Below are positions 1 through 64,000 of a stretch of 64,000 bases of DNA, piece by piece (positions within the stretch are counted from its first letter, which is position 1; each line of letters starts with the position of its first letter). The notes below the pieces were generated by a model that worked only from the letters and a program-made list of their open reading frames with translations, made no database searches and was not told the DNA's origin. Both the position numbers and the translations under genes were made by a program. The DNA comes from Labia minor (taxonomy: Eukaryota > Arthropoda > Insecta > Dermaptera > Spongiphoridae): assembly GCA_963082975.1 (NCBI GenBank), contig OY720344.1, forward strand, positions 15,921,580 to 15,985,579. Reading direction: 5' to 3'.

Positions 1-150
1 CTATTTTCTTTTATAAAACTGAAACTATACGTCTCACAAAAAAAATCTTTTGGTTATTATAAAGCTTATTTTACCTTTTATCACCAGGATAAATATTTTA
101 AACTTTTATATGAGTTTAAGGGGAAATATAATTTTTTTTCAAAATAATCA

Positions 151-1125
151 AATGGCACCTATAGATGACACCAAAAATTTTGGTGGAACCTAATGATGAC
201 AATTATGGAACCCAAAGATGACATCTACTTTTTTTCACTTCGCTTGCTCTCTTTATCTTCAACTTATTTATTTACAAAGTAAAACATCTTTCCAACACCT
301 TGTTGCTGCTTTAACTTTAGTTATAATAAAAAAATCAGGTTTCATATAATGATAAATTAGATATATTTATTGTGATTGATTTTATTTTTAGCTGATTATT
401 ATAATAAAATAAAAAATTGATTTTAAACAAATCTTGTTTTAATTATGAATTTTTAATTATACATTGAGAACAGAGTAATTTAAAAAAAATTTCAAAAAAA
501 TAGTGTTTGAAGTTCTGGAATAGAAAAAAATTTTCTGACAATTAGAAAACTAAAGATAAAACACAGTTTTAGGTAGGTTCCCATAACAATTCAGACATGA
601 AACTTGGTTGAATTCTATAAAATTATCTCCTCTTTACATCTATTAATATAATAGACAATTTTTTTAAAAACCTACTTATAGCTGACATTGCTGTCATCTA
701 TAGGAAAAACAATTTTTAAGGGCACCTATAGATGACACGGTTGATAAAAAAGATACTTTTAAAAATTAGGTGTTTAAATTGAAGTGATTTATATCTATAT
801 TAAGTCTATTTTATAATGTAGTTATTAAATTCTTGATAAATATGAAAATAAAAATATAAAATACTAATTAAGAACATTAGTTACCTTAAGGTTATCTTTA
901 AGATTTGTGTAAAAAATCAATTGTTGACGATCCTGTCTGCTTTTCAAGTTAAAAGAAAAAAAATAGGGCGACTAATTGTATTGTTGTAGGGTATCTCAGG
1001 TGGTGGAAAAACAAAACTATCATTTAAAAAAAATAAATTCCGCGTATGTTTTAAAATTTCCTTATTTTTTTAGTTTAAATTCAAAAGTGTCATCTATAGG
1101 TGCCATGTCATCTATAGGTGCCATT
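151..1125. mobile_element. candidate MITE-like element with repeated 18-mer termini
   Basis: A 21-bp inverted repeat (AATGGCACCTATAGATGACA, 151-171, against 1105-1125) bounds an AT-rich interior with no open frame. The core GGCACCTATAGATGACAC or its reverse complement recurs at 721-738, 1087-1104 and 1106-1122, with degraded copies at about 183-200, 206-222 and 692-704. No target-site duplication is clear, so the superfamily is not assigned. It could alternatively be two nested copies. Confidence 0.5.
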
Positions 1126-1500
1126 ACCTTATATAAAAATTAAAATATGATGATATAAAGTTGTTTTAAATTTTTGACATTTTTAAATTGGGTATATTTT
1201 ATTTATTTATTATGTTTAAAAGATTCATTTTTATTATGTGATATTAATAAAAAATAACGATGCTCTGTGCAAGTCGAATCATGTTGCACATAATTAAATA
1301 ACAATTGCCAAACAAAGAATATAATATTTTTTTAAATTCTTATATTTAAATATCATTTCAATTAAATAATTTATTCTAAAAGGTCTCATTTTAATTAATT
1401 TAATAAAATATTTAAATCACCATTCAATTTTTTATTAATAGGCTTCTTTTTTTATTTTTAATTTTTAATAAATTCTCTTTTTTTGATATGATATTAATAA
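1126..1500. other. AT-rich gap, nothing recognised
   Basis: Homopolymeric A/T-rich DNA with no open frame, inverted termini or recognisable repeat apart from similarity at its end to the repeat starting at 1501. Confidence 0.5.
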
Positions 1501-1781
1501 AAAATAATATTAAATTGTATATATATAAATATAAAAATTAGAATATTTGAATTTTTTTAAATTTTAACACATGTAATCAATCATATGCATTAAGAATGGA
1601 AAATTTTTAAAATCAACTTGCTATTAAATTCAGAAAAAAAATACTGATATATAGAATATATAAACTATTCGAATATAATTTAAAACTCTTTCTCTCCTTC
1701 TATTTTAAATTAAAAAAACGGAGTTTTAAGAAATTTAGATGCCATATGCAACATGGGTGGGTAAATGAATTGGGCTGGAAG
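1501..1781 (+). repeat. dispersed repeat E, copy 1
   Basis: About 280 bp closely resembling 7786-8057 in the same orientation, including AATCAATCATATGCATTAAG, CTTTCTCTCC and AAATGAATTGGGCT. No open frame or terminal repeats are visible, so it is an unclassified mid-repetitive unit. Confidence 0.7.
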
Positions 1782-2307
1782 AGGAGGCAATTTATAATTT
1801 TCTTCTAATTCAGATTTAGGACAAATCGTACAACATTATATCAAATCTCGCTAAGAACATTCAATATTTTTGTACACAAATTATTCAGAGTATTGGCTAA
1901 GCGTATCACTCACAATCAGTTTATATTGAAATTTATATAAATTAACAAAGTAAAAATTTTTATTTGTTTAAATTTTATTATAATGAATCAAAAAAAATTA
2001 AATATATAGATCACATGATTAAGAGAAGCAAAAAACTTGACAGAAAATAACTGTTGGATGGAGGTCGGACATGACAGAAACTGTAAGCGAAATCTTCATA
2101 TTGCGACGAATGATATTCAAATCCCCTAGCACCAGAGAATTTAAGTTTCTTTTAAGGAAAATAACTATGATCTAAAAAAATTAATAAATGAACTTAATAA
2201 TAAAAAAACAAATAAATCAATTAATTTAAATTAATAGTATTAATGAATGTATATATTGGTCATTTATCTATAGTTTTATACCGTTAATTTTTATAAATTG
2301 TCTCAAG

Positions 2308-2973
2308 CAGGGCCGCGACGTGGGTGCAAAGCGCCCGCCCGTATGCAAATTTTTAAAAAGCGCCCCCTCTATCAATAGAACAATAAAATCAAATAAAACA
2401 TTTAATTTTGAAAACTGTGTTTATGAATACAGAGGAATTTATCTACATAATAATAGGAAATAACAAAATAATTAACTCATTAACAATAGAAACAAGGTTA
2501 AATTTCTAGAACAATAAACATAAAAAAAATTCAAAAATGAAAACATAATACAATATGAAATTCCATCACAAAACTATACTATTCGGATTCTTCGAGGCTT
2601 TGAAGCTACAAAACCTTTAATAATATCATATATTTCTAAGTTATCCATGATTTCATTTTCTATTGCTATCATAGAAAGATCTGTTAAGCGCTCCTGCGAC
2701 AATGTCGAACGCAAATTCGTTTTTATAATTTTTAACTTAGAGAAGCTTCGTTCACCCGAAGCTACAGTTACGGGCAAGGTTAGAAAGATACGCAGTAAAA
2801 CAAACAAATTTGGAAAATATATTTAAACGTGTCGTAGGATTCACGTCCACAATTATATTGATTCATTTTTAAAACACTTAAAATAAAATAAAAAAGAATG
2901 GTCAGTTTGGCGCCCCCTACACCAGGCGCCCGTGGGCAGCGCCCACCTTGCACACGTGCACGCCGCGGCCCTG
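2308..2973 (-). mobile_element. non-autonomous hAT transposon with perfect 8-bp target duplication
   Basis: GC-rich inverted termini CAGGGCCGCGACGTG (2308-2322) and its near reverse complement at 2959-2973 are flanked by GTCTCAAG on both sides (2300-2307 and 2974-2981). An 8-bp duplication and CAGGG termini are diagnostic of hAT. Inside, on the minus strand, a remnant of the transposase C-terminal dimerisation domain survives (ASGERSFSKLKIIK, 2574-2807). At 666 bp it is an internal deletion derivative that needs a transposase in trans. The interior is AT-rich while the last 70 bp at each end are GC-rich. Confidence 0.92.
2574..2807 (-). pseudogene. hAT transposase C-terminal dimerisation fragment
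   Basis: About 77 codons matching the hAT family C-terminal pattern: SGERSFSKLKIIKTNLRS followed by LSQERLTDLSMIAIE. The DDE catalytic core and BED finger are absent. Relic inside the 2308-2973 element. Confidence 0.85.
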
Positions 2974-3129
2974 GTCTCAAGTCTCTATTTTTGCATTTTC
3001 TCAAGTTTCATTATAATTAAAAATATTCAATAATAATCTAGCAATGAAAATAAAATACCAAAATGTAATGATCAAGAAATATTATACTCTATTTCACTAT
3101 TATAACATAGAAAATACTTAAGAACCATA

Positions 3130-4112
3130 GGCGGAGGAAATATTAGGAGATATCATTGCGGGTTCAGGCCAAATCGACCAACATTAATTAAGATATTTTC
3201 ATTATGACAGATATTAGGAAAAAAACCGCGAATTCAATATTTCTGTTCACTAATTATTTGTAGACTTTAGTAAAACATACGTATGACTCAATAGATCCGG
3301 ATAAACTTTTTCAAATTTTCAATCTTCAAATTTGTCTTGAAGGTAGTAAAGAAAGAATAAGATGCGGAAATCAATTGTAAAATATTAGGTTACCCAGACG
3401 ACTTAAATATAATAGGAGATTCGGCAATTGCAATTACAGATAATTTAATGGAGGTTTGAAATTAATAGTGATAAGAAAAAATATTTAGTAACAAAGAGGA
3501 AGAGTATTAACATACAAAATCTTAAGATACAAAATGTAGAATTTGAATATGTAGAAAAATTGAATGTAAACACGAAGGATAATAATATTTGAGAAGAATT
3601 TAAATCGGGGTTGCAATCGGGAAACGCCTGTTATCTGCAATAAAGAGGCTTATCTCTTGAAAATTATTATCAAAGGGAATATATAAAAAGATTATTTTGC
3701 CTGTTGCATTATATGGGTGGCAGGCATGGACTATGACCCTTGGAGATGAGAGTAGATTCAGAGTATTTGAGAATAGGATTCTTCCCTGCATTTATTGGCC
3801 AAAGAAAGATGAGGTCACCGGGTATGGGGGAGACTACATAACAAGAAATTGCATGGCCTCTCTGCATCTTCAGAAATAGTTAGGGTTATAAAAGGGAAAA
3901 AGCTGCGATAGGCAGGGCACGTGGCTAGAATGGGAGAGCAAAAAGATATTGGTGGGAAGACCGATTGGAAAACGTCCGCTTGGAAAAAAAACGCGTAGGA
4001 AGGGACGTAAGAGAGATGGAACAAGGGCTCAGGATAGGGACACTTGGAGAAATGTGGTTGTTGCCGCTAAGAACTTTCGAGTATCTTTGAGCCACATAGG
4101 TAGATAGATATA
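3130..4112 (+). pseudogene. decayed LINE 3' half (RT to C-terminus), family L1a
   Basis: Translation in shifting frames recovers an F-S-K-T-Y motif (about 3265), YPDDLNIIGDSAIAI (the YADD box region, about 3390-3435), then [20 protein letters not shown] and a DREMEQ...TLGEM-type tail ending in GATAGATA. Many stops and frameshifts. The same family recurs at 32103-32326, 33704-33960, 34845-35398 and 46880-47645. Confidence 0.8.
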
Positions 4113-4339
4113 GCATATACAATAATAATATATAATTAATATAGTGATTAAATTAAAATATATTTTTTAAATAAGAACACAAAAAGAAATGAATGTTTTA
4201 TGTAATATACTGATTGAAACAAAATGGATGAAAACCTTTTACTACTTTCAACCACCAAATACTATGTAACACTCGGGGGTACAGGGGGCGGAGCCCCCGT
4301 CTAGGTGTGAAGAGCGCCGAAGGCGCTCTGAGCAGCTAG
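4113..4339 (+). mobile_element. Helitron 3' end, copy 1
   Basis: Ends in a perfect hairpin AGAGCGCCGAAGGCGCTCT (4311-4329) six bases before CTAG (4336-4339) followed by T, the classic Helitron 3' terminus (hairpin, CTRR, insertion before T). A second palindrome GGGGGCGGAGCCCCC lies at 4284-4298. The segment matches 47646-47872. No matching 5' terminus was found to the left, so this copy is 5'-truncated or its start has decayed. Confidence 0.82.
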
Positions 4340-5267
4340 TACTATTATAATAATTGATATATAAATAAAAGATAATCGATATTTAAAATAAATAGAATAG
4401 ATAATTTTAAATAAATGGTGCCTTTCTTAAAATAGATATTATTATTAGATTTACATTAAAGGATTTGGGTTACATCATAGACGAATTTAATTGTAAAGCG
4501 TATCTTCGATCTGTGTGATGTCCATACTGAGCAGGATGCCTAGCAACGCACAAAATGACAATCGTCAGCTCGTACGTTCTCATTTGACTTAAGCCCTGGG
4601 GAATGTAATAAATATCCACACAAATTTATATGATTGTACGCGGTCGATAGTATATTGACCCCCTGACTTAACTATTCTATTTTTATACATTAAACTAATT
4701 TCGACAAATTTGGAAATAAACAAAAACAAAAACAAAACAAAACAGACTGACATCAACACCAAATCACAGATCAACGTCCTCTCTGTTTTCACTTCTAGTA
4801 TTACAAAGCGATCTCATGATATAAAGTTAATTATTCTGTCATGGGATAAAATTGACCGTAATCAAAGATCCTCGAGAGACATTTTCATATGGACGTTTAA
4901 TCAAACATTGCTCTGGTAACTGGTAATGTATGGAATGCGGTAAATTGTATTTGTGAGTCCGTTTCCAATCGGAAACACAATCAATTCAAACGGCTAAATA
5001 AATTTAATCGGAAACTTTATAATTGCTGTTCAAGTATTAATAAATATTTTGACAAAAATTTGAAATTATTAAATCGAAAAAAGTTTTTTCATTTATAATA
5101 ATACCTATAATATAAATTAAATTGAAATGATGGAATAATTACAAATATTGTTTAAGGTATAGTAAGTAATACAATTATACAATTTATACAATTATCATAC
5201 TAAAAATCATTTTGTCAGTATTTTGAATCTTACATTTTTAGACTATTAAAGAAAAGGAGAAATCTTA
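4340..5267. other. AT-rich gap without recognised gene
   Basis: Contains short open frames on both strands at 4589-4919 that overlap, have no family resemblance and no splice context; judged chance. No terminal repeats seen. Confidence 0.4.
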
Positions 5268-5860
5268 TTATTATTATTATTATTATTATTATCGAGTTGT
5301 TACTAGGTTCCGGTAAACTTTTACTTGTCATACTGTTCTTTTCTTTTTTATGAGCTAGGCTCGGACGATTCGCAGAGAACTGCTCTTTAGCCTGTTCTTA
5401 AGATGTTAGTAGGCAGGTCCAATTCCTCAATTATCCTGTTTAACTTCCTAGACACTATACCCTCTGTGGAAATGACAATCGAGAATATTTTTACTTCCCC
5501 CCAATTTCCAAATTTTGTTGATTTGAATAGCCAGTTCCTCTTATTTAAATACTTTCCCAGTTGCAGTATTTTTTTATATTCGTTGAAAGTGGAACCGCTA
5601 TATCAATCAGCGAGGCTTTTTTCGTGTTTTTACTAATAAGGAGGATGTCGGTTATAATTTATGGCCTCATCTGTTAATTTAGGTCTATCCCAGTATAAAA
5701 CCACCTCCTTACTCTCCAATACTGGTGCTGGGGTATATTTATAATAAGGGGGTTATGTTTTGGGGTCAAGAAGTCCATTTTTAAATCCTAGGTGTTGGTG
5801 GATTAGTTTTGCCAGGTGGTTATGCCAAGGTAGGTAGAGATAGTTTTATTATTATTATGG
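5268..5860 (-). pseudogene. LINE C-terminal relic with (ATT)n tail
   Basis: Minus-strand reading in broken frames gives NPLIINIPQHQYWRVRRW, then ASLIDIAVPLSTNIKK and AKEQFSANRPSLAHKKE, a pattern seen at the end of some insect retrotransposon polyproteins (ALLIDVAIP segment). The 3' end, at the low-coordinate side, runs into (TTA)n at 5266-5292, consistent with a simple-repeat tail. Several stops; dead. Confidence 0.6.
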
Positions 5861-6093
5861 AGAAAATTTTAGAATAAATTATTAAAAAAAAATAAAAAAA
5901 TTTCGTGCTTTGTAACTTTTGAATAAAACACTTCTAGTTTAATATATTTACAATAAAGCAATCTGGTAATCTAACTATCTTGGCTATTAAACAAGAAATG
6001 ACAGATGCAATTGATGCTGATAATGTCATAAAATATTTTCCAATAAATTAGGAAAATTAAATTTTGAATTTGAAAATGCATTTTATTTTTATT

Positions 6094-6133
<40 letters not shown>

Positions 6134-6372
6134 TTATTTATTATATATCTTATCTTATTATGCTAGCTAAAATTGTATATATTTATCTATCTATATATAT
6201 TGGTTCTCAAAAACCGCTCTAACGATTTTTTTCAATTTCACACTAGATATAGTATTTATAAAGAAAAATTAAGTTTTATTGATGATATCTCTTGAAACAT
6301 TCAGCTTCATTATTAATTTCTTAATTGAAAATTATATATGGAAAACGTCAAAATTGGCCTCCATTTTTATTT
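5861..6372. other. AT-rich gap with (TA)n and possible transposon start
   Basis: A (TA)n run occupies about 6100-6130. ATCTATATATATTGGTTCTC at 6190-6209 followed by AAAACCGCTCTAACGATTTT resembles Helitron 5' ends, but no matching 3' end was identified. Confidence 0.35.
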
Positions 6373-6975
6373 GTATTAATATTTTTTTTTATTTAAAATA
6401 TTTTAAAATTTATTATTTAATTTCGAAATAAAATTAAAAATATTTATTTTTAATAAAATATATATAGATATTTATTAATCTCTCTCAAAAAAAAAAAAAT
6501 AAAATAAAAAACATCAAATCTGCCTGCTAAGACAGTAAAAAAATGACAATTTTTTATCTAAATACATATAGACCAGAGGTTGGACTGATGTTTTAACGAG
6601 TGGATTTCGTCGGTTCGAAACTCTCCGGGTGAATCGTTATTTAAAAATGAAAATGAAAATAATGAATTTGTTATTTTTTTTCTTTTTATCTATTGTTTAC
6701 ATTTTAATAAATTACTATTTTATATTTATTTATTCATTGTTCTTTTATTAAATTTAATATTTATTAATATTATTTATTATTAATTTATATATTGATGACA
6801 TCACAAATGACATTTATATTGAAATTTGACTCCCGCCTTTTTTTAAAGAATATTGTATTAATATTTTTTTTATATTTAAAATATTTTAAAATTTTTTATT
6901 TAATTTCGAAATAAAATTAAAAATATATATTTTAATAATATTTTATAATTATAAATTACGATATATATTTATCAA
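6373..6975 (+). repeat. pair of direct repeats, ~110 bp each
   Basis: 6373-6480 and 6858-6975 share ATTTAATTTCGAAATAAAAT and flanking A/T-rich sequence in the same orientation. The spacer at 6571-6650 is less AT-rich (GTCGGTTCGAAACTCTCC) but no tRNA fold was found. Confidence 0.55.
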
Positions 6976-7033
6976 TAATAATGAATTTTTTTTTTTTAAC
7001 TTAATTACAGAGCCGAGGCTCGGGGTCCCGGTA
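6973..7033 (+). repeat. hairpin-ended repeat F, copy 1
   Basis: AATAATGAAT then GAGCCGAGGCTCGGGGTCCC ending GGTA; recurs at 8490-8548, where the stem CCGAGCC-GA-GGCTCGG is perfect. Possible transposon terminus, class unknown. Confidence 0.6.
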
Positions 7034-7532
7034 TGATCTTAATATATTGTGAGAATTAGATAAATAATGTAGAGAGAAAAAAATATTTAAAAATAGATAT
7101 TTATTTAAATGAAATAAAATTATTTAATTTACAGAATGAAAATGTCTATAATAATGTCTAAACATTTTTTCTTTATAATTTTACATTATAATAATACTAA
7201 TTACAGTAGTTATAATATATGGGGAATTTTCAACTTTGACTGCCGATTTGACCATGTTCCCAAACGAATTTTAAAAAAACCAAGACCACTTTACATTTAC
7301 ACATTTTAAGCTCTAATCGAATCCAAAATCAAAATTTAAAAAATTGAAAAACAAACTCACAGATATATAGATTTTATAAATGAACATTTATACAATTTAT
7401 TTTAATTAATTTGAAACATTTTAGGAAACAAATTTTTAATGGGTCATTTTTAGAAATCCCATTTAACAATTATAATAAATAATTAAAAAATTGTAAAATT
7501 TTTAAAGTATATAAAAATAAATTGTATAAATT

Positions 7533-7568
7533 GGTTAAAGGGTCGAGTGATAGTTCGGTGTCCCAGGT
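7533..7568 (+). repeat. hairpin-ended repeat F-like, copy 2
   Basis: GGGTCGAGTGATAGTTCGGT then GTCCCAGGTA; a better-preserved copy is at 8432-8467. Related to the 6973-7033 motif through the shared CTCGG-GTCCC-GGTA ending. Confidence 0.55.
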
Positions 7569-7674
7569 ATATATTTTATATTAACACGCCTACTTTTCTG
7601 TATAATAAAGATTTAAAGAATCATATTTTAATTTTTATATAACCAAGAAATCATTTTTTCACTTAAAATATAGT

Positions 7675-7785
7675 TGTAAAGCCCAAATCTCCGATCCATA
7701 TAACATCATCGACTGGGCCGCTACCAAAAGGAGTCTTCTCTTGCTCTGACTAGGGCCACCGGTATTTGCCATTAGTCTCGAAAAA
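7675..7785 (-). pseudogene. LINE fragment (LYGSEIWA motif)
   Basis: Minus-strand reading MANTGGPSQSKRRLLLVAAQ followed by SMMLYGSEIWALQ matches the region just after the RT thumb in I/R1/Jockey-type elements. Only about 35 codons remain. Confidence 0.6.
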
Positions 7786-8057
7786 ATAATATTAAATTTT
7801 ATATAAATTTATAAATTAGAATATTTGAATTTGTTTAAATTTTAACACCTGTAATCAATCATATGCATAAAGAATAGAAAATTTTGAAAATCAACTTGGT
7901 ATTAAATTCAGAAAAAAAAAATACTCATATATAGAATATATAGACTATTCGAATATAATTGAAACTCTTTCTCTCCCTCTATTTTAAATTTGAAAAAACG
8001 GAGTGTTAAGAAATTAAGATTCCTTATACAACATGGATGGTTAAATGAATTGGGCTC
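7786..8057 (+). repeat. dispersed repeat E, copy 2
   Basis: Same orientation and about 90% similar by eye to 1501-1781. Confidence 0.7.
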
Positions 8058-8431
8058 CCTACCTCCCTGAGAAATTCACATTAAAAATGTTTATAATATT
8101 TTAGTTTATTAAATCAAACTATTATTTTTTTATTTCAATATTTTTAATGTTAATACAATAATTTTTATTTTATAATCTATAAAATAATTTAATTATTTTT
8201 AAAAACAACGGTCTTCAATTACAATTTTTTTACTCTCTACTGACTGTTCATTTCATAACTGAAAATAGTGTCGAATAGAAATAGACGATATTACTTGGAT
8301 TAATCTTATTATGCTAGCTAAAATTGTTTGTTTGTATTATTGAGGACCCCAGTTCAATTCATTTTAATCAGATTGATGCAATGATGCAACATTTAATAAT
8401 TGTAATAAATAATTAATTGTAGATTAATATT

Positions 8432-8548
8432 TTTTAAAGGGTCGAGCGACAGCTCGGTGTCCCAGGTATTAATATTACCAGCCAAACCCAATAATAATGA
8501 ATCATTTTTTTTAACTTAAGTACCGAGCCGAGGCTCGGGGTCCCGGTA
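8432..8548 (+). repeat. tandem pair of hairpin-ended motifs (F and F-like)
   Basis: GTCGAGCGACAGCTCGGTGT (stem CGAGC/GCTCG) ending CCCAGGTA at 8467, followed 54 bp later by CCGAGCCGAGGCTCGG ending CCCGGTA at 8547. The two motifs lie far apart at 7.0 and 7.5 kb but adjacent here. Confidence 0.55.
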
Positions 8549-9647
8549 CTACTTGTAATAAATGGGTTTTATAAGTATTACCATTAATATTTTTACTCAC
8601 TATTACTTTTTGATTAAATAAATTGAATACCTATTTTTATTTTATTTATTTATAAAATGGATGTTAAATACGATTATGTACATTGAACTATTGATTTTAT
8701 AATATTCAGTAATTACAATAAGATTTTTATAATTTTCAATTCATAGTTTAAATATTCTTAAATTTATATTTAAATTAAATATGAAATCTTCTTTAATTAT
8801 TAAGATTTCGGATAAAATGTATTTTTTTATGAATGGTTAAGAAGACGACAATTGTATCATACACTTATGCTAACGTATATTTGTAAATAATTTTGTTTTT
8901 TTTAAGTGGTAAGTAAAATTTCCTTCCATTTAAAAACACTCGTCAAAGCAGATTTATTTTCGAATCGAAATGAATTCAAAACTTTAGTTTTATTTATTTT
9001 TCTAAATTACACAAACTGTGTGCGACGTTAAAAAAAATGTAATTGTTTTATAGATTTTGAGTGTGCTATTCTAAAATAAATCATAGTTATCACTGACATT
9101 TAGATTAAAACAAAAGATAAATAAATTTTCTATCTACTTTATAGATTAATTTAATCTTAAATAATTATTTGATCAAGAGATAAATTACAATCTAATCCAT
9201 AGAAATAGATCATTTTCCTATCAAACATTTAAATTGAAATAGCTTGAAATGCGAAAGAGCTAAGCTATATACTAAATTAGCGGCTATTAATAATCATATT
9301 AAAAAAAAATTATCAACTATTTATGTTTATCAAGATTTATAATATTATTTAGATTAAAAACAAAAACTAAAAATTTTGAATGTTGAATATCATTTTTTTT
9401 TATTTCCTATACCTAGTGTACTTAGAAATATTATTATATGACTCAGACAACCTATATTGGAGTTTTCGCCCACTGAATGAATCACCAGAGTTGTGTATAA
9501 TAATTTATATATTAAAATTTTCCAAGCAATAGCTTTACATTTATTTTATGACAACTTTATTTTTTAATTTGATCAGTAAATTAATACTATACATTGTATA
9601 TTTTATATGATTATAAATACATAATACTCCCTGGAACAGGTTTATGG
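8549..9647. other. AT-rich gap, nothing recognised
   Basis: No open frame above noise, no exon-like conserved motif, no terminal repeat pair noticed. Confidence 0.45.
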
Positions 9648-9955
9648 TATAGTAAAAAAAAACCTTTGATTTTTGTTCATCCTACATCATGACAACGCCT
9701 ATCAAGTCGGTTATATAAATTAGGTGTCCTATGATCAGTAGAAGGGGTCCTATCAACCTTTATCTTGATTTTCTTGATCGGAGGCGCTACTTTTTATCAA
9801 GTAACTTTCCAATTTTGATCCCGGAGGCTGTGTTGATTCCATCTCATAGACCCCAGCTAGAGAAATTCAGTTACCAGACCCGGGTCTTGAACCCGGGTCC
9901 ACGAGGATGTGAGCCAACGCTCGCCTCCTACCCTGTGGCGCCTTTATGGTATATC
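9648..9955 (-). mobile_element. tRNA-derived SINE, copy 1
   Basis: Read on the minus strand it begins GGCGCCACAGGGTAGGAGGC, carries a tRNA-like promoter B box (GGGTTCAAGACCCGG) 50-65 bp in, then a body containing AAAGTTACTTGATAAAAAGT and GCCTCCGATCAAGAAAATCA, and ends in a T-rich tail. The body matches 17975-18262 on the opposite strand. The B box and body make a SINE more likely than a chance repeat; the A box is poor. Confidence 0.7.
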
Positions 9956-11039
9956 AAGAAGGACTAAATAATTTTAAAATATCTTGAATGTTTTCTAAAA
10001 CTAATTTGATAATGTTAATTTTATTTAAACACACTCGATTCCATGAATATTTATTTGTTTATTTTATACATATTTCGGAGTAACTAAGATATTCTATAGA
10101 AAATATTCTTTTGAAGAAATATAAGTTACCAGTCTTTTACACATTCGACTCTGTCATTATTTTTCTTTTTACAAATTTAAATTATGAGTATTTTTTTAAA
10201 GATTAATAATGTTATAATGATTACTTTGGACATTTTAATTAAATATGCATACTTATTTTCAATTATAATTCTTGAACAAATTTTGCTATAAAATTCTAAA
10301 TATTTTTTATTCCCAATTTAAATTTGATTGATTAATTGTATTTAAAAAAAATAATTAAATAATTAAAAAAAAAAGATTTTTAAATTTATTTTTATTGATG
10401 CTTTTCTATAATTTCTTTGTTACCTTGAATTAATATCTAGAGCCTATGTTTAAATAGCAAAATATTTCTACAAGATTACTAATAAACAACACACCAAATC
10501 TATAACCTTAAAATTTGATGGACAAACAAAACCTTTTATATATATATATGGAATAGTAGTTTAGCACATCAGTAATTGAGTACTTACTTGCTTGTATTTT
10601 TTATTTATCTTTTTACGTTTCATAAAATTGTTTTAGACATTATACGTACTACTAGTAATATATTACAAATAGAAGGCCTTTAGTTTCGTTATTCATCTTG
10701 AAATCAATATTCGTTCTTTTGTATTTATTTGAAGTACATACAGCTTTAGCATCAAATTAGATAATTATTATACATTATACTTGTGAATGAATGTGTTTTA
10801 TAAGAGGGAGGGGGATTTGTAAAGAATAATATATGTTTTATTGCGACATTTGTACAACAAAAAATTTGAAATTTATATGTAGATGTGTAAATCGTAGACA
10901 TCTATCTTCTGCTTTGTGTTTTACGAACAAGTCTAAAGATTAAATTTCTTAAAACTAATTTCAATTAATTTTTATTCGTAGCCAATTTTTTCTTTTTTAC
11001 TTTATGCGAATTCAATAATATATAATTAGATGCTTGTGT
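9956..11039. other. AT-rich gap, nothing recognised
   Basis: A (TA)n run near 10540 and scattered unique sequence; no exon of either host gene could be recognised. Confidence 0.45.
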
Positions 11040-11800
11040 GTGCATGTATCCTGATCATTTTTTCACTTTAAAAGGGCACTTATTTTTCAAAAAGATTGGT
11101 ACAATCAAAATATTTTCTACAATTTGTACCAATCTTTCTTGCGACATGGCAATAGCGTATCGAAAGGACGATGTTGGTTTGGCAGCGATCCAATCATCGA
11201 TCCATTTTTGTACTTCTTAAGCATTTCGAAAACGTGTGCTAGTCAAGCCATGCTGCATACATCTGGACAAGTGGTAATCAGAAGACGCTATATTTGGTGA
11301 GTATGCTGGGTGCGGCAGAACTACCCATTCAAGCAGCAACAGTGTATCCTTCACAACTCTTTTAACGTGTGGCTGAGGTTGTTATGCAAGAGGATGACTT
11401 TGCGTTTGTTACTCGTAATTGTGCTGGTATTTTTTTGCAACAATAAGTAGTTAAATTTGTTCAATGGATGTCAGTAGACATCTGTAGTTAGAGTTTCATG
11501 AGGTTTTAGCAGATCGTAATACTCTACATCTTACTGATCTCACCATATGCACAACTAAACTTTATGGCCATAAATATTCCGCTTCTGTGTCGATGCGGAT
11601 GGCTCTCCTGGATTAACTCATGCTAAGCTGTCTGAAAATTCTTTAAGAGTGAAAGCTGAGTTATAGTCCAATAAGCCTTGAAATTTATTGTCTTCGGATT
11701 TTTGCGATCTCCTTGGCCGTTTTTTGTCATTGACATCAAAATTCACCTCTTTTAAATTGTTAAAAGCAGCATCACCATAAGTGTTTGATGGACTGTTATT
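11040..11800 (-). pseudogene. mariner transposase relic (irritans/mellifera-like)
   Basis: Reading the minus strand through several frameshifts gives NFDVNDKKRPRRSQKSEDN, YDLLKPHETLTTDVY, KVILLHNN, VLPHPAYSPNIASSDYH and RFRN...EVQKWIDDWIAAKP, i.e. the N-terminal, first D, second D and DD34D third-D regions in order. The second catalytic D reads N in LLHNN. Multiple stops: inactive. Confidence 0.88.
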
Positions 11801-12532
11801 TTATGTAGAGAAATGTCAAAACTATTGAATTTAATAGTTAGCGTTTAACGCTGATTAAAATACATACATGCAAGCACCTAATAAGTATATATTAATTAAT
11901 TGATCTTATTTTGGCCCATAATAATCAATGAAATAACCATATTAAAACTCACAAATTACCTTATTTACTTTTTACCATATCTTTTCATGATTGTTATAGG
12001 GTGAGAATACCGTTTTTCATAGATCATAAGTCATTCATTATAATAGCTATAATTAGCAAATAGTAAAAATGTAATTTTGTAATCTTTTTATATTAACACT
12101 GAAGACTTTTGTATGTTAAAATGTTTATACTCTTTATTATTATGATTATATTTTCTTACCTTTTAAGTTTTATTGTTTCCATAACAAAATTCCAATTTTT
12201 TTCATCTTTCAATTAAATATTTTTTACTTTTAACAAATTTCATTTAAGCTAAATAGTATAAAATAAAAAAATATATAGATATATATAAATATAAAAAAAA
12301 TGAAACGAAATATATAATCATTCCATTTATTTATCTGAAACAATAACATTTATTTTTAAGCTACTTAATCTAAATTTTAGTAAATTCTAGTGAAATTTAA
12401 TTATCAAACTAAAATCTGTCAGAAAAAAAACAATGTTTTTTCTATATCGTTTAAATCTTTATGTAATTATATGTTTATCATCAATTTGAATAATTTATGA
12501 ATATTATTTAATTAATATATTCATTATAATAT
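11801..12532. other. sequence 3' of the Or gene
   Basis: AT-rich; likely includes the Or 3' untranslated region on its right side. Several AATAAA/ATTAAA strings occur on the minus strand, none decisive. Confidence 0.4.
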
Positions 12533-12598
12533 TTATTCAACATCCATTTCATTGACGTTTTTTAATATCATGATATAACTGAAAGCCATTTGAACAAT
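12533..12598 (-). CDS. Or: Or exon 8 (residues 366-386 and stop)
   Basis: Acceptor TTTCAG, phase 0, ends in TAA. Encodes IVQMAFSYIMILKNVNEMD, the second half of TM7 including the conserved S-Y pair, and a short C-terminus. Confidence 0.88.
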   Translation of the reverse strand: MVQMAFSYIMILKNVNEMDVE

Positions 12599-15500
12599 CT
12601 GAAAATAATTATTAAAAAATTATGTAAAAAATTGTAAATTTATATTGGTAAGCATAACTAAATGGTTAAAGCCCGAAGGTAAATCACATCAAAAAAAAAT
12701 GATTATTAAAATTATTTTTACTTTATAATAAAATAAATGTACAAAAATAAAAAGTAATTTAATTTAATTTTTAAATATATTAATTATTTCAATATATTAA
12801 AAAAATTCGTTAGAAAAAAATAAAATTATTTCAAGGTATATATCTTATATATAATATATATATCCATCTTTAAATATTTTTTTTTACATCTAGCCCTATA
12901 TAGTTGAAAATTATATAATTAATTTAAAATTACGACAGAAATAAATGTATATAAATCTTCAAAATATATATATATATATAGGGTAAAGTATTTGTCGTTG
13001 GCCCCCTTAAGCAATTCCTAGCAGTCTTTAATGCATATCTGGGAATATTGCGGAACAATCTGTGTCAAATTAGGTTTGCAGAACAGATACTATGAGCATT
13101 TTGATGAATAAAAAAAAATCATTTTCTCATGACATTTTCAATAAGCATACAAAATTCTAAAAAATACTGTTATTGGCCCCCTGTTATAGTTATTGGCCTA
13201 GGTATTCTATAGTGATTATACAGTCTTACAACAAACGATAACATAACCATAGTTATAGCGCAATTTTTAAAATAAAAATCTCTTATTATTTGTGTTTTAG
13301 TGATAGGGGGCCAATGACTGCCTCCGGGCCAACGACTGTATACTTTACCGTAAATATATGAGATGAATTTGATTATTTATTTTTTTAAACTTTATAGATT
13401 TAGTAGCATGATTTATACAAATGACTAATAATATCATGATTTCCGCTATTTCCATAAAATCACTTAAATTATCTATTTGTTGACGATTTTATCCATTTAT
13501 ACGGATCAATGAAAAATACAAATATTGACATTAGTTCTTGCTAAACATGCATGCGACACTAAATAAATTCGTTCGGTTATTGATTATATTATCTGCTTGA
13601 ATTCGTACGTCTTACAGATTATCTATCTACCAGAGGTAATGCTTGTATTTAAAATTAAAATTAATAAATTGAATAAAATGCAGATTAAATTTTAGACAGA
13701 GTTGAATTTAAAAAGTTTCTCTCTACGGATATTTTTCGAAAATCATGCCCGGAAAAGATACATACCCCGATTAGATTGAATTATAGATACTTCAAAAAAT
13801 AAATGATTAATTTTTAAAATAAATTTTATATCTAAATATTTGATTAAATAGATTAAAAATAATTACATTAGAAAAGAATGTTATGGAAACTTAAAAAAAT
13901 ATTCGATTCAATGATGTCTAAAAATTTCATTCATTATTTATTAAATAATATTGAACATTTTTATTTAATAATATTTAAATTAATTATTTTAGAACAATTA
14001 ATAAGTATTAAATTGAAATAACAAAAATAATCATTAATTTAACTGATATTTTTTTAAAATTATTTATATACAAAATTAATCATTTGTAAATCAATAATTA
14101 TTTATTAATTAAAGATTAAATATTTGTTTAAAGACATTTTTATGACTTGACCCAGTTTCATCTAACTAATTTAACAGTGAACCAAAAAATAATAAAAAAA
14201 AAAATAGATTTTTATACCGATAAAAAATTCTCTCGATTCATAGTGATAAATGGGGTGGATTTAATAACAATTGAACGCTGACAACGATGTATAATCATTT
14301 GAAGAGCAAAGCACATGTCTTTGGAAATCGGTTCACTGTCGGAGGCCCAATCACTTAGATAGATTTCATTCGGCAGCTCCATACTCTACAAAAGATAAAT
14401 GAAGATGACATTTAAAATAAAAAAGGGCCTTTTTTCAAAAAAAAAGATCTAACAATAAATTAATAACTGATTAAAGTTTGAAAATAAAAATTATTAACTT
14501 AAATAATTTGATTTAATTTATTTAATTTAATTATTTACAAAATTGAATACACTATAATAAAATATTTAGTGAAATTAAGTAAATTGTGTGTATTCTTATT
14601 ACATGATTATATTATATTATGTTAATAAAAAAATACTTTGAATAAAAATAAAAAAAATATTATTTTAAATACCATGCGTTGTACTTCATCTGCGGCATTG
14701 AACGAGAGAAATAATTGAAATAAAAGTGTCAATATGTAAACAATTATTTTAAAATCATCCAGTTCCAAATTATTCAATTTCTAAAAAAAAATTAATAAAT
14801 TTTAAAATTCTTTTAGTTATTAATATAATTAATCAATAAATAAAAACTGAATTGTTCGTGCATTGTATTAACATATTTTTTGGCAAATATCGAATTTGAC
14901 ACCCTTTTTAGTTTTATATATAGTATGTTCTACTTAAAAAAATACGTTGACCAGTGGCCAGGTCCGAACCGACCGACGGTTTGAAATAAATTAATTTCCA
15001 GCTACAGAAACAATTTCAAATAATTTTAATATATCTATTAATGTAATTAAAAACAGATATCGAAATAACATAAATATTTTTAATTTTATTTTATTTATAA
15101 TATATATGTAAGACCAGGCTGTGACGTCATGAATGGCTGGATGACGTCATATAATTTTAAATTAAGAAAAAAACTAATAAAAATGATTTTTCTCGAGAAT
15201 AAAACCAATACAAAGTGCATGATTCGTGGTGATATATAAAAAAATCTCCTCATGTGAAATTTGGTGTGAAAATAACCCTTACCTTCCTATCGTCGATCGC
15301 TAATACTACCACTTCCGGTTTCCGGATTTGCACCAAAAGTTGATCAATTCATCCCACTGATGCATTAAGTAAATATACCAAATTTCATCAAAATCCGTGC
15401 AGCCATTCAGGCTGTACACATCTATACGGTCGGACGGACAGACGAACGGACGGACAGACATCATGCTAAAAATACTTTTTTCTGTTAAGAAAATGCATGA

Positions 15501-18500
15501 TTCGTGGAGATATGTAAAAATCTCCACATGTGAAATTTGGAGTGAAAACAATACCTCCCTTACTATCGCCGGTCGGTAATAATTTGTGAAATACTTAATT
15601 AATAAATATTTAATAACATTTATGTAATGTTATTATTATAAAAGGCTGTAATGAATTATGTGATTTTCAGAAAAGCAAAGAGAACTTTCAGGGGTTGGTT
15701 TGCATTTTTGAAATAACACCACTTTTCATTTTCTATAATCCAGCTGAGGGCTTCAATGGGGTCCTTGTCCTCTTTCTTGGTTTAACCTTCTCAGAGTTAA
15801 CAAGTGGAGCCTTATGGGATGACATTATTAATCAAGACAAGGTGCTTGACTATAATTTGGAATTAATTTTATTAAAAATGAATTTCTGAATAAAAGTCAA
15901 TCTTACTTTAGATTTACCATATAAAGGACTTATTTAATTGGTAGTATTATTTTGCTTTTCAATTTATTAAACAAATCCGATTACATCATTACAAATATTT
16001 CAATAATTAAATTTCCATTAGGTTTTATTGTTTTTTGCCACCAGGAATTTCTCTTTACTCAAATTATTCTCATACAACATTATTATAATTAATTCTTCGT
16101 TGTTCGAAATTCCTTGTTTATATTACTATTTTTGCTTTATTATATTTATTAAATTGTTTCTTTTGTTATATAAAATCAAACTCATTGTTTTATTATTTTA
16201 AAATCGGTCCAAAAGAGTTAAAATTTATTTTTCATTTTTTTGGATAAATTATTTTTATATCATTAATTTTTGTTAACGAGGTCCGATATCTTTATCCAGT
16301 CATAATTTTGCATTTTTTCATATTTTTAAATAAAATAACGCTGGCGACCTTCCACGGTCAAAATTTATTCATACTAATTTAATTTAGTATTATTTTATTT
16401 AATTTTCACCATTTTCTCCTCCCCCCTCCCATTTTCATTATTTTCACATGCGAGAGAACCCCTTTTAACTGTGATGGTCTGTGACTGTGACTCTTATTAT
16501 CTTATTCACATAAACGATGAAGGTGTTTGTTCTCAAAATTTCCTTTTGTTAACAATTATTTGTGGACCCACGCTCTTTCATACATATTAAATAAAATTTT
16601 TTTTTTTATTATTTTTATTTAATCACCTCTTTAAACTTTAAAGGGAAAATTATTATTCATCATTTTAGAGTGAAAATAATTAATAGAAAAATAAAAAGTT
16701 TTAAAATAAATCAGTAATTAAGTCATATTATGTAGATTAATAGGTATTCTAAATATGTATTTATTTCTTTATGTTCTGCTTTAAAAATTTGTAATTAAGT
16801 AAAATCCCCTCTTAAAGAAAAAATAAAATAATTAAAAAAACTGTATTATTATTATCATTACTTTAACTTTAAAAGAGATTTAATATTACTTACTTGAGTT
16901 AAAACAAATCCCATAAAACAAAGAATTATAACAAAAGAGCAACATTGGAAAAATACTTCATATTGAGCTACAGCTTCAACTTCTTGAGTCAATCTAAAAT
17001 AAAATAAATCGAATAAATTTATTATATAATTAATTTACTGTATTTATAAAGCATCATATTTAAAATACATTATGAGATATTTTCATTTGGAAAAATATTG
17101 TTTCCTTTTAAGCCGATAAAAATAAAATAATTATTTTATAAATACATATGTTTTATCACATTGAATTAATCAAATACTCACTTCATAATCCTTGTATGGT
17201 ATCTATAAATTTTTAATAAATTATTCCTGTTGAATTGCCGCATCAGCTTTCCTAATGTAATATAATGTTGTGCAAGTAACGATAGTATAGACATGAGTAA
17301 AGGGTCATAAGTCCCATGTAATAATCCTGTTCGCAACATGCAACTTGCCACACAACTGAACCACAAATAAAAAATCCATTTTGATGTAATTCTGCAAAAA
17401 TTGTTTTTATTTTTATTCGTATTAAAAGAAATATATCAAAAGAGCAAAGAAAAGGAGAAAAAATATAAAATATTGGATTGGATATATAGTACTAGACTTT
17501 TAGAGAATTAGCCCAAAAATAATATTTTAGTAATTTCATGGAAATAACAAATTATGCTTTTGAAAACAAAATACCATTCATAATATATTATTCTCTTTTT
17601 ATTTCTATTTTTTTATGTCTCTTGTTTCTATATATTTATAACATTAACAATGTTATTAAAAAATCATTTTCTTATTTTTTTTGTAACATAAAAGAGATAT
17701 TTAAAATATAAAGTTAAATTAAACATTTAAATATTAATTTAGTTAATTTAACATTAATTTAGTCGGCCACATGGAAAACGATCTATCATAACAGTCTGTA
17801 ATCCAATTTGCCAAGTGGATGACGATAGTTTGCTTTTTATGTGACAAGGTTGAAGCAATTTTGCATAAGACAACTGAAAGTCACAACGTCCAGGCGATAG
17901 AACGTTTTCTCTTCGTCGAAGTCGCACTCCGATGATTTTAAATTTTATTTAATTTATTATTTAGATAAAACAGTCTGGTGGACAACACTATTGAATTTTA
18001 TCTACGTGGTCTTCGGTTCAAGTACCAGGTTTGACAAGGAAATTTTTTTTCTACCTGGGGTTTATGGGAACGAGAGGTCTACACGAGGTCAAAATTGGGA
18101 AGTTACTTGAAATAAGAAGTAGCGGCCTCCGATCAATAAAATCAAGATAATGTTAAATGGATCCGTTATAGGATCATACAACACATCTACTCCGCTTAGG
18201 CAGTACCTTGATAGGCGCTAACCTTTGATGGGATATTCAAAACCCAGAGGTTTTTCTTGTATAAATATAAAAAAATTTATCATTTAAGAACCGCTCTTAA
18301 AAATAGTCATATCTAGATTTATTCTCATAAAGATATATAATCATATTTTAAAAGCTCGTTTTGTCTAAACTCATAACAGAAAATGTTCCAATAAGTATCA
18401 ACATATTTAGCCGTAAAAAGAAGTAAACAAAATAAATCTTCCATCAAACTAGGTTAACTATATTATCTGATTCAGGTAAACAATGAATGATTGTTTTTTT

Positions 18501-21500
18501 TATTTCATTCAGAGATGAAAGAAAAGTTTAATTATAAATGCAAATAAGAAAATTTATTACGCTTCTCATTCTATCCGTTATCATTTCAAAAGGAGCATGC
18601 CTTTAACTAAATTGATTCAAATAAAACATACAAAGTTTATAAAAACTTTGGTAATTAAGTTAAAAATTGTAAAAGTTTATAATTCTTTATTCATATAAAT
18701 TAATAATATTATCTTATTAACATTTTTTTTCTTTTTTTCAAAACAAAATATTTTTATTTCTTATGAGAAATTGTTCTAAAAACAAAAAAAAAAGTTTATA
18801 GTTTTAATAAATACAAAAGAGATATCATTTTACTCACTTTCCAGCACAATTTTAAAGAAATGCAATTGGAATTTTTTTAATTTCTTTGAATTATTTAAAC
18901 GAAATTGAAATTGAATAGAAAATTGTTGCAAATAGTTTAATCTTTATTACCGACCGACGATTTGAAGGGAAGGTATTGTTATATTACATTTTAAGTTAAC
19001 GAACTGAATTGTTTTGTGATAATAATAAATGCAAATTGCTCCCACATCCTCCATATTCCCCGGATTTAGCCCCGAGGGACTATTTCATGTTTCCAAACTT
19101 GAAGAAATGATTCCAACGATGAAATCATCTCATAAACAAATACCTATTTTGATATTCTCGACATATCTTATTTTTTGGAAGGGATAAAAAATTAGAAAAA
19201 CATTGACGAAGTGTATAGACCTCAAATGAGACTACGTTGAAAAATAAAATAATTTTTTATCAAAAAACCTGTCCTCGTATAACTAGGCTGGAAGGTTTAG
19301 GGGTGAGATGTATGTTTAAGTAAAACCAATAGGGAAACGACCAGAGAGTAAAAATATAAACAAATTAAGAGTATATTGGAAGTTATAGGATGGATAGAGA
19401 TGATTAAAGGAATGTTCAAGAACCGTAGGTAATTAATTTTACCTACCGACGTTAGGAAGGGAAAGTTTGTTTTCACAACAAATTTCACATCAAGAGATTT
19501 TTACATATCTCCACGAATCATGCATTTTGCCAACAGAAATTTTTTTTTAGCATGATGTCTGTACGTCCGTTGTGTGTTCGAATAGATATTATTTATTATT
19601 CAAAGATGGTAGTTGTCAAAATTCAAATTCAAGAAAAAATAATAAAATAATAAGAAAAGTTATCAATAATAAAGAAATTTAAAAACAAAATGAAAATGAA
19701 ATATTAAAATTTTTTTCATGGACAAGTAAAACAAAACAAAAAATGAGCTTTGGCCAGGATCAACGAATTTTGATAAAATTTGGTATATTTACTTAATGCA
19801 TCAGTAGCATGAATTCATCAACTTTTGGTATATATCCGTAAACCGGAAGTGGTAGTTTCTAAAGTAATGAATTAATTTTATATTCATTATATTTTTCACT
19901 TAAAATATAGTAATAATTAATAATTGAGTAATTAAACTAAAAATAAAACCAAGATAATATAATTTAGTTATTTTAATTTAAGTTTTAAAAATATTTTTTT
20001 TGATTCTTTATATATATAATGTTTGGAAATTTATTTATTTCCCATCGTCGGTCGGTTCTGTGCCTGGCCACAGCTCATTTTTTTGTTGTTTTACTTGTCT
20101 ATGAAAAAAATTTTCATATTTCATTTTCATTTTCTTTTTGAATTTCTTTATTATTGATAACTTTTCTTATTATTTTATTATTTTTTCTTTTTTTTTTGAA
20201 TTTGAATTTTGACAACTACCATCTTTGAATAATAAATAACCTAGTTAATTTTCTATCTCTTCCTCTATTGGTAAATATATGTTTCTATAATATGTTTACG
20301 ACCGCCTGGAAAGCTTCCCTTCTCGTTTGAATTTCAATAGAAAATCTAATCAAGTCTAATTCGATTATTGAACTTGTATCGGTACTAATAAGTCAGAATA
20401 GATGCCTATTCGGCTTGTAAGCTCCTTAAAAATATTTTCTAAATTAATTATTTGGAAAATAATAAATACGATCATTAATATTCAATTATAAATTAATTTA
20501 TTAATTAATTTCCTGGATTTATTGAAACTGACGGCTATTTCTATGAATGTTATGAAGCGTGTAGAACAAATTCTATTTCGAGCAGGATTCATTGACACAT
20601 TCAGTGACGCCACCAGGAGACACATGCATTTTGTTATGGAAATGCGTTGGTTTGATTGATTCTATACCTACCTATCAACACTTTACATCCCCCCTCCCCT
20701 CCCCCAACACCACCACTTCCACTCTCTTTTTTCACATTCAATTCAATTCAACTAAAATATCATGAAAATTAAATTCTGTAAACTAATAATAATTAATTAT
20801 AATTATACATTTAAATAGATTTCAAGATTATTTTATAATAAATAATTTTTATTTTCATTTATTTAAAAACAAAAACTCTCACGATAGCTAAAAAACCATT
20901 ACATTGTAACTTTACAATACTATCGTGGAACAAGTATCTATCTTTAACTACCTCGGTGTACAAATAACAAGTATCAAGAACATTAACGAAGAAGTCAGAC
21001 TTCAAACTATAAAGGCGTCTGCTATATCTGGATGCCTAAACGATACGGTGTGGTCGAACAAGTTTCTGGGTACAACAAACAAAAGTCCGCATCTATAAGA
21101 GCGTGGTGAGGCCAATACTAACATACGCGGCCGATAAAAGAAGTGACACCACCAAAACATTAGAAATGATGGAAGTCTGCGAAATGAAATCATTGAGAAG
21201 AATTGTGGGTAAGACAAGAATGGACAGAATTAAGAATGAAGATATCAGGGAGAAGTGTAAGATTCAAAAAGCTAGTTCTTGGGTCCAAAGAAGGAGGACA
21301 GAGTGGAGTAAACACGTATTAAGAATGAATGAGGAACGGTTGGTGAGGAAAATACATGACAACGTTCCTGCAGGAAAGTGAAGTCGTGGTCGACCAAGAA
21401 AGAGGTGGAAAGACGCTCTGGATTGAACAGGTCCTAGATTGATTTATAAGAATAATATTATTCTAAATAATTTTTTTTTTATATAATTCTGAAATTAATG

Positions 21501-24500
21501 TTTGGATGTTAATTTAATGTCACCTTGATATATGTACAATATTTTATACTATTATCCACTCACTTAAGTGGCATCCAAGTGGTGATAGGAAACTGGCCAA
21601 GAAATCCCTCAATTTCTATGTTTTGCTCAATCATTGCTTCTTCATCAGGCCAAAGAAGAGCCCCAAGAAACCAAGTGGTTCCACTTGTAATTCCAAATGG
21701 TAATAATATTCGTTGTATTTGCTTGATTGATTTGTTTCGTTTTTCAAAATCAGTAAAATAATTTTTAGCATACAAATCACCAATTTCTTCATTTGTTTCC
21801 AAAATTAAATTAAATTTTTTCACAGAGTTTAATACAAGAATATGCTAAAAAAAAATCGAAATTTGTATATTTCAATATATTTATATTACCATTAATAATT
21901 ATAATTACTTTAATGAAAGCATGAAAATAAGATACAGCTGATATCATATTGATAGCTATTTTTTCTAGTTCAGTATCAGAAGTGATGATGAAAATAAAAT
22001 CTTGTAGAAATAGAAGAAAAAATAAAATAATAAAAAATACCTAAAAGAAAAAATATCATATTATTTTGAATGAAATAATTAAAATTAAAAAAATGGGCAA
22101 CACTTATATATATACATATAAATTATATATATATATATATATATATACTATTTTATAATACTCATTTTCATTTCGTTCATTTAAAATTCCTTATTTAAAA
22201 CAAAAATATATTATTAATAATTTTCTTATACTTTCTATTTTATTTTGATTTACCAGATTTTCATAAAAAATTTTATATATAATTACTGACCTAAATTTAT
22301 CATTCTACTAACAAAAAATCACCTTCAAGTTTGTCAAGATTTTCAATTGTTTTTCTCTCAGGTCAGTTCTAATTGAAGAAGTTTTAAGGAGTCTTTAGTC
22401 TGTCTTTTGGAGTGTCTGGTTGTTTGACTTTATTCTTTTGTCTGTTTTTGTTCTTTTTACTGAATTTTTATCAACTAATTGTTTAATCATTTCACTTGAG
22501 GAACTCGATACAGATATGAGGAAATCGCTGTACAAATTAAAAAGATCTGGAATCTAGAAACAGTAAAAATACTCCTATTGTGATATCAGCTGAGGAGTAA
22601 TGTAAATAAGTTGACCTGTGGCCAGGTCCGAACCGACCGACGGTTTGAAATAAATTAATTTCCAGCTACAGAAACAATTTCAAATAATTTTAATATATCT
22701 ATTAATGTAATAAAAAACAGATATGGATATAACATAAATATTTTTAATTTTATTTTATTTATAATATATAGCTGAAGTAGCCGGCGTTGCCGGCGTTACC
22801 CGAGGCTGTGATGTCATGAAGGGCTGGGTGACGTCATATAATTTTAAATTAAGAAAAACATAATGAAGATGATTTTTCCCGAGGATAAAACCAATACATT
22901 CGTGGTGATATGTAAAAAAATCTCCTTATGTGAAATTTGGTGCGAAAATAACCCTTCCCTTCTTATCGTCGATCGCTAATACTACCACTTCCGGTTTCCG
23001 GATTTGCACCAAAAGTTGATCAATTCATCCCACTGATGCATTAAGTAAATATACCAAATTTCATCAAAATCCGTTCAGCCGTTCAGGCTGTACACATCTA
23101 TACGGACGGACGGACGGACAGACGGACAGACGGACGGACGGACGGACATCATGCTAAAAATACTTTTTTCTGTTAAGAAAATGCATGATTCGTGGAGATA
23201 TGTAAAAATCTCCACATGTGAAATTTGGTGTGAAAACAATACCTCCCTTACTATCGTCGGTCGGTAAAAAGACTTACCAAAATAATTGAGAAACTGGATT
23301 TGCCACAAAAAATTATAAGAACAGGTCAAAAAGCAATTTTACTACAGTCCTGTCATATTTTTAGAAAGTTCCTCAATTAAAAATTAAAATTTTAAAAAAA
23401 ATATTATTATCGAAGCGCTTACGGATTAGGGTGAATTCCTTCTTTGTATCGCCCGAGGTTAGCCCAAAACCAGATCAACAGGGTAGGAAAATTTTACCGA
23501 CATACCATGCCGAGAAAGTGACACAACTGATAATAATTATAATATAATAATATAGAATAAATTGTAATTTAGAAATTTATTAAAGAGAATTAAAATCGAG
23601 TGCAGACTGATTCAGCCTGTTAGGAAAAGTGAAATTAAATGAAAAATATCTTTGATTTAAAAATTTATTTATTTAAAAAAAGACAATTTTAAAAATAAAA
23701 TAATCTCAAAAAATTTTTTATATTATAAAAGCTGTTATAGTTATCTAGAATCCGTTAAAATAATTTAATGTATTTTTCCATTTTCTCAAAAATGAATTTG
23801 GAGAAAAAAATGTTTCTAAAAAAATCTTGAGTGTCTCCACTGGACTATCTCGCAAATAGGAATTGGATAATGAAGCTTTTTTTTCTATATTTGAAAATTA
23901 ATTAAAATTTTATTCTATCCCATCACAGAATTTAAAGTTTTTAACATAATTTTCACTTATAACATTTTATTGAAATAAGAAGACTTTGGTTTAATACTAT
24001 ATTTTTGCGAGTTGCGCAAATTTATGAAATAGCATTTGTTTTCAACTACTTAACTGCATTTAACTTTTATCATAGTTTTGATAATAATTAAATACATTAC
24101 CATGTACTCGACGGGACCGTAGCAATTGATGTACCCAATACATTTCTTATATAGGATGTTCGATTTGTATAAAAATACATATATTTATATGGATAATGCG
24201 ATTTGAATATGTGTTAAACAGGGATATATTTCAGCGCATGTTTGGCTCTTTGTTGATGACACCACGAAACTTGACAGTCAACGTATTAAAAAACTTAAAA
24301 AATTAATTTCGGTACTTTCAGCGATTCAATCAAGCTGAAATTATATATATAGCAGTTTTATACAATTTTTAATAATGTGAAAAACTATCAAACATATATC
24401 TTTATATTTACGGTCAGTTAAGTGGAATCAAAATGAAGACGTGATTCCGAATGAGCTATATTTCTCAAAAGTTGATAGAAAACTACGAATTTTAAATAAT

Positions 24501-25530
24501 GCCCGTTTACCAAATTTCATTCTAGCACAAACCTTTTTTGCGTAATCTTGTCTACATACACATACACAGACCTTAGTGAAAATGACTCTGGGACCTTCAA
24601 AACGTATAAAAACATCAAAATCTCGACATCGAAAATTTTTGTAATAGCGATACTATTATATCTGGCGAGATAGTAAAAAAAAACTAGTCGTTTGAACTTT
24701 TTTTTGACTTTATCAAAAATTTACTTACAAATAGGTATCTCAAATTTGGGTAAAAGATATTTAATTTAATTAATTTTTTCAGTTTATATACCCTAAAATA
24801 TATTTTGAAATATTTAATTTAATATATTATAAATATTAAAAATGATCAGTCCATGGGGTGGGCATCTATTAAATAACGCCACTGGTTGCCTTTAAAACGC
24901 GAATGACATCCAAACAAGTTATCACCGAAATGTTTTTCTTGAGATTTCTACATAAATCACTCCTATAGTATATTATTTCTTAATTCACTCTTCGTAATGA
25001 ATGGCACTGTAAATTCAATCATTTGTCAATTAAAGAAATGTCGAAAAAATAATAATATATTACCCTTTTAAAATTAGCTGGAGTGTCTCCACTCGACTAT
25101 CTCGCAATTTGAATTGGATTAAATAACATAATATATTATATTTAAATTAAATTTAATTAATTATAAATAATAAATAATAAATATTAAACCAGCGCATGTT
25201 TGGCTTTTTGTTGATGGCACCACGTCACGTGTTGGCGCGTGAGATTTGCAGTGTTAGAAAAATTAATTCTGGTAATTTCAGCGAATCAATCAAGCTGAAA
25301 TTCTATATATAGCAGTTTTATACAATTATTAATCATGTGAAAAATTATCAAACATATATCTTTATTTTTACTGTCACTTTAGAGGAAAAAAAATCCAAAC
25401 GTTGTAGGTAATGACCCTCTTCCGGTTGAGCTACATTTCTCAAAAGTTGATAGAAAACTATGAATTTTGAATAATGTCCATGTACCAAATTTCACCATTC
25501 TAGCTCAAACCGTTTTTGCGTAATCTTGCC

Positions 25531-25600
<70 letters not shown>

Positions 25601-26330
25601 TTTTTCTCAACCTTAGTGAAAATGATTCAGGAACCTTCAAAACGTATAAAAACATCAAAATCTCAACATCGAAAATTTTCGTGATCGCAATACTATCTCT
25701 GGCGAGATAGTAAAAATGATATTCATATTCTGATGAATGATAATAATAAAAATTGAAAAATATTTTTTAAGAAACATCTACATCTACAATTTTTTTTCTA
25801 TCGATTTCGTAGTTTTTCATTTATTTTTATAAGACTGTTTTTATTTGATCTTTTGTTTCAAATTCCTTTCTCTCAATTGTTTTTATGCAGTCTTTACATG
25901 TGAAAATCGCATGTCGATAATTCGATTAGCCTGAGCACGAAAGAGGAGGATCATGGGCAGATCGAGAAGATCGTTTTTTTCACTATTCATGTCAAGTGGA
26001 CTCGTAAAATCCTCTAATTACTATTTAATGTGTTGAATCACACATATAAATATATTTTCCAACAATTTCCAATGCTCAACCATTAAAATTTTGCAACTAT
26101 TTAATTTAAACTTGGATTTTAAAATTATTTATAATTATCATTCACATTCCCATTATTTATCAATTTATATTTAATAAGGATTTTTAAATAAAAATTTTAA
26201 TATAAAAATGTATAATTAAGAATTAAAAATTTACCGGATATATATAAAATAATCTGTCCTTGTTTTTCGGCAGAAGACCGAGCCAGGTAAGCTCCTTAAC
26301 CATCTCACGAACATCAGCATATAATTTCAT
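12533..26330 (-). CDS. Or: insect odorant receptor (7tm_6), complete 8-exon gene
   Basis: Ligand-binding subunit of the heteromeric odorant-gated cation channel in olfactory neuron membranes; partners with Orco. Exons, in transcription order: 26330-26235, 22040-21909, 21844-21564, 17391-17182, 16993-16894, 14780-14673, 14385-14218, 12598-12533; all junctions are GT-AG and the phases join into 386 codons without a stop, a typical family length. An in-frame TAA lies 5 codons before the ATG. Hydrophobic segments lie near residues 33-52, 62-82, 122-142, 175-220, 254-273, 283-300 and 356-379. Family landmarks: N-terminal WLGLLP (16-21), GTYDPLLMSILSLLAQHY (196-213), YLSDW (318-322), and the TM7 signature TPFITMNRENFLS plus MAFSYIMIL. 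AATAAA (12532-12537) overlaps the stop codon, so the true poly(A) site may be further on. Specific receptor subtype and ligand cannot be assigned. Splice sites were chosen by eye. Confidence 0.9.
12981..13350. mobile_element. MITE with TA target duplication
   Basis: 370 bp bounded by inverted repeats GGGTAAAGTATTTGTCGTTG (12981-13000) and CAACGACTGTATACTTTACC (13330-13349), continuing into GGCCC. Flanked by TA on both sides. The arms extend into subterminal copies of TTATTGGCCCCCTG and GGGGGCCAATGAC, so the whole unit can fold. TA duplication points to the Tc1-mariner-pogo group. Lies in Or intron 7. Confidence 0.83.
13351..14217. other. remainder of Or intron 7
   Basis: AT-rich intron with no recognised element. 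Confidence 0.5.
14218..14385 (-). CDS. Or: Or exon 7 (residues 310-365)
   Basis: Acceptor TTGTAG, donor GTATAA, phase 0 both sides. Encodes the YLSDW motif, the QMIIHRCQRS segment and TPFITMNRENFLS, the beginning of the TM7 signature. Confidence 0.9.
14673..14780 (-). CDS. Or: Or exon 6 (residues 274-309)
   Basis: Acceptor TTTTAG, donor GTATTT, phase 0 both sides. Encodes TM6 (YILTLLFQLFLSFNAADEV), equivalent to the variable Q-LF-x-C/N-x-G segment of other receptors. Confidence 0.82.
14947..15579 (+). mobile_element. repeat family A, copy A1 (Helentron/HINE-like candidate)
   Basis: Starts with a stem-loop GACCAGTGGCCAGGTC, then AACCGACCGACGGT; ends CGCCGGTCGGTAA, so short subterminal inverted repeats bracket the unit with the stem-loop outside one of them. 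The core holds ACCAAATTTCATCAAAATCC, then a GGAC/GGACA microsatellite at 15429-15460. This layout matches HINE/DINE-type non-autonomous Helentrons read from the opposite strand. Other copies: 22612-23266, 27063-27533, 19442-20087 (inverted), 58693-58911 (partial). Lies in Or intron 5. Confidence 0.72.
15590..16590 (+). repeat. 1-kb dispersed repeat B, copy 1
   Basis: Matches 37870-38905 in inverted orientation along its whole length (for example CAGAAAAGCAAAGAGAACTT, TTTACCATATAAAGGACTTA and the TTTCCTTYTGTTAAC region). Contains a 64-codon open frame at 15695-15889 not conserved as a frame in the other copy. Superfamily unknown; no clear terminal repeats. Confidence 0.75.
16894..16993 (-). 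CDS. Or: Or exon 5 (residues 240-273)
   Basis: Acceptor TTTTAG, donor GTAAGT, phase 2 to 0. Encodes TM5 with VEAVAQYEVFFQCC and CFMGFVLTQ, which aligns by eye with the family pattern before TM6. Confidence 0.88.
17182..17391 (-). CDS. Or: Or exon 4 (residues 170-239)
   Basis: Acceptor TTGCAG, donor GTGAGT, phase 2 at both ends. Encodes TM4 and the YDPLLMSILSLLAQHYITLG segment, one of the best conserved stretches of the receptor family. Confidence 0.9.
17392..17974. other. left part of Or intron 3
   Basis: AT-rich; 17760-17940 is less AT-rich (AACGTTTTCTCTTCGTCGAA) but shows no coding frame or terminal repeats. Confidence 0.4.
17975..18262 (+). mobile_element. tRNA-derived SINE, copy 2
   Basis: Shares CTACCTGGGGTTTATGGGAA-like, TCAAAATTGGGAAGTTACTT and GGCCTCCGATCAATAAAATC segments in order with the 9648-9955 copy, in opposite orientation. 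The B-box region reads GGTTCAAGTACCAGG. More diverged than copy 1; the 5' tRNA part is shortened. Confidence 0.65.
18946..18983 (-). repeat. family A terminus, isolated
   Basis: TTACCGACCGACGATTTGAA then GGGAAGGTATTGTT: the subterminal end of family A without its body; sequence switches immediately after. Confidence 0.6.
19030..19290 (+). pseudogene. mariner transposase C-terminal relic (family M2)
   Basis: Broken plus-strand frame with [17 protein letters not shown] and YFLEGIKN, followed by a terminal CCTGTCCTCGTATA. Same family as 54119-54644 and 62484-62940. The N-terminal two thirds are missing. Confidence 0.8.
19442..20087 (-). mobile_element. repeat family A, copy A4, rearranged with a foldback insert
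   Basis: Minus-oriented family A: subterminal repeat at 19446, the region complementary to GCATGATTCGTGGAGATATG, the core with ACCGGAAGTGGTAGT (19844-19858), then CGTCGGTCGGTTCTG and the terminal GCCTGGCCACAGCTC stem region. At the microsatellite it is split by a ~170-bp segment (19589-19758) that is the inverted copy of 20063-20239, sequence spanning the element's own end and its flank. Confidence 0.68.
19589..20239. repeat. long inverted repeat, ~170-bp arms, ~300-bp loop
   Basis: 19589-19758 and 20063-20239 are reverse complements at roughly 95% by eye (AAGATGGTAGTTGTCAAAAT against ATTTTGACAACTACCATCTT; GACAAGTAAAACAAAACAAA against a near match). Could form a strong hairpin in DNA or in Or pre-mRNA. 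Confidence 0.85.
20935..21430 (+). pseudogene. LINE 3' relic, second family
   Basis: Frames with stops give VSIFNYLGVQITSIKNINEE, PILTYAADKRSDTTKTLEMM, MKSLRRIVGKTRMDRIKNED and HVLRMNEERL...GRPRKRWKDAL, the order found after the RT domain of APE-type LINEs. Lies 130 bp from Or exon 3. Confidence 0.82.
21564..21844 (-). CDS. Or: Or exon 3 (residues 77-170)
   Basis: Acceptor TTTTAG, donor GTGAGT, phase 0 to phase 2. Encodes LPFGITSGTTWFLGALLW (TM3 region) and FPITTWMPLK, typical of the second extracellular loop. This is the longest exon and an open frame on its own. Confidence 0.88.
21909..22040 (-). CDS. Or: Or exon 2 (residues 33-76)
   Basis: Acceptor TTTTAG, donor GTAATT, phase 0 on both sides. 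Encodes the first hydrophobic helix and SYFHAFIK. A second donor 19 bp downstream (AATG|GTAATA) was considered, but it would put exon 3 out of frame. Confidence 0.78.
22041..22611. other. left part of Or intron 1
   Basis: AT-rich with (TA)n at 22118-22147; no element recognised. Confidence 0.5.
22612..23266 (+). mobile_element. repeat family A, copy A2 (best preserved)
   Basis: TTGACCTGTGGCCAGGTCCG forms a GACCTG/CAGGTC stem-loop, followed by AACCGACCGACGG; the other end is ATCGTCGGTCGGTAA. Microsatellite of GGAC/GGACA units at 23104-23149. Carries an extra GC-rich 36-bp piece (GCCGGCGTTGCCGGCGTT, about 22780-22800) absent from A1. Confidence 0.75.
23267..23827. other. Or intron 1, unclassified
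   Basis: A moderately complex stretch at 23405-23620 (CGAAGCGCTTACGGATTAGG, GTGCAGACTGATTCAGCC) looks like old repeat but no copy was noticed elsewhere in the window. Confidence 0.35.
23828..24676 (+). mobile_element. repeat family C, copy C1 (Helentron/HINE-like candidate)
   Basis: Begins GAGTGTCTCCACTGGACTAT, ends TCTGGCGAGATAGTA: short subterminal inverted repeat ACTATCTCGC/GCGAGATAGT. Interior holds the shared TGAAATTMTATATATAGCAG block, CAAAAGTTGATAGAAAACTA and a short CA-type repeat. Longer than C2 because of an inserted segment around 23880-24190. Confidence 0.65.
25076..25713 (+). mobile_element. repeat family C, copy C2 (complete)
   Basis: AGCTGGAGTGTCTCCACTCG carries a TGGAG-TGT-CTCCA stem-loop outside the subterminal repeat ACTATCTCGC; the other end is CTCTGGCGAGATAGTA. 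The core ends in a (CA)n array (25540-25596). Same plan as family A with a different sequence. Confidence 0.72.
25540..25596. repeat. (CA)n microsatellite inside C2
   Basis: About 28 uninterrupted CA units following CTACATACATA; C1 and C4 have only a few units at the same place, so the array expanded within this copy. Confidence 0.95.
26235..26330 (-). CDS. Or: Or exon 1 (residues 1-32)
   Basis: Starts with ATG at 26330, preceded in frame by TAA, and ends before donor GTAAAT in phase 0. Encodes the short cytoplasmic N-terminus with the WLGLLP motif seen in many insect odorant receptors. Confidence 0.82.
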
Positions 26331-26720
26331 CTTGATCAATAAATTAAATTAACTTTTCCTGTATTTTGTCGATGGCTTTTATACCTACCCAAAATAAATT
26401 CATTCTTATTATTTAATACGATTTTAATATTGGATTTGTAATCAAAATGATTGAATTCATTATTACTTGCTAATAATTTATACTATAATTTGATCTCGTT
26501 TACCTATTGACTATTCAATAAAAATTTCACTCTTAAAATACATACATTATTTATTTATTTGTTATTTATATATACATAGAACACATCTGTTATGTAAAAA
26601 AAAATTCTTAAATATTTTAATATTTATTGATATTAACTGATATGTGTAAAACATACACAATTTTTAGTTAGATTGAAATTAAAATTTATTTTTTTACTAT
26701 TTACTAAGATAATAATAATA

Positions 26721-27060
26721 AGCTGGAGTGTCTCCACTCGACTATCTCGCAATTTGAATTGGTTTAAATAACATATATTATATTTAAATTAAATTTAATT
26801 AATTATAAATTATAAATTAAAATTAATAAATAATATTTATTAAATCAGAGCATGATTGGCTCTTTGTTGATGGCACCACGTCACGTGTTTGCGCGTGATT
26901 TGCAGAGTTAAAAAATTAATTCAGGTATTTTCAGCGATTAAATCAAACTGAAATTCTATATATAGCAGTTTTATACTATTTTTAATCATATGGAAAACTA
27001 TCAAACATATATCTTTTATTTTTACGGTCATATATTTACGGTCATTCTGGCAAGTTAGTA
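26721..27060 (+). mobile_element. repeat family C, copy C3 (internally deleted)
   Basis: Same start (AGCTGGAGTGTCTCCACTCG) and an end decayed to TCTGGCAAGTTAGTA; the part with the CA array is missing. Directly abuts family A copy A5. Confidence 0.68.
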
Positions 27061-27062
27061 AA

Positions 27063-27533
27063 AATGAGCTGTAGTCAGGCACAGAACCGACCGACTGTTT
27101 GAAATAAATTAATTTCCAAACTACATTATATATATAAAGTATAAAAAAAAAATTAAAACTTGAATTAAAATGACTAAATTATATTATATTGGTTTTAATT
27201 TTCTAGTTTAATTACTCAATTATTAATTAATACTATATTTTAATTGAAAAATTTCCGAAAATTTACTTTATAAACTATCACTTCCGGTTTCCGGATATAT
27301 ACTTAAAGTTGATGAATTCATGCTACTGATGCATTAAATAAATATACCAAATTTTATCAAAATCCGTTGAGCCGTTCAAGCTATACACACAATGGACAAA
27401 CGGACAGACGGACAAACATCATGATAAAAATACTTTTCCTGTGAATAAAATGCATGATTCGTGGAGGTATTAAAAAAACTCAACATGTGAAATTTGGTGT
27501 GAAAACAACTGCCCTTCCTATCGTCGATTGGTA
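27063..27533 (+). mobile_element. repeat family A, copy A5
   Basis: Starts GAGCTGTAGTCAGGCACAGA then ACCGACCGACTGTTTG; ends TATCGTCGATTGGTA. Microsatellite reduced to about five GGACA-type units at 27394-27418. Its 5' half matches A4 better than A1/A2, suggesting subfamilies. Confidence 0.68.
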
Positions 27534-27539
27534 AAAATA

Positions 27540-28990
27540 TAAGTATTAAATATTAAGTATAAAAATATCTTGATCTATATAAAATTATAATAAATTTCTT
27601 TATAGGGATTTTTTTTTAGGAATATTTTTTTAAAATTAATTCCAGATGATTGGTTTCCATTTATTATTATCATCAGTATGTCTGAGTAGAAATATACTAT
27701 ATGGTAGTATCAACTTCTTAACTCAAATGCTTATGAGCTGTTAAAAGCTTTCTTTGAACCTCAAGCACTTCAAAGGAGTTGAAAATTTTCAACCTTTCCA
27801 TGTTGGTCCATACCCAATTAGTACATCCTAAACCTTATCAAACTCGATGTAAGGTAAAAACAGAAAAATATCATCAAAGGACATACTACGAAATATGTTT
27901 GTATAATATACTTTTGTTTATTTACCCCTCCTCTCCCCCCCCACTCGCCACACTGTTCTAACTTTTTAAATATAAATATTCTATTTATTTAGTTATTTTT
28001 GGACCAACCAACTTATAAAATAAGAATGAAAGTTTGTCTTTAATATAATTGGATTTTTAATTTATTTATTAACTCTTATTTATTTAATCATTCTTCTAAA
28101 CACAATACATTTGATGAGAAATTGTCAAGAACGTAATGATTAAAAATGATTCTTAAATATTTTATTATATAAATGTCAATTTTCTTAAATTTTTGAAATT
28201 ATTTTTTTTATTAAAACGATTAATTATGAAAAGATCGATCAAGTTAAGTTTAAGAAATTGACCAATTGAATAATTGAATTCGTGAGTAAAATAAACTTTT
28301 ATTCTATTCTTTTCTTAATTTTATAATGAAATATATATTTATATTTATAAAATATCAAAGTCATTATTTTTAGGTTACAGATTATTATAATGATATCAAA
28401 GTTTAATGATATGAATGTTAAATGTATGTATTTTCTTAATATATTTAAAAATATTAAATAATAATAATAATAATAATATTTTTAATTTATTATAAATTAT
28501 GTACACACGTCAGTTTATATTTATTTATTTATTTATTTTTATTAATTTATTTGAATTTACCGATGAAGTCGGGTAAAGTGTGATCGATGATGTGTAAACA
28601 GGATGTTAATGAAATATAATAAATTATCGCTTCCGGATTTGGATATTGAACAATACATTTTCAGCAAGTGACATAGAAATAATAAATTCGAGTTGTTCAT
28701 TTTAAAGGGATCTAATTAGAGACTGTGCTAGGGTAAAGGAGAGATGGGAGTAAATGTAAAGTGTCTAAGTAAACTCATATAACCAACTCATATATCATAT
28801 CCATATCCATATTTATAGTTTGTCGAGGGTTCTTTAAGCAAAGTGAGACATATTCCAATTGGAAAATTATTAATTTATGTGCTCGTATGTATTTTAGTAG
28901 AATATGGTAATATTATATTACAATATGATACTTATTACAAATATAATTATTTTTAGTTTAGAGTGCAATTAGTTCAGGGTAGTGATTAAA
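27540..28990. other. AT-rich gap between Or start and mariner
   Basis: No exon recognised. A 60-codon frame at 27779-27961 has no recognisable motif and no splice context. 28556-28760 is less AT-rich without a pattern. Confidence 0.4.
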
Positions 28991-28991
28991 A

Positions 28992-29796
28992 TGAGGTCTT
29001 TTCAAAAGAAAAGGTGAATTTTTAATTTTCGCGGGTTTTGTTCATTTGATTATCGATTTTTTTTTGTTATGTTGGTACACATATGTTTCTTATATGTTGA
29101 CATTATCAGCCATTTTCGATTAGTAGTTTGTTTTTGACAATTGAAAAAGTTAGTCACGTTTTTGTGTGTTTTTCGATTTTTTACTTTAAAAAAAAATGGA
29201 TTTAAGAATCTGTTTTAAATTTTGGGTTAAAAATGGAATAAAATGCTCCAATACACTTAAAATGTTGACTGTGGCATTCGGAGAGTCTACTTTGCCTCAA
29301 AAAATGTTTATAATGATACAAGCTCTTTACAGAAGGCCGAGAAGTTCGAACAAATATGAAGGTTTTGCTCACTGTTTTCTTCGATTATAAAGGCGTGGTG
29401 GATCATGAGTTCTTGATAACAGGTTAATAAGGAATACTACAAGGAAGTTATGCAAAGTTTGCGTGAAGCAATACGGGTCAAATGATCGGAAAATAAATCA
29501 TGGATTCTGCATCATAATAATGCACCAGATCACTCATCATTGCTTGTTCGTGATTTTTTGGCCAAAAACAACACCATAAACATGCCTCAACCACCGTATT
29601 CACCAGATTAGGCTCCCTGCGATTTTTTTCTATTAATAAAACTGAAAAGACCAGATTTGATAAGAGAGAAATTCGGAATCGAAGAACGAGCTGATGACCA
29701 TACTGAAAAGCGCATTTCAGAAATGCTGGCATTGATGAATAAATAAATACTTTTCGAAATAATTCAATATTCACCTTTTCTTTTGAACAAACCTCG
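28992..29796 (+). mobile_element. internally deleted mariner (family M3), copy 1
   Basis: Inverted termini TGAGGTCTTTTCAAAAGAAA (28992-29011) and TTTCTTTTGAACAAACCTCG (29777-29796), TA on the right. Begins MDLRICFKFWVKNGIK, an N-terminal mariner pattern, passes through [14 protein letters not shown] and, after a deletion, VFFDYKGVVDHEF, LHHNNAPDHSSLLV and QPPYSPD*APCDFF. The helix-turn-helix and first catalytic D are lost; stops present. Confidence 0.87.
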
Positions 29797-30729
29797 TACG
29801 CTTATCTACATATAAACCCGAACAAAAACTATTATGAAAAGCTAATACAGAGGAACATGTCAATTAATATAATTTTATAATTCATTTTGGTATTTGATCC
29901 CTTTAGATTGTTCAATCATACTCATCAATTTTTAGAAATTATTAAAAAAATTAATTATAAATTTACTTGATTAGAATAAAATGAAATAACTGAAAAATTT
30001 CAAGAAAATTCACTAAACAACACGAAGTGAGTTGTTAATAAATAAATGAAGGCCCAGGCGATCTTTTAATCGGATTAACTACGGATTAACATTATCAAAA
30101 ATTTAATTATGTTATTAACTAAAATACATATATCCAAATTAAAATCAACATTTTTAAATAAGCTCATGTCTGTTTGTCTTTTCATTTATCAAGCTTTGCA
30201 AAAGCTACTTAGAAAAGAAAAAAGTTTTTTCGATTAGGGGAAAACAAAAATTAAAACTAATTTTTTAAATTTTTACCAATTGTATTATAAAAATGTTGAG
30301 AGACTAATTTTTTTTTTTTTTTTTAATTTTCAAATGTGAAGATAATGAACTCGTTTTTCCATAAAATATTCTCTTCTATCTTTTTCACTCAAGATTTCGT
30401 TGAATTTCTCACTCGATATGCTTTAACACAACGAGGTTGAGATGAAATGAAACGGAGGGAGAGATTAATCTAAATGAATATTTGATTCAAGTAAATTTCA
30501 TTTGAAACTCGAACTTGAATTCAACGATCTTGACCCGACAAACATCAAACCACAACGGATTCGTCGGAATACGATTCTCTTCTCGTTTGTGAACTGAAAA
30601 GTCAAACCTCCCCCAAACTCCCATCCCATAATTCATTCCTACTTGTTCTCTGGTAAATATTTGAACAATCAAATGATAATTTAATTTAATTTAATAAATC
30701 AATTTTCAAATATTCTAAAAAACAAGAAA

Positions 30730-30770
<41 letters not shown>

Positions 30771-31198
30771 TATTTTTCAAGTTTTCATTTAATAATTTTA
30801 AAATTTATATTTTTAATATTTTTCTTTCTGAGAATTTAATAATTATTTCATAAAATAAATGGCGAATGGATTGTTTGGAATGCTTTATGTTGGTATCTAA
30901 AAATAATTTTCTTTTTTTTAATTTTGAATATATAAATAACGCTTTGTTCAAAGATAATATATATGCTTGCCATATAACAAGGGATATACAAGTATTTTTT
31001 AATTATAAAAACATACGTACTGGTTTCTTTCAATGAAAAATTAATGAAAAACTCAAACAATAAAAAAAATTAAATATATCTATTTTTTGAATAGAAAATA
31101 TTTTTTTTGAAACATTTTAATTAATATATACCTACTTTTAAGTATAAATGACTAGAAAATTATTTATAATTGTATAAATAATAATTAATTATATATAA
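29797..31198. other. gap with a less AT-rich unique block
   Basis: 30390-30670 has noticeably higher GC (GATCTTGACCCGACAAACAT, CCCCAAACTCCCATCCC) and a 61-codon minus frame with no family resemblance. (TA)n at 30737-30766. It could be regulatory DNA upstream of either gene; nothing proves it. Confidence 0.35.
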
Positions 31199-32060
31199 AG
31201 GGTGTTTCTTTTAGAGGTATAGAACTTTACATTGCAATAAAACAAAGATGGATTATTCGATTGATATGAATTTTATTTATAAGAAAGATAATCTTGTGGC
31301 ATTACATTTTTTATATGATTTCTGGCATATGACCGACACGGCTGGCTCGGATATAGTCCAATCTGGACTTCCTATTTTCGATAAATTTTTCCAACATTTG
31401 TGGCCGTATATCGGCAATAACACAGCGAATGTTGTCTTCCAAATGGTCAAGCGTTTGTGGCTTATCCGCATAGACCAATGACTTTACATAGCCCTACAGA
31501 AAGTAGTCTAGCGGTGTTAAATCACAAGATCTTGGAGGCCAATTCACAGGTCCAAAACGTGAAATTAGGTGGTCTGTGTGACATGTTCCGCCGTCTTGTT
31601 GGAACCACAGCTCCTGAACATCATGGTTGTTCAATTCAGGAATGAAAAAGTTAGTAATCATGGCTCTATACCGATCACCATTGACTATTCGGGTCTTCCT
31701 AAATGCTACGCTCTACAGTAGCAATAGCTTCTTCTGTACGCACCGTACGGCGTCTCTGGGGATGCGAGTTATCAATAAGAGTAAACGTGGTGCGAAAACG
31801 TTCCATGGTTAATCTAATTAACTGCTCTGATGGACGATCTTGTCGACGATAAAATGGACGTAGTGCACGATACGTATTTCGCACAGAACCATTATGTTCG
31901 AAATAAAATTGCACTATTTGCAAGTGTTGTTCAGACGTGAGTCTATTCATGATGAATTGCCAAACCAAACTGAGAATAAATCACTTGACAGCTGTTAAAT
32001 CAGTCGCCAACTTGAACAGTAAAGCCAACTTAAAGTTCTATACCTATTTTCCACAAATAA
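31199..32060 (-). mobile_element. deleted IS630/Tc1-mariner-type transposon
   Basis: Minus-strand frame 31968-31699 encodes MNRLTSEQHLQIVQFYFEHN, a helix-turn-helix N-terminus; after an internal deletion a broken frame gives YRAMITNFFIPELNNHDVQE, LWFQQDGGTCHT, FGPVNWPPRSCDLTPLDYFL and YVKSLVYADKPQTLDHLEDN. The second and third DDE Asp survive, the first is deleted. Termini share GGTATAGAACTTTA in inverted orientation (31215-31228 and 32031-32044). Confidence 0.87.
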
Positions 32061-32102
32061 ACTTAAAAAAATTGTCAATATTTGTTATTAACTACATACA
32101 TA

Positions 32103-32326
32103 TCTATCTTTCGATCTCTGTGACTCTACAGAACTCGTAAGATCATGGCCGCAGCAACCACATTTCTCCAAGTGTCCCTATCCTGAACCACCACCATCCA
32201 ACTCCTACCCTCTTCCATCTTTCTCCTATCCCTTCCTACATTGTCCACCCACCGTGTCCTTGGTCTTCCAAGCGGACGTTTCCCAATTGGTCTCCCCACC
32301 AATATTTTTTTCAGTCAATTAAATAT
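32103..32326 (-). pseudogene. LINE family L1a 3' fragment, minus strand
   Basis: Minus reading: [20 protein letters not shown]-like with a DTWRNVVAAA tail, ending in a short GATA-type repeat (complement ATCTATCTTTC). Only the last ~70 codons remain. Confidence 0.78.
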
Positions 32327-32753
32327 TATTATTGAAAATGATGAGATTGGATTCCTCGATTTAAAGATCGGTGGGACAGGCCTCTAACCATTTGTGTAAT
32401 ATTTTAAAGACAATATTAGTTATTTTTTTTTTAATAAATGAGTTTTTTAAAAAAAACAACGATCATTTATATATATATTGTTTCTCATTAATTATTTAAT
32501 TCATGTTACTTTTCAATTTTTGGCAAAAAATAATACTAATTTAAATATTGAATATATAATATATTTTAAATATATTTTTTTTATTTTTCAATTCAATTCA
32601 ATTTGATTTTTTATTTTTGTATATATCTATAATATATTTTTATCACACAATAAAATATAGATTTAAATAAATTCATTACGTGTTTTCTTTAATTTATTTA
32701 AATATAAACTTTTTTATTAATAAATATATATATATATATTTTTATTTTCGCAG

Positions 32754-32918
32754 GATCCTCGTTTCGATGACCAGGTGGATCGGGTTACTGGTTACCATAC
32801 CGATTCTCTACTCTGCATGCCAGTTCGCAATGCATACGACGAAATTATTGCTGTAGCCCAAGTTGTCAATAAAAACCCGGACGTCGATGGAGGCCAATTT
32901 ACGATAAAAGATGAGAAA
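32754..32918 (+). CDS. Pde6: Pde6 exon a: GAF-A middle (in-window residues 1-55)
   Basis: Acceptor TTCGCAG, donor GTATGT, phase 0. Encodes [20 protein letters not shown] and CMPVRN, then NK..F..KDE, the NKFDE-type element of a cyclic-nucleotide-binding GAF domain. The preceding exon must encode the first half of GAF-A. Confidence 0.93.
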
Positions 32919-35900
32919 GTATGTATTTTTTTTTTATTTATTTTAAAAGAAAAATTTTTGTATTTCCATGTCCAATGATATGCATTATTATATGAATTAT
33001 TTGAATAATTTCTATGCGTAACTCTTGAATATAATAATAATAGTTATTAAATCAAAAAACTCATTCAAAATTAATTTATAATATAATTTTTTTATATTTT
33101 CATATTTTTGTAATAATTTATGTGAGTATCTAATAATAAAAAAATCTGGAGTGTCTCCACTCGACTATCTCGCAAATTTGAATTGGATTAAATAACATAT
33201 TAATTTAAATTAAATTAAATTAATTAAATTATAAATTAAAATTAATAAATAATATGTATTAAACCAGCGCATGTTTGGCTCTTTGTTGATGGCGCGTGAT
33301 TTGCAATGTTAAAAAATTCCGGTACTTTCAGCAATTCAATCAAGCTGAAATTCTATATATAGAAGTTTTATACAATTTTTAATCATGTGATAAACTATCA
33401 AACATATATCTTTATTTTTACGGTCAGTTTAGAGGAAAAAAAAATTATAACGTTGTAGGTAATGACCCTCTTCCAGTTGAGCTACATTTCTCAAAAGTTG
33501 ATAGAAAACTATGAATTTTGAATAATGCCCATCATTCTAGCTCAAACCGTTTTTGCGTAATCTTGGTTACATCCATACACACACACATACATTTTTCTCA
33601 ATCTTGGTGAAAATGATTCAGGAACCTTCAAAACGTATAAAAACATCATAATCTCGACATCGACAATTTTCGTGACCGCAATACTAACTTTGGCGAGATA
33701 GTAAATATTGAAATACACATGTGGCTAGAATGGATGAAGATAGAATGGCGAAAAATATATTGGTAGGGAGACCGAGTGAGAAACGTCCACTTGGAAGACC
33801 AAGGACACGGTGGGTGGATAATGTGGGAAAGGACGTGAGAGAGATGGAAGAGGATATGGACTGGAGGGTTGTGGCTCAGAATAGGAATACTTGGAGGGGT
33901 GTGGTTGCTGCAGCCAAGAACTTTCGAGTTCCGAAGAGCCACAGAGATAGATAGATATTGAAATACACATCCAATACTATTACTACTAAAAATAATTTAA
34001 TATTTTTCTTTATTTTAGACATAATAAGGGGTAAATTAACTCTTTCTTAAGTTTAGTTGTGTATCTTGTTTTCAAAATAAGTTTTCTTATTTCATTCTTT
34101 TTCTTATCAACTTAAATATTAATATTATTGTTTAAGGAATTTAGAGAACGTTGGGGGGATGAAGATTGAAGAATCCAGTAAGCTTATCAAATGAATTAAT
34201 TTCGAAACAAAACATTTACTAAAGTTTAACTAAACGATGAGTCTAATATTTAACATTGTTTAATTTAATTCCAAACGCATGTCTGTCTGTGTATCTATCT
34301 ATTTATATAATATGTATATGTGTGAGTTTGTTTTGGTCAATCTGAATGGAAATAGAACACTTGGAGATTTAATTGAATGCTAGACACTCGTCCTTTTTAC
34401 TCTCTCCTTCTAAATTCAATCCAATAAATACTTTCTATTTGCATCTGCTGTTCAGTTTCGTTTATTAATTTCAGTAACATTTTTTCAATAAAGAGGGAAA
34501 TGCTTATGAATTGTTTCTCATTTTGGAGAGATCCAATATCAAATATCCATTCAATCCATTTCATTAAATCAAATCAACAGGTTAATAATGTCACGTTTTA
34601 TAATATAAATAGTTCATTGAATCATTTCTATCAACGTATGTACATATAATATTGATATTCATATTATTTAATAAATCCAAATTTCCTCCAGATCTGATAC
34701 AACTCTAATTTTAATTGATTAATGGAGATTAAAATGTTTTTGATTAAATTAATTAACATAATATATTATCTTCGAAAAATTTTGGAATATTTTAGGGAGT
34801 TCATTAGGGTATCTTAAAATTTTTATTATTTATTTAAAATATTCGAGAAGAATTTAAATCGCAAATGGCTGTTATCATGCAGTAAAGGGGCTTAAACTAT
34901 TATCAAAGAGAATCACAATTGAAATATATAAAATAATTATATTTTGCCGGTTGAATTTTATGGGTGTGAGGCATGGTCAATGACCCTGGAGGACGAGAAT
35001 AGATTTAGAGTATTTGAGAATAGGGTTATTCGCAGCATTTATGGGCCAATGAAAGATGAGGTCACCGGAGAATGGCTGAGACTGTATTACGAGAAATTGC
35101 ATGACCTCTATGCACCTCCAGACATAGTTAGGGCTATAAAATCGAGAAGGCTACGATGGGCAGGTCATGTGGCTAGAATGTTATGGAAGAAGAAAGAATG
35201 GCGAAAAATATATTGAGAGAGAGATTGGGAAACATCTGCTTGAAAGACCAAAGACGTAGATAATGTAGGAAGGGGCGTGAGAGAGATAGAAGAGGGTAAG
35301 AGTTGGATGGTTGTTGGAGGGATACTTGGAGAAATATGGTTGCTGCGGCCAAGAACTTTCTAGTTCCGTAAAGCCACAAAGAAAGATAGATAGATAAATT
35401 ATTTATTTAAACTTTCAAAATTTAGGCACAGATTGTTTGATAAAGACACGTTGGAAAATTATAAATGTATTTACTATGACTAATCAATAAATATTGAACG
35501 TTCACACACTATCGTCGAATTTTATTTTGATCGAATTTTTTAAAGTTCATTTCTCCATGAGAGCATTTGAAAATGGAATTCGAAGAGAGAAAAATAAAAT
35601 ACGGAATCGCAGTATGAATTTTCCATTCCAACCCAAACGATCAACGTCAAAGAATCTATTTCCCTTTTATTAAGGAATGTAAATGTAAATGTAAATGCTC
35701 ACTAAAGTAATATTTTACTTTTACATATATATTTTTCATATTTAAAGCAAATTTGATTTATAATAATTTTCCAAATTTTCATTAGAATTTTTATAATAAA
35801 TTTTATTATTTCTTTTAATAAATTAAATTGTCTTTGGATATAATTTATTAAAAAAAATTCAATAATAAAAAAACATTTAAATGATATTAATGAATATTTT

Positions 35901-38900
35901 AAAAAAATATAGATTCTTACCTTGAAAAGAATAATAACTTAGATAAAAAAATAAATGATAAATATTTTTACAAAATAGCCAAATAGTGAAATTAATAAAA
36001 AAAAAAATTTTTCTCTGACATTCATTTAATAAACCTTTCGAATGATACGAATAAGTTACCAATAATCTACCACCATCATAAATAAAAAATAGTAGTTTAT
36101 CATTAAATTAATTGATTAACTTATTCAATAAGACTAACAATAAATTTAGTTTAGTTTTAGATGAAATAAAATTTTCTTTAATTAACTTTTTATTATATCT
36201 AAAATGTATATTTTATTAATAATATTTATATAAATATAATGTTCCCCAAAACCATATTTAATTATTATAATTTTTTGATATGTACAACAAGACAGAGACC
36301 GACACGGATTAATAGTATTGATTTAAAATGAATCAGTAAGATTTACTGAGTAGCTTAATAGAATAAATTTGAGACATATTCTCAACATATTCCAATGAAT
36401 TCGTATTTTTATATTCAGTGAACGCTTTTTAGATACTCACGTAGAAATTATTTAATGTTTATTAATTTTAAATTTTTTCAAAAAAAAAAATAAAATAAAA
36501 GTAAAATTATTAAGAATTTATCATGAATATGTAATTAATTTCAATATATTTATTAAGTTCTCCTAATTTGAAAATTAATAAACCCAATTTTCAATTAATC
36601 TAGTTAAACCAGAGCGAGATTCAAATTTTTAATCAAATTTCAATGTTCGGCGAAAATAAAATAATTCCTTATCATATTATTTTAACATATTATTTTTCAA
36701 TTATATTTGACGAGATTTTATGATTATTTATTTTCTTTTTAAATATAAATTTCATTAGTCTAGGTGTATTCACGGCCCAGATTTTTTTTCATAATTTTTA
36801 TCTCACACCCTGCTAACTCGTATGTATATTATAAGTGTATTCTTTCAAGAATGAATATATATTTTGAATTCTATTTTTTTTTAATTAACCTTTTTAACGT
36901 TTTTTTTAACTAATTTTCACTTAATTATCTGCCAAGAGTTTTCCTTTTAGTCTGTTGTTAGTTAATCAATTTTTTTAAATATAATACTATTTTCACTTGC
37001 ATCACACATATTGAGAATCGCTGATGCATAGAAGAGAATTTTTTACTTAAAAATAAAAATTTAATTTAAATATATTTATTTTATATATTTGTAATTGTAG
37101 ATAATATGTAAAATTTGCTTAATAAAGTAGAAAATAAATTAACCAAAATTAATTTTGAAATAATAAATCATTTGAAAATAAAATATCATTTTTTTCTTTA
37201 CATCATTTTATTGAATTACTGGCGACCAAAAGAATATTTTTCTAATTTTTCTATTTTATAAACTATTTAATATAGGAAATTTCAAATAGTAAAAATAAAT
37301 TCGATTGAACAGAAATGTGTCAAGATTTAACATTTCATTTCATTCTTTTTCATTCAAAGTGGGTAATCTCGCTCGTCATATAAAATTAAACAATTATAAT
37401 AGTATATATAATATTAAAATAATCAAAAATTAAATACTATATAATAAATAAATAATCCTTAAACAAAATTACCAAATTTACTTAAGTATATAAATATATA
37501 TAAATATATAGGTATGAGCATAATAATAACATAATAATAAAAGCAAAAATTATTTCTTTTAATTTATATTTATATTTCTTTTATATATTAATAATGTATT
37601 TTAACTTTATTTATTATAATTTAGTAATATTGTTGAAATCATTGTGTAAATAGCATATAGTTGATTGATATTGGGAAACTTGGAACGGATTACTTGGTTA
37701 TTAGTTATTTATTATGGGAAAATTCAATCTGCTTGTCGGCATTTTTGGTTGTCATCGGTTTTGCAGGAACGAATTAATGACGACATCCAAATATCCACTG
37801 AATTAAATTTTAAATTATAATTATAAATTACACATATATTATACTGGATATATATATATATATATATATATTTATATGTATATTGAAAGCGCGCGGGGTA
37901 GACAATGCATTTGTTAACAGAAGGAAATTTTAGAAAAAAACTTGTGATAGTATGCGTGAATAAGACATTAAGATTCAAAGGTAAAAAGGGTTGGGTGGAG
38001 ATAATGAAGATGGGAGGATGGACATTAGGGTTAAATTAAATAAAATAATAATAAATTGAATGAATATGAATAAATTTTGACCGGGTGTGTCGCAAATGAA
38101 ATTTTATATAAAAATATGGAAAATATTAAAAATTATGACTGGATAAAAGATATCAGACTTCGTTAAGGAAAATTGGAAGGGACCCGGGTAACAATGATAT
38201 AATTTATCCAAAAAATGAAAATTGTAAGTGGATTAAATTATGGATTTTAAAATCATAAAACAGTGGGGTAGGATTAATATAACAAAAGAAACAAATTAAA
38301 TAAAAAATTAAGCAAAATAGTAATATAAACAAGGAATTTCGAGTAACGAAGAATTATTAATTATAATAATGATGTAAATGAGAGTAATTTGAGCAAAGAA
38401 GAATTCTTGGTAGCAAAAAACAATAAAACCCCGTGAAGATTTAATTATATTAAATATTTATAAAGATGGAATCGGATTTATTTAATAAATTGAAAAGCAA
38501 AATAATACTACCAAATAAATAAGTCCTTTATATGGTAAATCTAAAGTATGATTTACATATACAGAAATCAATTGTAAATAAAATGAATTCCAAATATTAT
38601 AGACAAGTAACTCGTCTTGATAAATACTATAATGTACTCCCATAAGGGAGGCTCACCTTACCACCTTACTCACACTAAGAATCCTAGAAAGAGAACGAGG
38701 GCACCACAGGAGGAGGCCCTATCCTATCCCTATTTTATGCCCTCAGTTGAATTATAAATAAAAACGTTATAAAAATGAGAATGCCAACCCCTGAAAGTTC
38801 TCTTTGCTTTTCTGAAAATTACATAATTCATTACATTCTTTTACAATAATGAGATAAATGTTATTAAATACTTATTAATTAAGTATTATATACAAATTAA

Positions 38901-41900
38901 TTTTATAAATAACAAATATATAAAACCAAAAAGGGTGGCAAATTCGAAATTTGCCAAAAAATGTTTGAGCAATGTGTTTATATGTATAAATGTACATTTT
39001 ATACTACATTTTAGATTTTTTTGAATTCTATAATTTTAAAAAGATAAATTTTAATATTATAAACATAATTAATAATTAATACAACCAAAATAGTAAAACC
39101 TTTGAAAGATATAAAAAAGATTAAATTATAAATTTATTATTTCAAAAAGAAAATAAAAATTTAAGAAAATAATCGCGAGTTTTTTTTTAATATAAATTAA
39201 ATATAAAAAAAAAAAACAACTGAATATTTAATAGGGCCTCCTCCTCTCCCCATAAATCGCCTCGCCTTACGGAATTTGGAAAAAGTAATGAAAATGAAAG
39301 TTTATCTTATTAAAAATTAATAATAAGGCGTTTGGCCGTAAGCCTCTTTGAAACAGCTGAGAGTGTCTTTGATTTTTTGGATCTCAAAATGAATCCGCCA
39401 CATTCGGGGCATCGTAAAATAAAACTTAACTACCTAAGGGTTGCATGGTCTCCACCAATATGGGTGGATCACCCATGCTGATGGAAAAGACCCTACGCTC
39501 AAAAGATAACCAACATCCTGTTCAGGCTATTCCCATTTTGGAACTGTGCTGAATTACCTTCCCGAATGCCTGTTCATTCGATCCACCTCAACTTCACTCT
39601 CAGTAATACAAAAAGACAGAATTCAGACCTGACATGCAATTCATGCAACCCTTCCCTTAAATGGCATGACACTTTTTTATCCACCCGCACTTTCTAATCT
39701 AATCTATGGATTAGTAAGATGAAAACATGCATCCCTCGATGCAAGAAGGAGGCAACCTTCTGAAAATCCCTAACGACAAAATACACGCATCTTAGCCACC
39801 CTCCCTGGTATAACGCATCGAAACCTACCAATCCTAAAAATTCCATTCCCTCTTCTGCCTCCTCTATCAAAGTTCATTCTTGAAAGATGGAATCTAAAAT
39901 TCACCGAACTTACTAAATTCGATAATATAGTTTAATATATTTCTTTATAATCTTTTAATTATTATTTTATCAAAACAAAAAAATCCATTTAAATTCAATT
40001 ATACTTTCTATTATGTATGTTACTTAAAAATTAAAATATTACATTTACATTTGGAAATTAATAAAATTTATACCTATTTGAAAATGTGCCATGCTAAATA
40101 AATAACGATGATTACTTACATTTGGCGAGCTGCATGTAGATCATTTCATCATCATCAGAGATGGAAAAAATAATCAAGAAGTCAAATCAACATCCAGTAG
40201 CAGGAACGAAGATTGAAACATGAAATTGAAATAAAAAATAAAATAGTAGATTGGAAATTTCAAAATAAATAAATTTAAATTGATAAATACTGTCCTCGGA
40301 GTCAATAAAGGGTTGATGTATCTCGCAGATTTGACTCGAAGACTTGATTTGATCTCCCATCTCTCTTCCCTAGAAAAATAAGAAGTTAAATAATATTAGA
40401 TAAAATTTATAACGAAATGAAAAAAATATAAAAATAAATAAAATTATTATGATTCAAAAGCTCTATAGATTTTTAAAAATATTATTTTATTTCTATATTA
40501 AATTAATAAAACTCTTTACTATCATAGAACCGCAATTTATCATTAGAGATATAAAATTCATAGGCGTCTGGGTGGGTTCTAATAGAAAGAGTAGTTAAAT
40601 TAGTCATTTAATAGCCATTAAAAAACACCATTAAATTAAAAATCTCATACTTTCTATTATTAAAAATATTATGGGATGCGACAGTGGAAACAAATTACGT
40701 TTATTTTATTAATTGCACAGTTATTTTAATTGATATATAATAGAAATATTGTTCACTTTTTAAAAGTGTTATACTAATATTTGATTCGCAAAACAATATA
40801 GAACTTATTCATTTGAATCTTAATGCTTTCATTTTTTTTTTTTATAAAATTTTAAAAAAATATTTTTTTTATTGGTGTTGTTGAGTATTGAGTATAGGTA
40901 AATGAAATTGCCTTTAACACCATTAGATATAATTTCTTAGCAATCAGTGATACAGGCTTAGGATCATTATTTTCCATCAATTTCTTTTCAGATGATAAAA
41001 AACATAATTATATTATTATTCCAAATTCAATATAAATTTATATTCAAAGATTTAAAACAATCTTCTTTAATAGGATCATATAATATAAATATAAACCAAT
41101 TGAAATTTTGCGAATTTCTGCAATTTTTGAATTAGGTTCACACAGTCTCTGATTTGTTAAAAAGAAATTCGAATCAAAAAATAAATAAATAAATGTAAAT
41201 ATCTTTAATTGAGTAAATATTATTTATTTCTAAATTATATGAATTATGCGAAGCAGTTACACAGTGAAGAAATAGTCGTATAAATCGAGATATAATTCAA
41301 CTGTTTTGAGAAATATTTCATTAAATATAATCAAAATTGTTAAATCCAACATGAAAATCATATCAATAAAATATATATATATTTGCGACTGTTTTACAGC
41401 ATGTTTGGCCGTTTATCGCATCCTAATTGCCATTCCCTCCTATTCCACCACGAATCGGCATCAAGACACCTTCTCTTTATTGCCGATTGAATGCCTTCTT
41501 TCCAGCGTATTCGTGGCCTTCCTCTTTTTTTCTTTCTAGTTGGAGTCCATTCGAAGGTCTGCCTGGGAATTCTCTCCTCATTCATTCGTCTCATATGACC
41601 ATACCAGGATAGTTGCTTTTTTTCGATCTTTTCTACTATCGTCTCTTGTACTCCTATCCTCTGTCTAATTATTTCATTTCTTACATGGTCGAATAGTGTC
41701 ACTCCACAGCATCGTCTCCAATAGCTGTTTTCCACTGCCATCAATCGGTTTTTCATTGCCTTGTTTAATGTCCAAACTTCTGCTCCATATGTTACACAGC
41801 TTTCCACCAATGATTTAAACATATGGAGTTTTGTTTTATTCTGAATGTTTTTACTCCAAAGCAGTGAATTTATTTGTGCAGTAATAGCTCGTCCTTTTCC

Positions 41901-44900
41901 TATTTTATTTAAAATATCTTTTTCATCACGAGCGTCATTAGTTAATATGTTCCCAAGATATTTGTATTGGTTAGTTGTTTTTATTAATACTCCGTCTAAT
42001 TTTATATCTTCTCCTTTTGACCCTACCGCCATGTGTTGTGTTTTTTCTGTGTTTATTTCTAGTCCCCATCTGTCATATTCTTCTTTAAGTTTCCTTAGCA
42101 TATAAGAAGCATCATCAAAGTCCTCCGCAAGAATAACCTGATCGTCCGCAAATAATAAAGTATAAATATGTCTATCACCAATCTGCACACCCATACTTTT
42201 ACATTTCCTTGTCCACTTTTCTAGAGCTGAATTTAAATATATTTTAAATAATGTCGGAGATAGGCAACATCCCTGTCTCAGACCTTTTGTTACCGAAAAT
42301 GGATCTGTCAATCCCGACCCCGTCTTAACTTGGCTTATATTGTTTTTATAGATTCCCTTTATTGCATTAATATAATTGGTATCTATTTTGTTTTCTTTCA
42401 TTGCCTCCCAGAGTTTTTGTATTGGGACGGTATCGTAAGCCTTTTTTAAATCTATGAATATTAGGTGTAATTGACCTCCATGAGCGGTTGACTTTTCCAT
42501 AAGTTGTTTAATGCTAAATAAATTATCGATACAAGATCTTCCAGGTCTAAATCCGCTTTGTTCTTCTTTCTCTTCAATTTGATTTTCTATTCTAGTTTTT
42601 AATACCCTTCCATATAGTCTTCCCATGGTGGATGTTATGCTCAAACCTCGATAATTTGCGCAATCTTTTTTATTGCCTTTTTTAAATAAGGGTCTTATGT
42701 GGGCTAATTTCCATTCATCTGGAGTATTTTCGCCCTTTAAACATTTATTAAATATTTTTGAGATAGTCTCAAATACCATTTCTGGGGCATATTTAAAAAG
42801 TTCGACGGGAATACCTCCAGGACCAGGGGATTTGTTATTTTTCATTCCTTTCAATGCTTTCTTTATTTCACCTATATCGAATTCTTCATATCCGTCTTCT
42901 ACTTCTTGTACCTCATAACTTATATTTTCAAATTCAGTCCTTTGTTCTGATAACATATCTTTATAATATTTTTTCCATGCATCTTTACAAATTGGATCTA
43001 TCATCACTCTTTCTCTTTGATTTGTTTTTAGACTTTTTATTGTTTTCCAAGCCATTTTTGATTTTGAGCTTCCAATTAAATTGTCAATTTCAGAGCATTT
43101 TCTTTCCCAAAATTCGTTTTTTATTTTTGAGATTTCTTTTTTTACTAAGTAACAGTATCTTCTGTATATCTTTTCATCTTCTATACCCTTAGAATTTATC
43201 CACCTAAAATATAGAAGTTTTTTGTTTTCTATTAAATCTAAAATTTCACTATTCATCCAAAAATTTTCCCGTCTGATGTTTTCATTTTGTTGTCCAATCG
43301 CTTCAGCAGCTGATTGATGTATATAGCTTTTGAGAATATTATACATTTCTTCTGGGGTTCCTTTTGGTTCATTTTTCATTCTTTCTGTTACCCTTAATTT
43401 GTACAGAAAGACAGTAGAGTCATTTTTGAATGCGTCAAGGTTATATTTTGTACAAAGCTTATCTTGGTCTTCTCGTTTCTCTTGCTCATGTGGTTTTTGT
43501 TTCTGGCGATATTTTATACTTACAGTTGTTCTTAGTAGATGATGGTCTGAGCCGCACATAGCTCCTCTTTTTACTCTGACGTCAATTATCTTTATGTTTG
43601 TTCTTTGTCGTGTGATGCAATAATCAATAAAATAAAATAAAATAAAAACACAAATATTATTTGTTAAAATTAATTATGCTTTTGAATAGAAACCTCCATT
43701 ACCCACGTACACACGCATAATAATAGAACCAAATTATTATTAAATAGGATAAGATTTTATTAAGAAAATAATATTAAATTTGTTAAAACTGAATGGCAAC
43801 TTACCAATTCATGATATAGCAATGGATTCGAGAGTAGGGAATCGCAATCTGATAATATATAACTAATTACTTAACTATTTTTAAACTATCTAATAAATAT
43901 TTAAAATTTAGAAATATTTCAGAAAATAATTCTAATATCTTAAAGATGATTTCGATTTAAATAAATATATTTAACGAAAATTACTTTTATTTATGATTTT
44001 TTAATGTTTAAATAATTTTCATTAACTTTTAATAAAATTGAATTAATAAGATCTTAAATCGTATTTATAGAGCTTAATTCTTTTTTAAAGATTTTAATAA
44101 AATATTTTTATAATTTATATATAATATCAGTAGAAAGTTATAAAAATGCATTTTATAAAATTTAATTTTTATTGAAATATTTTTTTTTTAATGTTTACTA
44201 ATAAAATCTTCGTTTTAATTAATAAAAATAAATAAATTTTCAATTAATTCTTGATTAGTGAATGATTGAGGGATGAATTCGGTGGATAGGCCGCTCGACG
44301 TCCTCCCCTCCTCAGTGAGTGGAGTAGGGAGCGGAGGGGAATGGAGTGGGGCGAGTGGGCTCGAGCGGAGGTGTCCGCTCTCTCCGGCAATTTATTAAAT
44401 TTATTAAAAATCATATTAATAAAATAAAAACACAAATATTAATTGTAAAAATTAATGATATATTTTGTATAGATCTTAAATCGAATCAATAGAAGAATCT
44501 TTAGGCTTAATTTTATTCCTAAATATCTTAATGAAAATTTTTTAAAATTTATTAAGATATTTAAGTAATATACCAGTAAAAATTTATATAAAATGCATTT
44601 TATAAAAATTAATTTTTATTGAAATATTAGGTTTTTAAAGTTTATTATTGATATTATTATATATATTTTTTTTTAAAAAAACGTGATTATACAATTTAAT
44701 TTTTTAAACTTATAAAAAAATCAATCTCATATTTTGGAGTTGAAAATGAGATGGGATGGAAATTGTTCAATTTTAAATTATGAATTATAAATTTCTAATC
44801 GGATTACTTTTTTTTTAAAAAAAAATAAAGAATCTTTATGAATGATATAAATACATACACTAATTAATTTTACTCGTTATAAATATTTTTAAAATAAGCA

Positions 44901-47900
44901 AACAGAATTATTGAAAAAAAAAAATTAAAATATCTCATATACATATACCACTTTTTTCAATAGAAATAGAAAATGAATTAAAATTTCACAATCCATAATT
45001 AATTTATAACTTATGATTTAAAATTAGTAGACCACTTTAGTTTAATAGTAAGATAAAAACCTAAATTTTGTAAATCATTTTTTTTTCAAACTTTTTGTGC
45101 AAGAGATATAGGTATTAGCCATGAAACATATAATATGTTAATAGAACTTTTTTTATTGAATAAAACCATAGAAATAATATAAAAAAAATATTATATTTTA
45201 TAAATATGAAAAAAACCAAAATAGTTTTTGTGGTGCATGTCACCACTTGTTGTGGATGTGTGAGGAAGGACATGTGAGAGTTTGCAAATATATACAAATA
45301 ATAGATATATTGCTGATGGTAAAAACTCTAAATTTATTTTGTTATTCTCTTAAATCTATATACAATATTCACAAGTGTTACTATCGTAATGATGTTAATA
45401 TTTAAGTGAACGCCATCTGTTGGTCGCGTGAGGCACTACAGTACTCCCCCCCTAGTTTACGATACCTAGGGGAAAACTGGTTGAAGTGATGTTCTGGCAG
45501 CATTGTGTCGAAGGAAAACGAATTCGCAAGTCTGTGTATGAATGTTGGAATGACACTGGTAAATTTTGTTGCAGGAAACCTGATGCTGTTGTTGTTGTTG
45601 CTGTTGTTGTTGCTGCTGCTGATGTTGTTGATGCAGTTGTTCAGAATTTTGTTGGGGTTGTTGTTGAGAACATGCATTTTGATTCCTTAAAGAAGAATCT
45701 GGATGATTTGATGATAAGTGAGATTTTAGTTGTATCAGTTCACTGTCGGATGATTGAGCGTTGGCTATTTCTTCCAAGTTGAGTTTTGAATAGACTTCGA
45801 TGGAAGAAATGCGTGAGCGTGCGTCGCAACGACGTTATTCTCGTCGTGAGCGAATGATTAGGACTCGGCAGCGATGATCCGGAACGGTGATGGCGACGAA
45901 GGTCCGGAGGCTGCAGTGGTGATGAAGGTCCGGAGGCTGCAGTGGCGATGAAGGTCCGGAGGCTGCAGTGGCGATGAAGGTCCGGAGGCAGTAGGAACCA
46001 GCAGCGATGATCCGGCGCGGTGATGTCGACGAAGGTCCGGAGGCTGCAGTGGTGAGCGTTGGCTATTTCTTCCAAGTTGAGTTTTGAAGGGACTTCGATG
46101 GAAGAAATACGTGAGCGATTGATTGATGCAGTGGTGATAACGTCCGTAATGACGGCGTTGGTTATGGCTCGGAGGATGTTGATGTCCTTCCTTCGGCGAT
46201 GTCGGCGTCGTCGGTGGTTGTTTGGCGGGTGGATGACGTCCGGAATGACGGCGTTGGTTGATGCGGTAGTGATGACGTCCGGGATGACGGTGTTGGTTGA
46301 TGCGGTGGTGATGACGTTGAACTGGAGAAGGATCGGTTTTTGTTGGAGACGCCCTCAGAGTTTATTAAACTGGTTCCAACAAAAGGTCCGTCGGGAAGGA
46401 GCGATTTACTGGAGACTCTCCCAGGGTTTATTAAACCGGTTCCAGTAAATGTCGGGGTCACCAATGTGGTGCATGTCACCACTTGTTGTGGATGTGTGAG
46501 GAAGGACATGTGAGAGTTGGCAAATATATACAAATAATAGATATATTGCTGATGGTAAAAACTCTAAATTTATTTTGTTATTCTCTTAAATCTATATACA
46601 ATATTCACAAGTGTTACTATCGTAATGATGTTAATATTTAAGTGAACGCCATCTGTTGGTCGCGTGAGGCACTACATTTTAATGTAAATATTTTTACCGA
46701 CCGACTATAGTAAGGGAGGTATTGTTTATATCTATATATATAAAGGAGAATGTTTGTTTGTATGTATGTATGTATGTATGTATGTTTACTTTTTTTGCTG
46801 TCATAGAAACAAAAAAAAAGAAATTTCTTACTTAACCGACACTTGGGAAAAAATCACTCGAAATGCAATTAAACAAAAAAATTCAAAAATTAGAATAAGC
46901 AGACGTCTTAAATATCATAAGAGATTCGGCAATTGCAATTAAAGATTGCATGAAAAAATTAATTGAGGCAGGAATAAGATGGGGATTGAAATTAATAGGG
47001 ATAAAACAAAATATTTAGTAAGAGAGAAAAACATTATTAACCCACAAAGTCTTAACATACAAATAGTAGGATTTGAAAATGTAGAAAATTTAAATACTTA
47101 AATTCTGTAATTACAAAGGATAATAATATTGGATAAGAATTTAAATCGAGGTCGCAATCGGGTAACGCCTATTATCATACAGTAAATAGGCTTTCTCAAC
47201 AAACCTTTTATCAAAATGGATGAAAATTGAAATATTTACTATTTTGCCTGTTGTATTATATGGGTAGTCGATGTTCTTGGGAGACGAAAGTAGATTTAGA
47301 GAATTTGAATTTTATGATTGTTCGTAGCATTTAAGGACCAAGAAAGATGAGGGAGATGGCATAACGAGTAATTGCATCTCCAGATATAGTTAAGGTTATT
47401 AAGGTTATAAAATAGAGAAGGCTGGGATGGGAAGGGGTCATGACAAGAATGGTAGATTAAAGATCGACGAAAAATATTGGGAAACGTCTGATGGGATTGG
47501 GAAGATCAAGGACGCGGTGAGTGGACAATGTAGGGACGTGGGACAGATGGGACAGGGTAGGAGTTAGATGGTTATGGCTCAGGATTGGGATACTTGGAGA
47601 AATGGGGTTGCTTTTGAGATCCGAAGAGGCACAGAGATAGATATAAAAATACAATAGAAATATCTAATTAATTTACTGATTCAATTAAAATATCTTTTAA
47701 ATAAGAACACAAACGGAAATGATAATATAATGTAATATACTGATTAAAACAAAATGGATGAAAACCTTTTACATACAGACTTTCAACGAAATACTATGTA
47801 TTACTTCGGGGGTACAGGGGGCGGAGCCCCCGTCTAGGTGAGAAGAGCGCCGAAGACCCTCTGATCAGCTAGTGTATCAATAATAGTTGTCTGTCATTTT

Positions 47901-50900
47901 TAAATTTGACAATTTAATATTTTAATCGTATAAAAAGATCAATCTCATATTTTGGAGCTGAACTCACGACTAATAGTTTGAAAATAACGTATGGTGCCCC
48001 GTTTATTTTGAGCCCATTCCGCATTGCGAGCCTTTTTACGACACTGTCTCCATTGATTTGAACATTAATTTTAAATAAAATGAGTCAGTATTTTATTGAA
48101 AGTTTATAAATCATAGTCCTTTATTAATTTTTTTTTAAAATAATTTTAGATACTATTATAAAGTACTGTACAGATTCTTAAATAAATTATTTACAAAAAT
48201 AATTTAAATGGTGTGTCACAAGTAGCATAATAATTTTAGCTTTTCTTTTCTTTATCACCTTTTTACACTTTATTTGTGTCTTTAAAGAGAAAAGGTAATT
48301 TTTTCTCGATAGTGAAAGCAAACAAAAACGTATAATATAAAATAAAATATGACAATTTTATTGTCGCACGCTAGTTACTTCATAATGATTTTATATAACT
48401 TTTTGGCACGGACTTTGAAAAAAGTTCGTCATTCCAGCTATAAAATACGATAACTGGTGCATATATTAAAACTATCAGCAATTAATATCAAAAATGCACA
48501 TTATAATGAATAAAATAATATTATAATCTCGAGAGATCGATTAAATTAAAGCCAAGAAAATTAAAAGTTTTATTATAGGAGAATTATTAATAAAATAAAT
48601 AATAAAATTGATAATATAAGATTGAATGTTATAAGTAGATTTCTTAAAGTAAGACTACTTGTTATAATCCTATTACTAATATAAAAACAAAAATTAGAAA
48701 AATTAAAAAGTAATAAAAATTATAGATGTTTTTATATTCAAATGAAATCCAAATAAAATTAAATCCTTTTATATTGTGATATCAAGCCCCTATATCTGGT
48801 AAATATGGTGGTTGTGACATGATTACGGTGTTGATTATGACCAAAAAAATCACGAACAAGCAATGATGTGTGAGCTGGTGCATTATCGTGATGCATAATC
48901 CATTATTTGTTTTTCCATAATTCGGAATGATGGTTTGAGCCGTATAGCTTCACACAAACTTTGCCTAAATTCCTTGTAGTATTCCTTATTAACAATAGGA
49001 CCTGTTGGCAAGAACTCATAATCTAGCACGTCATTGTACTCTTCGCATTTGATAGAACTTGGAGTGCTTTTTTAAAGGTTATAAACATGTTTTTGAGACA
49101 AAGTAGACTCACCGAATGCCACAGTTAACATTTTAAGTGCGATGGAGCACTTTATTCCATTTTTAACGCAACATTTAATACTGATTCTTTGATCCATAAA
49201 TTAAATAAAAAATCGAAGAACACACAAAAACTTTTTCAGATTTCAAAAACAAACTACTAATCCAACATTACTGATAATGTCAACATATGAGAAACATATT
49301 TGTACCAACATAAAAAAATATCGATAAAATCAAATGTACTCAGCTCGCAAAAATTCAAAATTCACTTTTTCTTTTGAACAGACCTCGTATATATTCGTGA
49401 TTTTCTTTTAGTCCATCAATAATTTTTTTTAATAATATTTTGTTTTGGTTATTTTCGCTTCCCCCTCCCTCTCCTTTAGTGCGGCCCACAGGTTGAGAAT
49501 CACCTGTCTAAGAGTTTCAGTCTTGATTTATGAGGTCGTGTTTAGTAATTTTCATTTTTATCTATTTTAACTTGATAAGAAATATAACTTTACATTTCTA
49601 CGAATTTGACAATCTCTAAGTGATCTTTTAAGATAAACAAAAGACTCGATTACGATTGGATTAAAAGTAGATAACATTTCCATCCGATCATCTATTCAGA
49701 AACAAACAGCCGCTGTCATCCATGACAAAGCTGTTCTTAACTCTGTCCTTTAGAATTGAATGCCTTTTAATGGCAAGTTGTTAATTTTCATAACTTTTTT
49801 TTTGTTATTAAATATAGCGAAATATTTTTCAACAGTTCAATTATAACGATATTAAAGAATATTTCTTAAATATTTTAAAAAATTCAATTTAAAATTTTCA
49901 ATTAGGCTAACTGACTTTTAAGATAAGATTAAGAAATCTTTTTATTGTTATTCTTTTATTCATTTTAGCATTAAATGATTTGATTTTGCTACAGCACGAT
50001 ATCAATTGAGGATTTTCTTATTTCTTTTCATTGTTTTATCAATCAATTTATCTATTTTGGTAAATTATTGAATAAAAATTTAATAAATGAGGTTTTCCCA
50101 GTTTGTAATCCATTTTATTTTAGATTTCATATGAATTTATAGAGTATGTCTTCATAATTGAAACACCTATCCTGAAAATGTTGAATATTTATTTAATTAA
50201 AATATATAAAAGGGAAATAAAAAAATAAATGTATGTTTTGGAATTTAACTAATTCATAATCAATACGAATAGAAACATTACAAACTGTGTTAAATTTGAT
50301 TTAATGCTGTGTGATTTATTACAGTTATTTGAAACATATTTGCAATTTGTGGGAATTGCAATTACAAATGCACAATTGATGGAAGCATCTAGACAGGAGT
50401 ATGACCGCAATAGGGTGAGTTACTCATTATATTCAAGTTATTTAAGTTATTAATTCTTTTAATTCCATGTCCAAATCAAAAAACATTTCAGAATCTTCTC
50501 GAAGTGGTCCACGATCTATTCGAAGAGCAAACTTCATTGGAGAAGGTGGTGGTGAAAATAATGCAACGTGCTCAACGACTACTCAAATGTGAAAGAGCAT
50601 CCGTACTTCTTTTAGAGGAAGCTGCCACTACCGATTCGCAACCCTCCCTACCCACTTCCAGTTCATCTTTAGCTGCCCCCACAACTCCACCTCCGACGCC
50701 GCCTCGATTTTCAAAACTTTTTGAGCTCACCCCGGGTGGGTCCTCCCCTAAAACAGGAAGGTAATCATACAATATGAATTTAAAAAATAAATCAAATCCA
50801 ATTAACAGTGAAAACACTGAAAATAAATGAGTGAACTCTTAAAATAATTACTCTATAAACTCTAAATAATTTTTTATAATTAAAAATGATTACTATATAC

Positions 50901-53900
50901 TTAATAAATTTCATTGAAATTAAAATAAATAATTTCCAGATGTATTACAATTTAAATATTTAATAATACATATATAATTTTGATTTTTTTATCATTTTTT
51001 TTGTAAAATAATTTCTTAAATACCGCAAATGAAATCCCTTTAAAGAATATTATAATTAAAATTTAATAATTTAATAACAATTATTAGATAAATTCTTAAA
51101 TATAAAGCAAAACACAAGAAGACTAGAATAAAATAATTTTCATATTTTTATAATAGATATAATATATAATATAATATAATAATAATATAATAGGTATAAT
51201 ATAATATATAATATAATATCTTAATTAAGGTCAATTATTATTAATTCAATAAATAATTATTAACAAGTATATCATATTTAATCAACATAATATCGTTTTT
51301 TTAATGTATTTTTTTTTCAAATAATATATCTCATTTTAAGGATCTACCTACTTTAACGAGAATTAATGCATTTTTCAAAAGAAATAATTTTCACCTTTAT
51401 CTTTAAGGGGACATCTCCAAATGATGTCACGCTTCCAGGAATAGAGGAGTTTGACATTTTGTAAAAAAAAGGGGAAATGAGGTAAAAATGATGTGATGTA
51501 GCAATAAAAATCAATAAATTTAAATTTAGAAATTTTTAAATTCAATTTTTTTTTTTTTTGATTTTTAATTTTATTTGACTCCAAAAGTTTTTTTTTTTTA
51601 TTGATTTCTGTTAACTATATTAAAGAAGTTTAATATTTTACTCATTGATGTGCACTATTGTATAATTATTTTTAATATAAGTACAGTAAAAGTCTTATAA
51701 TCCGGCACGTTCGGGACCAGCTCGGTGCCGGACTACCGGAAATTCCGGATTATCGGGCGGTAATTATAAGAACAATTAGATTAATAATTATACTAAAAAT
51801 ATAGTATGCAAATACATACCACAAAGTTTATTTTACATTTCATATAATGTATGTACACGTACTGTAAAAAATATTACACTTTGATTTATAAAAGTCACGA
51901 ATGTCTTTTTGTTTTCTTGACTTTTGGCGTTTAGTATAAAATTTATTTCTAATGATATGGTAATCAATAATTTCTGAAGCACTGTAGCTAGTCACAGTCG
52001 GCATTTAACAGGCCTTGAATAAAAGACCTTCTAGAAAAGCATTTAAAATTTTGAATAACCCCTTGGTCCATGGGTTGAATCCAAGATTTTATGTTAAGTG
52101 GGAGCAGAGTAGCAACAATATTCCCAGAAACTAACTCATCTACTGGCAGGTGGGCTTTGCAATTGTCCAAAAGAAGGATGGCTTTTGTTTCTTCTGGTAG
52201 ACCAAGGCTTTTGAAGGATTCCTTGACCTCAGGCACAAAGTGGTGAAAAACACAGTCTTTAAAGAGGACGCAGTCACCCACGCATTTGATTGAGCATCGT
52301 ATTGGACAGGCAAATGTGCATTCTTAAAAGCCCTGGGTTTTGAAAATTTACCTATCACAAAAGGGGAATAGCTCTCGAGCGTTTTTATTTGCTTTAAAGA
52401 CACACTTTTGGAGAAAACCAAAATTTTTACAATTTTCCGGAGCGATGCCGGACTATCGGGCATTCCGGACTGTTGGATGCCAGACTAATGGACTTTTACT
52501 GTATAACCATTATATACATACTTAAATGTTGATTTTTATCTACAGAAATTTATTTAATTGTGTAGTAACTAATGAATATATTTAAATTACATAACAAATA
52601 CAATTTTTTTTTATTTTATTTTGATTATGATTTTATAAGATTCCATGTAGAAAATATCACATCATTTTTTGAGGAAAAGATCAAAAACTGTGAGGACACA
52701 AAAGTGGACGACGGGTTTTAAAAAGGCTATTTTTGTGATATATGATTTATGTATATACCTCTTACCTAAAATACTTAGGAAAAATAAATTTGAAAATATT
52801 TAGTCGTATCAATAATAAATATTTAATAGACAATATTATTTAATATTTATATAAGAATTCAAAAAAGTTAAAAGAATTTTTAATTTATTTCTTTAAAAAA
52901 TCATCTTCTTTAATAATAGATTTTTTCGTGATCCCTTTTATTACTATAATATTTTTACTAATATTTAGTTTTATAGTAATTATTTGGTTTTCAGCCTTGT
53001 AGTAACTTCATATTTATATGTATAAATAAATTGCTTTTTATTACTTAAAGGCCCTAAAGCCAAAGACAAGATATCATAGAAATTGCATTTGAATATAGTT
53101 GGAATTCAAATTAGTAGTAGAATGACCGTATTGAATTGAATTTAGGAGTTGTTGGTCGTACCAAGTCAGATTTGATTGAGGGAGCAAAGTCAAGTGATTG
53201 GAACATTTTTGAAGAAGTCAAGGCGAGAGTAAATTCTACCGGTCCTTGAAAAGTTTTCTCGCATCACCAAACTTAGTTCAAATAAATATTAGTCTCCTAT
53301 GATAAAGAGGATATCTTATTTAAGAAAGTTTTCAAATTGTTTTTAAAAATTAAATTTGTTTTTTTCTTGCGTTTTTAAAATGTTTAAATATAAATTTAAT
53401 TAAAATATGATATTTGAGAAATAAGACATTCTTATATGTTTTTTTTTCCAATAAATTCTTTTGAGTTTGTATAAACAATATTGTTTCATGGATAAGCATG
53501 ATGTCCCTTAGAAGGCTAGAAAAAGATGGAAAAAGATTCCATCGATAAATGATGGATGGATTATAAAAATTTATCGGATATCCATTTAGATAGACGGTGA
53601 AAGGATTTCATCTTGTCGGCTAGCAAACCATTATATATGATGAAGACGAATGAGCTTGCCAATGATAACTATTTATTGTATAAGAAAATTTATTATCATG
53701 AAAGGAAAAAATATATAAATAAATAAATAAATAAAAAATATGATACCAGAGAGTATATAATAAACACTACAGAAAGGACTACCACAAAGAAATTAGTAAT
53801 ATTTTAACAAATAATTTATAGTATATATAATTAATTTCAATATATATAAAAATTTAGTATCATAAAATTTCAGAAATTAAAATTTAAATTATTTATTATA

Positions 53901-56900
53901 TTAACATATAATAGTTAAATTGAAAAAAAGTTAATGATATTGATTCAAGTTTTATTGAAAATAATAAAAAATTATATGTAATTGACAAAAGAATTAATAC
54001 CTATCTTCATGAAAAATAATAGATCTACGTAATATTAAGGGTTTCGAGTTTATTAAAATGTTAAGGAGGGTAAAATATTTTAATTTTTAAGCAATATTCA
54101 GACAATAACCAATATATACGAGGGCAGGTCAATAAATCCCTGAATTTTTGAATGAAGCACATGTTTTTGGATAAAAACTTATTTTATTTTTCAGCATAGT
54201 CTCCTTTGAGATCATTACACTTCGTACAACGTTTCTCCAATTTTTTTTATCCCTTCCAAACAATATGATTTGTCGAGGACATCAAAATAGATATTTGTTT
54301 GTGAGATAATTTCATCGTTGGAGTCAAATGTCATTCTGCCGAGCCATTTCTTCAGGTTTGGAAACAAGAAATAGTCATTCAGGACTAAATCATGAGAATA
54401 GGGCGGATGAGGGAGAAATTTGTATTCCATTTCATGGATATTCATAGAAATTCACTTCTTTCCATTTTATTCTCAAATCACGAGGAAGTCTGCTATTAAT
54501 GGATGTAAAACAAAAATTAAAAGATCCAGCAGGTACAAATTTCGACAGCAGTGAGCTGATGGTTGCCTGCTGGCAGGAACAGTGTTGCCATTTCATTTAA
54601 GAGACGGGAAATCAAAAAGTTACGGACTTATTGACCTGCCCTCATTTATATTTAATGAGAAATTATTTCCATGTTATTTTCACGTTTGCCTTGATGTTTC
54701 GGTTCTAATTTTGGTACCATTAACAGAGAGCTTATTCAGAAGGGAGTTTTTTTGGGATTTAGTCTGTGTGACCAAAAGTCTAGGCACAGACTAAGATCAG
54801 ACTCAATCCAAATTTTAATTCAACTCCTAATTCAAATTTTAAATTAAATTACACCAAATTATATCATTGTGAAGAAATTAAATTAAAATAATAGGAATAG
54901 CTTTTTTGTTTGTTTTTTATTCATCATTTTCCATTTCGTTTGTTTAACGTTTTTTTTTATTCTAAGTTTATTAAACTATCAAATTTGTCCTCGTGTAAAA
55001 TATATTTGCATTTCCGAGACAGAGATTCTGAAATTTACTCAAAACTTTGTCAAGTAACTTCTCAAGTTCATTGTTTTCTCTCTCACTCTTCGATGACTAA
55101 CGGCCATCGTCAATTCTAAAGATAAACAAACACCTGTTATAAAATTCACATAAGTAAATAAATAAGTAATTTGAAAAAAACTAGCAAACAGAGGAATAAT
55201 AATAATAATAATAATAATATTAATTTATTGATGATTCTTTATTTTCGGCAAATGAAGGGAGAGTGTTCATGTTAAAAAAAATATTTTAAAGAGATTTTTC
55301 AATTAAAAACAAAATAAATCAATGGAAGCGATTTAAAATTAATAAGAATTATATTTTTTACATAAATTATTTCTTTTCTTTAGATTACATAGTATAGAAG
55401 ACGTTCTTTCCGATGCCTTTGATTTCTCTTCTGACACTTCCTCGACATCTGCGTACGTGTTATCCGTGGCAAGACGAGTGGCCGAACACGGAGGTGTCAT
55501 CAACGTCGCTGAATGCTTGGAAGTTGAAAAGGGCCTTGGCAATAATGTTCGCTCTTTATTAGCTATGCCGATACGCGATTCAGCCTACAGAATCATCGGC
55601 GTTGCGACAATTATTAATAAATTAACGGGGGCGCCTTTTGATGAAACTGATGAGCAATTATTTGAGGTAATAACATCTTAAATTGATCTTCAAAAAATTC
55701 ATTATAATTAAATAAATAATAATTTTACAAATATTATTAATATAAAAAACAATCTATTCCAATATATAAATTTCAAAAAAAAAAAAAAATTAAATTTTAT
55801 AGATTAATAATTTATTGCCCTTCTATATAGGTATATTTTAAATATTGTTTTTTTTTTGTATTTAATAATACTAATAATACAAACTTTTTTAATATCATCG
55901 ACCTCATTTTAGTTTCAAAAGTATATTATGATAAATACTTTATCATTTATTTGATTATAACTTTTTTCATTATAATACTTTTTGCTTTTTCTAGGCTTTC
56001 AGTCTTTTTTGTGGCCTCGGAATTCATAACACTCTTATGTATAGTCAAGTGGAAAAATCAATGGCAAGACAAAAAGTAGCAATTGAGGTAAATTATTAAT
56101 TAAAATTATCGTTCATACTCACGGAATGTTTTGAAAAGCGTAGGGAAATATTGAAATGTTTATTATATAATTATAAAAATGCTTCGTGTATTCAATGAAC
56201 CATCAATGTGCTGATTGCTATTCAATTCGAGAATTTTCACAACCCCCCCCCTATCCCTTTTCCCTTTCTATGTGAAATCTTTTCAATTTTTATTTTAGCT
56301 CCACATTGAGTTCTCAAATCAGCTTAGTCAATCGATATTTCAAATTAATTTTTTATATAGTTTTTGATAAATCTTTTGAACATTTCTATTTGCCATTTAA
56401 TAAATTTTTCAGATCTATATAGAGAGATTGTAATTTAATAATCCTTGCATTTTTAACTAAAAAGTTTATCCAATGACGTTACAATTTTATTTTTAATATT
56501 ATTTCTTACTATAGTGTAATAATATATATAAGGGAAGAAAAGAATGAAATGAATAAATAAAAAACAAAAATTATCTTTAAATTATCTCTGTGGCGTGATA
56601 CTGAACTCGAATATTTAATTCATATTATAACTAATAATAATATAAATTCACTCAATAAATAATAAGTAATTTTTAATATTTTGTATATTTAGAGTTAATT
56701 TCAATACTTTCAGGTACTTTCATATCATACCACAGCATCTAATAGAGAAGTTGAATCTTTCTTGGTAAGTAACTTTTATATTCTTCACCTTTTTTTCAAT
56801 CCTAATTAGAAACTCTAAAATTTTTATATTAAATTAAAATAAATAATTACTTAAAATAAATTATAAATAAAGTATTAAATAAACCAATTAAAATAATAAG

Positions 56901-59900
56901 ATATGTTTCTTTATTTTCTTTTATATATATTATATCATTGTTTATTATAAAATTTCATGAAATCCTTAGAAATATTGTGTATTTAATGCTATTTATCTTT
57001 ATTTTTATCTAATTCAATTAATTTTATCGAAAGTTTTATTTCTTTTGTTAAGATTAAAGTGACAAAATATTATTATCAAAGTGAGATATAAAAATAATAT
57101 TTTTTCCAGGAATTATCCGACCAAATGCCATGTGCCGATCAACTTAATCTATATTCTTTAACTTTTGATGATTTTTCATTATCTGATGAAGAAATGGTGC
57201 TAGCTGCTGTCGCTATGTTCGTGGATTTAGGTCTAGTGAAACGATTTAATATGGACCGAAAGGTAAATATTATCCATTTTTATTATTGTTTATATTTTAA
57301 TTAGAATACTTTTTTAATTGAATTGAATTGCATCTTTAATTATAATATCATATTTATTTAGGCTGTTGCTATTGTTTTAATTCAGTATATCTCCCTGATA
57401 TGTATACAAATAGTGAACATTTCTGTTGCGCTGGTTAACTATATTTTAGGCGAAAAATTACTAAAATTTAAACGTTTTATAAATACATTCTAAATTTAAA
57501 ATAACAATTTAATATTTATTTATTAATCTTATACAATGATTAAAACATAAAAAAAATTGTTGATCTTGGGGGTTTTCATATACTTTCAATTAAATAAAAC
57601 TTCATATTTTCTTTTTGGTTTCCACCTTCTTATTCAATCTTTCATTGAGTAATAAAAATTATCTTATTTCAATATATATAAAAAATATACTTGGATGCAG
57701 CTAAATCGACTCAACCCATAAGCGCGTATACAAAGTCTTATTTTTTTGAAATGGCAAAGCCGATATTTATAAAATGCATCTATTTTTAAAGCTTATTTAT
57801 TTAGGTTTACATTGATATCAAAATCAAGCAAATTGGTTGATTACTTTTTAAATTATGTGATCTAAATGCCTGAACTGGAAAAAATGATGTTCCTAGCTAC
57901 CGCAACTGTTTATTTGCAATTGCCATATAAAATTCACACAACCAATTATTTTCATTAATTTCATTTATGGTATAATCGTAATAAACCTCTATGATATCGT
58001 TTGGTGTCATTGTCTCTAAATTTTAAATAAATTATTAGGTTAACAAAAAATTAATTTTTAAAATATTGGTTTATGTTATATAAATATAAAATAATCATTA
58101 TACTTTTTTAAAAAAAATCTCATAATATTCTTTAAGCATATTTATTCAACTTGTTTCTAATCCAAACAAATAATTATTAATTAAAATCAAATATTATTAA
58201 AAGTTGTTTTTCTTTATTAATATTTTAATAATTATTGTCTTTAATTTCTGGTATCTTTTTTATAATAATTTAATATAAAAAAAGTAATTAATGCATAATT
58301 TATAAATTATATAATTATATGTCATCTTTATTAAATATTTAAAAAAAATATATAATATTAATTATTTTATATTTATATATTTAAAGCTTATTTATTTAGC
58401 TTTACATTGATAAAATTAATATCAAGCAAATTGGTTGATTACTTTTTAAATTATGTGATCTGAATGGCTGAACTGGAAAAAATGACGTTCTTAGCTACCG
58501 TTACTGTTTATTTGCAATTGCCATATAAAATTCCATACAACCAATTTTTCTTATTAATCTCATTAATGATAAATTTCTAAAATACATCAATTACGTCATC
58601 TCGTGTCATAGTCTAAATTTTTAAATAATTTAATTATGTTAATAAAAAATTAATTTTTAAAATATTGGCTTTTATGTTATATAAATAAATAAGTTGACCT
58701 GTGGCCAGGTCCGAACCGATCGACGGTTTGAAATAAATTAATTTCCAGCTACAGAAACAATTTCAAATAATTTTAATATATCTATTAATGTAATAAAAAA
58801 CAGATATGGATATAACATAAATATTTTTAATTTTATTTTATTTATAATAAATATGTAAGACCAGGCTGTGACGTCATGAATGTCTGGATGACGTCCTATA
58901 ATTTTAAATTAATAATTATATGTCATCTTTAATAAATATTTAAAAAATATATATAATATTAATTATTTTATATATATTTATATATATTATAATATTTTTG
59001 AATGTATATTAATAGAATAAAATGTCTTAAAATGTTAACAAAAATTATTCAAAACTTTTAAAATAATAATAATAATAATAATTCAAAATTAGTAATATTA
59101 TTATATCGTGTGACAAACAGTAAAAGTATCAGTCGAAAAATATTCTTAATAAGTGAATAGGGATCGCCATAAACAATTCGGGTGATTCTCTTTTTATTTT
59201 TTATATTTTTATATTATTATTTATTATTATATATTTATATTTTTAAAGCTTATTTATTTAGCTTTACATTGATATCAATATCAAGCAAATTGATTGATTA
59301 CTTTTTATATTATGTGATCTGAATGGCTGAACTGGAAAAAATGATGTTCCTAGCTACCGCTACTATTTATTTGAAATTGCCTTATAAAATTCCATACAAC
59401 CAATTCTTATTAATCGCATTTCAAATGTTAATTGGATTAAATTTACAGTTTGCTTGATATTGATATCAATGTAAAGCTAAATAAATAAGCTTTAATAATA
59501 TATGCATGTTATAAATATCGGCTTAGCCATTTCAAAAAAATAAGATTTTGTATACGCGCTTATGGGTTGAGTCGATTTAGCTGCACCAAGAATATATATA
59601 CTTGGTTTAGCGCTTATTAATATTTGCCTGAAAATAATTAATTTTTATATAAATGTTTAATAAACTAAAATACACTATATAAGTCTGTAGATGATGATTT
59701 TTAAAATTACATTATTTTCAAAATGATTTTTCAGACACTTTATCGATTTCTCTTGACGGTTAAACGTAATTATCGAGATGTTCCTTATCACAATTGGAGA
59801 CATGCCTTTAACGTCGCCCAGGTTATGTTTGCAATTTTAATGGTAAGAGAAATCCTAATTATATTTTATTATATTAACTATGAAATTTTATATTTAGTGG

Positions 59901-62900
59901 TTTAATAATTCGTTTATTATTATTAACAGCTAAAAAGACTTTCCCTTTAAGAAATTATTTCTAACAAAAAAAAAAAAAAATGATAATTTCAGACCAACTT
60001 TTCACTAGAAAAACGAGTTTTGCTAAGATGACGAATATGTGAAGTTGGTGTTATTTTGTTATAGTATTTTAATATTAAAATATCCATAAAAATTTATATA
60101 TTCATATAAATTTTAATGATGATAATATTTTTTTTATTTTACATAAGAGCTCATTTATTATCGATATTTATTATTAAATTCATCCATTTTCAATTTATAT
60201 TCATTTGCATAATAAAAAATAAATTTGTTTGAATAATAAATGAATTAGATGTGTATATTTGAATATTAATTTTTGATTTATAAAAAAAAATTATTATTAT
60301 AATATTGAATTATAGGGTTGTGAAATGAAAGGCACATTCAATGATATCGAAGTTCTAGGCATGTTTGTCGGATGTCTTTGTCACGATCTAGATCATCGTG
60401 GAACGAATAACGCTTTTCAACAAAAGTAAGTAAACTAATTAAATTCATGTTAATGAATCATAACATTTCATCTAAATACTATACATAGAATTATATTCTT
60501 CTATCCGGGTACGATAAATTTCATCTGCATTTTTTTTTTAAATTTTACAGTTAAATTGATTATTTTTGGTTCAGTAATTTTTTTTTTCTATATACTGAAA
60601 ATAATTACCCAATATAATTTTTATAATAAATATAATACATAGTATAGCTCTTAGTAATAGTACAAAATTTTATCTAAAATATAGTACCAGAATTATAAAT
60701 ATTTTATTCGATTTCTCTAAATAAAATAGAAATAAAAAAATATAATATTAGTTTATATATATTTTTCTTCTCCAAATTACATTTAATTTTTAAATATTTA
60801 TATAATTGATCAATTAAAATGTCTGTTGCCTCTTTTAAACTCTTTTTTCTTTCTATATTTTTCTCTCGACCTCTCTATCTACCTTTCCCTGTAATATACA
60901 TGTATGTACGAGTATATTATACTTTAATGTTTCCGGTTCTCTTTGGTTGTCAAAGCATTTTTAATCTATAATACTTCTTGTTTTTTTTTAGATTATATGC
61001 ATATTATTTCAAAAGTTATTCTCTAGACCAGCTATTCTCCAAGGGGTCCAAGTGGACCCCCTGGGGGTCTATGGGATTTCATGGGGGATCTACATATGAT
61101 CACCAAGGGGTCTATTGGGGGTCTATGGATGTTTCTTTAGTAAAAAATAAATTGAAAGGGGAGATTTAAGAATAAAACTTAGTAATTTTAGGCCAAACAT
61201 AAAAGAAATCGCACAAAAACGTCAATTATAATTTTGTAAAATATTAATGTTTTTTTTATTATGTGTTAAATTTAATCATTAAAATTATAGATATAATTAT
61301 TGATATTTCAGTTTCTTTCTTCTGTACAATTTCCCCTAATTTTCCTATTACTATGTGTTTTAAAATGAGTTGTCTGTGATAGCTTTTGCACACACACAAT
61401 TAGATGTATATTATATATATATATATTCCTTAGGTAGGGGGTCTATGAAAAAAATAAAATTCCTACAGGGGGTCTATGGAAGAAAAAATTTGAGAACCCC
61501 TGCTCTAGAAGTATTAATTAATTACATAAATAAATTATCAGGGCAGTATAGTGGATAAATTCTTATATTTCAAAAATAATTAGAGAGAACATATACATTT
61601 TATAAATATAAATTTAGAAAAATTAAAGAGTATTATAATTTAAGTACCAAATTAAAAAGCTGGGACTAATAAAAACTTTTTTAAATAGGGTAGGATAGCT
61701 AGCTATTACCATATTATATTTAGTTTACACTTTCTGTTTAGTTGAAATTTTGTTCTCAAATTTTATCTAATAATAAACTACATTTCAATCTACTAGACAT
61801 CTACTAATTAACCGATTGACTCGAAATTTTGTAAACTTACTTGTTCTCGATAAGGATACAATAATGAAATGATTACTAAGTTGATTAATTTAAGAAATTA
61901 TATTTGATTAAAAACATTCCAAACTTTGATGTATTAGAAAACAAAAATTGTATAGATCTGTCGGATTTGCAATTTTGTCTCTATATTATATTAATATTAA
62001 CATAAAACTTAGTATCCATTAAATTATTCTTATTTTTTTAATAAATTTTAAAAAGTTTTTTCAAATATTTTCTAATTATATTAATTTAAGATTCTTATAT
62101 AGATATCCATAGACAAATTGAATACTTTTATGATTGTTTTAGAATCAAAAGGATAAAAAAATTATTTGAGTTATTAGAAAAAAATATCGCACGTCTATGC
62201 TGAAATAATCAAATTGGAGATATACCTACTATTGTTCCTTTCTTTAAGTGTCTCAGAGCAATTAATTAGAAATATATTTTTTTATTATTTTATTTATTCA
62301 GCATCAAATTGTATTTTTTGGCTTATTGGGGTCTCAATAATGTGACAACAAAAAAATAAAAGTATTGAAAAAGAGTATGGATAAAATTACGATCAATTAT
62401 TGCTGATATATAATAGAAATAAAAATATTAAAAAATATAGATCAATAGCAAATAAAGTGACTCTATAACAGAAAAAAGAATTACTAGGGTAGGTCAATAA
62501 GTCCGTGATATTTTGAATGAATCACAGATTTTTGGATAAAAAATTATTTTATTTTTCAACGTGGTCTCCTTTGAGCTCTTTACACTTCTTCCAACGTTTC
62601 TATAATTTATTTATCCCTTCTAAACAATAAGATTTGTCGAAGACATCAAAATAGGTATTTGTTTGTGAGATAATTTAATCGTTGGAGTTCAATCTCTTTC
62701 CGCCGAGCCATTTTTTTCAGGTCTGGAAACAAGAAATTGTCATTCGCGGCTAAATTCGGAAAATAGAGCGAATATTTATTACGGGGTAGTCTGCTATTAA
62801 TGGATGTCAAACAAAAACTAAAATATCCAGATGGTTCAAATTTCGACAGGAGTCAGCTGATAGTTGCCTGCTGACAGGAAGAGGGTTGTCATTCCATTTG

Positions 62901-63470
62901 AGGATATTCAAAAAGTGACAGACTTATTGACCTATCCTCATATAAAATATTGTGAAAATTGTATTTTTTTTCGACACATGTAATTTTGTTATTATTTGTT
63001 CATTTTTACTTTCTCTCTCTATTTAATGGGACGAAGTCCCATAAAAAGAGTAATAATAAAAATAAAATAAAAATCTTAATCAAGTTTGAATTACAGATAG
63101 ATTCCTTATTTAATAAATTATTATAAAAGTAGTAAATTTTTTTAATATAAATAAACTTTTATTATATATTTATATATTGATAGATTAGTTTTTTTTCAGG
63201 GCTGGATCCGCTTTGGTTCTTTTATACGGAACAACAAATACAATGGAGCAGCACCATTTCAATCATGCTGTTATGATACTTAGTAGCGAGGTCTGTTGAT
63301 TATCTAGAATCAATTCATACTACATAAATATAACAACTTATATTAAAATAATATTTTAATTTTTTTCAGAGTCACAATATCTTTTCATCCCTTTCCTCGG
63401 AACAATATTCAAAAGTAATGACAGTTCTAAAACACTCAATATTAGCAACAGATCTTTCCGTCTATTTTCA
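32754..63470 (+). CDS. Pde6: cGMP-specific 3',5'-cyclic phosphodiesterase, GAF-GAF-PDE, insect Pde6-like (partial)
   Basis: Hydrolyses cyclic nucleotide (cGMP expected for this subgroup); member of the PDE5/6/11 group. Eleven exons are visible: 32754-32918, 50325-50414, 50492-50760, 55384-55666, 55995-56087, 56714-56764, 57110-57262, 59735-59842, 60316-60425, 63200-63290, 63370-63470. They join in frame to 504 codons with GT-AG junctions. Residues 1-85 are the second half of GAF-A, about 86-300 GAF-B, then a linker and the start of the catalytic domain. Both GAF domains keep an NK-F-DE type motif. Catalytic YHNWRH (386-391) and [11 protein letters not shown] (426-436) supply the proton donor and three of the four metal ligands; the last conserved Asp and the C-terminus lie beyond the window. 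Wording of GAF-B and the catalytic core is closest to Drosophila Pde6 rather than Pde11. 5' exons were not found. Confidence 0.93.
33146..33703 (+). mobile_element. repeat family C, copy C4
   Basis: TCTGGAGTGTCTCCACTCGA to TTGGCGAGATAGTA with the family core and only four CA units. A LINE L1a fragment follows within a few bases. Confidence 0.7.
33704..33960 (+). pseudogene. LINE family L1a 3' fragment with (GATA)n tail
   Basis: 77 codons open: [54 protein letters not shown], then GATAGATAGATA. The best preserved C-terminus of this family; 5'-truncated on insertion. Confidence 0.85.
33961..34840. other. AT-rich intronic gap
   Basis: No element or exon recognised. Confidence 0.45.
34845..35398 (+). 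pseudogene. LINE family L1a 3' fragment, longer copy
   Basis: 90-codon open stretch [20 protein letters not shown] ... [20 protein letters not shown], then frameshifts and a GATAGATAGATA end. Upstream LINE sequence begins near 34845 (GAAGAATTTAAATCG). Confidence 0.83.
35401..37869. other. AT-rich intronic gap, nothing recognised
   Basis: Only (TA)n/A-rich tracts, including (TA)n at 37848-37870. No terminal repeats or frames with family resemblance. Confidence 0.45.
37870..38905 (-). repeat. 1-kb dispersed repeat B, copy 2
   Basis: Inverted counterpart of 15590-16590. This copy has an extra GC-richer segment at 38640-38745 (GGGAGGCTCACCTTACCACC, AGGAGGCCCTATCC) relative to copy 1. Confidence 0.75.
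39230..39900. repeat. unclassified less AT-rich block
   Basis: 670 bp of clearly higher complexity (GGTCTCCACCAATATGGGTG, GCATCTTAGCCACCCTCC) in AT-rich surroundings, with no open frame and no other copy in the window. Looks like an old repeat or non-coding conserved DNA; identity unknown. Confidence 0.4.
39960..41380. other. AT-rich intronic gap
   Basis: Nothing recognised. Confidence 0.45.
41394..43630 (-). mobile_element. 5'-truncated APE-type LINE with intact reverse transcriptase frame
   Basis: The minus frame runs unbroken from the truncation point through 721 codons after an internal Met (43559) to TAA. Upstream in-frame residues [17 protein letters not shown] are the end of an AP-endonuclease domain (SDH motif). 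RT motifs in order: [72 protein letters not shown]; then [23 protein letters not shown] and a GRPRIRW basic tail. The first ~half of the endonuclease is missing, so it cannot be autonomous. RTE/Jockey-like clade, not settled. No stops imply a recent insertion. Confidence 0.93.
43640..45224. other. AT-rich gap with imperfect direct repeats and a GC island
   Basis: TTAATAAAATAAAAACACAA-type sequence occurs at 43620-43675 and 44405-44460, and ATGCATTTTATAAAAWTTAA-type sequence at 44145-44190 and 44593-44640. Between them 44270-44388 is a sharp GC-rich island (AGGCCGCTCGACGTCCTCCC) with no recognised function. Confidence 0.5.
45229..45440 (-). repeat. LTR (3' LTR of the minus-strand element)
   Basis: TG...CA-bounded; differs from its partner at about two positions. 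Confidence 0.93.
45466..45777 (-). CDS. Gln-rich frame in LTR element, uncertain product
   Basis: 103-codon minus frame: [20 protein letters not shown] followed by a Q/H-rich run (CAG/CAA array at 45586-45640). It may be the remains of gag or a chance frame across the trinucleotide repeat. ATG-EEIAN also starts another frame at 46075 because of an internal duplication. Confidence 0.35.
   Translation of the reverse strand: MEEIANAQSSDSELIQLKSHLSSNHPDSSLRNQNACSQQQPQQNSEQLHQQHQQQQQQQQQQQQHQVSCNKIYQCHSNIHTQTCEFVFLRHNAARTSLQPVFP
45891..46048. repeat. minisatellite, ~26-bp unit
   Basis: Four to five copies of GGTCCGGAGGCTGCAGTGGC plus GATGAA, inside the LTR element. GC-rich compared with the surroundings. 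Confidence 0.9.
46126..46448. repeat. second minisatellite and PBS-proximal duplication
   Basis: Repeated GATGACGTCCGGGATGACGG / GTGTTGGTTGATGCGGTGGT units (46126-46318), then two copies of a ~70-bp unit containing GGAGACTCTCCCAGGGTTTA and TTCCAGTAAATGTCGG (46330-46456) next to the primer-binding site. Confidence 0.85.
46466..46676 (-). repeat. LTR (5' LTR of the minus-strand element)
   Basis: Partner of 45229-45440. Adjoins the primer-binding site at 46450-46465. Confidence 0.93.
46694..46727 (-). repeat. family A terminus, cut by Helitron
   Basis: TTACCGACCGACTATAGTAA then GGGAGGTATTGTTT, the family A subterminal end, followed immediately by the Helitron 5' end at 46731. Confidence 0.7.
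46731..47872 (+). mobile_element. complete non-autonomous Helitron carrying a LINE fragment
   Basis: Starts A|TCTATATATATAAAGGAGAA, has a (TGTA)n-like stretch, and ends with a partly decayed hairpin (GAGCGCCGAAGACCCTC) then CTAG|T at 47869-47872; insertion between A and T and no target duplication are Helitron hallmarks. GGGGGCGGAGCCCCC lies at 47818-47832. The middle (46880-47645) is LINE family L1a sequence from the YADD region to the GATA tail. No Rep/helicase. Confidence 0.85.
46880..47645 (+). pseudogene. LINE L1a fragment inside the Helitron
   Basis: Matches 3390-4112: AGAGATTCGGCAATTGCAAT, then GATTGAAATTAATAGGGATA and the LINE C-terminus with many stops, ending GATAGATAT. Confidence 0.8.
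47873..48780. other. AT-rich intronic gap
   Basis: No element or exon recognised. Confidence 0.45.
48781..49387 (-). pseudogene. mariner family M3, copy 2, 3'-truncated
   Basis: Right terminus TTTCTTTTGAACAGACCTCG-TA matches copy 1. Minus frames give [39 protein letters not shown], then a deletion and PPYLPDIG, after which the element stops without a second terminus. Confidence 0.82.
49388..50324. other. end of Pde6 intron a
   Basis: No element recognised; ends in the acceptor used by the exon at 50325. Confidence 0.5.
50325..50414 (+). CDS. Pde6: Pde6 exon b: end of GAF-A (residues 56-85)
   Basis: Acceptor TTACAG, donor GTGAGT, phase 0. Encodes the last GAF-A helix ([19 protein letters not shown]). 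It lies 17.4 kb downstream of the previous exon. Confidence 0.93.
50492..50760 (+). CDS. Pde6: Pde6 exon c: start of GAF-B with S/T/P-rich insert (residues 86-175)
   Basis: Acceptor TTTCAG, donor GTAATC, phase 0 to 2. Encodes [19 protein letters not shown] and [10 protein letters not shown], then about 30 residues rich in Ser, Thr, Pro and Ala before FSKLFEL. The low-complexity part sits in the GAF-B beta2-beta3 loop, which is variable in Pde6 proteins. Confidence 0.93.
51684..52501 (-). mobile_element. deleted pogo/Tigger transposon
   Basis: Termini CAGTAAAAGTCTTATAATCC and TTAGTCTGGCA-type inverted end (CAGTAAAAGTCCATTAGTCT on the minus strand), TA on both sides. Minus frames contain [51 protein letters not shown] and [15 protein letters not shown], the last two being pogo DDE motifs. 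The DNA-binding half and first D are missing, with a frameshift near 52270. Lies in Pde6 intron c. Confidence 0.92.
52502..54118. other. Pde6 intron c, unclassified part
   Basis: 53040-53290 is somewhat less AT-rich (GGCCCTAAAGCCAAAGACAA, GGTCGTACCAAGTCAGATTT) but no frame or copy was recognised. Confidence 0.4.
54119..54644 (-). mobile_element. internally deleted mariner, family M2, copy 2
   Basis: Inverted termini CGAGGGCAGGTCAATAAATC and GACTTATTGACCTGCCCTCA, TA on the left. The minus frame 54445-54215 encodes [40 protein letters not shown] and [20 protein letters not shown], the third-D region and C-terminus (here N-D in place of the usual S-D). About 525 bp of the full ~1.3 kb remains. 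Confidence 0.9.
54645..55383. other. end of Pde6 intron c
   Basis: AT-rich with (AAT)n at 55195-55220; no element recognised. Confidence 0.5.
55384..55666 (+). CDS. Pde6: Pde6 exon d: GAF-B core (residues 175-269)
   Basis: Acceptor CTTTAG, donor GTAATA, phase 2 to 0. Encodes [36 protein letters not shown] and [13 protein letters not shown], the second NKFDE-type motif. Confidence 0.94.
55995..56087 (+). CDS. Pde6: Pde6 exon e: GAF-B last helix (residues 270-300)
   Basis: Acceptor TTCTAG, donor GTAAAT, phase 0. Encodes [20 protein letters not shown] and MARQKVAIE, the helix leading to the catalytic domain. Confidence 0.93.
56714..56764 (+). CDS. Pde6: Pde6 exon f: 17-codon linker microexon (residues 301-317)
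   Basis: Acceptor TTTCAG, donor GTAAGT, phase 0. Encodes [17 protein letters not shown], matching the VLSYHA segment that starts the PDE catalytic region of PDE5/6/11 enzymes. Confidence 0.9.
57110..57262 (+). CDS. Pde6: Pde6 exon g: catalytic domain N-terminal helices (residues 318-368)
   Basis: Acceptor TTCCAG, donor GTAAAT, phase 0. Encodes [19 protein letters not shown] and [11 protein letters not shown], corresponding to the F-x-F-DF-L-D...MF-DL segment of the PDE5/6/11 group. Confidence 0.92.
57682..59620. mobile_element. 1.9-kb foldback element in Pde6 intron g
   Basis: Outer arms are inverted: TGCAGCTAAATCGACTCAAC / AAGCGCGTATACAAA (57696-57735) against the reverse complement at 59555-59595, extending through CCGATATTTATAA and AAGCTTATTTATTTAG (about 170 bp). 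Inside, a ~230-bp unit starting [20 protein letters not shown] is repeated in direct orientation at 57789-58015, 58384-58610 and 59246-59420. A family A fragment is inserted at 58693-58911. Confidence 0.8.
58693..58911 (+). mobile_element. repeat family A, 5' partial copy A3
   Basis: TTGACCTGTGGCCAGGTCCG through GGCTGTGACGTCATGAATGT; very close to A1/A2, then stops. The flanks on both sides (TAATTATATGTCATCTTTA) are similar, so the fragment sits in a duplicated segment. Confidence 0.8.
59735..59842 (+). CDS. Pde6: Pde6 exon h: catalytic YHNWRH exon (residues 369-404)
   Basis: Acceptor TTTCAG, donor GTAAGA, phase 0. Encodes [20 protein letters not shown]; the first His is the expected proton donor and the second a zinc ligand. 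Confidence 0.94.
60316..60425 (+). CDS. Pde6: Pde6 exon i: metal-binding CHDLDHRG exon (residues 405-441)
   Basis: Acceptor TTATAG, donor GTAAGT, phase 0 to 2. Encodes [19 protein letters not shown]; His427 and Asp428 (window numbering) are expected metal ligands. Confidence 0.94.
61029..61502. mobile_element. hAT MITE with CTCTAGA-type target duplication
   Basis: Termini CAGCTATTCTCCAAGGGG and (reverse complement of the right end) CAGGGGTTCTCAAATTTT; flanks CTCTAGAC (61021-61028) and CTCTAGAA (61503-61510), fitting the NTCTAGAN target preference of Buster/Charlie hAT elements. Subterminal GGGGGTCTATGG repeats on both sides. No transposase frame. In Pde6 intron i. Confidence 0.88.
61511..62483. 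other. AT-rich intronic gap
   Basis: Nothing recognised. Confidence 0.45.
62484..62940 (-). mobile_element. internally deleted mariner, family M2, copy 3
   Basis: Termini CTAGGGTAGGTCAATAAGTC and GACTTATTGACCTATCCTCA with TA on both sides. The minus strand retains a broken [20 protein letters not shown]-like region and the terminal part of the gene. 457 bp. Confidence 0.87.
63200..63290 (+). CDS. Pde6: Pde6 exon j (residues 441-471)
   Basis: Acceptor TTTCAG, donor GTCTGT, phase 2 to 0. Encodes [20 protein letters not shown] and [10 protein letters not shown]. The usual E-H-H-H-F reads E-Q-H-H-F here. Confidence 0.93.
63370..63470 (+). CDS. Pde6: Pde6 exon k (residues 472-504, phase 2 end)
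   Basis: Acceptor TTTCAG, donor GTAAGC. Encodes [17 protein letters not shown] and [10 protein letters not shown], the helix before the last metal-binding Asp. The gene continues past the right edge. Confidence 0.93.
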
Positions 63471-63572
63471 GTAAGCTATTAATCCTTATGATTTTTAAAA
63501 CTCTCTCATGTATATTTAATCCTATTATATATAATTATGATTAGATAAAAAATAAATCATTCAACTATAATA

Positions 63573-64000
63573 CGAGGGTCATTCAATAAATAAAGAGACA
63601 AATTATATAATTTTAAAACTATTCAATGAATGCGTACAATCTTTTCAGGATTGTTAGTTGGCAACCTTGGAATATGCTCTGATCAGCTGTTTCATCATTT
63701 CATGCCAACATAACCTCAAACTTTTCCTTTCATCATGGCAAGTCCACTAGAAGATTGAACCTTAGAAGTGCAGCGCTCTATGATTAGATTTTTGTCGCAC
63801 AAGGTGTAAATCCGAGTGAATTTTTTCTATAATGTTGATACAGTACGGTAAAAGTCGTATGAACTATGCGAATATTAACAAGTTGGTTGATAAGTTTAAA
63901 AGTGGCCAAACAAGTATAGATGATGAACTCCGATGTTAACAGATGCGGTGCAAAAAGGGTAATTTGAAAGAATTCTTCGTCAAGGGAACGATGGAACATG
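63573..64000 (+). mobile_element. mariner, 5' part, cut by window edge (family M5)
   Basis: TA|CGAGGGTCATTCAATAAATA terminus, untranslated leader, then a frame starting MASPLED (63736) with frameshifts: LEVQRSMIRFL, NYANINKLVDKFKSGQTSID and KKGNLKEFFVKGTMEH. This is the N-terminal helix-turn-helix region of a mariner transposase; stops show it is inactive. The rest lies beyond the edge. Confidence 0.85.

Follow-up and report, generated by a model that had tools for sequence, protein, structure and literature searches.

An apparently intact odorant receptor gene of eight short exons in the genome of Labia minor

Structure of the gene

The window analysed here, the whole stretch of 64,000 nucleotides of Labia minor DNA, carries on its minus strand a gene that very probably belongs to the insect odorant receptor (OR) family, along with repeat copies in its introns and, at higher coordinates, pieces of a possible phosphodiesterase gene and sequences related to mobile elements. 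Splicing of eight exons between positions 26330 and 12533 of the minus strand yields a joined coding sequence of 1161 nt, which opens with ATG, runs over 386 codons and closes with TAA. All seven introns have the form GT...AG, and the start, the stop, the frame and all 14 splice dinucleotides are intact. The exon borders were chosen by eye, guided by reading frame, splice signals and the general appearance of the protein; intron phases played no part in the choice. The initial annotation had likewise described eight minus-strand exons with GT-AG borders joining to 386 codons with ATG and stop. It gave the span and these counts without listing the exons, and the choice of borders made here arrived at an identical span, likewise with eight exons and 386 codons. 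Its statement that no exon is long also stands, since none of the 18 stop-to-stop open reading frames of at least 100 amino acids contains an exon. The GC content is 26.8%, and at such a composition short open pieces near GT and AG are common; frame and splice sites alone are therefore weak proof of a gene. The gene model consists of the following features.

26376..26383, minus strand: TATAAAAG, possible TATA box, starting 53 bases before the ATG (candidate promoter element only)
26235..26330, minus strand: exon 1, 96 nt, ATG and N-terminus (32 aa) with LGLLP
22041..26234, minus strand: intron 1, 4194 nt, phase 0, three repeat copies
21909..22040, minus strand: exon 2, 132 nt, hydrophobic stretch where TM1 would lie, and beginning of TM2
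21845..21908, minus strand: intron 2, 64 nt, phase 0
21564..21844, minus strand: exon 3, 281 nt
17392..21563, minus strand: intron 3, 4172 nt, phase 2, reverse transcriptase-like fragment and repeats
17182..17391, minus strand: exon 4, 210 nt, TM4 region
16994..17181, minus strand: intron 4, 188 nt, phase 2, first of the four ancestral OR introns as judged by phase
16894..16993, minus strand: exon 5, 100 nt, TM5
14781..16893, minus strand: intron 5, 2113 nt, phase 0, two repeat copies
14673..14780, minus strand: exon 6, 108 nt, TM6
14386..14672, minus strand: intron 6, 287 nt, phase 0
14218..14385, minus strand: exon 7, 168 nt, conserved C-terminal stretch ahead of TM7
12599..14217, minus strand: intron 7, 1619 nt, phase 0
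12533..12598, minus strand: exon 8, 66 nt, end of TM7 and TAA stop

The phases of introns 1 to 7 are 0, 0, 2, 2, 0, 0 and 0, so that introns 4-7, which lead into four short exons from exon 5 onward, have the phases 2-0-0-0. Repeats are expected within the long introns of OR genes. In excerpts from Brand et al. (PMC6080948), the phases 2-0-0-0 of the last four introns are described as ancestral to insect ORs, and OR genes as having four short C-terminal exons and long introns, with 14 to 43 kb given for firebrat genes on single scaffolds. The agreement of introns 4-7 with the ancestral pattern is one of phases rather than of aligned intron positions; it was noted after the splicing of the exons had been fixed, and would arise by chance in about 1 of 81 cases if the phases were equally frequent. 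Small exons and long introns are thus already known for the OR family, and the surprise implied by the initial annotation is overstated.

Family assignment and support for the exons

The joined protein matches the Pfam family 7tm_6 (PF02949), the check proposed with the initial annotation, at 80.3 bits (E 1.8e-22; gathering score 25.8), and the match extends over residues 63-371 and over positions 8-313 of the 313 positions of the profile. Among solved structures, the best match is the OR10 chain of the OR10-Orco complex (PDB 8v00 chain D; E 5.2e-9, 39 bits). The next seven PDB chains, which are 463-495 aa long, follow with E-values of 1.5e-6 to 9.3e-4 and at most 30.9 bits; six of them are named Orco or co-receptor, and the remaining one, 6c70, is named only 'Odorant receptor' and is taken by us to be Orco as well. 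The OR10 of 8v00 is named as Aedes aegypti OR10 in the relevant part of a review (PMC13207653). It aligns with the C-terminal residues 226-380 of the window protein and is similar in length (375 against 386 aa), but the N-terminal stretch aligns at 2.3 bits, and OR10 is regarded here as a distant relative only, without a claim of orthology.

A further profile was built, with the window protein left out, from three solved OR/Orco chains, of which only the C-terminal portions were used. Against this profile the joined protein scores 63.3 bits (E 1.3e-18), and the best of 800 decoys scores 7.1 bits. Half of the decoys were random in-phase chains of eight GT-AG pieces from the window (400, with introns of 50-1500 bases, i.e., below the longest of this gene, and with neither start nor stop required) and the other half were shuffles of the protein (400). 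When the same profile was run over 2273 six-frame pieces of the window, exons 7, 5 and 6 took ranks one to three (E 0.00016, 0.057 and 0.11, respectively), and exon 8 was absent among the best 12 of these pieces. The match to the 7tm_6 family is far beyond chance. What the gene has in common with this family is the near-complete profile match and the series 2-0-0-0 of intron phases ahead of four short C-terminal exons. No feature at odds with the family was found, and three extra introns (phases 0, 0 and 2) cut the N-terminal part. In a Kyte-Doolittle hydropathy plot eight peaks exceed 1.2, seven of which were assigned to TM1-TM7; the extra peak at residues 201-219 adjoins TM4 and was counted, as a matter of judgement, as part of the TM4 region.

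When the exons were scanned singly with Pfam, one of the eight matched 7tm_6, namely exon 7 (E 8.6e-5, 22.2 bits, under the gathering score), and for this reason the contribution of each exon was scored by leaving it out of the joined protein. From 80.3 bits, the 7tm_6 score falls to 62.9 without exon 4, 48.1 without exon 5, 49.5 without exon 6 and 40.6 without exon 7, a loss of 17-40 bits for each, and to 76.7 without exon 3 and 73.8 without exon 8, a loss of 4-7 bits. Removal of exon 1 or exon 2 raises it, to 83.2 and 85.5 bits, respectively. On the basis of these scores exons 4-7 of the predicted gene can be regarded as firm and exons 3 and 8 as supported, and exons 1 and 2 are without Pfam support.

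Intron repeats and surroundings

When positions 12301-27500 were compared with the whole window by blastn (E up to 1e-8), at least eight stretches, distributed over introns 1, 3 and 5, proved to have a repeat partner in it; some of these stretches were merged from neighbouring pieces. This count agrees with the earlier statement that the introns hold at least six mobile elements, their mobility itself being presumed.

25717-25069: repeat in intron 1
24679-23817: repeat in intron 1, two matched pieces with an unmatched middle
23270-22604: repeat in intron 1
20239-19428: repeat in intron 3, in several pieces, part of it paired with itself in inverted orientation
19275-19028: repeat in intron 3
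18184-18089: repeat in intron 3
16593-15580: repeat in intron 5
15582-14940: repeat in intron 5
21040-21381, plus strand: fragment in intron 3 that by eye resembles the end of a reverse transcriptase; a Pfam scan of it gave nothing significant

One dispersed family is represented by the copies at 22604-23270, 14940-15582, 27060-27560 and 19428-20239, all within 13 kb, and by a partial copy at 58673-58915. Its two long copies have, by eye, inverted ACCGACCG-like ends, and the family looks like a non-autonomous DNA transposon. A (TG)n microsatellite lies on the minus strand at 25542-25601, inside the intron 1 copy at 25717-25069, and the sister copy at 24679 is by eye without a long run of this kind. 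With gaps excluded, the copies of one family in introns 1 and 5 show 32 differences over 632 sites, or about 2.5% per copy. For the other repeat of intron 5, comparison with the partner at 37869-38899 gives 179 differences over 962 sites, or about 9% per copy, along with 27 gap runs. In a three-way comparison of 241 columns, which include the ends beyond the element, six changes are peculiar to the intron 5 copy, 14 to the intron 1 copy and six to the copy at 58673-58915. On the assumption that copies were identical at the time of insertion, the subsequent change in the introns amounts to about 2.5% to 9%.

Beyond the OR gene, the window contains the following features.

29190-29390, plus strand: weak match to the Mos1-type domain HTH_48 (E 0.048, under the gathering score)
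31494-31980, minus strand: helix-turn-helix DUF4817 (E 1.5e-11), then a transposase-like piece recognized by eye, with no Pfam match
32724-32978, plus strand: GAF-domain piece (Pfam E 2.2e-4, under the gathering score)
41394-43673, minus strand: 759-aa stop-to-stop frame with a reverse transcriptase domain (RVT_1, E 1.8e-40)
50414-50764, plus strand: GAF-domain piece (Pfam E 0.074, under the gathering score)
51988-52484, minus strand: two overlapping frames that encode successive segments of a DDE_1 transposase (E 8.2e-7 and 3e-12), frameshifted
55346-55681, plus strand: GAF-domain piece (Pfam E 9.9e-6, above the gathering score)

In the PDB, the GAF piece at 55346-55681 matches cGMP phosphodiesterases, among them PDE6, PDE5 and PDE2A, with E-values from 5.2e-9, and the three pieces may perhaps belong to one phosphodiesterase gene with long introns, spread over 20 kb and arranged head-to-head with the OR gene. 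The RVT_1 frame, which is long and open, is presumably that of a LINE-like element, the DDE_1 frames are presumably derived from a pogo/Tigger-like element, and the sequences at 31494-31980 and 29190-29390 are perhaps remains of mariner-like elements. A tRNA scan returned no genes and an Rfam scan no families at gathering scores. Viral contigs scanned with the OR protein and with the reverse transcriptase reading frame gave no confirmed relative.

Tandem paralogues of the receptor were considered and rejected, there being no significant tblastn, phmmer or profile match outside the exons in the window. The best tblastn match of the protein outside the exons has an E-value of 1.5. Over the 2273 six-frame pieces of at least 18 aa, the best matches of phmmer and of a small profile of the C-terminal region, built with the window protein among its members, again outside the exons, have E-values of 0.14 and 0.72, respectively; such a search could miss very divergent ORs or pieces shorter than 18 aa.

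Nature of the receptor and alternative readings

With high confidence we regard the gene as intact and as coding for an ordinary member of the 7tm_6 family, a ligand-specific ('tuning') insect odorant receptor, the role of a tuning receptor being assigned by homology to this family. The part of the model most exposed to doubt is its 5' end, since exons 1 and 2 add nothing to the 7tm_6 score and the 10 kb upstream of exon 2 hold 49 candidate first exons of phase 0 and at least 20 codons. The 3' exons might be right and exon 1, perhaps together with exon 2, wrong, with the true first exon at another place, or translation might start at the second in-frame ATG at 26303, a possible alternative start. 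A G-h-h-P motif is usual near the N-termini of ORs, and among the 49 candidates it occurs, as LGLLP, only in exon 1, which accounts for two rows through its two ATGs. A donor from the set of common donors is likewise found in just five of the 49 rows, two of which are again exon 1, and TATAAAAG, which occurs 15 times on both strands across the window and would thus be met with a chance of about 1% per 100 bases, lies 53 bases upstream of the ATG. The choice of exon 1, a prediction from sequence, rests on the N-terminal motif, the donor and TATAAAAG. The strongest hydrophobic peak of the protein, at residues 33-51, falls within exon 2 at the place of TM1, and residues 30-145 align weakly with Apis Orco (13.1 bits). 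In view of these observations a wrong 5' end seems unlikely, and it is in other respects compatible with an intact tuning receptor.

Less likely still is a recently silenced pseudogene, in which the frame would be open and the gene not expressed or not functional. How much an open frame tells depends on the divergence assumed: in neutral simulations without indels (4000 each), the frame stayed open in 20% of copies at 2% divergence and 11% at 3%, values at which a silenced gene could pass as intact, and, at 5% and 9%, in 2.3% and 0.15%, respectively. The addition of one indel for every ten substitutions lowered the open share to 3.3%, 0.4%, 0.08% and 0% at 2, 3, 5 and 9%, respectively; the simulations assume AT-rich mutation and 80% frameshifting indels. 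If the older intron 5 repeat is used as a clock, a frame under neutrality would have stayed open with a probability of about 0.15% or less, provided that the two repeat copies were alike at insertion. The open frame thus speaks for constraint as long as the older repeat can be trusted as a clock, and does not decide the matter with the younger repeat alone. The start, the stop, all 14 splice dinucleotides and the frame are against a pseudogene as well, and bear out the initial annotation in its view that the gene appears intact despite the elements in its introns. Extremely improbable is a further alternative, in which the protein would not be a tuning OR but Orco or a gustatory receptor. Orco chains are among the PDB matches, and the fold is common to gustatory and odorant receptors, as stated in part of a 2026 review (PMC13207653), but OR10 outscores all other chains (39 against at most 30.9 bits), the protein of 386 aa is shorter than the seven other PDB chains, and by eye the translation is without TKKQ, given in an excerpt of Brand et al. 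(PMC6080948) as an Orco motif in intracellular loop 2. The Pfam match is moreover to 7tm_6 and not to the gustatory family 7tm_7 (PF08395), for which the full protein gave no match at E up to 1; one of the eight leave-one-out versions, that without exon 2, matched 7tm_7 at E 0.061.

For an intact tuning receptor, the most likely role, as suggested by its family, is that of a ligand-tuning OR subunit working with Orco. In the portion of the 2026 review that deals with the complex (PMC13207653), one tuning OR and three Orco subunits surround the pore, the odorant pocket lies within S2-S6 of the tuning OR, and odorant binding is followed by outward movement of its S7b helix. By analogy with its family, the Labia minor receptor would be expressed in olfactory neurons, would assemble with Orco, mostly as one OR with three Orco, and would bind its odorant in a pocket within S2-S6, upon which the S7b helix, probably coded across exons 7-8, would move and open a cation channel. 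Repeats have entered the introns of the gene and have left its exons unbroken. Doubtful is the further scenario of a divergent tuning OR, alone in the window and from a poorly sampled insect lineage, in which selection for a specific ligand preserved the receptor while the introns filled with mobile elements.

The gene model opens no new question, and adds one usable member to a large known family. It shows that raw DNA can yield, by way of frame, splice sites and intron phase, an OR gene whose exons are short and whose introns are rich in repeats; in our view, automatic annotation may break such genes apart.
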